The notes under the pieces: model-generated
Database searches by the model: none
What the model was told of the DNA's origin: nothing
The model's input: only the letters and a program-made list of their open reading frames with translations
From: Thermoanaerobaculia bacterium
GTDB taxonomy: Bacteria; Acidobacteriota; Thermoanaerobaculia; Multivoradales; J023
Length of the DNA stretch: 64,000 bases
Assembly (NCBI GenBank): GCA_028066595.1
Contig: JALCBJ010000012.1
Span: 1-64,000 of the forward strand
Reading direction: 5' to 3'
Program-made: the position numbers and the translations under genes
Shown here: piece by piece, positions 1 through 64,000 of the stretch
Layout: each line of letters starts with the position of its first letter
How positions within the stretch are numbered: the stretch's first letter is position 1

Positions 1-51
1 TTGACACCAGACCGGGCGGGCAACCGCTTGGAAAGATGTAAGGATCTACCA

Positions 52-1515
52 ATGAGCGTGACGGCAACCAAGACGATCGGTGACGCAGCGGTTCACGTCG
101 TCGGGGCGGGGCTGGCGGGCTCCGAATGCGCCTGGCAACTGGCGCGTCGAGGGGTCCCGGTAGTACTGCACGAGATGCGTCCCGAGCGGTCGACGCCGGC
201 TCATTCGGGCGGCGATATGGCAGAGCTGGTGTGCTCCAACTCCCTGCGCTCCGATGATCCGCTGCATGCTGCCGGTCTGCTGAAGCGAGAGATGGAAGTC
301 TTCGGTTCGTTGGTGATCGATTCGGCGCGCGAGACCAGGGTGCCGGCCGGAGGCGCTCTGGCCGTGGATCGCCGTCTTTTCGCCGCCGAGGTCACGCGTC
401 GCGTGGAGTCCCACCCGTTGGTGGAGGTGTCGCGGCGGGAGGTGACACAGCTGCCCGAGGGAGACGTCGTGCTCGCTACCGGACCGCTGACGTCCGATGC
501 GCTGGCCGAGGTATTGCTCGGCCTCCTCGGCGAGGACTATCTCTACTTCTACGACGCGATCGCTCCGATCGTAGACGGCGAGAGTCTCGACATGGACGTG
601 CTGTTCGCCGCGTCGCGCTACGGCAAAGGTGGAGGGGCCGACTATCTCAACGCACCCTTCACCGAGGAGCAATATCTGGCGTTCCACCAAGAGCTGGTAT
701 CGGCGGAGGTGGCAGAGCTGAAGAGCTTCGAGAAGAAGTTGTTTTTCGAGGGCTGTCTGCCCATCGAGGAGATCGCTCGCCGCGGCGTCGACACGCCTCG
801 GTTCGGCTGTATGAAGCCCGTGGGCCTGCGTGCTCCCGATGGTCGCCGGCCCTGGGCGGTGGTGCAGCTGCGTCAGGAAGACCTCGCCAAGAGCCACTAC
901 AACCTCGTGGGATTCCAGTCACGTCTGAAGTGGGGCGAACAGAAACGTGTATTCCGGATGATCCCGGGGCTCGAGAAGGCGAAGTTCGAGCGCATGGGAC
1001 AGATCCACCGCAACACCTTCATCAATGCCCCCACCCATCTCGATCGTCGATACCGCATTCGGGAATGTCCGCGGATTCGTCTTGCGGGCCAGATCACGGG
1101 TGTCGAAGGCTACCTGGAGTCCGCAGCGACGGGCTTGGCCGTGGCGCTGTACCTGGCGCTGGAGCGACGGCTCTCGGAGGCTGGCGCCGGTGAAGCGCTA
1201 CCTCCTACGACGGCCGTCGGCGCTCTGGCTCGGCATCTGACGGAGTCGAGTCCGGAGAATTTCCAGCCCGCCAACATCAATTATGGTCTGTTCGGAGAGC
1301 TCGGCGGTCGTGTGCGCAAGCAGCACCGTCGGGCTGCATATGCCGACCGCGCGAGGTGCGATCTTCTGGGGTGGGCCGATCGGAATGGGTTCGAGCCTGA
1401 AAAAGAACTCGATCCCGTATCGGAGGCCGAGGCGATCCGTAGCCGTCAGCGCGAGATGGAGCGCGCCCGCGAGGAAGCGCTGGACCCGCGCACAGCCGAG
1501 AGAGCAGGAGCCTGA
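52..1515 (+). CDS. trmFO: TrmFO, folate/FAD-dependent tRNA (uracil-54-C5-)-methyltransferase
   Basis: Cytoplasmic flavoprotein that makes m5U54 (ribothymidine) in the tRNA T loop, using methylene-THF as carbon donor and FADH2 as reductant. The 487-residue product opens with a Rossmann dinucleotide motif (VVGAGLAGSE). It has the family motifs HSGGDMAELVCSNSLRSD and FEGCLPIEE, each with a conserved cysteine, and an AGQITGVEGY signature near the C-terminus. The ORF is open from base 1, but the ATG at 52 is preceded by an AAGG-type site and begins just before the Rossmann fold, so I chose it. The protein is somewhat longer than the usual 435-450 residues because of a charged C-terminal tail. The next gene starts one base after the stop, so the two are probably co-transcribed. 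Confidence 0.95.
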   Translation: MSVTATKTIGDAAVHVVGAGLAGSECAWQLARRGVPVVLHEMRPERSTPAHSGGDMAELVCSNSLRSDDPLHAAGLLKREMEVFGSLVIDSARETRVPAGGALAVDRRLFAAEVTRRVESHPLVEVSRREVTQLPEGDVVLATGPLTSDALAEVLLGLLGEDYLYFYDAIAPIVDGESLDMDVLFAASRYGKGGGADYLNAPFTEEQYLAFHQELVSAEVAELKSFEKKLFFEGCLPIEEIARRGVDTPRFGCMKPVGLRAPDGRRPWAVVQLRQEDLAKSHYNLVGFQSRLKWGEQKRVFRMIPGLEKAKFERMGQIHRNTFINAPTHLDRRYRIRECPRIRLAGQITGVEGYLESAATGLAVALYLALERRLSEAGAGEALPPTTAVGALARHLTESSPENFQPANINYGLFGELGGRVRKQHRRAAYADRARCDLLGWADRNGFEPEKELDPVSEAEAIRSRQREMERAREEALDPRTAERAGA

Positions 1516-1516
1516 C

Positions 1517-2980
1517 ATGTCGAGAGTTGCCGTGGTCGGACTCTTTACCGCCTTTTGCCTGGCGGTTCTCGGTTGGCTGATCTTTTCGATCGAGGACTGG
1601 TCCCTGGGCGGAGACGACGGTCGCGTTGTCGACGTCCTCTTCGACTCGGTGGCCGGTTTGAACGAGAAAGCGCCGGTTCGCGTCGCCGGCGTGCGTGTAG
1701 GTACCGTCGGTTCCATTTCCCTCGAGGGCCGGCGAGCCCGCGTGCGTCTCGAGCTGGAGCAGGCGGTACCTCTCACCGAGGGCACCCGCGCGGCGGTGGC
1801 CAACGCCGGCATTCTGGGCGACAAGTACGTCGAGTTGATCCCGGGTCCCCAGGGAGCGCCCCCGCTGCCCGACGACGTCCGGATCCCGGGCGACACACCG
1901 GTCACGTTCGACGAGGCATTGGCCCGATTCGATTCGCTCGGGCAGTCGCTACAGGAGCTGACCGGCGACGTGTCGAGCCGGGGCGATCTGGGTGCGTCCA
2001 TCCGCAGGCTGCTCGACAACTTGGAGGCGACCAGCGCCGACATCCGCGACCTGGTGGCTACCAATCGCAGCCAGATCGACTCGACGGTGTCGAACTTCGA
2101 ACGATTCAGCGAGAGCTTGGCCAACGAGCTGCCGACCCTGACGGCCCAGGTTGGCGATCTCCTACAGCACCTCGACTCTCTGGTGGTGGACAATCGCGAC
2201 GACGTGGAGGCGAGTCTGGATAGCATCCGCACGGTCGCGAAGAACCTCGAGACGACGGTAGACAACCTGAACGAGATCACAGGCCAGGTGAAGAGCGGCG
2301 AGGGAACCGTGGGCAAGCTGCTCTACGACAACGAAGCCCACGACAAGGTGGTGGCCACTCTGGATTCGGTGAAGGACGGCGTAGATACCCTGGGCGACAC
2401 CATCGGCCGTATCCGTGACATCGAGCTCGAGCTGGGAATGGAGGGCGCCGTCTACTCCGACATCGACGAATCGGGTGCGGCTTTCGGGCTCGACTTTCGG
2501 ACCCGCCACCCGAGGCGCTACTACCGTCTGGGTATCGCGGATTCGCCTCAGGGCGACTTCGATCTGGAGACCCGCACCGTCACCGTCACCCACCCCGACG
2601 GTACCGTCGAGACGACGATCATCGAGGAGCAGAAGCAGACGAGCGACTACACCTTCAACGCGCTTCTCGGTTATCGATTCGACCATTTCGATCTACGCGC
2701 CGGCATCATCGAGTCGAGCGGTGGCGCCGCCATCGACCTGCGCCTCGCCGAAGACCGCTTCACCGTCAGCCTGGAGGCCTTCGATTTCTCGCGTCCCGGC
2801 GATCTAGATCCACACCTACGCCTTACCACCCGGATTCACCTGACCCCGAACATTTACGTTCTCGGAGGGTACGATGATCCCCTGGAAAGTCAGTTCGAGA
2901 GTGTCTTCTTCGGTGCCGGAATCCGCTGGAAGGATGACGATTTGAAGTACCTGTTGGGCTCTCTACCCAGCGGCTTCTGA
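1517..2980 (+). CDS. MCE/MlaD-family lipid-transport protein with C-terminal beta-rich domain
   Basis: Predicted inner-membrane-anchored MCE protein of the Mla type, the periplasmic lipid-binding part of phospholipid transport between membranes. The 487-residue product has one N-terminal membrane helix (about residues 4-25) and then the MCE domain (about 38-120, with PVRVAGVRVGTVG and AGILGDKYVELIPG). A long helical region (about 140-310) with NLNEITGQV and GEGTVGKLLYD, typical of MlaD relatives, follows. The last 170 residues (about 315-487) are rich in alternating hydrophobic strands and end in aromatic-containing segments (FGAGIRWKDDDL), resembling a beta-barrel or surface domain. No MlaE or MlaF partner is adjacent. 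The ATG one base after trmFO is used; the longer ORF in the track reads through trmFO and is not real. Confidence 0.85.
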   Translation: MSRVAVVGLFTAFCLAVLGWLIFSIEDWSLGGDDGRVVDVLFDSVAGLNEKAPVRVAGVRVGTVGSISLEGRRARVRLELEQAVPLTEGTRAAVANAGILGDKYVELIPGPQGAPPLPDDVRIPGDTPVTFDEALARFDSLGQSLQELTGDVSSRGDLGASIRRLLDNLEATSADIRDLVATNRSQIDSTVSNFERFSESLANELPTLTAQVGDLLQHLDSLVVDNRDDVEASLDSIRTVAKNLETTVDNLNEITGQVKSGEGTVGKLLYDNEAHDKVVATLDSVKDGVDTLGDTIGRIRDIELELGMEGAVYSDIDESGAAFGLDFRTRHPRRYYRLGIADSPQGDFDLETRTVTVTHPDGTVETTIIEEQKQTSDYTFNALLGYRFDHFDLRAGIIESSGGAAIDLRLAEDRFTVSLEAFDFSRPGDLDPHLRLTTRIHLTPNIYVLGGYDDPLESQFESVFFGAGIRWKDDDLKYLLGSLPSGF

Positions 2981-2992
2981 GGTCGATCCGCG

Positions 2993-3397
2993 ATGACAGA
3001 ATTCCACGACGAGATCAGTACGCCCGACGAGGCGCCGAAGAATGTACTCGGTGGCCGTCTACAGATGTGCAGCGTCGCTCCGCGGACCGGCTTTTATCGC
3101 AACGGCCGCTGCGACACCGACGATCGCGATGTGGGCTGCCATGCCGTCTGCGCGCAGGTCACCGAGGAGTTCCTGGTCTACTCACGCGATCAGGGGAACG
3201 ATCTCACGAGCCCGTCGCCTCTTCTTCAGTTCGCGGGCCTCCGTCCCGGCGATCGATGGTGTATCTGCGCCCCCCGTTGGAAGGAGGCGCTCGACGCCGG
3301 CAAGGCGCCGCCAGTGGTGCTGGCGGCCACTCACGAGCGAGCCCTCGACTATGTGGAACTGGAGGACCTTCTCGCTCACGCGTTGGATGTGAGCTAG
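2993..3397 (+). CDS. DUF2237 family protein
   Basis: A 134-residue soluble protein matching the DUF2237 (COG3651) family along its whole length. Recognisable segments are NVLGGRLQMCS, RTGFYRNGRCDT, DVGCHAVCAQVTEEFL, FAGLRPGDRWCICAPRW and the C-terminal DLLAHALD. Conserved cysteines and histidines suggest metal or redox chemistry, but the molecular function of the family is unknown. It lies 12 bases after the MCE gene on the same strand and may be co-transcribed with it. Confidence 0.88.
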   Translation: MTEFHDEISTPDEAPKNVLGGRLQMCSVAPRTGFYRNGRCDTDDRDVGCHAVCAQVTEEFLVYSRDQGNDLTSPSPLLQFAGLRPGDRWCICAPRWKEALDAGKAPPVVLAATHERALDYVELEDLLAHALDVS

Positions 3398-3575
3398 GTC
3401 ACATCCAGCGCGGTTTTCCGGTGACGCCACACGAGCGCGGGTGGATACAGTCCGGCGTGGCGGCGCCAGATGCCGCCGTTGCCGTCTTCCGCATGGGTGC
3501 AAAGGATCTTTCCTTCGACCGCCGCGGATCAGCTGCTGGAAGGTGTCCGTCGCGCCTTGCTGCGATCGGGCATCT

Positions 3576-3896
3576 CTAGTCCAGATCCCAAGGACGAGGT
3601 GGCGGCTTGCCGTCGTCTTCTTCCTCGGCACGCTCCAAGGCGCGTCGGAATTTCTCCTCCAGGAGACGGTCGCGGTCCTGCAGGGCGCCCATCTCGCGCT
3701 CGAAGACCGACTCGGCATGTTGCTTGGACTCTCCGAGACCAGCCAACAGTGCGTCGAAGTCCTTCGACGGGGCACCCTTCCCTTCGATCGGCCGGTGTGC
3801 CAGCACCTCACCGGTGGCGGCGTCCACTTGCAGCTCGCCACCACATCCTGGGCAGCGAACCAGAAGCTCTTTCTCGCTGCGGCTTTCGTCCTTCAC
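3576..3896 (-). CDS. Small zinc-ribbon and coiled-coil protein, function unknown
   Basis: A 106-residue protein starting at GTG. It has an N-terminal half zinc ribbon (VRCPGCGGELQVD; only one CxxC pair is seen) followed by a charged helical region (about residues 50-95, FEREMGALQDRDRLLEEKF) likely to form a coiled coil, and an acidic/proline tail. Comparable short CPxCGG proteins are common in acidobacterial and deltaproteobacterial genomes with no assigned role. It is transcribed against both neighbours. I preferred it to the larger overlapping ORFs on either strand because they are Arg/Pro-rich without recognisable motifs. Confidence 0.6.
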   Translation of the reverse strand: MKDESRSEKELLVRCPGCGGELQVDAATGEVLAHRPIEGKGAPSKDFDALLAGLGESKQHAESVFEREMGALQDRDRLLEEKFRRALERAEEEDDGKPPPRPWDLD

Positions 3897-4154
3897 ACCG
3901 ATATTCTAAGCCGCAAGCAGGGTGCGGCCCAGGAGCTCTGGCGCCATGGGACAGGGCGGCGGGGTCAACGGCTCTATCGTCCTCTTCACCGAGCTGGTAG
4001 TCTCGTTTCATCCCCGCGCTCAGTGGCCCGTCGGCCGATCCGACCCGGCCCCCCAGCATCTCGACCCGTCCCGAGTGCTCGGCGCGTCACCACGGCAAGA
4101 CGTTCAGACCCCTATCGCTACACCGGCGATCCGATCCGAAGCGAGGTACGACCC

Positions 4155-5363
4155 ATGATCCGAAGGCCCCACGGCTTCATCGCGATCCTAGCCATGACGG
4201 CGATCTTCCTTCTCGGTTGCCCCCCCGACACTGTCAAGGTCGCCGCCGTCCTTCCCTTGACCGGCGAGGCGGCCGGCTACGGCGAGGCCGTCAGACGCGG
4301 AATCGAGCTGGCCAACGAGGAGATCCAGAGCCAGACCGATCGTCAGACTCCGCTGGTGATCTCTTTCGTCGATACGGGGAGCGATCCGGAGAAAGCGAGC
4401 GAGCAGCTCACCGAACAGTTCGGGCAGGGCAACATCATCGCGATCGGAGGTGTTACCTCGGGCGAGGCCAAGCAGATGATCGAGGTCATCGATCGGTATG
4501 ACAAGCCATTACTGTCGCCTTCTGCGTCCAGCCCGGAGCTCACGGGCATCTCTCGCAACTTCTACCGCATCTTCCCGTCCGACCATACTGCGGCCAACAA
4601 GATGGCGCAGAGCGCGTTTCAGGATCTCGAGATCGAGACGATCGTCATCATCGCCGAAGAGCAACCCTACGCCCAAGGTGTTCACAGTGTCTTCAAGCCT
4701 GCCTTCGAGGCCGAGGGCGGTGAGGTTCTCGAGCTCGTCGCGTTTCCGCCCGGCACCAGCGATCTGGAGGCCCTGGTCGAGCACGCCGTGAGCTTCAAAC
4801 CCGATGCTGTATATCTCGCCGGGTACGCCGATGGCATCGGTTCCATGATCCAAGAGCTGCGCCGCAAGCGGTTCCGGGGCAAGATCCTCACCACCAGCGC
4901 GTTCGCCACCAGTCAGGCGATCGCCAAGGTGGGCGAGGCGGCTTCCGGCGTCTACCTGACCCAGACCGTGTTCGAGCCCGACAGCGAGTATGCCCACGTT
5001 CAGAAGTTCGTCAACGCGTACCAGAGCAAGTTTGGCGAGACTCCCGACATCTACGCCGCCCACGGCTACGATGCCTTGCTCGTGGTGGCCGCCGCCGCCG
5101 AGGGCAGAGCGCCTTTGCCCGACGAGCTCAAGAAGGGTCTGCGCGACGAGGTCAAGGAGTTCCCGGGTGTCACCGGCTCGATCCAGTTCGACGAGAAGGG
5201 TGACGTCCGCAAGTATCCTCGCCTGTACAAGATCGGCAACGACCTCGTGTTGATCGACTACAACGAACAGGTACGAAGGCAGCAGGAAGAGATCCGCAAG
5301 CGTCGCGAGGCGCTGCAGAAGCAGCTCGAGGAGTTGCAGCGCAAGGCACGTAGCGGCGGCTGA
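4155..5363 (+). CDS. Periplasmic-binding (Leu/Ile/Val-binding type) lipoprotein
   Basis: A 402-residue exported lipoprotein of the Peripla_BP_6 (type I periplasmic binding) family, relatives of which capture amino acids or other small ligands for ABC importers. It has a signal peptide with a lipobox (FLLGC, Cys about residue 22). The fold starts with VKVAAVLPLTGEAAGYGE and includes the hinge segments AIGGVTSGEAKQM and DAVYLAGYADGIG. The C-terminus after about residue 370 is a charged helix (RRQQEEIRKRREALQKQLEEL) not usual in the family. The ATG at 4155 lies directly ahead of the signal peptide; the longer track ORF upstream is spurious. No branched-chain permease or ATPase is adjacent, so it could be a solitary binding protein or act as a receptor. 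Confidence 0.85.
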   Translation: MIRRPHGFIAILAMTAIFLLGCPPDTVKVAAVLPLTGEAAGYGEAVRRGIELANEEIQSQTDRQTPLVISFVDTGSDPEKASEQLTEQFGQGNIIAIGGVTSGEAKQMIEVIDRYDKPLLSPSASSPELTGISRNFYRIFPSDHTAANKMAQSAFQDLEIETIVIIAEEQPYAQGVHSVFKPAFEAEGGEVLELVAFPPGTSDLEALVEHAVSFKPDAVYLAGYADGIGSMIQELRRKRFRGKILTTSAFATSQAIAKVGEAASGVYLTQTVFEPDSEYAHVQKFVNAYQSKFGETPDIYAAHGYDALLVVAAAAEGRAPLPDELKKGLRDEVKEFPGVTGSIQFDEKGDVRKYPRLYKIGNDLVLIDYNEQVRRQQEEIRKRREALQKQLEELQRKARSGG

Positions 5364-5469
5364 CGTCATCGCTCCGCGGAAGCGGTATGGTTCACGGAGG
5401 GTGCTGCACGTGTGGGGCCCATCGTGCGTGTTCAGGGCCTAGCACTCACTTCGCAGCGCCTCTCTATCC

Positions 5470-6294
5470 ATGCTCTACGTTCTGAAGCGGCTTGTCCGCC
5501 ATCGCAGCCTGCTCGTCACTCTCACCCGCCGCGAGCTGGCGGCCCGCTATCGCGGATCCACCCTCGGCTTCCTGTGGTCGTTGGTGAATCCGCTTCTGCT
5601 CTTGATCGTCTACTCGCTGGTCTTCAGCGTCATCTTTCAGCCGCGCGACGAGGCGGTGGTGACCTACGGACCGTATGCCTTGTTCCTGGCGACCGGCGTG
5701 ATCCCGTGGATCTGGATACAGACCGCCTGGCTCGAGGGAGCCAATTCGCTTCTCGCCAACGCGGGACTGATCCGCAAAGCGGCGTTCCCCGCAGAGATCT
5801 TGCCCGTGGTTTCTGTGCTGGCGAACCTGTTTCACCTGGTGCTGGCACTTCCGATTCTCGCTTTGGCATTCGTGGTGACGGGCTTCGTCGTGCCGGAGAC
5901 GACCGCGGTGACCTTCGAGTGGACCGCGGTGTTCCTACCGTGCGTCGTGCTACTGCAGGTGCCCATGGTGATCGGGGTATCGCTGGCGACGGCCGCGCTC
6001 AACGTCCACTTCAAGGACGTCCGCGACATCCTTCAGAACCTCCTGACATTGCTTTTCTTCGCCACGCCGATCCTCTACACGCTGCGGACGGTAGAGAACT
6101 TCCCCCCGGTCTGGTGGGCCATCCGCGTCAACCCGTTCACGGGATTCACCCTGGCCTACCAAGAAGCCACCTTTTTCGGACGCGCACCCAGCCTCTGGCT
6201 GTGGTTGGAGATGGGACTCGTTTCCGCGCTGTTTCTGTCCGCTGGCTGCTGGCTCTTCCATCGCCTGAGTGAGACCTTGGTGGAAGCGGTATGA
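5470..6294 (+). CDS. ABC-2 type polysaccharide export permease (Wzm-like)
   Basis: Inner-membrane permease of 274 residues, the transmembrane half of an ABC-2 exporter for polysaccharide or O-antigen (Wzm/KpsM/TagG type). It has the typical N-terminal cytoplasmic segment (TRRELAARYRGSTLGFLWS) and about six hydrophobic helices. The conserved NPLLLLIVYSLVFSVIF and the NPFTGFTLAYQEATFFG region before the last helices are present. The stop overlaps the start of the ATPase gene by four bases (ATGA), so translation is coupled. The substrate cannot be told from sequence; no glycosyltransferase cluster is in view. Confidence 0.9.
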   Translation: MLYVLKRLVRHRSLLVTLTRRELAARYRGSTLGFLWSLVNPLLLLIVYSLVFSVIFQPRDEAVVTYGPYALFLATGVIPWIWIQTAWLEGANSLLANAGLIRKAAFPAEILPVVSVLANLFHLVLALPILALAFVVTGFVVPETTAVTFEWTAVFLPCVVLLQVPMVIGVSLATAALNVHFKDVRDILQNLLTLLFFATPILYTLRTVENFPPVWWAIRVNPFTGFTLAYQEATFFGRAPSLWLWLEMGLVSALFLSAGCWLFHRLSETLVEAV

Positions 6295-7616
6295 GGGCCG
6301 TTGACGAAACGACGGTGCTGCGGGCGCGCAATCTCGTGAAGCGCTATCGGCGGACGACCGCGGGACATCAGCTGCGGACGCTGAAGAGTGCGCTTCTGCA
6401 GGGCAGCCTGGTAGCGGGCCTCGACCCCAAGGACGCCATCGTTGCCGTCGACGACGTTTCCTTTGATCTTCTCCACGGTCAGTCGGTGGGCCTGATCGGC
6501 TCCAATGGTTCCGGCAAGTCGACGCTGCTCAAGATGCTCGCCGGCATCCTGCGCCCGACGTCGGGTAGCTTCGAGGTCGATGGTCGGGTGGCGGCGCTGA
6601 TCGAGCTCGGTGCGGGTTTTCATCCAGAGATCTCGGGCCGGGAGAACGTCTATATCAACGGCGCTGTCCTCGGCCTGTCGAAGCAGGAGGTCGATGAGCG
6701 CTTCGACGACATCGTCGGATTCTCGGGCCTCGGTGACTTCATCGAAGAGCCCGTAAAGAACTACTCGTCGGGCATGTATGTCCGGTTGGGCTTCTCGGTG
6801 GCCGTGCACACGGATCCCGACGTTCTGATCGTCGACGAGGTACTGGCCGTTGGCGACGAAGCGTTCGCCCATCGCTGTATTCGTCGGATCGAAGAGTTTC
6901 TAAGGCGTGGCAAGAGTCTGGTGATGGTGTCCCATTCCCTGGGCTTGGTGGAGGAGATCTGCGACCGGGTGTTGTGGCTCGAGAAGGGGCGGTTGCTGGA
7001 GGACGGACATCCCCGGCGAGTGATCGACGCGTACCGCGAGTCGGTGGCTGATGCCGAGGCCGCGGAACATCGGCAAGCCATGGTCGCGCGGGAAGGCGAG
7101 GCGTCGGAAGAGGATGACGACGAAGCGCAAGAGACTCTGCGTTGGGGCTCCCGTCTCGCGACCATCGAGAGGGTCCGTGTGCTGGTTGCGAGTGAGGACG
7201 GCACCGAGACGGAGCGTTACCACGTACGCTGTGGTGACGACGTGATCTTGGAGATCCAGGTCGACACCCAGGACGAGCTCGACGACTTCGTCTTCGGCGT
7301 CGGGCTGTTCACGCCCCGTGGCGTCGAGATCTGGGGTACCAACACCGAGCTCGGCGGCTACGAGCCGGAGCAGCTCGCGGCGGGCCGTTCGACCATTCGG
7401 CTGCGGATGGGAGACTTGCGCTTGGCGCCGGGCGAGTACCTCCTAGATGTCGCGGTGCATGCGGAAGATGGAACGCCCTACGACTACCGACGCAAGCTGG
7501 TCGAGCTGTCGGTGACCGCAGGTGAGCGCGGTGTGGGAGTCTACTTTCCGCGTCACGAATGGTATGCCGACGACGCCGTCCGCTGGACCCACCGACCGTC
7601 TTCTTCCGACGACTGA
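6291..7616 (+). CDS. ABC transporter ATPase with Wzt C-terminal substrate-binding domain
   Basis: ATPase partner of the upstream permease, 441 residues. The nucleotide-binding domain (about residues 1-240) has Walker A (GSNGSGKST), the family ENVYINGAVLGL segment, an ABC signature (NYSSGMYVRLGFS), Walker B (VLIVDEVLAVGDEAF) and a switch histidine (VMVSHS). An acidic linker (about 255-285) joins it to a C-terminal beta domain (about 290-441) with WGTNTELGGY, as in Wzt proteins, where this domain reads the terminal modification of the O-polysaccharide. The presence of this domain suggests that chain-terminated glycans are exported. Confidence 0.92.
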   Translation: MRAVDETTVLRARNLVKRYRRTTAGHQLRTLKSALLQGSLVAGLDPKDAIVAVDDVSFDLLHGQSVGLIGSNGSGKSTLLKMLAGILRPTSGSFEVDGRVAALIELGAGFHPEISGRENVYINGAVLGLSKQEVDERFDDIVGFSGLGDFIEEPVKNYSSGMYVRLGFSVAVHTDPDVLIVDEVLAVGDEAFAHRCIRRIEEFLRRGKSLVMVSHSLGLVEEICDRVLWLEKGRLLEDGHPRRVIDAYRESVADAEAAEHRQAMVAREGEASEEDDDEAQETLRWGSRLATIERVRVLVASEDGTETERYHVRCGDDVILEIQVDTQDELDDFVFGVGLFTPRGVEIWGTNTELGGYEPEQLAAGRSTIRLRMGDLRLAPGEYLLDVAVHAEDGTPYDYRRKLVELSVTAGERGVGVYFPRHEWYADDAVRWTHRPSSSDD

Positions 7617-7647
7617 ATCTCAAGAACAGCTTGCAGAAAGGCAAATC

Positions 7648-7959
7648 ATGGCCGACGACTCCCAAGAATCGAATCCGCAGAATCATCAGAACCGGCGCCT
7701 CGACGTCAAGATCGGCGACGAGGAGTTGAAGGGCCGCTACGCCAACCTGGTGCGAGTCAGTCACACGCGCGAAGAGTTCATCCTCGATTTCATCAACTTC
7801 GTGCCACCCCAAGGAGCCGTGACCGCGCGGGTGATGATGAGCCCCGGCCACGTGAAGCGGCTGGTTCGTGCGCTGTCGGAGAACATCCAGCGATATCAAG
7901 GCCAGTTCGGTGACGTCACCGAGGCACCGGAGCCTCAGAGCGGCGGCACGGTGAACTGA
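7648..7959 (+). CDS. DUF3467 family protein
   Basis: A 103-residue protein matching DUF3467: YANLVRVSHTREEFILDF, then VTARVMMSPGHVKRLVRAL and ALSENIQRYQ. Function is unknown; the family is widespread and small. The ATG at 7648 follows an AGAAAGG purine tract, which makes it the best start; the track ORF begins 42 codons earlier inside the wzt-like gene. It is the last gene before the tRNA-Val pair. Confidence 0.82.
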   Translation: MADDSQESNPQNHQNRRLDVKIGDEELKGRYANLVRVSHTREEFILDFINFVPPQGAVTARVMMSPGHVKRLVRALSENIQRYQGQFGDVTEAPEPQSGGTVN

Positions 7960-7966
7960 CCGGCGG

Positions 7967-7995
7967 TTGACGCTCTTTGTACCCTTTGCTAATCT
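7967..7995 (+). promoter_or_regulatory. Sigma-70-type promoter for the tRNA-Val pair
   Basis: TTGACG, 17-base spacer, TAATCT: a near-consensus vegetative promoter placed about 105 bases before the first tRNA-Val. It lies just after the DUF3467 stop codon, so it is intergenic. Confidence 0.6.
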
Positions 7996-8101
7996 TCCCG
8001 GCCCGAAAGGGGAGGTCCGTCCGCCCGCGCGACGGATCGCCTCTAGGGCACTCCGCCCAAAGATCTCAGACATTTCAGCCGGCCGTCCGGAACCCAGCTT
8101 C

Positions 8102-8178
8102 AGACCCGTAGCTCAGTTGGTTAGAGCGCTACGTTGACATCGTAGAGGTCAGCGGTTCGAGTCCGCTCGGGTCTACCA
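8102..8178 (+). tRNA. tRNA-Val (anticodon GAC)
   Basis: A 77-nt cloverleaf with encoded CCA. The acceptor AGACCCG pairs with CGGGTCT and the D arm has AGTTGGTTAGA. The anticodon stem CTACG/CGTAG encloses the loop TTGACAT, giving GAC, and the T arm has GGTTCGAGTCC. First of two valine tRNAs in tandem. Confidence 0.95.
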
Positions 8179-8209
8179 TCCTCGCCACCGCGACTGCCAG
8201 CACGCTTTC

Positions 8210-8286
8210 AGGCGCTTAGCTCAGTTGGTTAGAGCGCTACCTTCACACGGTAGAGGTCAGCGGTTCAAGTCCGCTAGCGCCTACCA
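8210..8286 (+). tRNA. tRNA-Val (anticodon CAC)
   Basis: A 77-nt cloverleaf with encoded CCA. The acceptor AGGCGCT pairs with AGCGCCT; the anticodon stem CTACC/GGTAG encloses TTCACAC, giving CAC. It lies 31 bases after the GAC tRNA and shares the D-loop and variable-loop sequence with it, so the pair probably arose by duplication and is co-transcribed. Confidence 0.95.
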
Positions 8287-8295
8287 GACCGTCCT

Positions 8296-8320
8296 ACGCC
8301 CCGTTCTCGGGGCGTCTTGG
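8296..8320 (+). terminator. Intrinsic terminator after the tRNA-Val pair
   Basis: ACGCCCCG - TTCT - CGGGGCGT, a perfect 8-bp GC-rich stem with a tetraloop, followed by the T-rich CTTGGTTTG. It sits between the tRNAs and thrS. The weak T tract means it may only partly terminate and could also act as a thrS leader element. Confidence 0.55.
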
Positions 8321-8376
8321 TTTGTGGCGAATCCATCGCCCACCGTTCCACCACCCCAGATACGGAGCCCAACATC

Positions 8377-10326
8377 ATGTCGAGCGAATCCGCAGCCGCC
8401 GCCGAGCCCATCGATCTGACGCTGCCCGATGGCAGCGTACGGACGGTGGAGCGGGGCAGCACCGCGTTCGACGTGGCGAAGAGTATCGGTCCGGGCCTGG
8501 CCAAGGCGGCCATCGGTGCCGAGCTGGAGGGTTCCTTCCTTGACCTGCGTACGCCGATCGAGCGCAGCGGTGCCTTCCGGCTGTTCACCTCGCGGGATCA
8601 AGAGTCGGGCGACTTCATCCGGCACAGCGCCGAGCATGTGCTGGCCGATGCAGTACAGCGGCTGTGGCCCGGTACGGAGATCGACGCCGGCCGTCAGGAT
8701 CACTCGGAGAAGTTCCAGTACGACTTCCGCTTCCCGCGGCCGTTCACTTCCGAGGACCTCGAGAAGATCGAAGACGAGATGCGCAAGATCCTGAAGGAGA
8801 ATGCCTCCTTCGAGCGCATGGAGGTGACGCGTGACGAGGCGGCGAAGATCTTTGGTGAGCTGGGCGCGGAGCTGAAGCTGGATCGTCTGCAGGACATTCC
8901 CGAGGGCGAGACGATCACGCTCTACAAGCACGGTCGATTCCTCGATCTATGCCGCGGGCCCCATGTGCAGCAGACGAAACAGATCGGCGCCGTCAAGCTC
9001 CTGGAGTCTTCGGCCACGTACTATCGCGGCGACGAGTCGAACGAAGTGCTGCAACGCATCTACGGTACGGCCTTCGGCTCGAAGAAGGAGCTGGACGAGT
9101 GGCAGGCTCGCATGGAGGAGGCACGCGCTCGCGACCATCGTCGTCTGGGGCCGGAGCTGGATCTGTTCAGCCTCCAGCCCGAAGCGCCTGCAAGTCCCTT
9201 CTTCCATCCCAAGGGTGCGCGGGTCTACAACGGTCTGGTGGACTTCGTGCGCGAGCTCCACGACGAGTTCGGATTCGAAGAGGTGGTGACGCCTCAGATC
9301 CTCGACGTCGACCTCTGGCATACGTCGGGTCACTACGAGAACTACCGCGAGAACATGTACTTCACAGAGGTGGACGAGCGGCAGTACGCGGTGAAACCGA
9401 TGAACTGCCCCACCCACTGCCTGATCTATCGGACGCGCTTGCGCTCCTATCGCGACCTGCCGATTCGCTACGCTGACTTTGGCCGCCTACACCGCTACGA
9501 GCGGTCCGGAGTGGTTACGGGCCTGACCCGAGTCCGCACGTTCTGTCAGGACGACGCCCACGTGTTCTGCACCGAAGAGCAGGTTCCGCAGCAGGTGTCG
9601 ATGCTGATGGACATCATCCTGCGCATCTACGACACGTTCGGTTTCGAAGAGGTGCTGATCGAGCTTTCGACGCGCCCGGAAAAGCGCATCGGATCTGACG
9701 AGCTCTGGAATCGTGCCGAGGCGTCGTTGCGGGCAGCCCTCGATGGTCGCGGCGTGGACTACGAAATCAACGAAGGAGATGGAGCTTTCTACGGTCCAAA
9801 GATCGACTTCCAGGTGAAAGACGTCCTCGGCCGCTCGTGGCAACTGGGTACCGTGCAGCTGGATTATCAGATGCCCGAGCGCTTCGACCTTTCCTACATC
9901 GGTGCAGATGGCGACGAGCACCAGCCAGTGATGATCCATCGCGCCATGCTCGGCAGTCTGGAGCGGTTCCTCGGCATCCTCATCGAGCACACCGCCGGCG
10001 CCTTTCCCGCCTGGCTGGCGCCGGTGCAGGCCGTGGTCTTACCTGTGTCCGAGAAGTTCGTCGACTACGCCCGTCACGTTGCTGGCGAGCTCGGCACGGC
10101 GAAAGTCCGTGTCGAGGTCGACGATCGGGCTGAGAAGCTCGGTTACAAGATCCGCGAAGCGCAGTTGCAGAAGGTGCCGTACATGCTGATCGTCGGCGGC
10201 CGGGAAGAAGAGGCCGGCACGGTCAACCTGCGACTCCGCACGGGCGAAGAGGTCGGCGCGGTGGAAGTCGAAGCCCTCCTCGATCGCCTCCGTCCCGTGA
10301 TTTCGGAACGCCGTCTGGAGCTCTAG
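8377..10326 (+). CDS. thrS: Threonyl-tRNA synthetase
   Basis: Charges tRNA-Thr with threonine in the cytoplasm. The 649 residues give the full bacterial architecture: an N-terminal TGS domain (about 12-70), a second additional/editing domain with HSAEHVLADAV (about 75-235), a class II catalytic core and a C-terminal anticodon-binding domain (about 545-645). Zinc ligands of the active site are present in MNCPTHC, CQDDAHVFC and PVMIHRAMLGS. Motif 2 is seen as RYERSGVVTGLTRVRTF. The ATG at 8377 with GGAG nine bases upstream is chosen over the longer track start, which runs back towards the tRNA. It heads the translation cluster. Confidence 0.97.
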   Translation: MSSESAAAAEPIDLTLPDGSVRTVERGSTAFDVAKSIGPGLAKAAIGAELEGSFLDLRTPIERSGAFRLFTSRDQESGDFIRHSAEHVLADAVQRLWPGTEIDAGRQDHSEKFQYDFRFPRPFTSEDLEKIEDEMRKILKENASFERMEVTRDEAAKIFGELGAELKLDRLQDIPEGETITLYKHGRFLDLCRGPHVQQTKQIGAVKLLESSATYYRGDESNEVLQRIYGTAFGSKKELDEWQARMEEARARDHRRLGPELDLFSLQPEAPASPFFHPKGARVYNGLVDFVRELHDEFGFEEVVTPQILDVDLWHTSGHYENYRENMYFTEVDERQYAVKPMNCPTHCLIYRTRLRSYRDLPIRYADFGRLHRYERSGVVTGLTRVRTFCQDDAHVFCTEEQVPQQVSMLMDIILRIYDTFGFEEVLIELSTRPEKRIGSDELWNRAEASLRAALDGRGVDYEINEGDGAFYGPKIDFQVKDVLGRSWQLGTVQLDYQMPERFDLSYIGADGDEHQPVMIHRAMLGSLERFLGILIEHTAGAFPAWLAPVQAVVLPVSEKFVDYARHVAGELGTAKVRVEVDDRAEKLGYKIREAQLQKVPYMLIVGGREEEAGTVNLRLRTGEEVGAVEVEALLDRLRPVISERRLEL

Positions 10327-10435
10327 CAGCCCGTGGCGGTCTTCGAGCACGGCACGAAGCGCCGCGCGCAGATGCACCCGACGGCCTCCGCACGAGAACA
10401 CCTACATCGAGACTGGATTTCACGAAGAAAACCTG

Positions 10436-10441
10436 TAGAAT
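10436..10441 (+). promoter_or_regulatory. Possible -10 element ahead of rpmI
   Basis: TAGAAT about 90 bases upstream of rpmI in the 205-base thrS-rpmI gap; no convincing -35 box at the right spacing. If real, rpmI-rplT has its own promoter. The rest of the gap shows no gene; infC is not here. Confidence 0.3.
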
Positions 10442-10531
10442 CACCGACCCGCCTCTCGCGGCTGGGACAGATGCGCCCGCCGCCCGCCCCATGTTTAGGG
10501 CTAGACCTACGAGAGAAACCCGGAGACATCC

Positions 10532-10726
10532 ATGCCCAAGCAAAAGACCCACAAGGGCGCCGCCAAGCGTTTCAAGATCAGCGGCACCGGCAAAGTCCTC
10601 CGTGGTCATTCCGAAACGAGCCACATCCTGACCAAGAAGACCACCAAGCGGAAGCGCAACCTGCGCCACACCACGACGGTCAGCCCGGCCTTCGAGAAGA
10701 CCATCAAGGCGATGCTGCACAAGTGA
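10532..10726 (+). CDS. rpmI: 50S ribosomal protein L35
   Basis: Small basic 64-residue large-subunit protein. It has the L35 signature ([20 protein letters not shown]), the central [15 protein letters not shown] and the C-terminal IKAML. Normally encoded between infC and rplT; here it follows thrS after a 205-base gap with no infC. A purine-rich site (GAGAGAAACCCGGAGA) precedes the start. Confidence 0.96.
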
Positions 10727-10840
10727 GTCGAAGCTCACACCGTTAGCAGCACCCGCCTCCAGATTCCATCAGACGATCCGCTGGGAGAACCTGTCCAGCG
10801 GCGTCCTTGACCGCCCCACACGGGGCCAACGAGGTTCGAG

Positions 10841-11197
10841 ATGCCGAGAGTCAAGCGCGGAAACAAGCGCGCCAACAAGCGTCGTCGCATTCTCAAGCTC
10901 GCCAAGGGCTACTACGGAACCCGCTCGAAGGCCTACCGCATCGCCAAGCAGGCGGTGGACCGTGCCCTGGCGTACGCCTATCGCGATCGCCGTCAGCGCA
11001 AGCGTCAGTTCCGTCGCCTTTGGATCACCCGCATCAACGCCGCCGCTCGCCAGCACGGCCTCTCGTACAGCCGACTCATCGACGGGTTGAACAAGGGCAA
11101 CGTCGGTCTGGACCGTAAGATCCTCGCCGATCTCGCGGTGCACGATCCAAAGGCTTTTGCGGCCGTCGCGGAGACGGCCAAGGCAGCGCTTTCCTGA
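10841..11197 (+). CDS. rplT: 50S ribosomal protein L20
   Basis: Large-subunit assembly protein of 118 residues, full length. Recognised by [38 protein letters not shown] and [19 protein letters not shown]. In many bacteria L20 represses its own operon through an mRNA site; nothing specific to that can be read here. It follows rpmI by 114 bases. Confidence 0.97.
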
Positions 11198-11222
11198 TTC
11201 TTCTGCGAATCACCTAGCCAGC

Positions 11223-11323
11223 GGCCGGTTCGACGCGACAGCGCGGTACACTCCGCGTCGATCGAGCCGGCCCGGGCAGAGCGAAGAGCAGCCAAACAGG
11301 CCGGCCATCAGGTCGGCCTGTTT
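11223..11323 (+). promoter_or_regulatory. Structured leader with terminator hairpin upstream of pheS (candidate attenuator)
   Basis: Two stacked structures fill the rplT-pheS gap. First, GGCCGGTTCGACGCG (11223-11237) pairs with CGCGTCGATCGAGCCGGCC (11254-11272) over about 15 bp with a 4-nt bulge; inside it CGCGG/CCGCG can form a competing small hairpin. Second, AAACAGGCCG (11294-11303) pairs perfectly with CGGCCTGTTT (11314-11323), followed by CTATTT, a standard intrinsic terminator shape. This sits about 75 bases before pheS, so it could end the rplT transcript or act as an attenuator. No Phe-rich leader peptide was found. Confidence 0.55.
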
Positions 11324-11398
11324 CTATTTGGGCCCGAGGAGCAGCGATTCGAGTGATCGAGGGAGGAGGGATCGAGCCGTCATGAAGAGGACACATCC

Positions 11399-12463
11399 AT
11401 GAGCGCCACTGGCGATCTCGCCAATCTTCAGAAAGAGTTCGAGCAGCAGGCCTCGGCAGTCGTCGGCCGCGAGGCCTGGGATGCGTTGCGCATCGCCTGG
11501 GTCGGGCGCAAGCAGGGCAAGCTGAAAGATCTGATGGCGAGGATGAAGGACATTCCGCCGGAGGAGCGCCGCGATTATGGCCAGGCGGTGAATCGCCTCA
11601 AGACGACCGTAGAACAGCGGATTCAAGCACTCGACGTGGAGCTCGAAGCAAAGGAAAAGGCGGCGAGCCGAACCGTCACGGCACTCGATGTCACCCTGCC
11701 GGGGCGAAAGCCCTCCCTCGGTACGCTTCACCCCATCACTTTGGTGGCTCGGCAGATCGAGTCGATCTTTGCCGAGCTCGGCTATAGCGTCGCAGAAGGT
11801 CCGGAGATCGAGGACGACTACCACAACTTCGAAGCCTTGAACTTCCCTCCCGATCATCCGGCGCGCGAAACCCAAGACACCCTCTTCTTGGAGCGCGCCC
11901 AGGCGGACGATGGGACCCTCGGTCCCAAGCTCCTGCTCCGCACCCACACGTCGCCGGTACAGATCCGCACCATGCTGGGTCGGGAGAAGCCACCGATCCG
12001 GGTGATCTGTCCCGGTCGGGTCTACCGCAACGACAACGACCTACGCCATTCGCCCATGTTCCATCAGGTCGAAGGCCTGGCCATCGCCGAGGGACTCACT
12101 TTCGGTGACATGAAGGGCACGCTCGATGCGTTCTGCAAGCGCCTGTTCAGCGCCGACACAGACATCCGCCTGCGTCCCAGCTTCTTCCCCTTTACCGAGC
12201 CTTCCGCCGAGGTGGACGTCACGTGTGCCGCATGTAAAGGCAAGGGCTGCGCCACCTGCTCGGACACGGGGTGGATGGAGATCCTCGGCTGCGGCATGGT
12301 CGACCCTCGTGTGCTCGAGGGTTGCGGCATCGATCCGGACCGCTACTCCGGTTACGCCTTCGGACTCGGCATCGACCGCGTCGCCATGAACCGCTACAAC
12401 ATCCCCAACATCCGCGTCCTGTTCGAGAACGACGAGCGACTCCTGCGGCAGGTGCGGACATGA
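11399..12463 (+). CDS. pheS: Phenylalanyl-tRNA synthetase alpha subunit
   Basis: Catalytic alpha subunit of the heterotetrameric enzyme that charges tRNA-Phe; 354 residues, usual length. It has an N-terminal coiled coil (about 1-90), which in this family binds tRNA. The class II core follows, with HPITLVARQIESIFAELGY, FPPDHPARETQDTLFL, LLRTHTSPVQIRTM, GRVYRNDNDLRHSPMFHQVEG and the C-terminal motif 3 AFGLGIDRVAMNRY. A six-codon ORF (11382-11402, MKRTHP) ends in ATGA over the pheS start, so it may be translationally linked; its relevance is unknown. A GAGG site precedes the start. Confidence 0.97.
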   Translation: MSATGDLANLQKEFEQQASAVVGREAWDALRIAWVGRKQGKLKDLMARMKDIPPEERRDYGQAVNRLKTTVEQRIQALDVELEAKEKAASRTVTALDVTLPGRKPSLGTLHPITLVARQIESIFAELGYSVAEGPEIEDDYHNFEALNFPPDHPARETQDTLFLERAQADDGTLGPKLLLRTHTSPVQIRTMLGREKPPIRVICPGRVYRNDNDLRHSPMFHQVEGLAIAEGLTFGDMKGTLDAFCKRLFSADTDIRLRPSFFPFTEPSAEVDVTCAACKGKGCATCSDTGWMEILGCGMVDPRVLEGCGIDPDRYSGYAFGLGIDRVAMNRYNIPNIRVLFENDERLLRQVRT

Positions 12464-12599
12464 TCGTCGTTCGACCTCCCCGAAACGGAGGGAGCGCTCT
12501 CGGAGATCGTGCCGGTGCATGGGGTCGCGTGAGGTGGCGTGAAGCGTGCCTGCACGCCCTGACCCCATCCCGGCGCGCGCAGAAATAGGTAGACAGGAC

Positions 12600-14729
12600 A
12601 TGGAATTCTCCACCAACTGGATCACGGACTACGTCGATATGCCGGAAGGCGGGGTCGACGAGATCGCCGCACGTCTGACGGCCGCCGGCATGGCGGTGGA
12701 GGGGCGTCGCGAGGTCGGCGACGATGTCGTTCTAGACATCGACGTCACCACCAACCGTCCGGACTGCATGAACCACCTGGGTTTGGCGCGCGAGCTCGCG
12801 GTGCTCACCGGGCAGGAGCTGAAACCTCCATCGATTGAGATCGATGAGGACGGGTCGGAATCCGCCACGTCGATCGCCGCAATACAAATCGACGACTTCA
12901 CCTTCTGTCCACGCTTCAATGCCCTCATCGTGCGCGGTGTCGAGGTCGGCCCCAGTCCGGAGTGGCTGGTCGATCGCCTCGAAGCCATCGGCTCACGCTC
13001 GATCAACAATATCGTCGACGTCACCAACTACGTGATGTGGGAACTGGGCCAGCCGATGCACGCCTTCGACCTGCACAAGATCGGCAAGAACGGCGACGGG
13101 CTGCACGAGATCCGTGTGCGTACGGCGACGGAAGGCGAGGCGCACGTCACATTGGACGGAGTCGAGCGGACATTGGACTCCACGATCCACGTTCTCGCGG
13201 ATCCGCAGAGTGCGGTTTCACTGGCCGGCATCATGGGTGGCGAGGAGTCCGAGGTCTCCGAGGCCACCACGGACCTGCTGCTCGAAGCAGCCCATTGGAA
13301 CCCCACCGGTATCCGGAAGGCGGCAGGGAAACTGGGCATGCACACCGATGCCAGTCACCGCTTCGAGCGAGGAGCCGATCCCGAAGCATGTCTGTGGGCG
13401 CTCCGCCGTGCGGCAAAGCTGATGGTGGAGCTGGGTGGCGGGCGTGTGGTGTCCGGTCACATCGAAGTGAAGAAGCTAGCTTCGGACTGGCCACCACGGG
13501 TGGACCTCGATCTGGGTCGCCTGAACACATTCGGCGGTACCGAGCTCGACGCATCAGCCACCGAGCGCATCCTCCAAGGACTTGGATTCGAGCTGCAGGA
13601 CCAAGGTGAAGGTTCCGAGGTCGGCGGCCACGCTGCCCGCTGGCAGGTCACAGCACCGTCGTGGCGTTGGTACGATTTCGAGGCCGCGCACGCGCAAGAC
13701 GTCTACGAAGAGGTGCTGCGCATCTACGGGTTCGACAACATACGGACTACGTTGCCCAGCTTGGGAGCACCGGATGGCCGAACCGGACGTGAACACACTC
13801 TGCGCCGGAGAGTGCAGGACGTGCTGGCCGCCGCGGGCCTCGCCGAGGCGGTGAATTTCGCGTTTCACGATGCCGAGAGCGACGACGGATATCCGAGCCT
13901 CTATGGTGACCGGCCCGCCATGCTGCTCGCGAACCCGCTGTCGGAGCGCTACAGCACCATGCGGCGCTCACTGCTGCCCAATCTCGTGGACTCGGCTCGC
14001 TTCAACCAGCGACGCAATGCTGACGCAGTGCGGTTGTTCGAGATCGGCCACATCTTCGTCGCGGGCAAGCCCGGTGTGATGGTCGGCGACGAACACGACG
14101 CCAGTGATTGGGGTCACGAAGAGATGGACGTCGTCGCGATGGTGCTCGGCGGTCGGCTCGGCACACCATGGGAACACCAAGTCGCGCTGGACTTCTACGA
14201 CCTCAAGGGAATGGTCGAAGCACTCGCCGCCGAGATGGGTGCGGAAGTCTCGTTTCGCGCCAGCGAGCTACCCAAGTTGCGGCGAGGCGCCACTGCGGAG
14301 ATTCTGTTGGGTACGGCGGGAGCCAATGATCAAGTGATCGGCTATCTCGGACAGCTCGACGACGAGACGGACGCCTTTCCGCTCTACGCCGCCGAGATCG
14401 CTCTGGAGCCCTTGGGACGACAGGAGCTCGAGCTGGAAACACGACCACCCTCCCGCTATCCGAGTATCGCTGTCGACAGCACGTTGACCCATTCCAAAGA
14501 GGTGGCGTGGCGTGAGCTGGCGACGGCCATAGAGTCGATGGCAACGCCCGACCTGGTGCGCTTCGGTCTCCAGGATCGTTACGAGGGTCAAGGGGTGCCT
14601 CCGGGCGCCGTCAACACCACCATCCACTTCCTATATACCGCCGAAACGCGCTCGTTGACTCAAGAAGAGGTCAACGAGCGACACACGGCGCTCACCGCCC
14701 ACCTCGAAACCCGGTTCGGCCTCCGCTGA
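12600..14729 (+). CDS. pheT: Phenylalanyl-tRNA synthetase beta subunit, short form without tRNA-binding OB domain
   Basis: Non-catalytic beta subunit carrying editing (B3/B4) and anticodon-binding modules. At 709 residues it is about 80-90 shorter than most bacterial PheT. After the first 40 residues (FSTNWITDYVDMPEG) it passes directly to the B1 part DVTTNRPDCMNHLGLARELA, so the inserted EMAP/OB tRNA-binding domain (B2) is absent. The editing region has NIVDVTNYVMWELGQPMHAFD and GIMGGEESEVSE. The B5 region and the beta core (RRSLLPNLVDSARFNQRR) follow. The C-terminal FDX-ACB domain begins at about residue 615 (RYPSIAVDSTL). The ATG at 12600 is preceded by AGACAGG. Confidence 0.95.
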   Translation: MEFSTNWITDYVDMPEGGVDEIAARLTAAGMAVEGRREVGDDVVLDIDVTTNRPDCMNHLGLARELAVLTGQELKPPSIEIDEDGSESATSIAAIQIDDFTFCPRFNALIVRGVEVGPSPEWLVDRLEAIGSRSINNIVDVTNYVMWELGQPMHAFDLHKIGKNGDGLHEIRVRTATEGEAHVTLDGVERTLDSTIHVLADPQSAVSLAGIMGGEESEVSEATTDLLLEAAHWNPTGIRKAAGKLGMHTDASHRFERGADPEACLWALRRAAKLMVELGGGRVVSGHIEVKKLASDWPPRVDLDLGRLNTFGGTELDASATERILQGLGFELQDQGEGSEVGGHAARWQVTAPSWRWYDFEAAHAQDVYEEVLRIYGFDNIRTTLPSLGAPDGRTGREHTLRRRVQDVLAAAGLAEAVNFAFHDAESDDGYPSLYGDRPAMLLANPLSERYSTMRRSLLPNLVDSARFNQRRNADAVRLFEIGHIFVAGKPGVMVGDEHDASDWGHEEMDVVAMVLGGRLGTPWEHQVALDFYDLKGMVEALAAEMGAEVSFRASELPKLRRGATAEILLGTAGANDQVIGYLGQLDDETDAFPLYAAEIALEPLGRQELELETRPPSRYPSIAVDSTLTHSKEVAWRELATAIESMATPDLVRFGLQDRYEGQGVPPGAVNTTIHFLYTAETRSLTQEEVNERHTALTAHLETRFGLR

Positions 14730-14756
14730 TCGGTTCCTGGAGACACGGGAGGCAAC

Positions 14757-14975
14757 ATGTCGCAATCTTGGCTAAAGGACCTGGAAGAAAGGGTCCACGC
14801 CGCCTCGAAGGCCCTTCGTGCACTGCGCGCGGAGAACGACAAGCTCAAGGCGCGGATCAAAGAGTTGGAGGATCGGACAGGCGGCGGAGAGTCGTGGCAA
14901 GCGGAGCGCGAAGAGATCCGTGGGCGAGTCGAGAAGCTCGCAGATCACTTGGCCGAGCTACTGGGTGACGGGTGA
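14757..14975 (+). CDS. Small coiled-coil protein, ZapB-like
   Basis: A 72-residue protein that is almost all amphipathic helix (LEERVHAASKALRALRAEN, then EREEIRGRVEKLADHLAEL). This size and heptad pattern resembles ZapB-type cell-division accessory proteins, and zapA/zapB genes often follow pheST. It is not ZapA itself: none of the ZapA motifs are present and no zapA is next to it. GGAG lies before the ATG, 27 bases after pheT, so it is probably in the same operon. Confidence 0.6.
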   Translation: MSQSWLKDLEERVHAASKALRALRAENDKLKARIKELEDRTGGGESWQAEREEIRGRVEKLADHLAELLGDG

Positions 14976-15130
14976 CGATCCAGAAAGTGAACGGAGAAGG
15001 TGTCGGGGCGGCCTGAGGGCCGACATCCGCGAGCTGCGTTCCGTCCCGCGCTCGTAGGAGACCGCCCGCCAAAGCAGCATGATGGAGTGGAGGCCGGGCG
15101 GAGCCTGGCCGTGACTCTCGTGGACAAGCC

Positions 15131-17620
15131 GTGCGGGAACTCCGGAGGTCGCCCCATCGGCCGCACACCCTGGCGGCGGCCGTGGTAGAGGCCCTCCGAC
15201 TCCTTGCTGTCTATGGTGCGAGCTGTGCGCTGGTCCTGTGGCTGATCCACCGCAAGCTACGCACCGTGTCGCTAGGCGTGGCGCTGGTTCTCTCCCTTCT
15301 GCCCTTCGCCTTTACCGGCACGGCCATGCTCACAGGCGGCCTCTACGGTGGCCTCAACCTGGTTTACAACACCCCTCCGCTCGCGAGCGATCGGGGTCAG
15401 TTGCCGGAGCTGAAGTATCGCAATGGAATCCTCATGGACCAAGTCTGCCAGGTCATCCCCTGGCGCAAGGCGGTGCGAGAGTCAGTGAAGACCGGCCATT
15501 GGCCGCTGTGGAATCGATATTCCCGCGGTGGTGACGTGCTGCTCGGCCTGAGCCAGCCGGCGCCATTCGATCCGAAGGTGTGGATCGGTTTTCTGTTGCC
15601 CCTGGCCACGGCCATCACGTTCGCTTGTTCCTTCGTGCTGTTCCAGGCCGCTGGCTTCACCTGGCTCTATCTGCGGGAGTTGGGCCTGGGCGATGGCGCC
15701 GCGTTGGTCGGTGGCGTTACCTATATGGCGTCGAGCTTTCTCACCTTCTGGGTGACCTGGTCCATGTCGTCCGTCTGGGCGGTGTTGCCGCTTCTCGTAT
15801 TCGGCGTCCATCGCTTGGCCCACGGCTCACGCGGCGGTTTCGGTGCGACTGTCACAGCGTCGACCCTGGCGCTCGTCGGCGGGCACCCAGAATCGGTACT
15901 TCACATCGCAACCGCTGCGGGTGTCGTACTGCTGGCGGAATGGCCCTGGCGAGAGGGCTTTGCCACCACGGCATCGCGGCTTCGTCGAGCTGTCGTGGCG
16001 GCCCTCGTGGCCGGCGCTCTGGCAGCTCCTGCTGTGCTGCCGTTCGTCGACGCCATGAAGCAGACGTCGGACTACCGTGGCCGGCTGAAGAACACGGTGC
16101 GTCACCAGGGCTTGGAGCTCACAGAGGCCTCTCGCAGCCTCTTGGGTACGGTCTTGCCCTGGGCCTATGGTTTACCTCATCACAAGCTCGCGGAAACGAA
16201 GCCAAAGGGTTTCAACGACGCGGCCTTCGCCAGCGTCGGCGGCGCGGCATGGATACTCGCTGTAGCCGGGTTGGCCACGGGGCGGCGCCGCAGTCGGCTA
16301 TTCGCGTCGATGGCAGGGTTCTCCGTACTAGTAGCGTGCCACTTTCCCTTCGTGACGGAGATCTTAGGGACTTTGCCGCTCTATCGCATTGCGCTCAACG
16401 AACGCTTGGCTGGGGTGACGGTTTTCTGCTTGGCGGTACTGGCCGCATTCGGCACCGAAAGTCTGACCCGGGGAGATTCTCGTACTGTGCGCATGGCGAC
16501 ACGTGCGTTGCTCCTTGGGGCGTCGCTACTCACAGCACTCGCCCTGTGGCATCTGGCGGCGGCTGACCTCTCGACCGCGGTCTCGAGATCCTTTTCCCGA
16601 TCGTTGCCTGCAGTATTGCTCCCTGCCCTCGCCTTGGCCTTCGCTGGCCGTCAGATCTGGTTTCGGCGTGCCGCGTGCGTGTCACCACTCATCCTGGCGA
16701 TGGTCCTGTTGCCACGACCGCTGGAGAAGCCCGGCGTCTACCGCACATTCCCCGTGGACCTCTTCTTCCCGCCACTACCGGAGCTCGAAACCTTGCCGAG
16801 TTTCCAGGAGGATGGAAGCGAGCCGTATCGGGTGACCGGGTCCTATTCCGATCTGGTTCCGGCGATCGGCACGCTATGGCATCTGGAAGATCCACGGGGG
16901 TATGCCACCATGCGCAACCTACGCCAGCACAAGACCCTTTCCCTGTGGTGTGACCTGTCGACGGCTTGGTGGTTCTGTCAGGTGCGTGAATTGGACCGGC
17001 CTTTTCTCTCGGCTCTCGGAGTCCGCTATCTGTTGGCAAGACCGAATCGGATCGCGGCCGAGGATTGGACGCTGGTGACCCGCGGCGAGAACATGAGCAT
17101 TTGGGAGAACCCGAGAGCTCTGCCTCGAGCGTTCGCACCCGACCGTGTGTTACGTATAGACCCCGAAGAGGATCCATTGTCTGCTCTCGCCCGCCTTCGA
17201 GACTTCCGGCGCGCCGCAGCGATCGAATTCGATGCATGGCCGAAGCCGACCCATGGGAGCGGCAAGAATCCAAACTTCCGGCGCAACCCTTCGGGTGATG
17301 GACGCGCCGACGTGAACACCCGAGCCGAGGGGCCCGACCTCGTCATTTCCGTCGACGCGCCGGGCCCGACTTGGGTCGTCGTCTCGGAGACGCCGTGGCG
17401 CGGTTGGCGAGCGGTAGATCAGGACGGGAACCGTTTGAAGTTGACCTATGCGAACGTCTCCATGCTGGCATTCCAGGCCCCGGAGGGCCGGAGTGAGGTG
17501 AGGCTGACCTTCTGGCCGGCCTCCTTCACAGCCGGTCTCCTGTTGGCAGCACTCGCACTCGTGGCACTCTCGGCCGCTCATCTGTTGCGCATCAGGCGTC
17601 GGCTTCGGCTCCGGCGCTGA
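15131..17620 (+). CDS. YfhO-like multi-pass membrane protein (GT-C type)
   Basis: An 829-residue integral membrane protein with about 12-14 hydrophobic helices and large extracytoplasmic loops. The layout and motifs fit the YfhO/GT-C family of lipid-linked-sugar glycosyltransferases or related membrane proteins. These include a conserved early loop (IPWRKAVRESVKTGHWPLWN), GGDVLLGLSQPAPF and the C-terminal periplasmic domain ending in a beta region and helix (VVVSETPWRGWRAVDQDGN, then a membrane span). In the family these proteins modify wall or surface glycans; the substrate here is unknown. The start is GTG at 15131; GTG at 15182-15184 is an alternative. It stands alone, with no obvious co-transcribed partner. 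Confidence 0.75.
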   Translation: MRELRRSPHRPHTLAAAVVEALRLLAVYGASCALVLWLIHRKLRTVSLGVALVLSLLPFAFTGTAMLTGGLYGGLNLVYNTPPLASDRGQLPELKYRNGILMDQVCQVIPWRKAVRESVKTGHWPLWNRYSRGGDVLLGLSQPAPFDPKVWIGFLLPLATAITFACSFVLFQAAGFTWLYLRELGLGDGAALVGGVTYMASSFLTFWVTWSMSSVWAVLPLLVFGVHRLAHGSRGGFGATVTASTLALVGGHPESVLHIATAAGVVLLAEWPWREGFATTASRLRRAVVAALVAGALAAPAVLPFVDAMKQTSDYRGRLKNTVRHQGLELTEASRSLLGTVLPWAYGLPHHKLAETKPKGFNDAAFASVGGAAWILAVAGLATGRRRSRLFASMAGFSVLVACHFPFVTEILGTLPLYRIALNERLAGVTVFCLAVLAAFGTESLTRGDSRTVRMATRALLLGASLLTALALWHLAAADLSTAVSRSFSRSLPAVLLPALALAFAGRQIWFRRAACVSPLILAMVLLPRPLEKPGVYRTFPVDLFFPPLPELETLPSFQEDGSEPYRVTGSYSDLVPAIGTLWHLEDPRGYATMRNLRQHKTLSLWCDLSTAWWFCQVRELDRPFLSALGVRYLLARPNRIAAEDWTLVTRGENMSIWENPRALPRAFAPDRVLRIDPEEDPLSALARLRDFRRAAAIEFDAWPKPTHGSGKNPNFRRNPSGDGRADVNTRAEGPDLVISVDAPGPTWVVVSETPWRGWRAVDQDGNRLKLTYANVSMLAFQAPEGRSEVRLTFWPASFTAGLLLAALALVALSAAHLLRIRRRLRLRR

Positions 17621-17632
17621 CGAACCGCCCCG

Positions 17633-17638
17633 TATAAT
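17633..17638 (+). promoter_or_regulatory. Possible -10 element for the AtuA-like operon
   Basis: A perfect TATAAT in the 142-base gap between the YfhO-like gene and the AtuA-like operon, about 125 bases before the first start codon. No good -35 at 16-18 bases upstream, so the call is weak. Confidence 0.35.
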
Positions 17639-17762
17639 TCCCTGGTGGCTCCCGGTCCGAGCGTTCGACTCGGCCGTTCTCGAGCCCCCCGGGCCGCCGT
17701 TCTCCTCGAGCTCTGCTTCCTACCCGGGTTCACGATTCAGCTCCCGACCTGCCGAGACCTGC

Positions 17763-19139
17763 ATGAAGACCATTCGCATAGGCAACGGCCAGGGCTTCTG
17801 GGGCGACAACGTCGACGCCCCGATCCGCCTTCTGCGTGGCGGAGACATCGACTACATCGGCATGGACTACCTCGCCGAGGTCACACTGTCGATCATGATG
17901 CGCCAGAAGCTCAAGGACCCGGCCAAAGGCTACGCCACCGATTTCGTGGATTTCATCCGTACCGTGCTGCCGGAGCTCCGGGAACGCGGCGTCCGTGTTT
18001 TGTCGAACGCGGGCGGACTCAATCCCCACGCTTGCCGAGAGCAGATCTTCGAAGCGGCACGCGAGCACGGCATCAGCGGACTGCGCGTCGGCGTCGTCGA
18101 GGGCGACGACCTGCTGCATCGACTGCCCGAGCTGATCGACTCCGGGCACGAGCTACGCAACATGGAGACCGATGAGCCGCTGACGCCACGGGTAGACAAG
18201 GTCAGCTCCGCCAACGCCTACCTCGGTGCCTCCCCCGTGGTAGAGGCTCTGGAACAGGGAGCCCACATCGTGCTCTGTGGCCGTGTCACCGACACGGCTC
18301 TGGCCCTGGCTCCCATGATCTACGAGTTCGGCTGGGATCGCGCGCGCTGGGATCTCATGGCAGCCGGTACCATCGCCGGCCATATTCTCGAATGTGGGCC
18401 ACAGTGCACCGGCGGCAACTTCACGCGATTCTGGGAAGTGCCCGATCTGTGGAACGTCGGCTATCCGGTGGTAGAGGCGCGGGAGGACGGTACCTTCACC
18501 GTCACCAAACATGCCGGCACGGGCGGTCTCGTGACGGTCGATACCGTGGCCGAGCAGCTGCTGTACGAGATGGGTAAGCCAGACGAGTACATCACCCCCG
18601 ACGTGGTGGCCGATTTCTCGTCCATCCAGTTGACCGATGCCGGGCAGGACCGGGTCGACGTCGCGGGAATCCGCGGTGGAGAAAACACGCCCTTCCTCAA
18701 AGTGTCGGCCTCATATCTCGCCGGGTTCAAGGCGTCGGGAACGTTGACGATCACCGGCCCGCGTGCGGTCGAGAAGGCCGAGCTGTGCGCTGACATCGTC
18801 TGGAAACGTCTGGAACGTGCCGGGGTGGTCTTCGGTGAGGAACATCGCGAGACCGAGGTGATAGGCACCGGAGCCTGTTTGCCGGGGGTCGAGACCAGCA
18901 GCTGTCCGGTGGATGACCCTGCCGAGGTGGTGTTGCGTCTTTCGGTGCGAGATCCCGAGTACCGAAACGTCGAGCGTTTCGGCAAGGAGCTGGCACCTTT
19001 GGTGACCTCCGGCCCACCCGGCGTCACCGGCTTCGCTGGTGGCCGACCCAAGCCGCAGCGGGTGGTCGCCTACTGGCCAGCGTTGATCGCACGAGAGCAG
19101 GTGGAGGATCACGTCCACGTCACCGTCGAGGAAGTCTGA
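17763..19139 (+). CDS. Acyclic terpene utilization AtuA family protein (DUF1446)
   Basis: A 458-residue cytoplasmic protein of the AtuA/DUF1446 family. It starts with the family segment IRIGNGQGFWGDN and continues with GGDIDYIGMDYLAEVTLSIM, VLSNAGGLNPHACRE and a central AHIVLCGRVTDTALALAPM. GHILECGPQCTGGNF and VEAREDGTFTVTKHAGTGG follow. In Pseudomonas AtuA belongs to the citronellol/geraniol catabolic gene set, but most family members lie in other acyl-CoA pathways and the exact reaction is unknown. Here it starts a three-gene operon with the AtuA-associated small domain and an enoyl-CoA hydratase, suggesting breakdown of a branched acyl-CoA. Confidence 0.85.
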   Translation: MKTIRIGNGQGFWGDNVDAPIRLLRGGDIDYIGMDYLAEVTLSIMMRQKLKDPAKGYATDFVDFIRTVLPELRERGVRVLSNAGGLNPHACREQIFEAAREHGISGLRVGVVEGDDLLHRLPELIDSGHELRNMETDEPLTPRVDKVSSANAYLGASPVVEALEQGAHIVLCGRVTDTALALAPMIYEFGWDRARWDLMAAGTIAGHILECGPQCTGGNFTRFWEVPDLWNVGYPVVEAREDGTFTVTKHAGTGGLVTVDTVAEQLLYEMGKPDEYITPDVVADFSSIQLTDAGQDRVDVAGIRGGENTPFLKVSASYLAGFKASGTLTITGPRAVEKAELCADIVWKRLERAGVVFGEEHRETEVIGTGACLPGVETSSCPVDDPAEVVLRLSVRDPEYRNVERFGKELAPLVTSGPPGVTGFAGGRPKPQRVVAYWPALIAREQVEDHVHVTVEEV

Positions 19140-19140
19140 C

Positions 19141-19497
19141 ATGGCAGCCAAAAAAGTCCGACTTGCCGCGATCGCCCACGCCCGCTCCGGCGACAAGGGC
19201 GATGGTTCGAACGTCGGCCTCATCGCCGACCGTGCGGAGTTCTATCCGATCCTGCTGGAGGAGGTCACGGAAGAGCGGGTCAAAGAGCACTTTCGGGGCT
19301 TCGTCCATGGCAGGGTGGAGCGCTTCGAAGTGGCGAACCTCAAGGCCCTGAACTTTCTGCTTCACGATTCCCTCGGAGGAGGCGGTACCGAGAGCCTCAA
19401 GATCGACGCACAAGGAAAGACCCACGGGCAGGGCCTTCTGCAGATGGAGGTCCAGATACCCGAAGAGCTGCTCGGTCTGGTGCGAGATCGTCGATGA
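19141..19497 (+). CDS. AtuA-associated small domain protein
   Basis: A 118-residue protein matching the domain usually found at the C-terminus of, or just after, AtuA proteins: IAHARSGDKGDGSNVGLIA at the start and LKALNFLLHDSLGGGGTESL in the middle. It starts one base after the AtuA-like gene and overlaps the hydratase gene by four bases, so all three are translationally coupled. In many genomes this domain is fused to AtuA; here it is a separate chain and probably forms a complex with it. Confidence 0.82.
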   Translation: MAAKKVRLAAIAHARSGDKGDGSNVGLIADRAEFYPILLEEVTEERVKEHFRGFVHGRVERFEVANLKALNFLLHDSLGGGGTESLKIDAQGKTHGQGLLQMEVQIPEELLGLVRDRR

Positions 19498-20306
19498 GCG
19501 TCTTCGATCGGGAGTGGCAGTTCCTTCAGGTCGAGCGCAAGGGTGAGAGCCCGGGAGATCTGCTTTGGGTGACCCTCGACAACACGGAGAAGGCGAACGC
19601 ACTGTCGCCGCCCCTGATCCAAGAGATCACCACGCTGTATGAATCGGATCTCCGGGCCGAGGGCATTCGCGCCGTCCTTCTGCGGGGAGCTGGAAAGAAC
19701 TTCTCGGCAGGAGCCGATCTCGAACACCTCGAATCGCTGCGCGATGCCGGCCCTGAAGACAACCAGGAAGACTCAGAGGCCCTGCGTCGCCTGTTCGCGT
19801 CGGTGCTTTGGCAGCCCGCGCTCACCGTGGCGGTGGTCCATGGAGCCTGTGTCGCCGGTGGCTGCGGCCTCGCCACGGCACACGACTACGTCGTAGCGTC
19901 TGCCGGTGCTCGCTTCCTCTACAGCGAGGTGAGAATCGGTTTCGTCGCGGGTCTGGTCGCTACCTATCTGCCTCTACGCGTCAAGGGTCGGGACCTGCGG
20001 GAGATGCTCCTGGACCCGCAGTTCCTCGATGCCGACCGCGCACTCGAAGTCGGTCTCGTCAATCGCGTCGCACCGCCAGATCAGCTGGATGAGACGGCCC
20101 ATACGTTGGCCGGGAACATCCTGCAGAACGCCAGCTCCGAGTCCATCGCCCGCACCAAGCTTCTGCTCCTCGATGCTGTCGGGCGTCCGCTCGAGGAGGC
20201 CCTGCATCGAGCCGCGCGGGTCAATGCCGAGTCGCGAGCGACCGACGACTGCCGACATGGGATCGCCACGTTCCTGAGGACGAAAAGGCCCCCGGTCTGG
20301 CGGTAG
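19494..20306 (+). CDS. Enoyl-CoA hydratase/isomerase family protein
   Basis: A 270-residue crotonase-fold protein, likely acting on an acyl-CoA made by the AtuA-type pathway. CoA-binding and oxyanion segments are present (NFSAGADLEHLE; VHGACVAGGCGLATAHD). Of the two glutamates used by classical enoyl-CoA hydratases, the second is kept in YSEVRIGFVAG. The first (normally in GGGCELA) is replaced by Leu, and this pattern points to another crotonase chemistry (isomerase, hydrolase or lyase, such as a methylglutaconyl-CoA hydratase relative) or altered substrate. GTG/ATG ambiguity is absent: ATGA overlap fixes the start. Confidence 0.85.
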   Translation: MSVFDREWQFLQVERKGESPGDLLWVTLDNTEKANALSPPLIQEITTLYESDLRAEGIRAVLLRGAGKNFSAGADLEHLESLRDAGPEDNQEDSEALRRLFASVLWQPALTVAVVHGACVAGGCGLATAHDYVVASAGARFLYSEVRIGFVAGLVATYLPLRVKGRDLREMLLDPQFLDADRALEVGLVNRVAPPDQLDETAHTLAGNILQNASSESIARTKLLLLDAVGRPLEEALHRAARVNAESRATDDCRHGIATFLRTKRPPVWR

Positions 20307-20338
20307 CGGCTCGCTCGAGCCGTCAATATGACGACGGT

Positions 20339-20580
20339 AAGCCCGCCAGCCCATAGAGTTGACGGCACCGCTGGAACCGCAGGCGTCTCGCCTGCAGCCT
20401 TTGCGTCCTACGCCAAGTCGCCAGCCCGATGATTGACGGGATCGCAGCGACCGCAGGCGTCTCGCCCGCCTTTGCGTCCTACGACAAGCCCGCCAGCCCA
20501 TTGAGTTGACGGCACCCGCTGGGACCGCAGGCGTCTCGCCTGCTGCCTTGGCGCTTCAAGACAAACCTGCCAGAGCCCGA
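20339..20580. repeat. Three full and one partial copy of a degenerate ~71-77 bp tandem repeat with an inner palindrome
   Basis: Copies run 20339-20414, 20415-20485 and 20486-20562, with a partial fourth to about 20580. The consensus begins AAGCCCGCCAGCCCATTGAG. It contains the hairpin core GCAGGCG-TCT-CGCCTGC (first copy 20379-20395) and ends near TTTGCGTCCTACGAC. The second copy is diverged and shorter and its hairpin arm is changed (CGCCCGC). The array fills the space between the hydratase and the GH20 gene, and the GH20 stop codon falls in the partial copy. It resembles REP-type intergenic repeats; none of the copies is found elsewhere in this window. Confidence 0.85.
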
Positions 20581-22415
20581 CGCCACCGTTCGCGCGACAT
20601 CTCCAGTCCACCCAGGCGGCTCCGAGCGGTCCACAACGGGCCGAGCTTCTCCAGCAGCTCCTCCAGCCGTGCCGAAATGCGCCGGCGCTCGCCACTGGGA
20701 AGCTGCCGGAGCGGTACGTCGACGCCTACTTGTAGGCGGACCTCGGCGAGGTCGGCGCCGAGGTCCAGCATGTCTGCCGCCCAGGCCAGCTCGCGGGCGA
20801 TTGTGCCGGTACCCGGAGGCCGTAGAGCGGCTAGCCGCTCGCGGGTCGTCGTGAGCCCGCGGGCCGTCATACCGCCAGAACGCCGCTCGGCGAACGATCG
20901 GTCGGCGAAAAGGAGCTGAAAGAAGAGGGGTGAGCCATTCAATGATTCGGCCCCTGTCAGACGGTGGACGTCGCCCAGCTCGACGACCGTACCGCCGAGT
21001 GGTTCATCGAGAACGTGTAGATCGAGGAATGTCGCCAGGTCGCCGGGCGTGAGTCGATGCTCGACCATGCCGTCGCGCGTCGGTAGGTCCGTGTTCCATG
21101 CGGTGTCGGCACCGGCTACGAGACCGGGTAGACAGACGGGCGGTGGTTGGAGGTGCCCGTGGTCGCCCCAATCGCACAGCAGGTAGCCGTCCGCGCCATG
21201 CGACCGGGCCGAAGCTGCTGCGCGGGCAGTATTGCTCAGCGTGTTGTGGGTACGGCCCGTGAAGCTGTTCCACGACGAAGTACCGGGACATACCCAGAAG
21301 TCCAGGCCTGTGCGCGCTTTCGCAGCAGCCAACTTGCCACAGACGGCATCCCAGTCGTGGTCCGCTTCGTAGCCCCAGGCCAGCGCGACGGCATCGGCCG
21401 GAATGTCGGGCAGACACTCCGGTTGCTCCATCACGACATCGCCCCAGAAAAGAAGGCGCCGCCCGTGCTCGGCGGCCAATCCGTGGACCTGGTTGAGAAA
21501 GTCGAGGTAGATGCGTTCCTTGCCGAGCCGCTCGCACGCTTCCCTCGAGCGCCCGAGGCCGAGATCGAGGGTTTCGTCGAAGCCAACGTTGAAGAATGGG
21601 CCTTTGGGAAAGCTCGGCAGCAGCTGGCCATAGAGATCCCGTAGCAAGTCGAGACTGCCGGGGTCGAGCGGGCACAAGCTGAAGGGCTCGGGGTCGGGTG
21701 AAAAGGGATGCACGATGCCGTCGGGACACTCCGCTAGGCGACGATAGGGCTCGTGAATCAGCCAGCGGTGCAGGTGTCCGAAGCTGTTCTGGTTGGGTAC
21801 CAGCTCGATGTGGCGCTCCGTGCACCACGACGCCAGGACGCAGATTTCTTCTGGCGTCAACGGATCGAAGCCCTGCCACACCGCCTCGTGGCTTCGGTAG
21901 GCGAAGGCGTGTTCCAGGTAGAGCTGGAGTTGGTTGAATTTGAGCGAGGCCAGCCGTTCTATCAGCTGTTCTAGCTCCTCCATAGAGGGAACGCGGTTGC
22001 GACTCACGTCGAGCTGGAAGCCTCGTACAACGAAGTCGGGACGGTCGTCCACTTCGATACCCGGGACATCTCGTCGTGAGTCGTGGGCGTGGAGCCACTG
22101 CGCCAGCGTCGACGCGCCGTGCGCCAGGCCCGCAGCGGACCGAGCCGCGATGCGGACGCCGCCTTCATCGAGGCGCAAGTGGTAGCTCTCGCTGCAGGTG
22201 TCCGCGTTCTCCGTCCGCTCGAAGACGATATCGGCGTCGGACGCCGATTCCACCTGCTCGATCACACCGAGGGCCCCCGACAGACGCCGCCACGCTGGCT
22301 CGCCGGCCTCAGAGCCGCCAGCGATCCTGGCCTCGTGCTCCAGCCGCCAGGAGACATCGAGCCGCCGAACTGACTTGGGTCTGGGTACGAGAAGTAGGGA
22401 CGGATCGAAGCACAT
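20556..22415 (-). CDS. Family 20 glycoside hydrolase (beta-N-acetylhexosaminidase-like)
   Basis: A 619-residue enzyme expected to release terminal N-acetylhexosamine from glycans. The N-terminal GH20b domain (LLLVPRPKSV, LDEGGVRIAARSAAGLAHG) is followed by a TIM barrel: FVVRGFQLDVSRNRVPSM, LKFNQLQLYLEHAFAY, IELVPNQNSFGHL. The conserved catalytic pair sits in VGFDETLDLG (Asp-Glu). No signal peptide is seen, so it may be cytoplasmic and act on imported or recycled sugars. The track start at 22463 has no ribosome site; I prefer the ATG at 22413-22415, which has AGGAAAG upstream and leaves room for a divergent promoter. Confidence 0.82.
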   Translation of the reverse strand: MCFDPSLLLVPRPKSVRRLDVSWRLEHEARIAGGSEAGEPAWRRLSGALGVIEQVESASDADIVFERTENADTCSESYHLRLDEGGVRIAARSAAGLAHGASTLAQWLHAHDSRRDVPGIEVDDRPDFVVRGFQLDVSRNRVPSMEELEQLIERLASLKFNQLQLYLEHAFAYRSHEAVWQGFDPLTPEEICVLASWCTERHIELVPNQNSFGHLHRWLIHEPYRRLAECPDGIVHPFSPDPEPFSLCPLDPGSLDLLRDLYGQLLPSFPKGPFFNVGFDETLDLGLGRSREACERLGKERIYLDFLNQVHGLAAEHGRRLLFWGDVVMEQPECLPDIPADAVALAWGYEADHDWDAVCGKLAAAKARTGLDFWVCPGTSSWNSFTGRTHNTLSNTARAAASARSHGADGYLLCDWGDHGHLQPPPVCLPGLVAGADTAWNTDLPTRDGMVEHRLTPGDLATFLDLHVLDEPLGGTVVELGDVHRLTGAESLNGSPLFFQLLFADRSFAERRSGGMTARGLTTTRERLAALRPPGTGTIARELAWAADMLDLGADLAEVRLQVGVDVPLRQLPSGERRRISARLEELLEKLGPLWTARSRLGGLEMSRERWRRALAGLS

Positions 22416-22501
22416 GTCTTGTCGGAGTCTTTCCTTGACAGGGCCCGTCGGGCCGCGGATCATGAGAGGCCGAGCATATGACGCACCCGAGGAGAGCCGT
22501 C

Positions 22502-25039
22502 TTGACCGATCCTGAAGAGATCCATATCGAACTCGAAGACGATGTCTTTGCGTTGCGCTTCAAGACGATTCGTCAGCGCTTCGCGACCTACGTTCTCGAG
22601 AGTCATCCGTTCGCGCTGGAGCCTGCGGTCGAGGCGATCGACGTGGCACAGGAGAAAGCGACGGATCAGCTCCTGATGGAGGGTCTGGTCGACCGGGTGT
22701 CCATGATCGAGGCCTTGCGCCTACCGTTTCGCCAGGCGTTGACCTCGCGGATCGAGCCCGATCAGGTCAAGTATCTCGACGAGACCACGCCAGGTGTAGG
22801 ACCCGGAACGCGCCTCGGCCAGGAGATATCTCGCTTGATCGACGACTGTGATGGCTTCTTGCGTCGCGAGTCGTTGACTGCATCACTGAGTCCCGACGAA
22901 CGACGCGAGCTGTTGGCGGGTATGGTGCTGACCCGCGCCGTCGACAACCGACTCAAGCAGCTGTTTCTCGGCGGCGAGGTGCGTTGGGGCAACAAGAGCT
23001 TTCAAGGCAAAGGATTCCGGTCACTCGGCCAGGAGGCGATCTACGGAGCGTGCTTGCGCCTGCGCCGAGGAGACGACTATCGTCTCGACGGTGTTTGGAG
23101 CGGGGACATCATTGCGCCGCTGATACGGGACGTAGGCGCTGCTCTGGCCATGCATCCCGCGCCCGAGATGGTGCGCAACATCCTGTCGGCACAGATGGCC
23201 AAGGCCGGCCCGCCGATGGACGGACGGGACTTCCACATCGGTGACTTGTCCCGAGGTGTCCTGCCTCCGGCTTCGCCGTTGTCGATCTCTTCGCTCAATG
23301 TCGCCGGTATCGCGCTCGCGCTGTCGCGAGAGCCGGCGGCGTCGGACGGAGACGGCCGCGTCGCCGTGGCGTTCATCGGCGAGGGTGGTTCCTCGCTCGG
23401 CGAATGGCACGAGGCGATCAATGCCTGTGCAGCCCGTGCGCTGCCGGCCGTCTTCTGCGTCCAGAACAATCAGACCGCGTTGTCGACGCCGCTGCGCGAT
23501 CAGACCGCGACTCGTGTCTTTGCTGACAAGGCATTGGGTTACGGCATTCCCGGTGTGACCATCGATGGTACCGATCCCGAAGCCGTCACCTCTGCCTTTG
23601 CGTGGGCTGCCGAAAGAGCTCGGCGCGGGCTCGGGCCGGTGCTCATCGAGCTGGTGTGCATGCGTATGTGCGGTCATGCCCACCATGACGACATGCTTTA
23701 CGTGGGTAAGGAGCCTCCTGCGGGCTGGGACTACCCCGAGCTTCAGGAGGGCGGCTATGCCGACGCCGTCGCCTGGGAGTATTGGTCGGATCGCGATCCT
23801 CTGAAGCTCTATGCCGACCGGCTGAAGAACGAGGGCGTCATCTCTTCTACCGACTTCGATGATTGGAAACAGGAGTCGGAACAGTTGGTGGAGCAGGAAG
23901 CCAAGAGTGTGATCGGGGCCGACTGGCCCGACACTGCGACTGTAGGCCGACGCGTCTATGTCCATGGGCCGGAGGAGAGTCGCCGTGAGCCCCTCGACCC
24001 CCGGCATCTGCTCGAGCCAGGCTTGCCAGAGATCGAGGAGTCGCTGCCTTTCGACGCCAACGGCACGACCTTTCTCGAAGCGGTCATGCTGGGTGTGGGA
24101 GACGCATTGGAATCCGACGCACGGGTGTTCCTCTACGGAGAAGACGTAGGCGGCGACTACGGCAATGCGTTTCTCCTCCTGCGTCCGCTGCTGGAGAAGT
24201 ATCGCGATCGCATTCTCAACTCCACGCTCTCCGAGGGAGCCACCTTGGGCGTCGCCACAGGAGCGGCTCTGGCCGGCCTACGACCGATCGCCGAGATCCA
24301 GTTCAACGACTTCGTGGCCAGTGGTTTCAACCAGCTGGTCAACAACGCCGCCAAGATCCACTATCGCTGGGGCGGCGAAGTGCCGATCGTGGTGAGGATG
24401 CCGTGGGGAGGCTTGCGCTCCGCAGGGCCCTATCATTCGCAGAACACAGAGGCGTGGTTCTATCGCACACCCGGATTGAAGATCGTTGCGCCGTCGACGC
24501 CTCAGGATGCGCGTGCCTTGCTCGCCACAGGCATCGCCGATCCCGACCCGGTTCTCTACTACGAGCACATCGCCCTCTATCGCGAACCGAAGATCAAGCA
24601 GCGGTTGCCCGAAGATCCGCCAGGGCCGCTGCCTCTGGGGCGCGCCGCTTTGCGCCGGGCTGGCGAAGATCTAGCCATCATTTCCTATGGCGCGTACGTC
24701 CACCGGGCTCTCGAAGTGGCCGGCAGGCTCGCGCAGGACGGGATCGAGGCTGCGGTGTTGGATCTTCGTTCCCTCATGCCGCTCGACAAAGAGGCCGTTT
24801 TGCGGGTCGCAGCGACCTGCGCTCGCGTCCTCATCGTGCACGAAGACACCCGGCGAGGCTCCATCGGCGAGAGCCTGGCGGCGATGATTCAGGAAGAAGC
24901 CTTCGAATACCTCGACGCACCTATCCGTGTCGTCGCCGCCCTCGACACGCCGGTGCCCTACTCCCCTCCACTAGAAGCTGCATTCCTGCCGAGTCTCGAG
25001 GACATAGAACGAGCAGCTCGGGCGCTGTTGGACTACTGA
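22502..25039 (+). CDS. Fused alpha-beta E1 component of a 2-oxoacid (branched-chain type) dehydrogenase
   Basis: Thiamine-diphosphate enzyme that decarboxylates a 2-oxoacid and passes the acyl group to a lipoyl domain. About 845 residues: an N-terminal ~90-residue unassigned part, the alpha half with the ThDP motif (GEGGSSLGEW...VFCVQNNQ) and CGHAHHDD, and from about residue 500 the beta half (FLEAVMLGVGDALESDARVF; FNDFVASGFNQLVNNAAKI). It ends in the transketolase C-terminal domain (AILDLRSLMPLDKEAVLRVA-like). Two genes are usual; fusions occur in Acidobacteriota, Bacteroidota and some others. No E2 or E3 gene is nearby. The TTG at 22502 has GAGGAGA seven bases upstream and is preferred to the ATG at 22478. 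Confidence 0.85.
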   Translation: MTDPEEIHIELEDDVFALRFKTIRQRFATYVLESHPFALEPAVEAIDVAQEKATDQLLMEGLVDRVSMIEALRLPFRQALTSRIEPDQVKYLDETTPGVGPGTRLGQEISRLIDDCDGFLRRESLTASLSPDERRELLAGMVLTRAVDNRLKQLFLGGEVRWGNKSFQGKGFRSLGQEAIYGACLRLRRGDDYRLDGVWSGDIIAPLIRDVGAALAMHPAPEMVRNILSAQMAKAGPPMDGRDFHIGDLSRGVLPPASPLSISSLNVAGIALALSREPAASDGDGRVAVAFIGEGGSSLGEWHEAINACAARALPAVFCVQNNQTALSTPLRDQTATRVFADKALGYGIPGVTIDGTDPEAVTSAFAWAAERARRGLGPVLIELVCMRMCGHAHHDDMLYVGKEPPAGWDYPELQEGGYADAVAWEYWSDRDPLKLYADRLKNEGVISSTDFDDWKQESEQLVEQEAKSVIGADWPDTATVGRRVYVHGPEESRREPLDPRHLLEPGLPEIEESLPFDANGTTFLEAVMLGVGDALESDARVFLYGEDVGGDYGNAFLLLRPLLEKYRDRILNSTLSEGATLGVATGAALAGLRPIAEIQFNDFVASGFNQLVNNAAKIHYRWGGEVPIVVRMPWGGLRSAGPYHSQNTEAWFYRTPGLKIVAPSTPQDARALLATGIADPDPVLYYEHIALYREPKIKQRLPEDPPGPLPLGRAALRRAGEDLAIISYGAYVHRALEVAGRLAQDGIEAAVLDLRSLMPLDKEAVLRVAATCARVLIVHEDTRRGSIGESLAAMIQEEAFEYLDAPIRVVAALDTPVPYSPPLEAAFLPSLEDIERAARALLDY

Positions 25040-25084
25040 GCTCATAACGCGCAGCGAACCACGCGCGATCACGTCGTTCTGTGG

Positions 25085-26898
25085 CTACAGCGTCTTCAAG
25101 TACTCGACGAGTGCCCACCGTTCCTCGTCCGACAGGTCGGTTCCGTATTCGTGCCCGGCGTTCGACCCACCCGTCGACGAAGCATCGTAGGTGAAGACAG
25201 GATCGGAAGTGGTGGTGACGTAGCCGACCCGTTTCGGATCGTAGGCACGATCTCCGAGCTGGAAGCCGTCGGTTCTTTCGGCCGAAGGCAGCAGCAGGTC
25301 GTAGAGGGTGGGACGGAGCCGTTGTGTAGATAGGGAGCTGTGGACCAGATGCCGTCGAGCTGGCGGGCTTGGTACTCGCCTGTGCCTCTCCAGACCGGAT
25401 GCGGTACCTCATAGCTATCTCGCTCCTCCTGCGTCACACCGGCGGCATCGAAGGCGAAGTCCATTAGAGGTACGACCTTTTCGGGGAGGGCGACCCAGAA
25501 ATCCTGGCCGTCCTGTGGTCGCAGGAAGTTCTCGGCTCTCGTCGGGTCGGTGGCCACTTCGTCCGTCGGAAAGAGCGTTCCCTCGCGGGCGTGGTGGCAG
25601 TGCAGACATTGGGCCTGAAAGAGTGCTTTGCCTCGCTCGGCTTTCGCGGAGTCGATTTCTCCTAGCTGGTCTTCCGGCCACGGCGGCGCCACGATCTTGT
25701 CGAGCAGATCCTCCAGCGCGAAGATGGCACGTGGATGCAACGACGACACGTTCGTGTCCGGATCGATGTAGGCGCCCAGTGCGAGCGCCTGGGCCACGTT
25801 GCGCTGCAGCACAGAGTTCGTATTGCCATCGGCGTGGTACCACACGAACTCGTCGGCCCAGTAGAGATGCGGAATGCTCGTGGGAGCCGTGAGTGGGGTC
25901 GCGGAGAAGAAGACGGTGTTGCGGATGATGCCCCACGGATCATCGCGCCCTGGACCGGGAGTCGGCGTCTCGGGATTCTCGATCGCGGTGATGGCGAAGA
26001 GCGCGAGCTGGATCCGGTTCTCGAGCAACGCGCGGTAGCGGGCCAGGAACTCGAGGATGCCTTGGATATCGCTCCGTACGGTTTCGGTGGCTTGTAGAGT
26101 GCTGGCGACGTCATCGGCGAGATGTTCCACAGGAGCTCTCTCGCCTTGCCGCAGGATCGGAGCAAACTGGCGGCCCAGGGCGCGGGCCGCTTCATCTCTG
26201 GGTTCCTCGACGTCGTTCTTCACGGCATCGGCGTAGGGACGTAAAAAGTCGCGCATCGATTCGGTGGACATGGTTTCGTCGTCCGTGGACAATGCGGCCA
26301 TCAGAGAATTGCCCGTAGCTCCGGATGGCTGTTCGAGACTGAGCAGGCGCCAGACGAACAACAGCGTTTCCACGGGATCTCCGAGCATCGCGATCACCGA
26401 GTCCTTCGCGGCTACGGCGAACGCCTCGATGTCGGCCAGATTGGGCGCGCCGTCGATGCGCAGTGCCACGCGGCTGCCGTCCTCTTGCTCCACCTCGATC
26501 TGGCCGGTGTGACACGCTGCGCAGTTGACGCCTGCGAACTCCGTTTTGAGCAAGGAGAACTGGGGCACTCCCGTTGTCCACCCGACGGGCAGGCCGTATG
26601 GATTGTCCGGGCCCGCAGGGCTCGGCAGAAATCCATAGGCAGGTAGCGACTTGTCGAAGGTCTCCCCGGTGTTGACGTCCTTGAGCGCTCGTAGGATGGA
26701 AACCGGTACGAGGTCGCTGCCCTCCGAGGTGCGGCGCCAGAGCTTGCGCTCGTCCGGCGTCAGGCCCGTCGCCAGGTCGACGAGCACCATTGGCTGGGCC
26801 GGTACCGGACGCGGCGGCAGGTCATCTTCGCGGCATCCACTGCATGAGGACAGCAAGAAGCCGACTCCGAGGGCAACGAGAAAACACAGAGTACGCAT
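25085..26898 (-). CDS. Exported di-heme cytochrome (RoxA/CcP-like), apparent frameshift near the 3' end
   Basis: Lipoprotein-like signal peptide (LGVGFLLSSCSGC) followed by a di-heme c-type cytochrome of the RoxA/cytochrome-c-peroxidase superfamily, expected in the periplasm. Heme motifs are CAACH (in AGVNCAACHTGQIEV) and CLHCH (in QAQCLHCHHAREG), about 300 residues apart; PYLHNGSVP is the conserved C-terminal segment. The uninterrupted ORF (to 25096) turns into an Arg/Pro/Ser-rich tail after that segment. Shifting one base at the GGGTGGGA run (25305-25312) restores a family-like ending (TLYDLLLPSAERTDGFQLGD ... ERWALVEYLKTL) and a stop at 25085-25087. The ATG at 26896-26898 has AGGAG six bases upstream. 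The gene may be intact but misread in assembly. Confidence 0.78.
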
Positions 26899-26980
26899 GG
26901 CGACTCCTGACACGTGGGTACAGGCGAGTTGCAGGCTCTTCGCGGACCTGCGCAGACGAGTTGTGGAAGCTGAGGAGAGT

Positions 26981-27610
26981 CTACACTCGCCCGCTGGCGT
27001 GCCGCTTCTCGAGATCCTGGACGGCGAGATCGAGCCATAGCTCGTACCAGGTCAGAAAGTCCGTACGCTCTTCGCGGTGGAAGAACGGGTCGGGGTAGAT
27101 TCCGCCATCGTTGCATCGATCGTCGACCCAGACATTCCCGTACTCATCGCCGTTTACCACCAGATTCAGCGAGATTCCGCAGCCGTAGTTGGCGATGCGG
27201 ATCAGTCCGCAGACCCATTTCGGATCGAAGTACTCGTCTTCTATCGATTCGTACCGCTCGTCACCTTCGATCTGGAGGTCCATGTTCCATGCTTTCTGAT
27301 GAGGAAATGGAGCACCGAGATCGATCGGTCCCGACTTGGAGTCCAGGTCGTCGTAGGTGCCGTTCTCGAGCGGTTCGAGCCCGTACCAGGGACCAGCACC
27401 GCCGTTGCCAAGTCGGGTGACGAAGGCACGGTAGCCCGAGGGCAGGCCAACGCCGTGCGTCGACTCGAACGCTGCGACAGCCTCTTCGCTGGCCACGGGG
27501 TTCAAGCGGTAGCTGTGTTTCGCGGCTCCGAATCCGGTCAGATCCGGATCGAGGCGGCGAAGCACCGCGAGCTGTTCGTCGATCGTCTTCAGCCTTTCTG
27601 AAGTCTCCAT
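26981..27610 (-). CDS. SMI1/KNR4 (SUKH) family protein
   Basis: A 209-residue cytoplasmic protein of the SUKH superfamily. The N-terminal half has the characteristic layout: a helix with PVASEEAVAAFESTHGVGLP, then SGYRAFVTRLGNGGAGPWYGL, and a central VCGLIRIANYGCG. Family members often serve as immunity proteins to secreted nuclease or deaminase toxins, but many have housekeeping roles. No toxin gene is next to it, so I do not claim an immunity role. It lies between the cytochrome and protease genes on the same strand with normal gaps. Confidence 0.78.
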   Translation of the reverse strand: METSERLKTIDEQLAVLRRLDPDLTGFGAAKHSYRLNPVASEEAVAAFESTHGVGLPSGYRAFVTRLGNGGAGPWYGLEPLENGTYDDLDSKSGPIDLGAPFPHQKAWNMDLQIEGDERYESIEDEYFDPKWVCGLIRIANYGCGISLNLVVNGDEYGNVWVDDRCNDGGIYPDPFFHREERTDFLTWYELWLDLAVQDLEKRHASGRV

Positions 27611-27640
27611 CGAACCAAGCCTATGAGGTCTCGAACTCGG

Positions 27641-29026
27641 TTATTGGAGCTGGCCTGGACCGACACTCGACTGCGACCATCCGTCGACCGCCACCATCTC
27701 CGTACCTCTAGGGTCCAGCCAGTCGCGCAACCGATAGCTCGGGCCGCGATGATCATCCCAGGCGTCCGCCAGGCGGCCGAACCAGTCGGGTAGGCGGTTG
27801 TCGCAGGCCGCGTGGCCTCCGCGCAGCCAGCCGCGGACCCTACCGTCCGCATCGAAGAGAGGAGCTCCAGAGGAACCGCCCTCGGTCGTCCCTTCGGACC
27901 ACGATTCGATGCGCAAGTGATCACCGGCCGGGTCGTCCGCAGTGGCGAAGTAGTGACTGCGGGCAGCTGTGGTCGCTCGGGCGAAGCTCTGAGGTCCGGC
28001 ATTGGGGTGGTGGACCGTGATGGCCGTTCCCAGGGGGTCGTCGGAGCGATCCCAACCAGCCCAGGTGAGGTTCCACTTCGGGTCGGGGCGACGGTTCAGC
28101 TCGAGCAATGCGACGTCGGTGCGACGGTTGCTAGCCAGCAGGGTGGCACCCGATTGGAAGCTCGCGGACGGCGCCGGTGTCGTACCGCCACAGATCTTTC
28201 GACGATAGTTCCACAACACCACAACGCTGTCGGCTGCGCGGTGGTCCAGGCCGCAATGGGCAGCGGTAAGCAGGAGCGGTTGGCCGGATTGCGCCACGTC
28301 GGAGACGAGGAAACCGGAGCAGAAACGGACACCATCGATGATCAGCAGCGCTACCGAAGTCGCCTGCTGACGAAGTGCTTCGCTCTCCTCCCCGGGCCGA
28401 GCGTCGTCGCACCCGACATCCAAACGGCAACCGGACGCGGTCGATTCCGGGGAGGCGAACCCGGCGTAGCCGTGGTGGATCCGGTCCAGATGGAGATCGA
28501 TCTGGCCGAGACGGTCGATCGGGACCTTCAGCTCCAGGTCGACCCGCGAGCCGAGAATTGGAGGAGTCCACAGTTCCGGAGCATCACCTCTGCGGTTGGG
28601 CACGGCATCGGCCAGAGTCAACGGACGGGAAGCGGCGGTGGCGCCGCGCAGCACGAGCTCGGCTCCGTCTGGCAGCTGGAAGCGATCGAAGCGCAGGCTG
28701 ATAGACGTGGCACCGTCGGCCACGATGCCCAAAGTCCAACGGGCCGTGGCTCTGGTGGTACTGCTTTCGCTCTTCTGAGCGCGCCAGACACCGAAGCTCC
28801 ACGGATCGACGTCGACCTGTCGTGGAGCCGCGAAATGTGCCACACGTCCTCTGGACGCCCGTTGCCGGTCGGCCTGTTCGAGCTCCGCGAGATTCAAAGC
28901 CTCGAGGCGCAGTACAGCGCGCCCAGGCTCTGATGAATCACCTGGTCGTGGCCAGGCGGACGTGGCGAAGGCGATCGGTAAAAGGAGAAGGGCGCCGAGG
29001 CGGGCGAGTTTCGAAGGCTTCAACAC
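27641..29026 (-). CDS. Secreted trypsin-like serine protease (lysyl endopeptidase-like)
   Basis: A 461-residue exported protease of the S1 superfamily, resembling Achromobacter/Lysobacter lysyl endopeptidases. It has a signal peptide (about 1-25), a prodomain-like beta region (about 40-195) and the catalytic domain from about residue 225. The triad is His257 (LLTAAHCG), Asp304 (RRTDVALLEL) and Ser386 (EGGSSGAPLF). Paired cysteines at about 200, 206, 236, 258 and 279 fit disulfides of an extracellular enzyme. The primary specificity pocket cannot be read with confidence. It stands 30 bases upstream of the SMI1/KNR4 gene, so the two may share a transcript. Confidence 0.85.
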   Translation of the reverse strand: MLKPSKLARLGALLLLPIAFATSAWPRPGDSSEPGRAVLRLEALNLAELEQADRQRASRGRVAHFAAPRQVDVDPWSFGVWRAQKSESSTTRATARWTLGIVADGATSISLRFDRFQLPDGAELVLRGATAASRPLTLADAVPNRRGDAPELWTPPILGSRVDLELKVPIDRLGQIDLHLDRIHHGYAGFASPESTASGCRLDVGCDDARPGEESEALRQQATSVALLIIDGVRFCSGFLVSDVAQSGQPLLLTAAHCGLDHRAADSVVVLWNYRRKICGGTTPAPSASFQSGATLLASNRRTDVALLELNRRPDPKWNLTWAGWDRSDDPLGTAITVHHPNAGPQSFARATTAARSHYFATADDPAGDHLRIESWSEGTTEGGSSGAPLFDADGRVRGWLRGGHAACDNRLPDWFGRLADAWDDHRGPSYRLRDWLDPRGTEMVAVDGWSQSSVGPGQLQ

Positions 29027-29124
29027 AAAAGCTGGGTCTGACGAGTTCGAGGATAGCGCGACGACGTGTCAGACACGTCGGATGAACCCAAAATCCTAGC
29101 ATCCGACGGAGTACCGGTTCGCAG

Positions 29125-31212
29125 CTACTTCGACACGATCTGTGTCGAGAAGAGCTGTGTGGCTTCTTCCTGGAGGGTCGTCGGCCGACGAGGCCGCTTG
29201 CGACGGACGAGCAGAGACGGATCGGGCCGCCAGTCGAGGCGAAGCACGTTCATCAGCTCGTCGAGTCTCTCGGACACCGCCCGAGAGGATGTGGGGCGCC
29301 TATCGGGATCCTTGTCGATCAAAGCATGGACGAGATCCGCGAGGTCGGGCTCGATACCCGGAAAGAGCAGATCGAGTGGATCGGGGTCGTAGTGCAGGGT
29401 TTGGGAGATGGTGGATCGAAGGTTCCGCCCACGAAACGGCTGATGGCCGGAAAGGCATTGATAGAGCACCACGCCGAACGCCCAGAGATCCGCTTCAGGC
29501 CCGTACTTGCCGCCGGCAAAGCATTCAGGAGCTAGATACCCGGGAGTTCCACAGATCACGTCCCGCACCTTGGTCGATGCCGAAATCAGCTGAGACACGC
29601 CGAAGTCGGTGAGCTTCACTTCTCCCGCTGCCCCGAGCAAGATGTTGCCGGGCTTGATGTCATGGTGCACGAGTCCGTGCTCGTGAGCCACTGCCAAGCC
29701 CCGAGCGATCTGGGCTGCCAAAGGAATGACCTCTTCCGGCTCGAGAGCGCCACGCCGATCGAGAAGCGTCTGCAGATCGGCGCCTTCGATGTACTCCATC
29801 GCCAGGAAGGCTACGTGCCCTTGCTCCTCGATGTCGTAGACCGTGACGATGTTGGGCTGGTGAATGCGAGCGGTGATCGCCGCTTCTTCGCGGAGGTTCT
29901 TCAGCAACTTGCGCTGATCGACGGCTTCGGCATCGAGGTGGACTGTCTTGAGCGCCACCGGGCGGCGCAGCTTGGCGTCCCAGCCGCGAAACACGGAACC
30001 CATGGCCCCCGAGCCCACCAGGTCGGTGACCTGATAGCGGCCGATGAAAATCTGTCCTAGATCTTCTTTGTCATGAATGCGCTGACGCAGCAGCTCGAAA
30101 GTCTGCTCGAGGTCGGCGATCTCCGATCCCGTCGCGGCGCCGCCGACGAGGTCGCGTTGCGCGTCGGCCAGCCTGCGGATGGGGCGAATCACGGTCGACC
30201 AGGCGACCGAGGCCAGCACGAGAGTCAGTCCCAGCGCCATAGCCCCCGACATCCAGGCGGCACGCTGCAGGCGAAGCCTTGCCTCCTCAGCGATGATCGC
30301 CGGTTGACGGGACATCACGAACCATGGTGCACCCGCAACCCTCGCATGAGCCACCACGACGTCTTGTGACTGCTCGCCCTGGTTGTCGCGGTAGACGCTA
30401 CAGCCCGAGCCCACCTTCCCTGAAGCGGCGATATCGACAGCTTCCTGCGGGAAGGCCTGCAGCCCATCGGCTCCACCCACGAGCACGCTGCCCTGTAGGC
30501 TCGCCAGAACGAGAATCGCCTGATCACCGAGCTCGGGAGCCTGTACCGCCGGCTTCAGGGCTTCGGTCGAGGCTACGAGTACGAGTCGAGCTTTCGGAGG
30601 GGTTCGGTCGGTCGCGTCCTGGGGTCCGCTGGACATGATGGCGACGACCCGTAGCCAAGAGGCCGACGCGCCCTGCACCAGCTCCACATGTGGTCCTGTC
30701 CCATCGGTGTCCGGGCTGGAAGCCACTTGCTCGGAGGGTAGCTCCTCCTCCATTCCCGGCCGGCGAGCCATCAGCACAGTCTCGCCGTCTGCGCTGAACA
30801 GCCCGAGAACCGCGACCTCGGAACGGGTAGCCAGAAGGCCACGCAAGAGCTCCTGAGACGCTTGTGATCTGGGGTCCGCCGCCAGTGCGGGGTGGGACGC
30901 CAGAGTGCTCGCCAGATCGAGCCACGGGCGGAGAAACGCATCGACCCTGGCCGCCGACGAGGTCGCTGCAACGATGTGTGAGCGCTGCACTTGCTCCAGA
31001 AGTGCATCTTTCTGAGTGCGCAACTGGAACAGTCCTACGGCAGTAGGAACGAGGCCGACCAGAACCAGTGCCAGGACGAGGCGAACGAGGAGCGGCAAGT
31101 GGAAGCGACCTCCCTGGGGCGACGCCGGAGCCGGGCCGCGAGATGCCTTGCTGGCAGGGGCCGGTTGGGTTTCGCGGTTGATAGGAACCGCAGGCCCGGA
31201 ATCGGCCGTCAC
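29125..31212 (-). CDS. Membrane sensor serine/threonine protein kinase (Cache-HAMP-kinase)
   Basis: A 695-residue transmembrane kinase. Two hydrophobic spans (about 38-62 and 318-342) bracket an extracytoplasmic region (about 65-310) with the size and layout of a double Cache sensor. HAMP-like residues (about 340-385) lead to a cytoplasmic Hanks-type kinase (about 392-650). Kinase motifs: glycine loop GSGAMGSVFRG, VAIK-type lysine in VALKTVHL (Lys422), catalytic loop VHHDIKPGNILL (HHD instead of HRD), DFG in LTDFGVS, and GTPGYLAPE. The start GTG overlaps the LysM/FecR gene's stop by four bases (GTGA), so the two are translated as one unit and probably act in envelope sensing. Confidence 0.9.
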   Translation of the reverse strand: MTADSGPAVPINRETQPAPASKASRGPAPASPQGGRFHLPLLVRLVLALVLVGLVPTAVGLFQLRTQKDALLEQVQRSHIVAATSSAARVDAFLRPWLDLASTLASHPALAADPRSQASQELLRGLLATRSEVAVLGLFSADGETVLMARRPGMEEELPSEQVASSPDTDGTGPHVELVQGASASWLRVVAIMSSGPQDATDRTPPKARLVLVASTEALKPAVQAPELGDQAILVLASLQGSVLVGGADGLQAFPQEAVDIAASGKVGSGCSVYRDNQGEQSQDVVVAHARVAGAPWFVMSRQPAIIAEEARLRLQRAAWMSGAMALGLTLVLASVAWSTVIRPIRRLADAQRDLVGGAATGSEIADLEQTFELLRQRIHDKEDLGQIFIGRYQVTDLVGSGAMGSVFRGWDAKLRRPVALKTVHLDAEAVDQRKLLKNLREEAAITARIHQPNIVTVYDIEEQGHVAFLAMEYIEGADLQTLLDRRGALEPEEVIPLAAQIARGLAVAHEHGLVHHDIKPGNILLGAAGEVKLTDFGVSQLISASTKVRDVICGTPGYLAPECFAGGKYGPEADLWAFGVVLYQCLSGHQPFRGRNLRSTISQTLHYDPDPLDLLFPGIEPDLADLVHALIDKDPDRRPTSSRAVSERLDELMNVLRLDWRPDPSLLVRRKRPRRPTTLQEEATQLFSTQIVSK

Positions 31213-33131
31213 TTCGGGTCGGCCAGCTGTCGTCGCGCTTTCCGGCCGGCCTTCGAGGTGACGATTCGAAGCATCGCACCGCCGGAGTTCGTCACTCCGT
31301 CCTCTGCTACCAGACCGAGAGTCAACACGCCGTGCCGGCGCCGTCCGATGCGTTCTTCGGCGATATCGAGCTCGTAGCCGAGCTGGAGGCTAGGGCCACA
31401 CCCCTCGTCCCTCGCCAGCACCCAGATCCCGCGGTCCGGGCTCAGGACGACACCCAGGTCATCGTTCGACGGGTTATCCGAGCTGGCGAGAACCTTGACC
31501 ACTACGGGGCGGCTCGGCGTGATGGTCAGTTGGTAGCCGTCGTGGCGAACAGTCCAGATCTGCTTCCGCCACCACCAAAAACTATGGGGATCGTCGACCT
31601 CGAAGATCTTCTTGGAACGGTCGGGTTCCGGGTTCGCCAACGTGAGAGAAGCATCGGTCGCGATGTCACCAAGAAAACCGACGCCCTCGACACCCCAGGA
31701 TAGAGCCGGGGCCTCGACGTCGTAGACGAATGGAACGCGCAGTGCCTCCGCCCGGTTCCCGGCGCCGTCGACGGCGGTGAGGGTGGCCTCGTGGGCACCA
31801 GGCTGCCACGGCCCCGCCCATGCATCCGCGGTCGCTGGCTCACCGTCGACCGCATACTCGATCTGTTCTACTCCGGTCTGGCTGTCATCCACCAATGCAC
31901 CGAGGGTGGCTCCGGGCCCGAGGATCCACATCTCGTTGAGGCCGGTACGTGGCGGCAGGTGCGGTCCGGACGCGCTGACGTCGAGGTTCGGCGGTATCTG
32001 ATCCTCCGAGTCCGACGCCACGGTGAAGCCCTCGGTTCCCGACGGATAGCCGTCGAGGCCGGAGGGACTGTAGGCCGTCACCCGCCAGAACAAGTCGGCG
32101 ACGGGAAGGGCGTCTTCAGAACGCCAGCTGTGGAGATCACCGGAAGCGACCTTCGCACGGGCGATCAGCTCCGCACAATCTTCGTCGAGACAGATCTCCA
32201 CGAAATAGCCGGCGGCTCCCTCCACCGGGCGCCACTCGATTTCGGGCCGCGGCGTCATCAGACGTGCGCCGTCCTCTGGAGCGACTTGCTCAGGGGCTGG
32301 CAGGAGCTTCTCCGGAGGTCCCGGCGGCGTGCCTTCCTTTACCGACGAGCCCATCCCCTGTGGCACGTCGATCTCCACACCTGACGCCGCGAGCGTGCTG
32401 CCGCCCTCGTAGGCCATCAGCTGTGCACCACCCTCCTCTTTGCGCGCTCGCGTCTGTATCTGGCCTGCGTCCGAGGGCCGGGGTAGAGCAACGGCTTCGC
32501 CCAAGATCAACTCGATGGCCTCGCCTGCCGAGTCGACACCGCGGCCGCCGAGGTCGGCTTGACCGACGACGATCTCGATCTGGTCGCGCGAGACGGGAGC
32601 CGGCCCCGTCGTGAGCTTGCGATCGAGAAAAACCAGTGACTCCTCGGAAACCGTAAGTCGGGTGTCGTCGCCGAAGGTGAGCTCCGCGGACGAGGCCTCG
32701 AACGTACGTACGCTGTCCCGGGGCTTCATGACGTCGCGCAGTCGCGCCTCCTGCCAGCTGAGCGGAGGCTGCTCGTTCTCCACCCGATTCGACTTCTTGG
32801 TCAGCAACGCGCCCTCGTCTGGGATGGACCGCAGAAGGATACGGAGCCGTTCACCAGGCGTGAGGTTGTGAGGGTTGCGTAGTTGCGGATTCAGACTCCA
32901 ATTCTCCTCCCAACGCCGATAGTCACCCAGATAACGTTGAGTGATCGCCTCCAATGTGTCACCCGGGCGCACCACATACCAAGCCTCGTAGATCACGGAT
33001 CGATCTACATCCTCCGGGGGCGCCGCGTTCGCCGGGGCCGGCTGTGCTCCCGACGTCGTCGCGAACAGCCCGGGCAGGGCGACGACGAGTCCTAGGAGGC
33101 GAAGCGCGGTGGGCGTCGTACCGATTCTCAT
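31209..33131 (-). CDS. Exported LysM and FecR domain protein with C-terminal Ig-like repeats
   Basis: A 640-residue envelope protein. A signal peptide (about 1-29, GLVVALPGLFATTSGAQP) leads to a LysM domain for peptidoglycan binding (about 48-100, WYVVRPGDTLEAITQRYLGD). A FecR-like segment (about 130-210, ARLRDVMKPRDSVRTFEASS) and a series of Fn3/Ig-like beta modules follow (IEWRPVEGAAGYFVEICLD; ATLTAVDGAGNRAE). The same layout recurs beside sensor kinases in Acidobacteriota. It is translated just ahead of the kinase, and divergent from the TonB receptor, with a palindrome between them. The ATG at 33129-33131 is used; the track start lies upstream in the TBDR-side promoter. Confidence 0.8.
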   Translation of the reverse strand: MRIGTTPTALRLLGLVVALPGLFATTSGAQPAPANAAPPEDVDRSVIYEAWYVVRPGDTLEAITQRYLGDYRRWEENWSLNPQLRNPHNLTPGERLRILLRSIPDEGALLTKKSNRVENEQPPLSWQEARLRDVMKPRDSVRTFEASSAELTFGDDTRLTVSEESLVFLDRKLTTGPAPVSRDQIEIVVGQADLGGRGVDSAGEAIELILGEAVALPRPSDAGQIQTRARKEEGGAQLMAYEGGSTLAASGVEIDVPQGMGSSVKEGTPPGPPEKLLPAPEQVAPEDGARLMTPRPEIEWRPVEGAAGYFVEICLDEDCAELIARAKVASGDLHSWRSEDALPVADLFWRVTAYSPSGLDGYPSGTEGFTVASDSEDQIPPNLDVSASGPHLPPRTGLNEMWILGPGATLGALVDDSQTGVEQIEYAVDGEPATADAWAGPWQPGAHEATLTAVDGAGNRAEALRVPFVYDVEAPALSWGVEGVGFLGDIATDASLTLANPEPDRSKKIFEVDDPHSFWWWRKQIWTVRHDGYQLTITPSRPVVVKVLASSDNPSNDDLGVVLSPDRGIWVLARDEGCGPSLQLGYELDIAEERIGRRRHGVLTLGLVAEDGVTNSGGAMLRIVTSKAGRKARRQLADPK

Positions 33132-33178
33132 GGAATTCGTCCCGAAACAGGAGTTCAGTGGAGAGGGAGCGGGCAACA

Positions 33179-33191
33179 GTGTACGGTACAC
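33179..33191. promoter_or_regulatory. Inverted repeat in the LysM/FecR-TonB receptor divergent promoter region
   Basis: GTGTACGGTACAC, a 13-base palindrome with a single central base, in the 143-base space between the two divergent starts. It could be an operator for a regulator controlling both genes. No companion copy was found in the window. Confidence 0.35.
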
Positions 33192-33274
33192 CTTCGTATC
33201 TGACCAGCGTCTGCGGCGCCAGACGCCACGCATCCGCCTCATCTATCTACTTCGGATACCGAGAACCTCTTCTG

Positions 33275-35500
33275 ATGCCTGGGACCTCTACCTCATCGCT
33301 CCTTCTCTCAAGGATCGCCTGTTGCCTCACGTTTCTAGCTGTATGGTCGCTCCACGTTGAAGCCGTCCAGGCCGCCGACGGTCCCGTCGATGCGGCCTCG
33401 TCGATCGCCGGCCAGGTGGTCTCCGGCCAGGGAACACCCATCGAGCACGCGGAGGTCCAGGTGGCGGCTTCCGCCGGAGCATCCGGCCACCTGGTTTTCA
33501 CCGGATCCAGTGGCGAGTTCTCCCTGCAGTGCCAGTTGCCCTGTACCTTGCTGGTGTCCCATCCGCGCTTCCTGGAGACGGCGTTCGACGTGACCTCCGC
33601 GTCGCTCGAGGCGGGTGAGACGCAGATCACGCTCATGGCCAAACAAGCGGTGTTCGAGCGTATCGACGTTACGGCGGAGCGTAGCCGCAGTGGAGTGCTC
33701 CGTGCGCCATCGGTGGCGTCGACGGAAGTACGTCCAGAGGACAAGGCGGCGTCGCCCACGACCCTGGTCGAGTTGGTGGAGGGCGTGGCAGGTGTTGCCG
33801 AGAACGGTCAACCCGGGTTGTTCCAGGTCTACTCCATCCGAGGCGTATCGCGACACCGCGTGCTCACGTTCGTCGACGGTATCCAGGTGATGGGCGAGCG
33901 ACGTGCGGGCGTCGCCACCAGCTTCATGGACCCGCTCCTGATGGGGGAGGTCGACGTGCTGCGTGGACCCTCGTCGACCTACTACGGTTCGGGAGCTTTG
34001 GGAGGGGTGGTGCAGATCTTCCCCCGGTTCTTCGAGGGACTGACTCTCGAAACGGGCTGGGAGGAGTTCGGCGACGAGACCTGGCAGATGATCGGGTGGG
34101 GGAGCGCTGCGTCGGGCGAGAGTCCGCCGGCTGACGGTTGGTCGGTGGGTATCGTGCGTCGGGAAGCGGACGATGATCGGGTGTCCGATGGAACGATCCA
34201 GAATACTCACTTCACTCAGACCTCGGCATCGCTGCTCAAGACCTGGCGTGAGAACGGTCGCGAATGGGAGATTCTCCTTCTGCCGTCGGTCGGCGACGAT
34301 CTGGGCAAGCCCAATCTCGACTTTCCGAACGACCGAGTAACCAACTATCCCCGTGAAGAGCACCTCCTGGGCAAGATCGCCGTCGCCTCGGATGCGGGCT
34401 GGTCCGCTGACTTGTGGATTCATCCCAACAGCCTCGAGACGGAGGTGTTTCGTCCAGGGCGGAGCCTGGCGTTGGTGGAGAACGAAAGCCTCGATTTGGG
34501 CGGCGACGTGCAATGGAATTGGACCGGCCGCGGTGCGGCCTCAGGACTTGCCGGCACGATCGGCGTCGATTGGTTCGGACGGCGCGGCGTGCGGGCGGAC
34601 GAACGTGAGGACGACCTGCGCACCGGCGAGCGCACGACGGTCCGGACGCTCGACGGTGACGAGGACCAGGTCGCGACCTTTGGCTCGGTCCGCTGGAGCT
34701 GGGGTCGCACCGAGTTCCAGGCGGGTAGCCGCCTGACCTGGCTGCGCCAGTCCAATGCCGCTGCCGATACCCTCGACGACACGGCATGGACCGGATTCTT
34801 GGGCATGGTCAGGCCCCTCGGCCGGGGATTCGAATGGGCTGCCAACGTCGGCACGGGTTTGCGTTTCGCCAACCTGTCGGAACGCTTCTTCGTCGGCAGT
34901 ACCGGCCGGGGGCAGGTGATCGGTAATCCCGATCTCGAGCCCGAGGAATCTCTCAACATCGACGTCAGCCTGCGCTTCTACGGTCGGACCACCTTCGTCA
35001 GTGCCCAGGCCTTCCAGCTGGAGATCGACGACTACATCGAGCGCATCAGTCTCGACGGCGGTGATACCCGAACGTTTGTCAATGTCACCTCGGGAACCCT
35101 GGAAGGGTTCGAGATCGAGGGATTCACCCAGTTGGGGAAGGAATGGCGCATCGATTGGGCCGGTGCGATCATCGACGGCGAGGCCGACGACAACACGCCG
35201 CTCTCCGACATCGCGGCCGACCGGATCAGTTTCGGGTTCTCTTACGAGAGCGAGCGTTGGCGGGCGCGACTGCGCTACCAGCTGCGCGCCGACAAGAACG
35301 ATCCCGGTCCGGGCGAAGTGGCCATTTCGGGTGCGGATCTGGTCTCGGCAGCCGTCAGCTACGACGTCACACCCAAACTGCGGGTTACCGTTCGCGGAGA
35401 AAATCTCCTCGACGAGGAATACGCGGCGAGCGCGGACGATCTCTCGTCGCCCGCTCCTGGTCGGTCGGTGGGTCTCGGCCTCACCTGGACCCGTCCGTAG
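33275..35500 (+). CDS. TonB-dependent outer-membrane receptor (CarboxypepD_reg type)
   Basis: A 741-residue outer-membrane receptor. A signal peptide (about 1-34) is followed by a carboxypeptidase-regulatory-like domain (about 40-125). The plug (about 140-260) has VSRHRVLTFVDGIQVM and VDVLRGPSSTYYGSGALGGV, then a beta-barrel ending in LLDEEYAASADDLSSPAPGRSVGLGLTW. Substrate could be a siderophore, vitamin or polysaccharide; nothing nearby decides it. The ATG at 33275 opens directly on the signal peptide, so the much longer track start at 32954, which overlaps the divergent gene, is rejected. A LysM/FecR gene is divergent to it. Confidence 0.88.
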   Translation: MPGTSTSSLLLSRIACCLTFLAVWSLHVEAVQAADGPVDAASSIAGQVVSGQGTPIEHAEVQVAASAGASGHLVFTGSSGEFSLQCQLPCTLLVSHPRFLETAFDVTSASLEAGETQITLMAKQAVFERIDVTAERSRSGVLRAPSVASTEVRPEDKAASPTTLVELVEGVAGVAENGQPGLFQVYSIRGVSRHRVLTFVDGIQVMGERRAGVATSFMDPLLMGEVDVLRGPSSTYYGSGALGGVVQIFPRFFEGLTLETGWEEFGDETWQMIGWGSAASGESPPADGWSVGIVRREADDDRVSDGTIQNTHFTQTSASLLKTWRENGREWEILLLPSVGDDLGKPNLDFPNDRVTNYPREEHLLGKIAVASDAGWSADLWIHPNSLETEVFRPGRSLALVENESLDLGGDVQWNWTGRGAASGLAGTIGVDWFGRRGVRADEREDDLRTGERTTVRTLDGDEDQVATFGSVRWSWGRTEFQAGSRLTWLRQSNAAADTLDDTAWTGFLGMVRPLGRGFEWAANVGTGLRFANLSERFFVGSTGRGQVIGNPDLEPEESLNIDVSLRFYGRTTFVSAQAFQLEIDDYIERISLDGGDTRTFVNVTSGTLEGFEIEGFTQLGKEWRIDWAGAIIDGEADDNTPLSDIAADRISFGFSYESERWRARLRYQLRADKNDPGPGEVAISGADLVSAAVSYDVTPKLRVTVRGENLLDEEYAASADDLSSPAPGRSVGLGLTWTRP

Positions 35501-35526
35501 AATTCAGCTCCGGGCGGCGGCCCTCC

Positions 35527-38313
35527 TCAGCCCGATCCGCTTCCCCGTCGGCCGGCGGGGCGACGGTACCCGTCGCTTTCGGTTCCGTCCCAGGCCAGGA
35601 GATTCATCAGCAGCCGGTACGCGCCTGGCACGCCGGCCGGTAGCTGGCGGAAGAAAGCTAGACCGGTGTAGACCCAGCGCCCTCGGCCGACCTCGGCCAC
35701 CAGCAAGCTCCCACGCACCTCGTCGCGACCCGGGTCCGCCATGGCGAGGAGGGGAGTGTAGGCGTCGTCCCAGGTGCCGGCGAAGTAGAGGCCCCGTTCT
35801 TGTACCCAGCCCTGCCAGTCGGCGCTGGTGATGCGATGGGGTGACGACAAGATCGGATGGTTGGGCAGCAGCATGCGGACCGACGCGCTCTCGTCGGTTA
35901 CTCGATCGTGGGGACGCCGGATGTCGAGGGGATAGGGCGCGTACCGGCCTCGGACGAACTGATATTGCTGGTACTGCACCACCACGAGACCGCCTTCTTC
36001 GGCGTAGCGCAGCAAGTTCCTGTTGGCGCGGCCCATCGCCGGATCGGCCTCGTAGGCACGGCTGCCCACGACGATGGCATCGAAGTCGGTCAAGTCGCCG
36101 GCGGCTGCGAGCTGTTCGGCGGTGAGGATCTCGAGTGGGAGGCCGAGCTCCCGCAGTAGATCCGGTACGCGATCCGATGCGCCTCGCACGTAGCCGATAC
36201 GAGATACGTCGGGTAATGCGATGTTGGCCACGGTGAGCTCGAGAGCCGCTGGCAGCGGACGGACGACGGGTCGGATGTGCTCGTAGTCGATGATCTGGAG
36301 GGAACGCTCCATCCGTAGCGTTCCCGGCGTCGAGTCGCTGCCCAAGAACTCCACCTCGATCCGGTATCGTCCGGTAGCGAGCTGTTCAGGCCTCGGGAGA
36401 TCGAGGGCCCGCGTGATGGTCGTCGCCGGTTCCAATCGCACCGGTTCCAGACTGTTGGCAGGCGTCCAGGTCCCTGCCGATTCCAACGGCTGAAAACGGA
36501 CGAACAGGCCACCGTCGATCGGTTCTCCGAGATGTGACGCGAGCGTTACTGTGACATCTCGTTTGGGATCGGCATCCCGATCGGTGGACCAGATCAGCAG
36601 ATCGTCCGACAGGGCCACCTCCACCGGCGGCACGACGCGCAGTGGTCGACGCACCTCGCCCCGAGCCTGATCACGGATGCGGAATACGACTTCCCGTTCC
36701 AGCTCGAACGCGACGCCTTGGAGGTTGTATTCGAAACGTGCGCGCAGCGGCGGCGGGCCGAAGGGCTCGCCGCGCACGGCCTCGGGAACGTCGCTCCAGT
36801 CGTAGAGATCACCATCCAGGGGGCGGTGCAGAAAGTACGGAACGGTGGGCTCGGCGTCAGCCGGAACCCTGAGGCGCAGTACCTGGTCGTCGTCGAGATG
36901 GGTGGTGAAGAAGCCCCGGGGCTGCGGTGGCGGAAGCGTCTGTTCGGGGAGCCACTCGCTGCCGTCTGTAGCTGTCAGGCGGACGGTCTGCAGCTCGGGC
37001 ACCGGGTCCTGCTCGGCGCGCCCCGACCCCTCGTGCCACGACTGCGCGCGTACGTCGAATTCCGCTCCCGGTATCAGGACGGCGGGGTCGGACACGTCGA
37101 GTTCTATGAAGGCATCAATGGCCAGACCCGCCGCGGCGGCCAGGGCTTCGTGGGCGATGCGACGTTTCTCTGAGACGATCTGCCGGACCACACGGACCCG
37201 GTCGGACGACCCGGACGCGAGCATCGAATCGACGGTCGCCAGACGTCCCACGATGCCCGAGAGCGCCGAGACCAAGAAACGCGGATCGTCGGCGAGACGC
37301 ACCGCCGAAAGATCGGCTCGTGAGGACTCGGCCGCGGCCTCGACGGCGTCGAGCTCGACGGCGACTCGTCGGCGGAGTTGTTCGTCTTCCAATGGATCTG
37401 CGATGGCGGACAGGCTCGTGTCGATACCCTCGAAGAGTCGACTTGCGGACTCGCCCGCGCCGGCGACCCAAGCCAGGCGCCCTTCAGCATCGCCCAGAGG
37501 CTGGAGCAGACCCATGTCTTGGCATCTGTGGCGACTACGACTCGCCATGGCGAGCTGGAAGATGGTGCGTCCGCTCATCGGCTCAACGGTACCGAGCGGC
37601 AGATGGATCGTCGGCGGTTCGTCTCCGCGCAGGAAAAAGGCGGCGCGGAACAGCGAGGCCGGCTGCCACGGCTCGTTTTCAGCTCGGGCGGCGTCGAAGA
37701 CGTCCTGCGCCACCACCGCGGATACCTGGTGGTGTCCGTGTCCCGCACGTTCGTCGGGCGGGAACACAGCCACGATCACCTGTGGCTTGAAGCGGCGAAC
37801 CACACGCAAAGCGTCGTCCACCAGTATCTCCAGCGGCCAGCGTCGTAGTGTCTCGTCCGGGGACCGTGTGTAGCCGAAGTCGTAGGCGCGGGCGAAGAAC
37901 TGGCGTGCACCGTCGACCTGCCGAGCTGCCTGGAGCTCTCGGGAGCGAAGGAGTCCGAGTCCGATCCCCAGTTCTTCGCCGAGCAAGTTCTGGCCGCCCT
38001 CTCCACGGGTCAATGAGAAGTAGGCGGCCTCTCCGCCGCGTGCGCGCGACACGTGGGTCAGCAGCGTGGTGTCCTCGTCGTCTGGGTGCGCCGCGATCAA
38101 GAGCAGCCGCTCATGGGTCGACAAACGCGCCAGGGAACGGTCGAGAAAGGGCAATCCGCCCGTGGTCGCGGGCTGGAGCGGGTCGACCTCCGCGACGGCC
38201 GAACCGGCGGGAGCTTCGGGTGCCGTGGGCAGGAGGGTCGCGGTCAGGATCACTAGGGCCACGAATCCCAGGGTGAAGCGCCGCCCTTCGGTTTCACGAG
38301 GTGGTTGGTGCAT
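35527..38313 (-). CDS. Large secreted PIG-L family deacetylase
   Basis: A 928-residue exported zinc deacetylase-like protein. Signal peptide at about residues 12-40, then a PIG-L/LmbE domain (about 65-240) with zinc ligands in LIAAHPDDEDTTLL and HGHHQVSAVVAQDV. The remaining two thirds comprise beta-rich modules and a Rossmann-like region (FDAIVVGSRAYEADPAMG) with MLLPNHPILSSPH and GWVQERGLYFAGTWDDAY, as in the PIG-L proteins annotated as N-acetylglucosaminyl-PI de-N-acetylase relatives of Acidobacteriota. The substrate is probably an N-acetylated glycan or amino sugar. The ATG at 38311-38313 begins the signal peptide region; the track start lies 47 codons upstream with no ribosome site. Confidence 0.84.
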   Translation of the reverse strand: MHQPPRETEGRRFTLGFVALVILTATLLPTAPEAPAGSAVAEVDPLQPATTGGLPFLDRSLARLSTHERLLLIAAHPDDEDTTLLTHVSRARGGEAAYFSLTRGEGGQNLLGEELGIGLGLLRSRELQAARQVDGARQFFARAYDFGYTRSPDETLRRWPLEILVDDALRVVRRFKPQVIVAVFPPDERAGHGHHQVSAVVAQDVFDAARAENEPWQPASLFRAAFFLRGDEPPTIHLPLGTVEPMSGRTIFQLAMASRSRHRCQDMGLLQPLGDAEGRLAWVAGAGESASRLFEGIDTSLSAIADPLEDEQLRRRVAVELDAVEAAAESSRADLSAVRLADDPRFLVSALSGIVGRLATVDSMLASGSSDRVRVVRQIVSEKRRIAHEALAAAAGLAIDAFIELDVSDPAVLIPGAEFDVRAQSWHEGSGRAEQDPVPELQTVRLTATDGSEWLPEQTLPPPQPRGFFTTHLDDDQVLRLRVPADAEPTVPYFLHRPLDGDLYDWSDVPEAVRGEPFGPPPLRARFEYNLQGVAFELEREVVFRIRDQARGEVRRPLRVVPPVEVALSDDLLIWSTDRDADPKRDVTVTLASHLGEPIDGGLFVRFQPLESAGTWTPANSLEPVRLEPATTITRALDLPRPEQLATGRYRIEVEFLGSDSTPGTLRMERSLQIIDYEHIRPVVRPLPAALELTVANIALPDVSRIGYVRGASDRVPDLLRELGLPLEILTAEQLAAAGDLTDFDAIVVGSRAYEADPAMGRANRNLLRYAEEGGLVVVQYQQYQFVRGRYAPYPLDIRRPHDRVTDESASVRMLLPNHPILSSPHRITSADWQGWVQERGLYFAGTWDDAYTPLLAMADPGRDEVRGSLLVAEVGRGRWVYTGLAFFRQLPAGVPGAYRLLMNLLAWDGTESDGYRRPAGRRGSGSG

Positions 38314-38389
38314 GGTGCCAGTGTAACCAGGGTGCACTCTGGCCGACATCGTGTATCCTGAACTTCGACGCACATTCCCTTCTACGAAA

Positions 38390-38947
38390 ATGACCGACGA
38401 CGCCCAGTGGTACAGCACCGAAGCCGATGAACACGGCTTCCTGGACTTCGACAAGCTGGCCCGGAAAGCTCGCGCCCTGAGCGAGGACGACTTTGTCGCC
38501 GCCTACCCGCGCCCGGCCTTGCGCGTGGTCTACCGCGGCGATGGTGTGGCCGACGAGCCCGCTTCGGATCGTTCGGGGGTGCAGCTCTTGACGGTGGCCG
38601 TGAAGAGTGTCGGTATTCTGCGCTACCTTTCCCGGGTTGCGTTCGTCGCGAAACGCCCCGGCGCACCCTTCGCTCACCTCGTCTCCATCGGGCGCTCCAA
38701 CAACAACGACATCACCATGGCGGTGGAGTCGGTGTCGAAGGTCCACGGCTATCTGGTTTTGGAAGAAGGCCGTTGCAGATTCACCGACCACGGCTCGACC
38801 AACGGTTCCAAGTTGAACGGCGCGCCATTGGAGAAGAACGAAAAGTACACGCTCGGTGACGGCGACATCCTGCATCTCGGTCTAGAGACGGCGCTCGAGT
38901 TCCTGACTCCGATGAGCCTCTACCGAAAGCTGAGGGCCGGGAGCTAG
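38390..38947 (+). CDS. FHA-domain protein
   Basis: A 185-residue cytoplasmic protein with a C-terminal forkhead-associated phosphothreonine-binding domain (about residues 75-165). It contains the FHA core SIGRSNNNDITM, VSKVHGYLVLE, DHGSTNGSKLNG and YTLGDGDILHLG. The conserved Ser-Arg and Thr-Asn residues that contact phosphothreonine are there. The N-terminal 70 residues are not recognised. It could read the output of Ser/Thr kinases such as the one at 29-31 kb. ATG at 38390 is chosen over the upstream track start. Confidence 0.82.
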   Translation: MTDDAQWYSTEADEHGFLDFDKLARKARALSEDDFVAAYPRPALRVVYRGDGVADEPASDRSGVQLLTVAVKSVGILRYLSRVAFVAKRPGAPFAHLVSIGRSNNNDITMAVESVSKVHGYLVLEEGRCRFTDHGSTNGSKLNGAPLEKNEKYTLGDGDILHLGLETALEFLTPMSLYRKLRAGS

Positions 38948-39068
38948 CTCGGAGAAGAGCAATGCGGCCCAGGGCCGCGATGGCCAACCAGCGGAAACGG
39001 AACCGCTTGTACTTCAAAGGTCCGGTCGCAGGGTGGGAATTCGACCGACCGAGCCCAGGTTCTTTAGA

Positions 39069-39944
39069 ATGATGGATCTGGGGATGTTGAGAGGACGCCC
39101 ACAGCCCGCCCGTAGAGTTCGTAGGTCAGACCTGGGTGCTGACCACCCATCGCTGTCGTCGAGCGCCCACGTGCCGCCCAAACGGGGGCAATCGTTACGA
39201 TTGGTGTCGCTGAATCTGGCGCACGGCCGTCGCGTGTCCGCTCATCAGGCCTTCCTCAAGCGCGGCACGGCAGAGAAGAACGTCGGCCAGGTGGCGAAGC
39301 TGCTCCGGCAGCTGGCGCCCGACGTGGTGGCTCTCCAGGAAGCCGACGGACCCTCGGCTTGGAGCGGCAACTTCGACCACGTGGCCACGCTGGCAGACCG
39401 TGCGCGCCTGGGAGATCATTTCCGCGGCAATCACAACCCGTTCGGTTCGGATCGCTATCCGTTGGCATCGGGTACGGCCCTGATGGCCGCGATGCCGTTG
39501 GAGGATCAGCTGTCGGAGCCCTTCGCCACGAACTGGCGCGACACCAAGGGATTCGTGGTCGCTGCCTGCCAGGTACCTCAGTGGACCGATCGGACCATCG
39601 ATGTCGTGTCGGTCCATCTCGATTTCCTGCGCCCGGGCATTCGTCGCCAGCAGATTTTGCGGTTGGTGCACGCGTTGATCCACCGCCGCCGTCCCCTGGT
39701 GGTCATGGGCGACCTCAATTGTTGTTGGCAGCGCGAAAGCACGACTCTGGAACTGTTCCGCGAGCACCTCGACCTCCATGCCTACTTGCCCTACGAGTCG
39801 GCGCCCACGTTCCCGTCGAGCAAGCCACGCCGCCGCCTCGACTGGGTTCTGGCCTCGAAGGACCTAGCGTTCGGTGACTACCACACGTTGCGCTCGCCCC
39901 TGTCGGATCATCTGGCTATCGTCGCCGACATCCACCCCGCCTAA
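39069..39944 (+). CDS. Endonuclease/exonuclease/phosphatase family protein
   Basis: A member of the EEP (DNase I/exonuclease III-like metal phosphoesterase) superfamily, about 291 residues. Family motifs are ordered as usual: LRLVSLNLAHG, PDVVALQEAD, a central WRDTKGFVVAA with DVVSVHLDFLRPG, PLVVMGDLNCCW and the C-terminal LRSPLSDHLAIVADI. The substrate (nucleic acid, lipid or sugar phosphate) cannot be told. No signal peptide. The start is uncertain: ATG at 39069, 39072 or 39084, the last with a GGAT site. Confidence 0.8.
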   Translation: MMDLGMLRGRPQPARRVRRSDLGADHPSLSSSAHVPPKRGQSLRLVSLNLAHGRRVSAHQAFLKRGTAEKNVGQVAKLLRQLAPDVVALQEADGPSAWSGNFDHVATLADRARLGDHFRGNHNPFGSDRYPLASGTALMAAMPLEDQLSEPFATNWRDTKGFVVAACQVPQWTDRTIDVVSVHLDFLRPGIRRQQILRLVHALIHRRRPLVVMGDLNCCWQRESTTLELFREHLDLHAYLPYESAPTFPSSKPRRRLDWVLASKDLAFGDYHTLRSPLSDHLAIVADIHPA

Positions 39945-39962
39945 CTGAAGCCAAGGCGGGAC

Positions 39963-39991
39963 TTGCAACATACGGTAGACTTGCCTACAAT
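39963..39991 (+). promoter_or_regulatory. Sigma-70-type promoter for tRNA-Glu
   Basis: TTGCAA, exactly 17-base spacer, TACAAT. It sits 62 bases upstream of tRNA-Glu in an intergenic space. Confidence 0.65.
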
Positions 39992-40053
39992 ACCGCTCCC
40001 CTGCAGGGCTCAGGTGCGTACGCCGGCCTGCAAAGGGACGCCATGAGCACCGT

Positions 40054-40129
40054 GGCCCGTTCGTCTAGCGGTTCAGGACGCCGGCCTCTCACGCCGGTAA
40101 CACGGGTTCGAATCCCGTACGGGCTACCA
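40054..40129 (+). tRNA. tRNA-Glu (anticodon CTC)
   Basis: A 76-nt cloverleaf with encoded CCA. The acceptor GGCCCGT pairs with ACGGGCT through a G-U at the first pair; the anticodon stem CCGGC/GCCGG encloses CTCTCAC, giving CTC. It marks the left edge of the accessory region, but I found no direct repeat of its 3' end further right. Confidence 0.94.
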
Positions 40130-40307
40130 AGACTTGGTGAGGAGGCGCGCGCACTACCGGGGCGGTTGTTGGGATATGCCGACCGCCATAAGACTTCCCA
40201 TTCGAACTGAAGCAGAGCCTCGTACTGTATTTGGAGCCAGGGGGCAACATCACTTCAATCTCAAGGAAGCGCCGTCCGCAACTCAAGATCGACTACCGCC
40301 TGCCGCA

Positions 40308-42353
40308 TCAGTTGTTGGCGTTCTCTTCGGATCTGATGGCGCCGCCTAGCTTTAGGACTCGGCTTCCGATGAAATAGTAGGGTTCGTTGTCGAGAGACAC
40401 GTCGATCCCGATGCCGAGTTGGAACCAGTCCTTGGCGAAGCTGATGGTCAGGCCGAGTCCGATCTCCTGTTCACTGTCCTTGTTCAGGTCTAGGGCGACG
40501 GCGTGGAATCCGAAGCCAAAGCGTTCGAACCACCGAGGGTTCCATTGCGCGGGTCGCTGGAGTTCGGAAGCGTCTCTCCACTTGCGATGGAGAAAAAGCC
40601 AGGAGGTGTGGGGAACGAAGGCCTGGGCTTCGTCGTCGGCTCCTTCCAGGGGATCGAGCGAGCTGAGATAGGCGATGCCGAGGGAGGGCTGGTTATACCA
40701 GCCGAACCGGAGGAGGCGGAAGGTCTGCGAGACTTCGTCGACGATCCGCGGTTCGTTCTCACCATCGAGGCTGTAGAGCCAGGCGCGTAGGACGAGCAGG
40801 TCGTCTTCCCTCCGCGGGTTGATCCTCTGGAGTTCGAGCTGGGTGGATTTGGCGACAGAGAGCAGGCGGAGGGGAGACGTCTGGGGACGTCCCTCCTTCA
40901 GGAGAGACGAAAGCGCTTCGAGAGCGGGCGGGTGTCCAGGGAAGACTCGGAGCTTTGCGATCAGGGCGCGGGCTTCGTCGGGAAGTTCCTGGATCGCGGT
41001 GCCGAGGTCGCGTAGGGGTTGGAGTGCGGGCTCCCAGATCGGGAGGAGAGATTCGCCGAGCGCGTCGGGAAGTGAGCCGAGGATCTCTTCGAGATCAGTT
41101 CGGGTGTCGGCGAGCGACCCGGCCAGATCGGACGTCGAGGGCAGGGAGGTGTTTTCGAGGTTCGACAGTGCCTCTAGGATGGACGCGACTCGAAGGAAGA
41201 GTTCCAGCCCATCGACTTTCTCCGCGTCCCGCACCTGCTCGGCGATGCCCTCTAGGTTCTCGATCAGATCCAACAAAGACGGGCGGGCCAAGGCGACTCG
41301 GACCTCCAGCTCGCGGAGCGACTGGCGGGCCTGATTCCGAACGAGATCCGCCTGGCTCTCCAGAGCGCTTTCGGTCGAGTCCTGGAGTCCGTCCCAGTCC
41401 AGGGTGCGGAGTGACTTCACCTGGACTGTGATCTCCTCGATCCGGTCTTCGATCGTAGTGATCTCGTCCGCGAGCTCACCCCGGCGGAAGGCTTCCTTCA
41501 AGACTTCGCCCACCGACCGACCCGATTGCAGGGCGGCGTTCCAGGTCTGGGCGATGGCGTCCAATTGCTGACGAGCTTCTTCCATCTTCGCGAGCTGATC
41601 TGGTGTGGGGACGATCCGGAGCTTGTCGATCGGCCGAGGGGCGGGCAGATCGAGGGTGCTGTAGTGGGCGAGACCCTGAGGGGTTCGCCCTCCCTTGGAG
41701 GAAAGGTGGTCGACCGCCATCGCCAGGGCGAAGCCCTCGCCCGAGATGTCCTCAAGTTCGCGGAGCTCTGCCGCGGTTCTCTCCAACTCCCTCGAAACGG
41801 CTTCTCCGAACGGTCCCCAGCTCTCACCGACCAACCAGCGGTCGGCGAGCTGGCGGTCGAGAGCGCCGGTATTGACGGCGGTCAGCAAATGCGCGGAGAG
41901 GCGCTGCATTGCCTCCTCGTGATCCGCAGAGAGGGCTTCGACGTCTTCTCCGCTGTTCTGGTTCTCCAGGGCCCTCGCGACTTTGGTGGTCGCATCGCTC
42001 GCGGCGGCGATTCCCTGGACGAGCTCTCTCAGGAGAGTGGCCCTCGCGTGGAGCAATCGGTGAGCCGGGCTCTGGGAGGTTCCGAGTACCGACTGGCCGC
42101 GGAGGTCGACTCGGATCCGAATCGAAGAGTTGACGTCGACGTCCTGGGTTTCGACGCCGAGGAGGAGGGGCAGCTCGCCGGAGACCGGTGCCGCGATCGA
42201 TCGGTTGTACTCGCTCAGAGTCAAGATCGAGTGGAGCGGGCTCGTCTCGTCGGTCGCTCTACCCGGCGCAGAATCGTCTGCCAACAGCGAGGCCGGGAAG
42301 ACGCCGAGAGCGAAGGCCGCTCCGAGAGCAAAGGGTCTTGAGGGCAGCCTCAT
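40308..42353 (-). CDS. Exported helical protein with beta-rich C-terminus, function unknown (hydrolase operon gene 4)
   Basis: I do not recognise this 681-residue protein. A clear signal peptide (about 1-25, FALGAAFALGVFPASLLADD) is followed by about 480 residues rich in amphipathic helix with coiled-coil character (e.g. RQSLRELEVRVALARPSLLD, KMEEARQQLDAIAQTWNAA). The last 170 residues are beta-rich with alternating aromatic strands (FGFGFHAVALDLNKDSEQEI, WFQLGIGIDVSL), as in small outer-membrane barrels. The ATG overlaps the M15 gene's stop (TGATG) and has GGAGG upstream, so it is translated with the peptidase. It may be the surface or export-linked partner of the operon; this is inference. 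Confidence 0.7.
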   Translation of the reverse strand: MRLPSRPFALGAAFALGVFPASLLADDSAPGRATDETSPLHSILTLSEYNRSIAAPVSGELPLLLGVETQDVDVNSSIRIRVDLRGQSVLGTSQSPAHRLLHARATLLRELVQGIAAASDATTKVARALENQNSGEDVEALSADHEEAMQRLSAHLLTAVNTGALDRQLADRWLVGESWGPFGEAVSRELERTAAELRELEDISGEGFALAMAVDHLSSKGGRTPQGLAHYSTLDLPAPRPIDKLRIVPTPDQLAKMEEARQQLDAIAQTWNAALQSGRSVGEVLKEAFRRGELADEITTIEDRIEEITVQVKSLRTLDWDGLQDSTESALESQADLVRNQARQSLRELEVRVALARPSLLDLIENLEGIAEQVRDAEKVDGLELFLRVASILEALSNLENTSLPSTSDLAGSLADTRTDLEEILGSLPDALGESLLPIWEPALQPLRDLGTAIQELPDEARALIAKLRVFPGHPPALEALSSLLKEGRPQTSPLRLLSVAKSTQLELQRINPRREDDLLVLRAWLYSLDGENEPRIVDEVSQTFRLLRFGWYNQPSLGIAYLSSLDPLEGADDEAQAFVPHTSWLFLHRKWRDASELQRPAQWNPRWFERFGFGFHAVALDLNKDSEQEIGLGLTISFAKDWFQLGIGIDVSLDNEPYYFIGSRVLKLGGAIRSEENANN

Positions 42354-43261
42354 CACAGCTCCTCCGGTGGGAAGAACGCAGCGTGGATGTCGAGATTGTC
42401 GGCGAGCTCTTCCAGCAAGTAGGAATGGGTCCGCTGCCGGTCGAGGCCCGTTCCCCGAGAGAGTCGGACGACCGGGACGGGGCCGCCCTGCCAGATAAGG
42501 GCCCGAAGCTGTGCGTCGAGGTCCTGCGGAGCCGTGATGAGGTGGACTCTCGGCCTTCCCGCGTACATCGGAGAGGAGCAAAAGCCCCGAACCCGCTCTA
42601 GGGTCTGGTCGAAGGTCGCGGCATCCACGCCGGGCAGGCGGGTGAAGACAAGGAAGATGGTCCAGGGCGCCGCGAGCGCGCTCCTTAGCGCTGCCGATTC
42701 ATCGAGCGGCAAGCCGGCCGCTACGATCGCTCCCGCGTCGTGGTCTCCCGCCGGCGGGCCGTAAGTCTCGTCGATGAGTTCTGAAAGCTCCAAGCCGCTG
42801 GTCCACTGGAAGTGGACGTACTCACGAAAGCGAGCCCACCGTCCCGCCCACTCCAGACCGATCCCCTCACCGATCTCACCGACGCGCCGCCAGAGCTCGC
42901 CATCGGCGCCCGTTGTCCTCCAGACGGGCTTGCCGCCCCGGAGTGGCACGCAATCGTACGCTCTTCCGTGCTGGTGGAGGGATTGACCCGGGCCCGCAAA
43001 GGTCCGCTTCGGCTTTGGTCCCGGACCCATCTCCCGTTGGACCGACCCCAGTGCGGGGTAGCCGAGGGCCTCGAGCTGGCGTGCCTTCCGAAGGATCTGC
43101 TCGATCGTTCGACCTCGCGCGTACATCTCGGCCTGCTCGCGTTCCGACCGGAGGGTGCAGTAGATCAGCAGGTCGATGCCGAGAATCCTGCATCGGTCCT
43201 GGTGCTCGAGCGCCATCTCGCGAAGGCGGTCTCGAAGAAGATCGAGACTTCGGGATGCCAT
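42353..43261 (-). CDS. Endolysin-like M15 peptidase with unknown C-terminal domain (hydrolase operon gene 3)
   Basis: A 302-residue protein whose first ~155 residues match L-alanyl-D-glutamate (M15) endolysin-type peptidases that cleave peptidoglycan stems. It has YCTLRSEREQAEMYARGRT, the zinc motif SLHQHGRAYD (SxHxxGxAxD: His96 or His98, Asp103), GLEWAG and the last ligand in REYVHFQW (His150). Residues about 165-302 form a second alpha/beta domain (IFLVFTRLPGVDA, RVHLITAPQDLDAQL) that I cannot assign. There is no signal peptide, unusual for a wall-acting enzyme unless it leaves by lysis or a dedicated export system. It sits 13 bases after the fused C1-hydrolase gene. Confidence 0.78.
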   Translation of the reverse strand: MASRSLDLLRDRLREMALEHQDRCRILGIDLLIYCTLRSEREQAEMYARGRTIEQILRKARQLEALGYPALGSVQREMGPGPKPKRTFAGPGQSLHQHGRAYDCVPLRGGKPVWRTTGADGELWRRVGEIGEGIGLEWAGRWARFREYVHFQWTSGLELSELIDETYGPPAGDHDAGAIVAAGLPLDESAALRSALAAPWTIFLVFTRLPGVDAATFDQTLERVRGFCSSPMYAGRPRVHLITAPQDLDAQLRALIWQGGPVPVVRLSRGTGLDRQRTHSYLLEELADNLDIHAAFFPPEEL

Positions 43262-43274
43262 TCCGTTTCCTTTC

Positions 43275-45608
43275 TCAGCTCAAGGGCTGGATGGACAGGC
43301 TCACGGAGCCGGAGTTGTTCCAGTACATGCAGCTGAGGTCGTTCGCGAAGCAGTAGAGTCGACCCGTCGCGGGGGCGGCGACTTCCTGCCCCGCGGCGAT
43401 CCGGAAGGCATGTCGGTAGCTCTTGCCGATACAGCCGACCAGGGCGAAGAAGGGGACCTTCTCGTCTCCGATCTTCGGTACCCGGAGGCGGGGTTCCAGG
43501 GGGCGGAGGTAGGCGAGCTCGTATCCTTCTGGACCCGACGGGACGAACCAGTCCTTCCAGTCGTCGTCGGGTCGGAGCTGGAACCGGTAGCGCCGTCCCT
43601 GCTGCAGAACGATGCGAGTGTCGTTCCATCGCCGCCTTGCCCGAACCTCGACCGTCCAGGCTAGGTGTCGATCGTCAACTTCCTCGCCCCGGGGTCGCTC
43701 CGAACCAGCAGGCGCGGGAGAGAGCATCACCGTCGGAACCGGTGTCACGGTCTCTCGCCAACGCGAGATGGATTGGACGACGGATTCCCGGGTCACACGG
43801 TCTCTCGAGAAGCCGCCGTGGCGAGCGGCCTGGGAGAACTGCGAGGAAGACTGCCAAAGTCGCAGCTGCGGTTTTGGGAGCCCCCAGCTCGCTGCTGCAG
43901 GGCGCAGGTCCTTCTCCAGGCCCAAGAGCGGCGCTCCGAGGTTGTCCTCGAACGCATTGGAGACCAGGTAGAGAAGCGATCGGTCGTAGCCGAGGATAGC
44001 CCTCGTGGAAGGGTCGGCTCGTTCCTGGGATTCGGTCAGATTGACCGTTGTGACCTTCCGAACCCGTCCATTACGCAGATGGGGGAGGACCCTCTCTTGG
44101 AAGAGATCGAGCCTCGCAGCTCCGGCGAGGAAGGTCGCCGTCTCGATGACGAATCCGCGGGAGGCCAGGAAGTGGATCAGGTGGCTGTGCACGATGGCCC
44201 CCGCCGAGTGGCCGATGAGGTGCAGGCGCAGCTGGTCACCTCGTCTCCCGGACTCCGCAAACTTGCGGATGAGTAGGCGGAGTCCACTCTCCGAATTCTC
44301 CGAGATCCTTCTCGCGTTTTGCTTCATCTCGTCCCAGAGGACCTTGCCGGGACGGCGCACCGTCTGCTCGATCGCCCGAAGCCGGATCTCGTCTAGAGTC
44401 TCCAGGAGCCCGGCTGCCGGCACCCGGTCGACGCCAAGGAGATCTCGAACTCTGTTGGTGATCGTGGAGAGGATGTCAGTCTCCCACATCAGGAAGACCG
44501 GGAGTATCCGGGCATTGAAGAGTGCCGGGATCCAGAGTCGGGCAGCCGCTGCGGCAGCCTTCTCGCCGACCAGGCCGCCGTGGGCGTAGATGGCCACATC
44601 GATCGGGTCTCCGGTGGTTCCCCAGAGATCCTGCGCCCGCGGAAGGTGCTTGTGGATGAGGAGGTCGAGGTCGAGGTCGGTAGATCGGAACTGACCCGTC
44701 TGGCTCAACCGCCCGTTGTTCTCGACGTTGACGATGAAATCGTCGATTTCCTGATTCGCCAGAAGAGTGTCGGAGGAGAGGGAAATCGAGGCGGAGCGAG
44801 CAGAGGTAGGTCGCAGAGTGCCCGCCGCGGCGACCGAGCGGCGGTCTTCGGTCATGACCCCGAGCTGAGCGACCCAGCAGTCCATGCCGTTGTCGAGCCA
44901 GTCGCTGTAGGTGAGGATGGCGAGGCCCTTTGAACCCCAATCCTCTCCATAGGAGTTCTGGATGATGAACCCCTCCGCGGTGTATCCGATGATCGCGAAG
45001 GCGTGGCCCGCCAGGGCATCGCGGCGACGTTGGGGGATCACCCAAAGCTCATTTGGGACCTGACGCCGTTCGAGGCCTTCGCGCCACCCGTCGTGGTAGA
45101 AGATGCTGGCAGCGAGACAACCCACCCTGGCCAGGGCGACCTGCATGTCGACCACGCTCTTTTTCTCGACGCGGTAGTAGGCCCCCATCGGCCGCTTCGC
45201 GGCTTCGAACCACCAGTCGACCTCATCCGCTGCCGGGCGGGGCATCTTGAGGTCCGGCCAGAGCTCTCGGGCACAGGCGCCATGCTTGTACCAGCCTTTG
45301 AGCACACCACGGATACTCGAACCCCGATCGTTCTCGCCCGCGAACTCGTCGTAGCGCCGGGCCATGTTGTATAGCATGTAGGGGGAGACCGGTCGCTGGT
45401 CGTACTCCGGTGCACGCTGCTGCAACACGTGGATCGCTGCGGCGAGCGCGAAACCGGTGCAGCCGAACGTATCCCCCTGGTGGAGGATCGCGATCTCGGT
45501 CGATGGCTCCAAGGACGGTGGGGGCGCCACGTCCGGCGGAGGCTGGTAGAGACGATCCCGGAGGTCGATTCGATCGGGGACGACTTTGGTCTTCAGGAAG
45601 TCGGTCAT
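43275..45608 (-). CDS. Papain-like peptidase fused to alpha/beta hydrolase and lectin-like domain (hydrolase operon gene 2)
   Basis: A 777-residue fusion. The N-terminal half (about 1-255) is a C1-type papain fold: oxyanion Gln44 and catalytic Cys50 in HQGDTFGCTGFALA, His202 in LAGHAFAIIGY and Asn218 in FIIQNSYGEDWGSKG. Residues about 335-540 form an alpha/beta hydrolase with AIYAHGGLVGE and nucleophile Ser468 in HLIGHSAGAIVHSHLI. The C-terminal ~100 residues end in LYCFANDLSCMYWNNSGSVSL. This recalls the galactose-binding lectin LecA/PA-IL family ending (fold assignment is a guess). No signal peptide. The start overlaps the S8 gene stop by four bases (ATGA). Two catalytic activities plus a carbohydrate-binding end in one chain is unusual. 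Confidence 0.72.
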   Translation of the reverse strand: MTDFLKTKVVPDRIDLRDRLYQPPPDVAPPPSLEPSTEIAILHQGDTFGCTGFALAAAIHVLQQRAPEYDQRPVSPYMLYNMARRYDEFAGENDRGSSIRGVLKGWYKHGACARELWPDLKMPRPAADEVDWWFEAAKRPMGAYYRVEKKSVVDMQVALARVGCLAASIFYHDGWREGLERRQVPNELWVIPQRRRDALAGHAFAIIGYTAEGFIIQNSYGEDWGSKGLAILTYSDWLDNGMDCWVAQLGVMTEDRRSVAAAGTLRPTSARSASISLSSDTLLANQEIDDFIVNVENNGRLSQTGQFRSTDLDLDLLIHKHLPRAQDLWGTTGDPIDVAIYAHGGLVGEKAAAAAARLWIPALFNARILPVFLMWETDILSTITNRVRDLLGVDRVPAAGLLETLDEIRLRAIEQTVRRPGKVLWDEMKQNARRISENSESGLRLLIRKFAESGRRGDQLRLHLIGHSAGAIVHSHLIHFLASRGFVIETATFLAGAARLDLFQERVLPHLRNGRVRKVTTVNLTESQERADPSTRAILGYDRSLLYLVSNAFEDNLGAPLLGLEKDLRPAAASWGLPKPQLRLWQSSSQFSQAARHGGFSRDRVTRESVVQSISRWRETVTPVPTVMLSPAPAGSERPRGEEVDDRHLAWTVEVRARRRWNDTRIVLQQGRRYRFQLRPDDDWKDWFVPSGPEGYELAYLRPLEPRLRVPKIGDEKVPFFALVGCIGKSYRHAFRIAAGQEVAAPATGRLYCFANDLSCMYWNNSGSVSLSIQPLS

Positions 45609-47554
45609 CGCGAAACCCCCTGGAGCAGGTGATCGAGGGTCGGACTGAAGGCGGAGTCCCGCCTGGAGCGCCTCGGGCCGCTCAGGGACCCCGCCTCGAC
45701 GGGTACTCCCTCGATGCGTCGCGCGAGGCTCTTCCGAAGTGGCTCATCACAGAGTAGTTGCATCTCGAGCTCGTCCCAGAAGTCCTCGGCGTCCTCGCCC
45801 AGGACTTCCCTTAATCGAGAGTCCACCTGCCTCTGCTCCAGCTCCAGCTCCTCGAAATAGGAGAGCAGGGGGCTGAGGCGCCCTTCGACGAATCCACCCG
45901 CCGGAACGATCGGAGCCGCTTCCAGTCCGGCAGCAACGGCCGAGACGTCCACCTGGAGGACTTTCTTCGCATCGACCAGCCCGGATCCGTACGCGCCTGA
46001 TTCCCACGGGATCCCGCCGGGCCTTGAGAAACCAGTGGTGGCGAGAATGCTCCGGAAGACGGCCGGCACTCGGTCGAGTCCCCCGACCAGCTGACCCAGT
46101 GCTTCTCGGCCGCCATGGTGGGCGATCCAGAGGGCCGCGACTCCTGCCACGTGTGCGACTGCGTAGGACGTTCCGCTACCGCGCTTAACCTTGCGGTACT
46201 CCGTGTTCCGGTCGCTTCCCTTGGACTTCGCGCGCCAGACGTCCTGGCCGGGAGCGGTGATCGAGACCGATTTGCCCCGTGAAGTCGCACTCCAACGTCG
46301 ATTTCGGGCGTTGCTAGCTGCGACGCCCACCACGGTCTTGCATCGGGCCGGGGCGACGACCCAGTACCGTATCTGGTTCCCGGCGGCGGCGCAGACGATG
46401 ACCCCGCGCTCCTCGGCGAAGCGAAGGGCCTGGTCCAGGGTCCGATGAGCGCCCGGGCCCCCCATGCTGATCGAGATGACGTCGCATCCTTGGTCGACGG
46501 CAGCCCGGATCGCCAGCGCAAGGCGGCGGGTGTTGAAGAGCACCACGGTCGAAGAGACGCGAAACGGCACGAGTTTCGCGAGGGGCGCCACACCCTGGAT
46601 CTGGTGCGTCTCTCCACTCATGATCACGCTCGCCGTGGACGTGCCGTGACCCTCGTTCGGGTTGAAACCGGCCTTGAGTAGGCTCTTCCACCACGGGTCC
46701 TTGTCGTCCCACGGATCGTGATCGTCCGCCCAGAAGTCGAAGCCGCTCTCGACCAGGAGTCGATCACTGTCGAGCTCCCGGTGATGCGTGTATCCGGTGT
46801 CGGGATGACCGATGGTCACGCCCTCGCCTCTAGAAGGACGACCAGCGAGGTCCGAGAGCTGCCAGGCCTCTCTGGCGCGGACCTTTCCCAGGGCCCAGTC
46901 CTTGGGTTCGCTCTCGGGGAGGGGGTGCGAGGACCCGCCTCCGGCTGGCACGGCGGTCACCGAGCCCAGCGGGACCTCTAGGTCGGGCGCGATCCCCGTG
47001 GCGCTCTCCCAACCCGACGGAAGGTTGAACGAGGCCTCGGCCCAGCTGACGCCCGGGATCGCTCGAAGCCTGTGGGCCAGCTCGAACGCTTCCGGGAAGC
47101 TCAACTGTTGGAGATCCGGCGTCTTGAGAAAGATCGGTCCCGGCGCTTCGAGGTCCACGCGCAATCTCGTGGAGAGCACCGCCTCGGACTCGGAGACGAT
47201 CTCCTTGAGGGCCTGGTCTGCCGAGACGTCAAGGAGGAATCCCTCGAGGCCGTATCGGAGCAGCTCAAGTCCCAGACCTGCCATCAGGCGTTCCTCAGAT
47301 CGCCGGGCCGAAAAGCCAGTGACCTCGAGAAGCAGGTCGAGCTGGGCTCGAGCCAAATGCACTCGATCGGCCTGGGAGACTGCACGCCCCCAGGCGTACC
47401 GAAGGAAGATCTCGGCCGCCACTCGAGCCGCTAGCTCGTTCTTCTCGTCGGCTGCGGGAGGGTCGGCTCTCGTGCCCAGTGATTCGAGGAGAACCTCCCG
47501 GACCTGCGCAAGGAATCGATCGGCGATCAGAAGACGTACTGCGAGATGACTCAT
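45605..47554 (-). CDS. Subtilisin-family (S8) serine peptidase, no signal peptide (hydrolase operon gene 1)
   Basis: A 649-residue S8 peptidase. The triad is Asp252 (GVTIGHPDTGYTHH), His303 (NEGHGTSTASVIMSG) and Ser463 (RGSGTSYAVAHVAG), with oxyanion Asn393 (AAAGNQIR). An I9-like inhibitory prodomain may occupy about 130-180 (LRAIPGVSWAEASFN). The first ~120 residues are helical and have no recognised family. No signal peptide is visible, so it is expected to act inside the cell or to be exported by another route. The C-terminal ~100 residues are charged and helical. It is the first gene of a four-gene minus-strand unit. Leucine codons favour CTC over CTG here, unlike the neighbouring core genes (seen by eye). 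Confidence 0.8.
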   Translation of the reverse strand: MSHLAVRLLIADRFLAQVREVLLESLGTRADPPAADEKNELAARVAAEIFLRYAWGRAVSQADRVHLARAQLDLLLEVTGFSARRSEERLMAGLGLELLRYGLEGFLLDVSADQALKEIVSESEAVLSTRLRVDLEAPGPIFLKTPDLQQLSFPEAFELAHRLRAIPGVSWAEASFNLPSGWESATGIAPDLEVPLGSVTAVPAGGGSSHPLPESEPKDWALGKVRAREAWQLSDLAGRPSRGEGVTIGHPDTGYTHHRELDSDRLLVESGFDFWADDHDPWDDKDPWWKSLLKAGFNPNEGHGTSTASVIMSGETHQIQGVAPLAKLVPFRVSSTVVLFNTRRLALAIRAAVDQGCDVISISMGGPGAHRTLDQALRFAEERGVIVCAAAGNQIRYWVVAPARCKTVVGVAASNARNRRWSATSRGKSVSITAPGQDVWRAKSKGSDRNTEYRKVKRGSGTSYAVAHVAGVAALWIAHHGGREALGQLVGGLDRVPAVFRSILATTGFSRPGGIPWESGAYGSGLVDAKKVLQVDVSAVAAGLEAAPIVPAGGFVEGRLSPLLSYFEELELEQRQVDSRLREVLGEDAEDFWDELEMQLLCDEPLRKSLARRIEGVPVEAGSLSGPRRSRRDSAFSPTLDHLLQGVSR

Positions 47555-47748
47555 GATCCTCCCTGCTCTGGAGTGAGGTTGGAACGCGGGGCAGCGGTGG
47601 GCTCTTGGGCCCTAGTAGGATTAGACGGACACAGTTCACAGTTTCCGGTCTCGACAACCGTTGACATCACATCTCGCGATGTGACTAGGGTCAGATCTCA
47701 CTGGACTGGCTGCCCATGTCGACGATCCTCGATAGCGTGGCCGTTTAG

Positions 47749-47858
47749 GACAGCGAGGACGTCGCCGGCAACATTGTGGCCATTGGCATCCACAATCCGA
47801 TCCACGTCCGGCCCGATGCCGAGGGGGCTACATCATCGTCTCGGGCGAGCGACGCAGG
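47749..47858 (+). pseudogene. Remnant of a ParB-type (Spo0J/KorB) N-terminal domain
   Basis: Plus-strand translation gives DVAGNIVAIGIHNPIHVRPD, then a one-base frameshift in a G run, then YIIVSGERR. This matches the ParB nuclease-domain core (DLAxSIxxxGxxxPIxVRP...YxIxxGERR). An upstream stop codon (TAG at 47745-47747) and the frameshift mean it is not functional. Such domains are carried by plasmids, phages and integrative elements as well as chromosomes. Confidence 0.55.
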
Positions 47859-48268
47859 CCCAACAGGAGAAGCTCCTCCCCATGCCCGGAATGAGGACAC
47901 TCCTGTCAGCCACGCGGAGGTCGCTAGGCCGACAAGAGGCGGCAGTACGACGAGGACGCCCTCGTCGACTGTCTCCTCGCTTTCCTGACCCGACGCCGAT
48001 CCCGTCTAGTCCACCCCCGTTCTCAGCGCTGGTCCCTCGCTCCCGGGCGGCGTCGTTTCCATCGACGTGACCTTCGACTTCGTTGCTCGCGCCTCGCAGG
48101 GCCGAGCTCTCTATGCGTGGCCTGCGGCCAGCCTTGTTGCGCCTCTGCTCGGCTCCGTTTCGCCTAGGCATGCGCCGAACGACGCCCACCGCGAGGGCAA
48201 GGAGCCCAAGATGCAGAGCGAGCTGGCTTCGCCGAGACCGATCCGGCGTTCGAGCCCGAGACGATCGT

Positions 48269-48564
48269 CGATACCATGTCGCCCTCGTCCGAGAACAGTC
48301 CACCCACGACGCCCCAGAAACCTGTGGCGATCCCCAGTCTGTCGCCCGCTTCGTCCGCCAGATCCTCTCCGCCTGGGACCGTGAGGTCATCGGAGCGACC
48401 TACTTCGACATCCGCAGCCGAGCCATCGGCCACTAGCTGGCCAACATCGGGACCCTGACCCGCACCGCCATCGAGCCCCGCGACATCCCCACCAACGCCC
48501 TCCTGGCCAACGCCGTGAGCATCCTTCTCTCTACAACCACCCTGGCGCGGTGAACCCTGCTCCC
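48269..48564 (+). pseudogene. Remnant of a RadC/JAB-type (MPN, DUF2466) domain gene
   Basis: Plus-strand reading gives RYHVALVREQ, VARFVRQILSAWDREVIG and DIRSRAIGH, then a stop codon (48434-48436), then LANIGTLTRTAIEPRDI and LLANAVSILL. A frameshift near 48528 leads to YNHPGAVNPAP. This matches the RadC C-terminal domain, where the order is a DxxxxVIGxxxxSIGTLxxxxxxPREV-type core and then the metal motif HNHPSGD. The broken motif and stop mean it is dead. Accessory elements often carry short RadC-like genes. Confidence 0.6.
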
Positions 48565-48690
48565 ACGATGATGGTGGGCACCTGGCGACGGCGAGGAGCG
48601 TCCCTCTCGAAGATCCCTCCCTTGGCTCAGTTGATGCTGCGTTGAACGAAGTCCAAGGGATTCTCTCCTTGTGATTTCGAAGGTCGAAAG

Positions 48691-49590
48691 CTAGATCAGA
48701 CCGACCTGCGACATGCTGAGATTCCAGACCTTTTCGACAAGCTCGTCGTCGAGAGCTTCGGGGTTGGGTTGCTTGACGTAGTCCTCGTAGATGAACTCGC
48801 CGGAGACGCCCTCGTACTGCGGCGCGATGGACATCGTAACGATGCGATCCGCGCCTACCTCACGCGGGTGCCCGAAGATCGTCGTGAGAATCCCGCCGAT
48901 GATCTTCCTCCATCCTTTGATATCCCGCCCATAGGCCACCTCGGTCTTGATCCATCCGGGGTTGAGAGCGTTCACCGTGACGCCCGTGCCTTCGAGCTCC
49001 CGGGCCATCTTCCGGGTGCACATGTTCAGGGCGAGCTTGGCCTGGGCGTAGGACCTCAAGGTCGCCCAGTTGCGCTCGAGCGATAGGTCGTCGAGGTGTA
49101 TGTGCCCGTACTTCTCCGTGGCCGAGGATAGGTGGACGATCCGAGAGGGCGCAGACTCCTTCAGCCGATCGAGGAGCAGGTGCGTGAGCAGGAACCCGCC
49201 CAGGTGGTTGACCGCCCAGGCGACCTCCATCCCGTCCTCGGTCATCCTTCGTTCCGCAAAATTGGCTCCGGCGCAGTTCACGAGGACATGGATCTCCGGG
49301 CAGCGCTGTAGCACCTCGTCGGCGCAACGCCGGACGCTGGCCTGGCTGGCCAGATCGCAATGCACGTACTGCGCACGACCGGGTTCCGTCGCCTGGTTGA
49401 TCGCGTCCACGACGGCCTTGGACTTGCTCTCGCTGCGCCCCAACACGACGAGTCCCGCGCCCATCTTGGCGAGCTTCTCTACCGCGACCCGCCCCATGCC
49501 ATCGGTGCCGCCGGTGAAGACCACGGTCTTTCCGGTCAGGTCCTGATTCTCGAGCGGTACATCCTGCAGTCGAATGATGTTCTTCTTCAT
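48691..49590 (-). CDS. Short-chain dehydrogenase/reductase
   Basis: A 299-residue classical/extended SDR. NAD(P)-binding motif VFTGGTDGMGRVAVEK, NCAGANFAERRM (NNAG equivalent), catalytic Ser in VHLSSATEKYG and YxxxK in SYAQAKLALNMC. The substrate is unknown; similarity to retinol/dehydrogenase-like SDRs is suggested by the acceptor-site region (VNALNPGWIKTEV). It has an ideal ribosome site (AAGGAGG) before the ATG at 49588-49590, so the longer track start is rejected. Its promoter carries a palindromic operator that recurs ahead of the adjacent tetR-like gene. Confidence 0.87.
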   Translation of the reverse strand: MKKNIIRLQDVPLENQDLTGKTVVFTGGTDGMGRVAVEKLAKMGAGLVVLGRSESKSKAVVDAINQATEPGRAQYVHCDLASQASVRRCADEVLQRCPEIHVLVNCAGANFAERRMTEDGMEVAWAVNHLGGFLLTHLLLDRLKESAPSRIVHLSSATEKYGHIHLDDLSLERNWATLRSYAQAKLALNMCTRKMARELEGTGVTVNALNPGWIKTEVAYGRDIKGWRKIIGGILTTIFGHPREVGADRIVTMSIAPQYEGVSGEFIYEDYVKQPNPEALDDELVEKVWNLSMSQVGLI

Positions 49591-49667
49591 GACTGCCTCC
49601 TTTTCGCCTGAAAGTCTTGATATCGCGCTGCCCATGCCTCAACGACCTGGGGTGTCGGCAATCTAAT

Positions 49668-49705
49668 TACACTGTACAGTGTAGTGCATTGAATCTCAGT
49701 GTCAA
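49668..49705 (-). promoter_or_regulatory. SDR promoter with overlapping palindromic operator
   Basis: On the minus strand TTGACA (49700-49705), a 16-base spacer and TACACT (49678-49683) form a good promoter. The -10 is part of a perfect palindrome TACACTGTACAGTGTA (49668-49683). A related palindrome lies on the tetR-like promoter, so the adjacent regulator is the likely binder. Confidence 0.65.
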
Positions 49706-49784
49706 CCATAAACTGCACGGGTCGGTGCATTTTATGGGCGACTCGGATCCCGCCGAGGGGCACCGATTGGGACAGGAGGAGCGA

Positions 49785-50387
49785 TCAGGCGCGGTGGCGG
49801 CTGAGAAAGGTCTCGATCAGCTCCTTCCGCAGCGCCTTGACCTGGCGCGGAGGCATGGGACCTGCGATGAGCTGTGGCCACGACAGCGCTCCCCCCACCA
49901 TGGACCAGAACAGCGTCGCGGACAGCTTGACGTTGGAGGTCTGCAGCCGACCGTCTGCCTTCGCCGCTTTCAGCCAGGTCACCAGGGAGTTGTCGCCCGC
50001 TTCGTATCGCGCGAATGACTCACGGGCGAGCTCGGTGTCGCGGATGATCATTCCCAGCGCCATCCGCGACAGCCCGTACCAGGATGGGTTCTCGATGACC
50101 GCGAGCTTGGCGTCGACGAAGTCCGAAAGCTGATCGGCGAGGCTACGGTCCGGATCGTAGGGGATGGCCTTCAGGGCTTGGGAATCCTGCAGGAACCGGT
50201 CGAGCACCGCCTGGTACAGCTGCTCCTTGCTGGGAAAGTGGTTGTACACGGTGCGCTTGGAGGCCACGGCGATCTCCGCGATCCGGTCCATGCTCGTGTT
50301 GTCGTACCCCTCCTGCACGAAGGCCTGCACGGCCGCGTCCAGGATGGATTCCCGTTTCTTGCTCGTATCTCGTTTCTTGCGCGCCAT
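49785..50387 (-). CDS. TetR-family transcriptional regulator
   Basis: A 200-residue regulator. The N-terminal HTH (about residues 13-60) has ILDAAVQAFVQEGYDNTSMD, RIAEIAVASKRTVYNHFPSK and the following LYQAVLDRFL. The C-terminal ligand-binding domain (about 70-200) is of the AcrR/TetR_C type with no clear ligand. It is upstream of the SDR gene on the same strand. Both promoters carry similar TGTAGTGT/ACACT-type palindromes across the -10 region, which predicts autorepression and repression of the SDR gene. Induction by an unknown small molecule is the simplest model. Start ATG has GGAG nine bases upstream. Confidence 0.88.
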   Translation of the reverse strand: MARKKRDTSKKRESILDAAVQAFVQEGYDNTSMDRIAEIAVASKRTVYNHFPSKEQLYQAVLDRFLQDSQALKAIPYDPDRSLADQLSDFVDAKLAVIENPSWYGLSRMALGMIIRDTELARESFARYEAGDNSLVTWLKAAKADGRLQTSNVKLSATLFWSMVGGALSWPQLIAGPMPPRQVKALRKELIETFLSRHRA

Positions 50388-50402
50388 CTAGATATCTCCA
50401 GC

Positions 50403-50446
50403 ACACTACACTGTGTAGTGTAGAAACACGCTCGGACACCGTGCAA
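50403..50446 (-). promoter_or_regulatory. tetR-like gene promoter and operator
   Basis: Palindrome ACACTACAC-T-GTGTAGTGT (50403-50421; 9-base perfect arms). On the minus strand TTGCAC (50441-50446), an 18-base spacer and TACACT (50417-50422) make a promoter whose -10 overlaps the palindrome. The half-site TACACTGT/ACAGTGTA resembles the SDR operator. Confidence 0.6.
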
Positions 50447-50592
50447 GTGTCCGATACTGGGGCTCCCGTTTCTCGGTGTTTCTATAGTGGACCCCCCAAC
50501 GAGGTCCCCTTCTCGCCCAAGGCTTGCCCTACAGGTGAATCACCAGGACTCATGTGGAAAAGGACAATCTCATATGGAGCTCTGGCTCACCG

Positions 50593-51246
50593 TCAGAGCC
50601 GCGCTGCAATGGAGTTGATCTCGCCCGAGTCGAGGGTCTCACCATCCATCCCTTCGCGCGCTGCGACGATCATCGCGCGACCGATCTCAGCGTTCGAAGT
50701 CGCTCCGCCGAAGAGTCGAATCAAGGGCGTTAGCGGGGTGAACAAGGCATAGGCAAACTTGTAGAGCGCCCCACGGAGTTGCGCCCCGTGAAGCCCGCGG
50801 ATGAACGCGGGCCGAAACACGACGACGCTAGCCAACCCCAACGCTCCCAACTCGTCCTCGGTGCGTTTCTTCACTTGCGCCCACATCGCCTTGCCGTCCG
50901 CGCCCGAGCCCGAGAGAAAGCAGAACTGCGCGTTGGGGTTCTGCTCGAGCAGCGTGCGCGCCGCGTGCATCGCCAAGGTGTAGGTGATGTGAGTGTAGGT
51001 TGCCTCGTCGAGGCCGCCCGACGAGATACCGAGGCACCAGAAGCACACGTCGACCTTTGCCAGTTGGTCGGCGATGCCCGACAGGTCGGCCATGTCGCCG
51101 ACGACCAGCTCGGTCAGCTTGGAGTGCTCGACGCCGGTGGGGCGCCTCCCCAGTACGGTCACAGCCGTCACGTCGGGGGCGCTCAGGGCCTCCGCCAACA
51201 CGCCGATACCCACGAAGCCGGTCGCGCCGCTGATCAGTACGTGCAT
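50593..51246 (-). CDS. NAD(P)-binding oxidoreductase-like protein (atypical SDR)
   Basis: A 217-residue Rossmann protein of the NAD(P)H-binding/NmrA-like SDR type. Dinucleotide motif ISGATGFVGIGVLAEAL near the N-terminus, then VGDMADLSGIADQLAKVD and WCLGISSGGLDEATYTHI. The short C-terminal region is VFRPAFIRGLHG followed by a hydrophobic segment (FAYALFTPLTPL). Substrate unknown. The ATG at 51244-51246 has AAGGAG upstream, so the track start at 51300 is rejected. Confidence 0.8.
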   Translation of the reverse strand: MHVLISGATGFVGIGVLAEALSAPDVTAVTVLGRRPTGVEHSKLTELVVGDMADLSGIADQLAKVDVCFWCLGISSGGLDEATYTHITYTLAMHAARTLLEQNPNAQFCFLSGSGADGKAMWAQVKKRTEDELGALGLASVVVFRPAFIRGLHGAQLRGALYKFAYALFTPLTPLIRLFGGATSNAEIGRAMIVAAREGMDGETLDSGEINSIAARL

Positions 51247-51336
51247 GAATCCAATCTCCTTACCTGGGTGTCGGGGTACGGTCAGGTCCATCTTCGCCAA
51301 TGCAAGGGCGACGTCGGCGTCGACCTCGTACCGTAC

Positions 51337-51440
51337 CTAGAAGTTGGTTCCCGAGAGCTGATCCGAGAGATCCCAGAGGCGGGCAGCTTCCTCCGCGTCA
51401 AACGCGTAGGGGCGTATCCGCCTTGCATGACGTTGTCGCT
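51337..51440 (-). pseudogene. Possible C-terminal remnant of another oxidoreductase
   Basis: A minus-strand ORF (51337-51543) ends in PYAFDAEEAARLWDLSDQL, the tail seen at the end of SDR/protochlorophyllide-reductase-like proteins (EEAARLWELSExL). The upstream 30-odd residues are not SDR-like, so only the last ~35 are recognisable. It probably marks an eroded duplicate of a nearby dehydrogenase gene. Confidence 0.35.
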
Positions 51441-51488
51441 CTCTGCTGGTTTCGAAACCTGCCAGAGCCCGTTTCTGTTGAACAGAGC

Positions 51489-52679
51489 CTATTCCTGTAG
51501 AAGATGGAAATCTCGAACCAGATGGACCGAGCCGCCTTCCCATTCCAACTCGATGTCCTGGCCTGACATGGCTTCGACGGCTCTCTGAATTCCCTCACTG
51601 GAGAGCTCGGTGGCGGTTCCGTTGATCGAGGTCAGATGAATCCCCGGTTCGAGCCCCGCCTTGTGTGCGGGCGAATCGTCCCAGACCAGTGCGACCGAGA
51701 TCTTCCCGTCGAAGGCCAGCGTGAACCCGAAGGATGGCCGGACAAACGGACCGTCGGAGTACTTCGCGAAGTAGGCAGCTCCGGATCTCGCATCGAACGT
51801 GACGATGAAGTGCTCGAGCATTGCCGCACCGATGAGACTCGGTGACGAATCTCGCCGGATCGCACCGACGCGGCCGAGCTTCAAGTTGTCTATCGACAGC
51901 GTTTTCAGTTCGGCTTGCAGTTGATCGCTGTCGGGTGCTTGACCGCCGAGGGAGCCGCCCGCGGATCCGAAGCCAGCCCGGGATGTTCCGATGCCGCCAC
52001 CCTGTTCGGCCCCCGCGAAATCGGCTTTCGAGATCGCAAAGTAACCTGGAGAACCCGTATCGAACATGGCTTTGCTTCGGGCCCGCTTCGCGAACTGGAC
52101 GTCGAGGATCGGCGCGTGAGGATAGCCGAAGCCATGGAGTGGAACCTTGGTGGCGTTGCCGACGGAAGGTAACTTCTGGGCGTCCGTATCGAAACGCAGA
52201 ACGGAATTCTGTAGGTCGATCTGCCACGCGCCCAACGGAAGGAGCTCCGAACCGAAAAGGCCGTCTCCGAGAAAGAACTTCGTGGTTTCCGAAGTCGAGA
52301 AATCCGCAGAGAACATCGGCACCTTGTGAAACGTGACCCCGCCCAACTTTAGTGTCGCCTGCACGATGTCGCTTTCGATGACGACTCCGTGGGAGTCTCT
52401 GCCTTGGCTCTTGCCTACGACCTCCAGGCCCAGTTCCTTCGCGAGTGCCGTGTCGATCATCGACGGAGACCCCGTGTCGACGACGAAGCGCCTCGTCTGC
52501 CCGCCGATCTCGACTTCGACGTGGAGCTTGGTGGCCATGGTCCGCAGTGGAACCTCGGTCGAGGTGGAGCCCTCTCCGAGGTAGGGTCCCTCGATGATCC
52601 ACTCGGGAGGCTGATCCTGCGCAGCTGCTGCAGCACAGAAAACCAAAAGCCCGAGTAGACATCCAATGCGATTCTTCAT
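51489..52679 (-). CDS. Exported retropepsin-like aspartic protease with C-terminal PDZ domain
   Basis: A 396-residue exported protein. Signal peptide at residues 1-20 (LLGLLVFCAAAAAQ), then two retropepsin-like aspartyl units, each with the D-T-G site: RRFVVDTGSPSMID and KAMFDTGSPGYFAI. The last ~110 residues form a PDZ-like domain (SVALVWDDSPAHKAGLEPG with HLTSINGTA). It is expected to be periplasmic or extracellular and to process or bind peptides; substrate unknown. It lies downstream of the winged-helix gene on the same strand with an 79-base gap. Confidence 0.8.
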   Translation of the reverse strand: MKNRIGCLLGLLVFCAAAAAQDQPPEWIIEGPYLGEGSTSTEVPLRTMATKLHVEVEIGGQTRRFVVDTGSPSMIDTALAKELGLEVVGKSQGRDSHGVVIESDIVQATLKLGGVTFHKVPMFSADFSTSETTKFFLGDGLFGSELLPLGAWQIDLQNSVLRFDTDAQKLPSVGNATKVPLHGFGYPHAPILDVQFAKRARSKAMFDTGSPGYFAISKADFAGAEQGGGIGTSRAGFGSAGGSLGGQAPDSDQLQAELKTLSIDNLKLGRVGAIRRDSSPSLIGAAMLEHFIVTFDARSGAAYFAKYSDGPFVRPSFGFTLAFDGKISVALVWDDSPAHKAGLEPGIHLTSINGTATELSSEGIQRAVEAMSGQDIELEWEGGSVHLVRDFHLLQE

Positions 52680-52758
52680 CGACGTGTATCTCTGTGAAAC
52701 GTCGTGTCGAGCACGAACATTGTGGCTATCTCACTTTGGGGGATCGTCGAGGCGTTGC

Positions 52759-55005
52759 CTACGATGTCCGCCACCGGCGGGAGCGAGGTCGCGGACAGTG
52801 CCGACGAGCGTGAAGAGCCGAGAAGCGTGGTCGAGCTACGGTACAGCAGGGTCCGCCCGCCCACGCCGAGCGTTCCAGGAGGACGACGTCGCTCTCGCTT
52901 CGTTCGACCTGAACGAAGACGAGAGTCGTGCCGTCGGGTGAGGCAGCCAGTGTATTCGGTGTATACGGAACAGGTTTTTCCGGTCGGTAGCGGGTGGTGA
53001 TGCTCTCGGCCTCGAAATCGTAGAACGCAAGGCCGGCATCGGCTCCCCGTCTCACGAACCAGATGCCGTTCTGGGTCACCGTCCAATGGCCGAATTCAGA
53101 AAGAACCATCTCGTCGAGCAGGATGGTGTCGGGGCCACCGGTGAGCGGAACTTGCCAGATCCCCGGTTCGTCGTGTTTGAAGAAGATCAAGCGCTGTCCG
53201 GAGGGATCTTCCATTCCTCGAAATCCACCGTCACGGGTGATCTGCTGGACCCTCTCACCGTCGATCTGCATTCTCCAGATCTGCCAATCCCCCGAACGGT
53301 CGGAGGCGAAGTAGATCCACTGTCCGTCGTTGGAAAAGGATGCGTTCAGCTCGTTCGCTCGGCCGTCGGTCAACCGTTCGGGGCGCCTTTCCTCGCCTGC
53401 GACGGTGTAGAGATCGGCACCGGTTTCACCGTGGGCATGGAAAGCCAGGGAGCGGCCGTCCGGGGACCAGGACGGCATGGCGACGATCTTCCCTCGGAAG
53501 TCGGTGTGCTGTCGGACGCCGGTTCCGTCTCGGTGGCTCGTGTAGATCTCGAAGAAACCAGAGCGGTTCGACACGAAGGCCAGCCTCTCTCCGTCCGGAG
53601 AAACGTGCGGCTGCAGCTCCTGCCTCGTAGAACCGGCGGCGAGTCTCGGTAGGGGCGGACCGTCGCTCCCGCCATCTTCTAGATCGACCGTGTAGATGTT
53701 GGTGTCGTCGTCGTAGCGGCTGAAGACGAGGCGGTCGTCGGCCCGCGACAGGCTGGGCCAGTAGACGAGATGGTCAGACCGGCGGACGGGTGTAGGTCGG
53801 CCACCGATCGCGGGCAGGCTCCAGAGGGCCGGGATTCCGCCATAGCTCGCGGAATAGACCAGACGGTTGCCGTCCGACGTCCAGTCCAGGCCCATGACGA
53901 TTCTGTTCTCCGAGGAGAGCCGTCGCGGCTCACCTCCGCCTACGGAAATCACGTACACATCGCCGCGGCCATCGGGGAAGGCCCGGGTGAATGCGACCTG
54001 AGCGCCGTCGGGCGAAAACATCGGATACTGGTCGCCCCGTGCTCCGCTTGGCGGATTCGTCAGGAACTGCCGGTCACCGCTGGCGATCTCCGTCAGGATC
54101 ACCCGCCGTGGCGAGTCGGGCGACGTCGATTCCGACGAGGCCAGCCACTCCCCGTCGGGGCTCCAGGCCAGCCGGCCCATGATGCGTTGCCAGCACGGGG
54201 AGATGAGATCCGGCGTTCCCCCGGTCGCGGGCGCAACGTAGAGCCCGCAGCCTTCATCCGACCTGCGGTACCAGGCGAGCCGTTCGCCGCCCGGGGACCA
54301 GGTCGGCCCGCCATCCGCGCCGTGCTCGTGGGTCAGTCGAACGACTTCTTCGGAACCGATGTCTTTGACGAAAATGTCCCAGCTGGCCGAGGAGTGGAGG
54401 TCTCCGTCGGTGTCGACAGGGTGAACGAACGCCACGCGAGTGCCGTCGGGTGAGATGGCGGGGTACATCTCCCGCCCGGGGAGAGTGGTCACAGGGACCG
54501 AGAGGGGTGTCGTCCCGGCGGCGCGCAGCGTTGGGACGCGGTCGCTTCTACCGTCTGCCATGACCAAGACGACGGCGGCCCCCAGGATGCCGGTGGCAGC
54601 CAAGGCTCTTCGCCGAAGCAGGCGGCGTCGGTCGACTGCCTGCGCTACCGCTCGGGTGGCAGGCGACGTGTCGGTGTCGACCGGGCGCACCTCGGCGACC
54701 ATGCGATATCCCGACTTGCTGACGGTCTGGATGTAGGTCGGGCGACGCCAGTCGTCTTCGAGTACCTTCCTCAAGGAGGCGACAGCTCTCGCAACGACGT
54801 TCTCGGTGACGGTGACGTCGGCCCAGATCGTTTGCAGGAGCTCGTCGCGGCTGACCACCTGTCCCTGTCGGGTCGACAGCATCTCGAGCACTGCCATGAC
54901 CTTGGGCTCGAGCCGGTGGGTCAGGCCGTCTCGGCTGATCTGGTGGAGGCGTGGCTCGACAGTCCAGGGCCCGATCGTGAAGACCTGCCAGCGTGATCTG
55001 TCCAT
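52759..55005 (-). CDS. Winged-helix transcriptional regulator with TolB-type beta-propeller
   Basis: A 748-residue membrane-tethered regulator of the type common in Acidobacteriota. N-terminal OmpR/PhoB-like winged helix (about 5-105, QVVSRDELLQTIWADVTVTE and YIQTVSKSGYRMVAEV), a membrane helix (about 133-150), then WD40/PD40 propeller repeats of the TolB/DPP-IV kind (ISPDGTRVAFVHPVD, FSPDGAQVAFTRAFP, TSDGNRLVYSASYG, VSPDGERLAFVSNR). The final 30 residues are Arg-rich and do not look like a propeller blade. The regulatory target and signal are unknown; the neighbours upstream (divergent) encode exported proteins. Confidence 0.82.
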   Translation of the reverse strand: MDRSRWQVFTIGPWTVEPRLHQISRDGLTHRLEPKVMAVLEMLSTRQGQVVSRDELLQTIWADVTVTENVVARAVASLRKVLEDDWRRPTYIQTVSKSGYRMVAEVRPVDTDTSPATRAVAQAVDRRRLLRRRALAATGILGAAVVLVMADGRSDRVPTLRAAGTTPLSVPVTTLPGREMYPAISPDGTRVAFVHPVDTDGDLHSSASWDIFVKDIGSEEVVRLTHEHGADGGPTWSPGGERLAWYRRSDEGCGLYVAPATGGTPDLISPCWQRIMGRLAWSPDGEWLASSESTSPDSPRRVILTEIASGDRQFLTNPPSGARGDQYPMFSPDGAQVAFTRAFPDGRGDVYVISVGGGEPRRLSSENRIVMGLDWTSDGNRLVYSASYGGIPALWSLPAIGGRPTPVRRSDHLVYWPSLSRADDRLVFSRYDDDTNIYTVDLEDGGSDGPPLPRLAAGSTRQELQPHVSPDGERLAFVSNRSGFFEIYTSHRDGTGVRQHTDFRGKIVAMPSWSPDGRSLAFHAHGETGADLYTVAGEERRPERLTDGRANELNASFSNDGQWIYFASDRSGDWQIWRMQIDGERVQQITRDGGFRGMEDPSGQRLIFFKHDEPGIWQVPLTGGPDTILLDEMVLSEFGHWTVTQNGIWFVRRGADAGLAFYDFEAESITTRYRPEKPVPYTPNTLAASPDGTTLVFVQVERSESDVVLLERSAWAGGPCCTVARPRFSALHARRHCPRPRSRRWRTS

Positions 55006-55218
55006 GGTGCAGATTCTCCCTCGGGTTTCCTACGACGTGCGACGCCGGAGAGTTAACTCGGGACCGGTCTTGCTCGATGGATGAGACCGTGCAATTTCAT
55101 CAACATAGGTTCAAGCATTTCATCTCTGTCCTCGCCTACCGTCGCGGTAGGTCGCACGCGCCTGGCCGCGCTGGCTCTGGCTGAAACCACAGATCTATCG
55201 ACAGGATGGAGAATCGCG

Positions 55219-56064
55219 ATGAAGAGAACGATCGGACGCACGACGAGCAAGACGATCCGCACGGTGACGATGCTCGTGGCGATTGCACTGACATTCCAGA
55301 CTACCGCTTCGTGCCAGCAGGACATCCCCGAATCGGCGAAGAAGATCATGGCCATCTTCCAGGAAGCGGAAAGCTGGCCAGCGTATGGCCCGGGCGAGAT
55401 CGGCAACCGTCCCGGCAAGTTCAAGCCCGTCCGCTCGGTCTTCGCTCGGGAGACCAACTTGTCCTCTGGGCAACCCACGAGCGTCCGCGCGGTCTGGGAG
55501 GTCGACCAGATAGCTTGGGAAGGCCGTCCCGTGACGATGATCAGCTGGTTCAGTGGCGGACAGGTGGCACCGCGTTCCAGCGTCGGATACGTGAGTCCGG
55601 AAACGGGAGCGCTCTTGTATCGGGAGATCTCGTCGACGACGAAGATCACGATGACCCTCGTCGAGCCGAAACGATTCATCGATCAGGCGATCGATCGCGA
55701 GGGCAAGGTCGAATCCGAGACCGTCGACCATCAGGAACCGGCGTTCGATCGTTGGGCGCTCGGTCAGATGATGGCCGGGATGGAACTGAAGGAAGGTCTG
55801 AAATTCAAGATGAAGGGGCTCTATCCCGGAGTGAAGGAAGCGCTCGAGTATCTCGTCTATGTGGGTACGCGCACCACGATCCAGGACACGCAAGGCAACG
55901 ACCTGGAAGTGTGGCCCGTACTGCATCCGTTGGGAGGATCGAACATCGGGACGTACTACGTGGACTCTCGCGAACCCTACATGTTCGGCTTCGAAATGCG
56001 CGACATCGTGACCGACCAGGTCGGCATGCGCATCACGCTGAGTCACTACCAGTTGTTGGACTGA
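55219..56064 (+). CDS. Exported protein of unknown function
   Basis: A 281-residue exported protein with an N-terminal hydrophobic segment (about 13-32) ending near a cysteine (ATASCQQD; possibly a lipoprotein). The mature part has no family I can name; it is beta-rich with the repeated idea of a converted substrate value (VGYVSPETGALLYREI, KMKGLYPGVKEALEYLVYVG), resembling DUF3108-like proteins. The ATG at 55219 has GGAG seven bases upstream; the track start 46 codons upstream is rejected. It precedes the exported alpha/beta hydrolase by 117 bases. Confidence 0.55.
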   Translation: MKRTIGRTTSKTIRTVTMLVAIALTFQTTASCQQDIPESAKKIMAIFQEAESWPAYGPGEIGNRPGKFKPVRSVFARETNLSSGQPTSVRAVWEVDQIAWEGRPVTMISWFSGGQVAPRSSVGYVSPETGALLYREISSTTKITMTLVEPKRFIDQAIDREGKVESETVDHQEPAFDRWALGQMMAGMELKEGLKFKMKGLYPGVKEALEYLVYVGTRTTIQDTQGNDLEVWPVLHPLGGSNIGTYYVDSREPYMFGFEMRDIVTDQVGMRITLSHYQLLD

Positions 56065-56181
56065 GCAGAGCCTCTTCGCCGGCGAAGGGGCGTGCCCGAT
56101 GGGCCGCCTTCACTTTCTCGTCAGGACTCGGTCATGACTTTCCGAGGCATCTCGTCGAGTCTGGCCTCGAAGGAGGTCCCT

Positions 56182-57699
56182 ATGTTCAGAACGTTTTGCA
56201 GAATCCTCGTAGTACTTTTTCTTTGCGGCGGCGCCGGCTGTGCTCAGGCTCCGACGGGCCTCGCTGCCGACTTTCGGACAGGAGACTGGTGGGGTGGATT
56301 CGGGTTGATCGACGGTGATCGGCTCCATTGGACTCACTTCATCGCGACCCTGCGAGCCAAAGGCCCTGGCATCACCGGCGAGGGGATGTACATCACCGGA
56401 CCGGACCAGGGTCGGATTTCGGACAAGGCCATCGACATTTCGGGTGCGTTTCGTGGAGAGACGCTACGGCTTCGTCTGTCCTTTGACGGGCGGAAAGTCG
56501 ATTGTGACCTCGATCTCGAGGCTGAGCATGCGGCAGGGGCCTGCGTTGCTGACGGAGAATCGCTGACTCTGCGGATGGTGCGCGTCGCTTCGTTCGATCC
56601 GGCGGAGGCTTCGGAGATCCAATCCGTCTACGGGTTCGACGAAGGCCGGCGAATCTTGGTGGGTCAGATCGGACCGGTGCCGATGATGCTCGATCTCCCT
56701 TCGGGGCAAATGCGGGTGCTGTTTCCCAAAGGCGATGGTGCCTGGACTGCGGGGCCGCGGATGCTCGTAGGCCATCCGGAGGAGTGGCGCCTCGTGTTCG
56801 AGAAAGACGAGCTGAGGGTCGAGCGCGACGGCGAGGCCCTTCGGCGAGGCAAGCGCCGGCCGGAGCCGACGACGGAGGAGTTCTCCTTCACCAGTGAGCG
56901 CGACGGAGTCACGCTGCGCGGCACGCTGACTCTGCCGCAGGGTTCGGGCCCTCATCCAGGAGTCGTCTGGGTACACGGCTCTGGGCGTACCCCACGGAGT
57001 GAGGCCATGTTCTTTCCGCGGTACATGGCAGATCTGGGATTCGCCCTGCTGGCGTTCGACAAGCGTGGAGTCGGAGAGTCCGGGGGTAAGTATGCGATGC
57101 CAGACGGCTCGACCTTCAACGTGTCCTTCCTACGTCGTCGGGGTGCAGACGTCGCGTCGGCGATGAATGCACTGCGTCGTCACCCGCGGATCGCGGACCG
57201 ACCGGTCGGGTTGATGGGCATCAGCCAGGCGGGTTGGGTCCTGCCCGTGGCGGCCTCCTCCACGGAATGTGCATTCACCATCTCGATGAGCGGCGGGGCC
57301 ACCCGGTTGAGTCAGGAAGCGCACTTCAGCGAGCTGACCGACGAGCTGCGATCGGATGCTGCCGCGCGCTCGATCGAAGACGCGCTGGCCAAGGTCCGCG
57401 CGCGCAAGCCTCGAGGCCACGACTGGAGCAGCGACTTTGCTTCCCAGAGCTGTCCCGGTTTGTGGCTCTATGGATTGAACGATCGCATCAACCCTTCGCA
57501 GCTTGCGGTCGAGGTCTTGGAAGCGGTGAAGGCCGAGCATGGAAAGGACTTCACGATCGTGACGTTCCCCGAGGGCAACCATCCATTGATGCAGAGTCGG
57601 CTTGGCGGTCGAGCAGAGTCGGTGGTGCTCACCGGTTTCGTGGCTGGGAAGTTCCCGACCATCGAGGGTTGGCTCGAGGAGAGAGGTTTCATGCCCTGA
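56182..57699 (+). CDS. Exported alpha/beta hydrolase
   Basis: A 505-residue exported hydrolase, possibly a lipoprotein (ILVVLFLCGGAGCAQ). After an N-terminal ~230-residue beta-rich domain of no known family, the alpha/beta hydrolase core shows VVWVHGSGRTPRSEAM (oxyanion region), LLAFDKRGVGESGG, nucleophile Ser in LMGISQAGWVLP and the C-terminal His in FPEGNHPLMQ. The activity (esterase or peptidase) is not decided. AAGGAGG sits just before the ATG at 56182, so the earlier track start (GTG at 56092) is rejected. Confidence 0.82.
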   Translation: MFRTFCRILVVLFLCGGAGCAQAPTGLAADFRTGDWWGGFGLIDGDRLHWTHFIATLRAKGPGITGEGMYITGPDQGRISDKAIDISGAFRGETLRLRLSFDGRKVDCDLDLEAEHAAGACVADGESLTLRMVRVASFDPAEASEIQSVYGFDEGRRILVGQIGPVPMMLDLPSGQMRVLFPKGDGAWTAGPRMLVGHPEEWRLVFEKDELRVERDGEALRRGKRRPEPTTEEFSFTSERDGVTLRGTLTLPQGSGPHPGVVWVHGSGRTPRSEAMFFPRYMADLGFALLAFDKRGVGESGGKYAMPDGSTFNVSFLRRRGADVASAMNALRRHPRIADRPVGLMGISQAGWVLPVAASSTECAFTISMSGGATRLSQEAHFSELTDELRSDAAARSIEDALAKVRARKPRGHDWSSDFASQSCPGLWLYGLNDRINPSQLAVEVLEAVKAEHGKDFTIVTFPEGNHPLMQSRLGGRAESVVLTGFVAGKFPTIEGWLEERGFMP

Positions 57700-57744
57700 G
57701 TGGCCGCTCCGACCCTGGAGGCCGGAGCTCAGACGTGACCGGCG

Positions 57745-58203
57745 TCACACCGAGCCGGACGGTGGCGGAGCGAAGTCGATGAGATCTTTGCCGTGCCACC
57801 ACGGAAGCACCTGCACTTCCAACCGGCCCGCTTTCACGGCAGGGTCGGCTTCGGCAAGCGCCCGCACTTCCGCTGCACTGAGATCGCCGCGGAAGAGGAC
57901 CATGCCGCGCATTCGCTCGTCTTTGGGCACCTCGAAGGGGCCGGCGATCAAGGCGTCGCCCTCCACCCAGAGCTTGTGTAGGTGACCCAGGTGGGCGCTT
58001 TGGATCTTCGCGGACTCTTCGTCGCTGAAGGTCGGTGGATTCTCCGGGCGGATCAACAGCACCAGGTAGTGCTTCTCGAACTCGCTCGGAGCAACCTCTT
58101 CGTCTTCCGCGGCAGTCGCTGGCTCCGTCGCGGCGAGCGGCGACGAAAGCAGAGACAGGGCAAGCAGGAAGAAGATAAACGCGGTGCGGCCGGTATGATG
58201 CAT
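57745..58203 (-). CDS. Exported YCII-related protein
   Basis: A 152-residue protein with a signal peptide (about 1-25, FIFFLLALSLLSSPLAAT). The YCII-like ferredoxin-fold domain (about 35-150) has YLVLLIRPENPP, HLGHLHKLWVEGDALIAGPF, RMRGMVLFRGDLSAAEVRALA and ADPAVKAGRLEVQVLPWW. The conserved His-Asp region of YCII proteins is in part kept. Function unknown. GGAG lies upstream of the ATG at 58201-58203; the longer track start is not used. Confidence 0.78.
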   Translation of the reverse strand: MHHTGRTAFIFFLLALSLLSSPLAATEPATAAEDEEVAPSEFEKHYLVLLIRPENPPTFSDEESAKIQSAHLGHLHKLWVEGDALIAGPFEVPKDERMRGMVLFRGDLSAAEVRALAEADPAVKAGRLEVQVLPWWHGKDLIDFAPPPSGSV

Positions 58204-58469
58204 CTCGGTCTCCAGAGAAGGGCAAAGAAACGGTTCGGGATACGCCAGATCATCCCGGTGTATGCGGTGTATGACGGCGACTCGGATGAACGTGCGACGA
58301 AACCGCGCAGACACCTCAACGGGCCGTCACAGGTCGGACGCAGCCCGCCCCTGACATGACAGACGTCTCGTACCTTCTCGTCATATGATTCCGCCACTCA
58401 GAATACGCAAGAGGTCTCCCTGCCCAGGGAACGACCCGATTCAGTCCGCTCATAGCGAAGGAGATACGG

Positions 58470-60818
58470 GTGACTCCCGACCGATCCAACCACGTCTGTG
58501 GCATCCTGACCGGATGCCTTCTAGCCGCGTCGTTCGCTTCCTCGGCTCGTTCGCAGACCTTGGAAGGCGACTGGCAACCCATGGGGCCGGGTCCGGCGAC
58601 GAACGGACAGGTCGAGAATGTCGGCATCGACGATGAGGTCTCTGGAGGAATCCACACCGTCGCAGCCCATCCTACGGATGCCGACGTCCTGTACGTTGGT
58701 GGTACCAACGCCGGTATCTGGAAGACCACGAATGCCACCGCCGCCAGCCCCCTTTGGACCCGACTGACCGACGGCCAGGAGTCACTCTCGATCGGTGCGC
58801 TGGAGTTCGACCCTACGGACGCGACCCATCAGACTCTCGTGGCCGGGGTAGGAAGGTACTCGAGCCTCGGACGACGAGGCGGCGCCCGGACCGGGCTGCT
58901 GCGCACCACCGACGGCGGAGCGTCCTGGACGCCTCTGGACGGAGGTCTGGCCGGCAAGAACATCTCCGGAGTAGCGGCTCGCGGTTCGACCTTGGTCGTC
59001 TCGGTGAATACGGCCGATTCCTTTACCTTCGACATGATCGGGATCTGGCGTTCGACGAACGGTGGTTCGACGTTCACTCAAGTCTCGACCATCGGAGGCG
59101 CCGGCAGTGGAATCGCCCGCGGCGTGAACTTCGACCTGGTGGGCGATCCGAACAGCAACTCGACGCTATACACCTCTGTGTCGTTCGCGGAGTCGGACGG
59201 CGGTGTCAACGGCATCTACAAGAGCACCGATACCGGGGCGACCTGGATCAAAGTCTCGGACGCCGCGATCGACGCAGAGATGGCGGACAGCTCGGCCCTC
59301 ACCAACGCTGAGATTGCCGTCGGAACGAGCGACAACGTATACGTGGCGATTGCCAATAGCGGACGTCTCTCCTCAGTTTTCCGCTCTGGCAACGGTGGGG
59401 CCAGCTGGTCCTCGATGGGTGTCCCCACGACCATCGAGGACGGCTTTCCGATCGGCATCCACCCCGGGGGCCAGGCCTCGATCCACCTCTCGATCGTGGC
59501 CGATCCGGTGGACGCTGGCATCGTCTACATCGGTGGCGACCGGCAGCCCTATTTCAGCGAAGCGTCCGGCGGCCAGACCTTCTTCCCCAACTCCCTCGGG
59601 GCCTTCGACTATTCGGGTCGGCTCTTCCGAGGTGACGCGTCCAAGGGCACCACATGGACGCCGTTGACTCATACCGGTACCGCTAGCTCGTCTTCGCCTC
59701 ATGCCGATTCGCGCGAGATGACGTTCGACGCCGCAGGCTTGCTGATCGAGACCGACGATGGCGGTATCTACAAACGGACGAGCCCGCAATCCGCAGCCGG
59801 CGATTGGGTGTCGCTGATCGGGAACCTGCAGTCGACGGAGTATCACGGCCTGGCCTACGATGCCGTCTCGGACATCGTGATCGGTGGGGCCCAGGACACC
59901 GGAACCACCGAGCAGGTGGTCCCAGGAATGCCGACGTTCTTCAGCGTGCAGACCGCAGACGGTGGCGACACGGCGGTCGACGCCATCTCTACGCCGGGGT
60001 TTTCGACTCGCTTTCAGAGCTTCCAGTTCATGGGCGGATTTCGGCGGCGGGTCTACGACGCCACCAATACTCTCCAGTCGTTGGCTGGGGTCCCGCTCAC
60101 GGTGTTGGGAGGAGGTGAGCCGGTGGACCCGTGGTTCTACACGCCGATCGGCGTCAACGAGGTCGATGGCAATCGCCTTCTGATCGGTGCGGAGAACTCG
60201 GTCTACGAGTCGATGGATCACGGCGACACGGTGACGGAGATCGCCCCGTCGCTTGCGGTGAATCCCTTCGTCGGGGACCCGATTCTCTACGGAGTTCCTG
60301 GCAATGCCGACATGCTGCACGTCGCGGTCGGCGCTGATGTCTATCGGCGTACGGCCGCTCATCCAGCGCCTCTTACGGCCGTCACTCAACCCAATGGCGA
60401 CACGATCATGGACATCTCCATCGACCCCGGGGATCCGAGTCGACTCTTCGCTACCAGCTCGTCGGATGTCCGCTATTCGGACGATGCGGGGGCGTCGTGG
60501 AGCCCGATCAACGACAATCTGGCAGCTCTTGGCGCCGTAGGTTTCCGCACCCTGGAATTCGTACCGGGTGCCGACGACGCGTTGGTGTTGGGGACCGACC
60601 AGGGGATTTTCGTCGCCTACGAGAGCTCGGGCTTCGACTGGCAGGACTTGGGCCAGGCACCGAACGCACCGGTCTACGAGCTGATCTATGACGAGACCGA
60701 CTCCGTTCTCGTTGCGGCTTTGCTCGGCCGCGGGGCCTGGAAACTCGTACCGAGCCTGCTTTTCGCCGACGGCTTCGAGTCCGGAAATACGACCGCCTGG
60801 TCGACCACCGTTCCGTAA
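58470..60818 (+). CDS. Exported BNR/sialidase-fold repeat protein with C-terminal DGFESG tag
   Basis: A 782-residue exported beta-propeller-type protein. Signal peptide (about 1-28, GCLLAASFASSARSQ), then many BNR/VPS10-like repeats with the S/TxDGGxxW pattern (LLRTTDGGASWTPLD, WRSTNGGSTFTQV, IYKSTDTGATWIKV, FRSGNGGASWSS, VRYSDDAGASWSPI) spread over the full length. The last residues carry a short motif (FADGFESG) followed by NTTAWS. This recurs at the C-termini of large surface proteins in Acidobacteriota and Gammaproteobacteria (recollection, not searched) and may be a sorting signal. The function is probably binding or hydrolysis of glycans. Confidence 0.72.
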   Translation: MTPDRSNHVCGILTGCLLAASFASSARSQTLEGDWQPMGPGPATNGQVENVGIDDEVSGGIHTVAAHPTDADVLYVGGTNAGIWKTTNATAASPLWTRLTDGQESLSIGALEFDPTDATHQTLVAGVGRYSSLGRRGGARTGLLRTTDGGASWTPLDGGLAGKNISGVAARGSTLVVSVNTADSFTFDMIGIWRSTNGGSTFTQVSTIGGAGSGIARGVNFDLVGDPNSNSTLYTSVSFAESDGGVNGIYKSTDTGATWIKVSDAAIDAEMADSSALTNAEIAVGTSDNVYVAIANSGRLSSVFRSGNGGASWSSMGVPTTIEDGFPIGIHPGGQASIHLSIVADPVDAGIVYIGGDRQPYFSEASGGQTFFPNSLGAFDYSGRLFRGDASKGTTWTPLTHTGTASSSSPHADSREMTFDAAGLLIETDDGGIYKRTSPQSAAGDWVSLIGNLQSTEYHGLAYDAVSDIVIGGAQDTGTTEQVVPGMPTFFSVQTADGGDTAVDAISTPGFSTRFQSFQFMGGFRRRVYDATNTLQSLAGVPLTVLGGGEPVDPWFYTPIGVNEVDGNRLLIGAENSVYESMDHGDTVTEIAPSLAVNPFVGDPILYGVPGNADMLHVAVGADVYRRTAAHPAPLTAVTQPNGDTIMDISIDPGDPSRLFATSSSDVRYSDDAGASWSPINDNLAALGAVGFRTLEFVPGADDALVLGTDQGIFVAYESSGFDWQDLGQAPNAPVYELIYDETDSVLVAALLGRGAWKLVPSLLFADGFESGNTTAWSTTVP

Positions 60819-60878
60819 CCCAATCGAGATATTACGATGTCGCCGAACCACGGAAATCCCTTCGAAGAGGACCGATCC

Positions 60879-61859
60879 ATGTGCACTAGCGTTTCTACGG
60901 TCGTTCGTCGCACGCTCGCCTGTGCGTTGGCCTTCGTCGCCTCTGGAGCGCTTGCGGCCGACGGCTACCTGCTGCAGCGGGGCACCCTTGTCGATGCAAC
61001 CGACGCCGTGCTCTATTCGATGGAACCGGAAGGAGCCATCGTCGCGCGCCACGTCACGTCCGGCAACGTGATCTGGGCCAGCCCGATTCAGGGAGAGCCC
61101 TTGGGCCTCGTGGGCGATCGACTGGTTGCACTGGCCGAGCCCACGGACCCGAGGCGCGCCGAGGTGATCTTCCTGAACGCCGAGAGTGGAACCGCTGAGT
61201 CTACGATCGGCTTCGAGCTTCCGGTCGGAGCCACTGTTTCCATCGACGACCTGCCTCATCGCCGGTTCCGCGCCGCTATCGCAGCTGCGGCGCCCGCAAC
61301 CGATGTCTACCTGCACTGGTCGTTCTCCGCGAGTCCTTTGCGCGGCGCGTTGCTCGAGGAGGAAGCGTCAGCACAACCACGAAAGTCGAGCTCGGTCCAG
61401 CTCCAGGGAGTCCTGCGCCTGGACCCGATGACGGGTAGTGCCGTTGTCGTCGAAAGCCGACACGCCCAGCAGCTGCCGGCAGCCTTCGTGCCGGACTTGC
61501 GTGATAACGAACGGATCCCGCAGCTCGCCGGTCGCCAGTTCCGATCGGTGGACGATCGGTTCGTGTTGGCCAGCCGTCGGGTCGGCGACGTGAGGACATG
61601 GGAACGCTACCGTTGGACGGTGGCCGACCGGGAGACCGGCCAGCGGATCGGAGCCGTCCTCAGGCCGACCTCCATGGCCTCGTTCTTCGTTGCCGATTCC
61701 ACAATGCTCCAGGTCTCCCAGCCTCAACTACGGAGGTTGCCTTCGGGTGAGCTCGAGGCGAAGGGGCTGCGCTTGGAGGCGTTCGATCTACGGAGTGGCT
61801 CTAGGCAGTGGACGGCGGATCTTCGCGATACCGCCTTTCGAGGCGCGATGCCGCCCTGA
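60879..61859 (+). CDS. Exported protein, possible PQQ-like propeller
   Basis: A 326-residue exported protein with a signal peptide (about 1-25, ALAFVASGALAADG). The rest has blade-like patterns (LYSMEPEGAIVARHVTSGNV, LRLDPMTGSAVVVESRH, AFDLRSGSRQWTADL) similar to PQQ/WD propellers, but no definite family. Function unknown. The ATG at 60879 with GAGG upstream is preferred over 60837, which has no good ribosome site. It follows the BNR protein by 60 bases and may be in the same operon. Confidence 0.55.
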   Translation: MCTSVSTVVRRTLACALAFVASGALAADGYLLQRGTLVDATDAVLYSMEPEGAIVARHVTSGNVIWASPIQGEPLGLVGDRLVALAEPTDPRRAEVIFLNAESGTAESTIGFELPVGATVSIDDLPHRRFRAAIAAAAPATDVYLHWSFSASPLRGALLEEEASAQPRKSSSVQLQGVLRLDPMTGSAVVVESRHAQQLPAAFVPDLRDNERIPQLAGRQFRSVDDRFVLASRRVGDVRTWERYRWTVADRETGQRIGAVLRPTSMASFFVADSTMLQVSQPQLRRLPSGELEAKGLRLEAFDLRSGSRQWTADLRDTAFRGAMPP

Positions 61860-61863
61860 CCTC

Positions 61864-63960
61864 TCAGGATGGGCCGGCTGGCTCGGCGTCGATTCCGAAG
61901 TCCGGGTCGTCGTAGACCCGATCGAAGTGGTGGGCATACTTCTCTTCGATGGCCCTGCGCTTCATCTTCATGGTCGGCGTCATTTCCCCGCCTTCCTGGG
62001 ACAGATCTCGATCCAAGACGAAGTAGCGACGGACCTTCTCCACACGGGCTAGATGCCGGTTGCCTTCACGGATCGCCTCCCGGAACTGCTCGCGGAACCT
62101 GCGATCAGCCACGACCTTGGCCATCGATTCTGCCAATGACTCTGAGCGGGATGCCGGATCAGCAAGCAGCTCGGCCTTGCGTTCCGCGACTTCCTCCGCA
62201 GAGACGAGCCCGCGCGCTTCTCCCCATCCCAACGTTTCGAGGGGGCTGGGTGCGATCAGGGCGCAGATATACGGACGGCGATCACCATGGGCGTGGACTT
62301 GACTGATTATCGGGCTCTGCATCTTGATCGCGCATTCGATGTTGGCAGGCGCCACGTTCTTTCCACCGGCTGTGATGATGAGGTGTTTCTTGCGATCGGT
62401 GATTCGCAGGAACCCATCTTCGTCCACCACGCCGATGTCACCCGAGTAGAGCTTGCCACCTCTCACCGCTTCGGCGGTGGCCTCTGGGTTCTTGAGATAT
62501 CCCTGGAATACGAGCGGCCCCTGGAGAACGATCTCGCCGTCGTCTGCGATCTCACAGGTTATGTTCGGGATCACCTGTCCGACAGTGCCGAGTCGAGGAT
62601 CTTCCAACCGATTGATATGGGTCAGGACCGTCGCTTCGGTCATGCCGTAGGCTTCCAGGACCGGCAGCCCGATGGCCCACAGGAACTCTAGGATGTCCAT
62701 GGCGATGGGCGCCGCGCCGGTGATACACAGGCGCACCCTGCCGCCGAGCGCTGCCCGGATCTTCCTGAAGACCAGCCGGTCGGCCACTGTGTTCTGCACC
62801 ACGAGCCAAGGGCCGATGGGGTCGTCCGCCAGCACGCGGCGTATGCGGCGTCGACCCGCCTCCTCGGCCCAGCGAAAAATGGCGCGGCGGATGGCTGATC
62901 CCCGGGCTGCCTCTCCCTGCACCCGGGCGTAGAGTTTCTCGAAGATGCGCGGGACCGATCCGAAGATCGTCGGTCGGATCTCCGGCAACTCCTCGATCAC
63001 TAGGCCCACGCTCGTGGCGTAGGCAGCGGGTACGCCGGTCGCGATGCGGCCGTAGAAAGCCAGAACGCGTTCGGTCACATGCGCCATGGGCAGAAAGGAG
63101 ACGATCAGGTCGTCTTCGTAGAAGCGGATGATCTGGTCGTAGTTCTGGAGCAGCGCCAGGATGTTGCCGTGGCTGATCATGGCTCCCTTGGGCGGACCGG
63201 TCGTCCCCGAGGTGTACACCAGCACGGCAGTGGAGTCCTGTGTCAGGGCGTCCTGGCGACGGTGCAGCTCGGAGGCGTCCAAGGGCTCGCTGGCAAATCT
63301 CGCCGGGGAGATGATTCGAGAATCACGCTCGCTGACCTCATCGAACAATTCTTCGGTCCACGGCACGATGGCCTGCACCGAGTCGAGATCTCGGCAGGAC
63401 TCCAGCAACGTCTCCATCTCTTCGCGATCGGACACGAAGACCACTCGGCTGTCGCTGTGCTCGAGGAGGTATCGATACTGTTCCGTAGACTGCTTGGGAT
63501 AGATGCCGACAGTGGCGAGGCCCGCCAGCAGGCCGCCCAGGTCATAGACCGCCCATTGGATCCAGGTCGGTCCGAGGATTGCGACCCGATCACCAACGTC
63601 CAGCCCGAGCCGGGCCAGGCCGCCGGCGACCCGGAGGCACCTGTCCCGGTACTCGGCCCAGGTGATGCCAAGCCAACGTCCGGCTGCTTTCTGAGCGCAG
63701 GCCAGGCGGTCGCCGCTGGTGTCAGCCCGCCGCAGGAGCACCTCCCCGACGGCCCGGGCGTTTTCGGTGGAGAGTCGGATCGGTCGATGGAGACCGAGGT
63801 GGAGAAACGGGTCTTCGTGGACGTCGTGCAGGATCGTCTCCCGAGCAAGGCGGGTCGCCGATTTCCGAGGGTCGACCCGCAAACCTAGGTCGACCCGTAA
63901 CTCTATCGCCCCGCTCCGGACGGTCTCGAGCCCGCCGGCTTCACGCAGGGCCCGGCCCAC
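61864..63960 (-). CDS. Long-chain acyl-CoA synthetase (AMP-forming)
   Basis: A 698-residue AMP-binding enzyme of the FAA1/FadD15 type that activates long-chain fatty acids via acyl-AMP. Motifs: LVYTSGTTGPPKGAMISH (phosphate loop), FLPMAHVTERV, GAAPIAMDILEFLWAIGLPV, LEAYGMTEATVLTH, YSGDIGVVDEDGF and ITDRKKHLIITAGGKNVAP (hinge with the catalytic Lys region). The first ~60 residues are not typical and the start is uncertain: a GTG at 63958-63960, with a stop in the same frame near 63998. The gene is therefore probably complete in the window. It is convergent with the propeller-like gene. Confidence 0.9.
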   Translation of the reverse strand: MGRALREAGGLETVRSGAIELRVDLGLRVDPRKSATRLARETILHDVHEDPFLHLGLHRPIRLSTENARAVGEVLLRRADTSGDRLACAQKAAGRWLGITWAEYRDRCLRVAGGLARLGLDVGDRVAILGPTWIQWAVYDLGGLLAGLATVGIYPKQSTEQYRYLLEHSDSRVVFVSDREEMETLLESCRDLDSVQAIVPWTEELFDEVSERDSRIISPARFASEPLDASELHRRQDALTQDSTAVLVYTSGTTGPPKGAMISHGNILALLQNYDQIIRFYEDDLIVSFLPMAHVTERVLAFYGRIATGVPAAYATSVGLVIEELPEIRPTIFGSVPRIFEKLYARVQGEAARGSAIRRAIFRWAEEAGRRRIRRVLADDPIGPWLVVQNTVADRLVFRKIRAALGGRVRLCITGAAPIAMDILEFLWAIGLPVLEAYGMTEATVLTHINRLEDPRLGTVGQVIPNITCEIADDGEIVLQGPLVFQGYLKNPEATAEAVRGGKLYSGDIGVVDEDGFLRITDRKKHLIITAGGKNVAPANIECAIKMQSPIISQVHAHGDRRPYICALIAPSPLETLGWGEARGLVSAEEVAERKAELLADPASRSESLAESMAKVVADRRFREQFREAIREGNRHLARVEKVRRYFVLDRDLSQEGGEMTPTMKMKRRAIEEKYAHHFDRVYDDPDFGIDAEPAGPS

Positions 63961-64000
63961 CTCGAACGCGGTTCCCCGTCGCTGTGAAGCGGCTCGTCAC

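Follow-up and report, generated by a model that had tools for sequence, protein, structure and literature searches.

The window, by which we mean the whole analysed stretch of 64,000 nucleotides, contains four coupled genes on the reverse strand, and the second of them encodes a protein of 777 amino acids with three domains (positions 43275-45608 (-), ATG start, ORF intact). The domains are a C1A peptidase of the xylellain type, an alpha/beta-hydrolase and a C-terminal domain with the LecA/PllA fold. The first gene of the group encodes an S8 subtilase of 649 amino acids without an obvious signal peptide (45605-47554 (-); PF00082, E = 2.7e-33; D252, H303, S463), and its stop codon overlaps the start of the three-domain gene (ATGA). 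Thirteen bases with a purine-rich stretch separate the three-domain gene from the third gene, which encodes an M15 peptidase of 302 amino acids resembling phage endolysins (42353-43261 (-); PF13539, E = 3.6e-11; PHROG endolysin, E = 9e-21; zinc-ligand motif H96, D103, H150). Judged from motifs and profiles, the S8 and M15 assignments are firm and the catalytic motifs are present. The start of the fourth gene overlaps the M15 stop codon (TGATG), and its product of 681 amino acids carries a predicted Sec-type signal sequence (40308-42353 (-)); no Pfam match was found for it, and the search for relatives in 72 genomes of its order returned one broken, weak fragment. No clear signal peptides were found on the S8, three-domain and M15 enzymes, and inspection of the N-terminus of the 777-residue protein revealed no hydrophobic signal.

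The operon was not marked as foreign by its GC content, promoter and terminator searches gave no signals above chance, and of the PADLOC models only the generic subtilase and caspase ones responded. The caspase profile detected no caspase in the window, where a C1 peptidase stands in its stead. Elsewhere in the window we observed genes for a retropepsin-like aspartyl protease that also contains a PDZ region (51489-52679), for a putative regulator combining a DNA-binding domain with a WD40-like propeller (52759-55005) and for a 975-amino-acid protein that begins with a PIG-L deacetylase domain and continues in a long, unassigned stretch (35527-38454).

The N-terminal domain (approximately residues 9-250; 44859-45584 (-)) was identified as a C1A peptidase by alignment, profile and Foldseek searches. 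Gln44, which is the oxyanion glutamine, Cys50, His202 and Asn218 were invariant in an alignment of 23 sequences. The window protein alone matched xylellain (PDB 3ois, Xylella fastidiosa) with E = 1.1e-12 in phmmer, and a profile built from 16 C1 sequences matched the same entry with E = 1.6e-28, with cathepsins and papain next. In a full-length AlphaFold2 model, where the C1 part had pLDDT values mostly between 70 and 95 and lower ones before residue 40, 3ois was the first Foldseek match (E = 4e-14, 24% identity). The window protein missed the curated cut-off of PF00112 (14.2 versus 20.7 bits), which two of its relatives passed; since the profile and fold tests are the stronger ones and both placed the domain in C1A, we kept this assignment despite the miss. 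Xylellain is the best match in both sequence and structure and shares with the window protein the fold, the catalytic residues and an N-terminal segment. The matched chain has 291 residues and no second enzyme, whereas the window protein adds a hydrolase. In a 2013 FEBS Lett. paper, cited in PMC10380794, xylellain is reported to be an N-terminally capped, regulated peptidase.

The middle domain (approximately residues 286-617; 43758-44753 (-)) is probably an alpha/beta-hydrolase, as judged from its motifs, its conservation, weak profile matches and the order of strands and helices in the model. It contains an HGG motif (residues 343-345), Ser468 in a GHSAG motif, His597 and the candidate acids Glu529 and Asp532. 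In the alignment of 23 sequences His597 was invariant and Ser468 was kept in 22; all four residues, including the two acids, were invariant in a separate alignment of 22 rows. The modelled strands run through residues 336-344 (with HGG), 368-375, 460-468, 488-494, 516-524 and 582-586. Ser468 lies in a nucleophile elbow between strand 460-468 and helix 470-483, and His597 follows strand 582-586, as expected of an alpha/beta-hydrolase. A helical insert after strand 368-375 bears a conserved W-x-EMK-x-NA motif in the model. Glu526, directly after strand 516-524, is replaced by a non-acidic residue in some caspase-linked relatives whose sequences were read by eye, which makes Glu529 or Asp532 the likelier catalytic acid. 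The hydrolase profile matched known hydrolases weakly (best E = 0.015, to a putative serine hydrolase), and DUF900, an alpha/beta-hydrolase family, was matched by 6 of the 22 members of the alignment. With hhalign no match was obtained between this profile and one single neighbouring hydrolase. The 50 Foldseek matches listed for the full-length model were all papain-family entries. A homologue from Palleronia (L038, 7962-9944) has a degenerate hydrolase that has lost HGG and the serine, with an intact C1 triad; genes for S8, haem peroxidase and PAP2 proteins adjoin its own.

The C-terminal domain (approximately residues 652-775; 43284-43655 (-)) has the LecA (PA-IL) fold. The alignment behind the full-length model included seven noisy rows of misplaced lectin fragments; the C-terminus of that model was unusable, and the tail was modelled separately. 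The tail model had a mean pLDDT of 86.7 and matched EclA-N, PllA and LecA with a Foldseek probability of 1.0. A profile of eight tail sequences matched PllA, LecA and EclA with E-values from 8.6e-11 to 6.7e-7 (PllA/LecA at 8.6e-11 and 6.7e-8). The tail alone gave no Pfam match, yet two other members of its alignment match PF07828. Asp757, Asn764 and Asn765, the predicted calcium ligands, align with the side-chain ligands Asp114, Asp121 and Asn122 of EclA. The fold and three side-chain calcium ligands are common to LecA, PllA, EclA and the window tail. The window tail differs in sitting on enzymes, and in a reading of the sequence by eye no counterpart of the His/Gln of the LecA galactose loop was seen after the GPEG motif. 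In EclA, too, the LecA domain retains calcium and the galactose-binding residues are not conserved (PMC11875179). The sequence-only reading had proposed a glycosylated substrate, and this was the weakest of its claims: the tail keeps the calcium ligands of LecA, but no match to the galactose-loop residues was seen by eye.

The same reading had placed Gln44, Cys50, His202, Asn218, Ser468 in GHSAG and NNSGS close to the C-terminus, all of them correctly, and its anatomy of two unrelated hydrolases with a lectin-like end was borne out by conservation, profiles and Foldseek, less firmly for the hydrolase fold. The structure prediction and Foldseek comparison that it had proposed as a check brought 3ois to the top for the C1 domain and a lectin fold for the tail. 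Sequence or model evidence supports the three folds and the intact catalytic residues well, though the hydrolase fold less strongly than the other two, and the protein is a novel architecture built of known parts. A partial precedent is Cwp84 (PDB 4ci7), in which a papain-like peptidase and a lectin-like domain also share a single chain, the lectin-like folds being likened here by description. Cwp84 is a surface-layer-associated protease, unlike the window protein, and is not known to contain an alpha/beta-hydrolase.

The pair of C1 and hydrolase domains was found far beyond the source organism. Including the window we counted 29 loci (one partial), and among these the LecA-like tail was present only in the window protein. 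The pair occurs in Rokubacteria, Ignavibacteria, Bacteroidota, Proteobacteria and the source's own phylum, on plasmids and on one viral contig. That single viral contig and weak matches of phage proteins to the C1 domain only do not make it a typical phage gene, and a phage origin was rejected. Its occurrence is patchy: among 297 genomes from the source phylum any match was found in 21, and in about one-third of these the match was to the full pair. The catalytic residues of both enzymes are conserved across phyla, and the N-termini mostly lack hydrophobic signals, several of them being rich in Lys and Ala. RefSeq labels these proteins 'C1 family peptidase'; the C1-hydrolase pair is widespread, undescribed and unnamed. 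The conserved unit is thus the peptidase-hydrolase pair, usually without any lectin domain.

The LecA-like tail has a distribution of its own. It ends DUF2235 (Tle1-like) hydrolases in genomes of the source order, in Pseudoalteromonas and in Agrobacterium; a further match came from Caballeronia. It is also found on an astacin-like protein, TPR proteins and others. Two of the DUF2235 loci, with further matches, are on Pseudoalteromonas and Agrobacterium plasmids. The DUF2235/Tle1-like phospholipases (PF09994) thus share the same C-terminal tail with the window protein in several genera; they belong to another hydrolase family and lack a C1 domain. The tail appears to be a lineage-specific add-on, so far found on the pair only in the source bacterium. 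Since EclA has been called the first LecA domain joined to another domain, its partner there being a sugar-binding domain (PMC11875179, 2024), the fusion of LecA domains to enzymes looks new.

We then surveyed the partners of the hydrolase domain with profiles for C1, hydrolase and caspase. Where the hydrolase had no C1 domain, a caspase was found in the same chain or adjacent to it in all 10 independent loci; where it had one, a caspase was nearby in only 2 of 29. In the surveyed loci the hydrolase was therefore always accompanied by a cysteine peptidase, either C1 in the same chain or else a caspase. The Fisher p of 1e-7 for this alternation is descriptive only and not valid as a significance level, because the alternation may be one ancient swap and the tree decides neither for one exchange nor for several.

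Cell-wall hydrolases were a second recurrent partner. A GH19 domain of the phage-endolysin type is fused ahead of the C1-hydrolase pair in three loci (one by Pfam, two by homology; Rubrivivax, Variovorax), and Amidase_2 is fused ahead of hydrolase-caspase proteins in five (two by Pfam, three by homology), one of them on a cyanobacterial plasmid. In R. etli and S. fredii, proteins with Amidase_2 or CHAP are encoded next to relatives. A cell-wall hydrolase is absent from the immediate surroundings of most C1-hydrolase genes, which stand alone, and tblastn did not detect the S8 and M15 genes of the window next to other genes for the pair. A run of genes in Sinorhizobium meliloti BL225C comes closest to the gene set of the window: an ORF of about 890 amino acids, in which a DUF2235 region is combined with a LecA-like end (E = 4e-7), lies ahead of ORFs for a lysozyme, a hydrolase and a caspase on the same strand. 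The BL225C record has no gene annotation, and the lysozyme and later ORFs were identified by their likeness to those of S. meliloti ml28, whose annotated run consists of a phage-type lysozyme, a hydrolase, a caspase and a pYEATS protein. In place of the long DUF2235 ORF of BL225C, the annotation of ml28 shows no more than a short DUF2235 piece upstream of its run. Across this pair of loci (L105, and L106 at 8639-20000) the order is DUF2235-LecA-like, a gene of unknown kind, lysozyme, hydrolase, caspase and pYEATS. A row of genes on Mesorhizobium pOM4 encodes a hydrolase, a caspase, a PLD/trypsin protein and a trypsin-like protein.

Similar pairings have been described in the VMAP-ternary conflict systems, where an alpha/beta-hydrolase is reported next to the caspase in every case and a joint action of the two was proposed (Kaur et al. 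2020, PMC7159879). As in the window, a hydrolase is coupled there to a cysteine peptidase, the hydrolases being likened by description. The resemblance extends to the relatives of the window hydrolase that are fused or adjacent to caspases, some of them near trypsin-like peptidases or a pYEATS protein. Unlike the VMAP-ternary systems, the window has a C1 papain-like peptidase in the same chain, a lectin-like tail and M15 and S8 partners, and no vWA/MoxR/NTPase core was recognised in it. The C1-hydrolase pair appears to take the place of the caspase-hydrolase pair already known from bacterial cell-death and conflict systems.

On this basis we tentatively read the protein as a peptidase and a hydrolase united in one chain, forming part of a bacterial module for envelope lysis that serves cell death or conflict, a reading we hold to be nearly as probable as its contrary. 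The reading draws on the caspase-hydrolase pairing of the VMAP-ternary systems together with the inclusion of alpha/beta-hydrolases among membrane-lipid effectors (PMC8195603), on the C1/caspase alternation and the recurrent cell-wall hydrolases, and on the company kept, that is S8 and M15 in the window and caspase, amidase, GH19, lysozyme and trypsin in relatives. The conserved residues, the missing N-terminal signal, the ATGA and TGATG overlaps and the patchy spread across phyla also point to it. Activity, substrates, the order of activation and self- or prey-directed use are what we infer: the xylellain-type peptidase would fill the place held by a caspase in related loci, the hydrolase could attack membrane lipid or another ester, the M15 neighbour would, by its family, cut peptidoglycan, and the S8 protease may activate or limit the set. 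After cells open, the LecA-fold tail might anchor the enzyme to a glycan or another surface ligand in a calcium-dependent manner. The prevalence of stand-alone C1-hydrolase genes speaks against a lysis module, and next to the operon we recognised neither a sensor NTPase nor an adaptor, which also counts against it. A purely internal death module is further disfavoured by the predicted export of the fourth gene product, which would be needless there. A broader proposal is more doubtful: a new kind of lysis or immunity module that would use a papain-type peptidase and a hydrolase in one chain instead of the caspase-hydrolase pair, work with phage-type cell-wall hydrolases and, in some lineages, be localised to surface glycans by a portable LecA-fold tail.

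The tail gives some weight to the notion of an exported or injected effector, delivered by a contractile injection system or by lysis, in which the tail would aim and the C1 and hydrolase domains would damage: it carries a predicted calcium site, it is also borne by DUF2235 proteins, and the same genome has a cluster resembling extracellular contractile injection systems. This cluster (L107; contig C183, 56000-75999) includes two sheath proteins, a gp19-type tube, CIS_tube, a baseplate hub, Phage_base_V and Tail_P2_I. It lies on a contig other than that of the operon, most relatives of the protein have neither a lectin domain nor such neighbours, and no immunity gene was recognised. Delivery by a T6SS was rejected, as no VipA/PF05591 match, and so no T6SS sheath, was found in the assembly, which is 95% complete. 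We consider the injected effector fairly unlikely; the multi-headed effector of the sequence-only reading is plausible as such and lacks a signal peptide and a linked secretion system.

A stress-controlled peptidase-esterase acting inside the cell in regulation or quality control, non-lytic and with incidental neighbours, would agree with the stand-alone genes of many genomes and with the reported capping and regulation of xylellain. We hold this to be quite unlikely, given that cell-wall hydrolases of the endolysin type have repeatedly been joined to this chain and that the gene is translationally coupled to M15 in the window. Decidedly unlikely is a released scavenging or matrix enzyme, where peptidase, esterase and peptidoglycan peptidase would digest dead neighbours and the tail would keep the enzymes on biofilm glycans. 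The operon is rich in hydrolases, one of its products is predicted to be exported and the tail is found on astacin-like, TPR and other proteins; the three enzymes, however, have no clear signal peptides, and the relatives are accompanied by caspase, pYEATS and trypsin proteins, which is not the company of digestive enzymes.

Whichever use the window protein serves, it belongs to a widespread, unnamed C1-hydrolase family that has been annotated merely as 'C1 family peptidase' and that is tied to caspase-type conflict systems through the exchange of partners. This leads to the testable prediction that bacterial papain-like peptidases can substitute for caspases. The tail, soon after the report on EclA, extends the LecA domains from lectins to the tails of enzymes.
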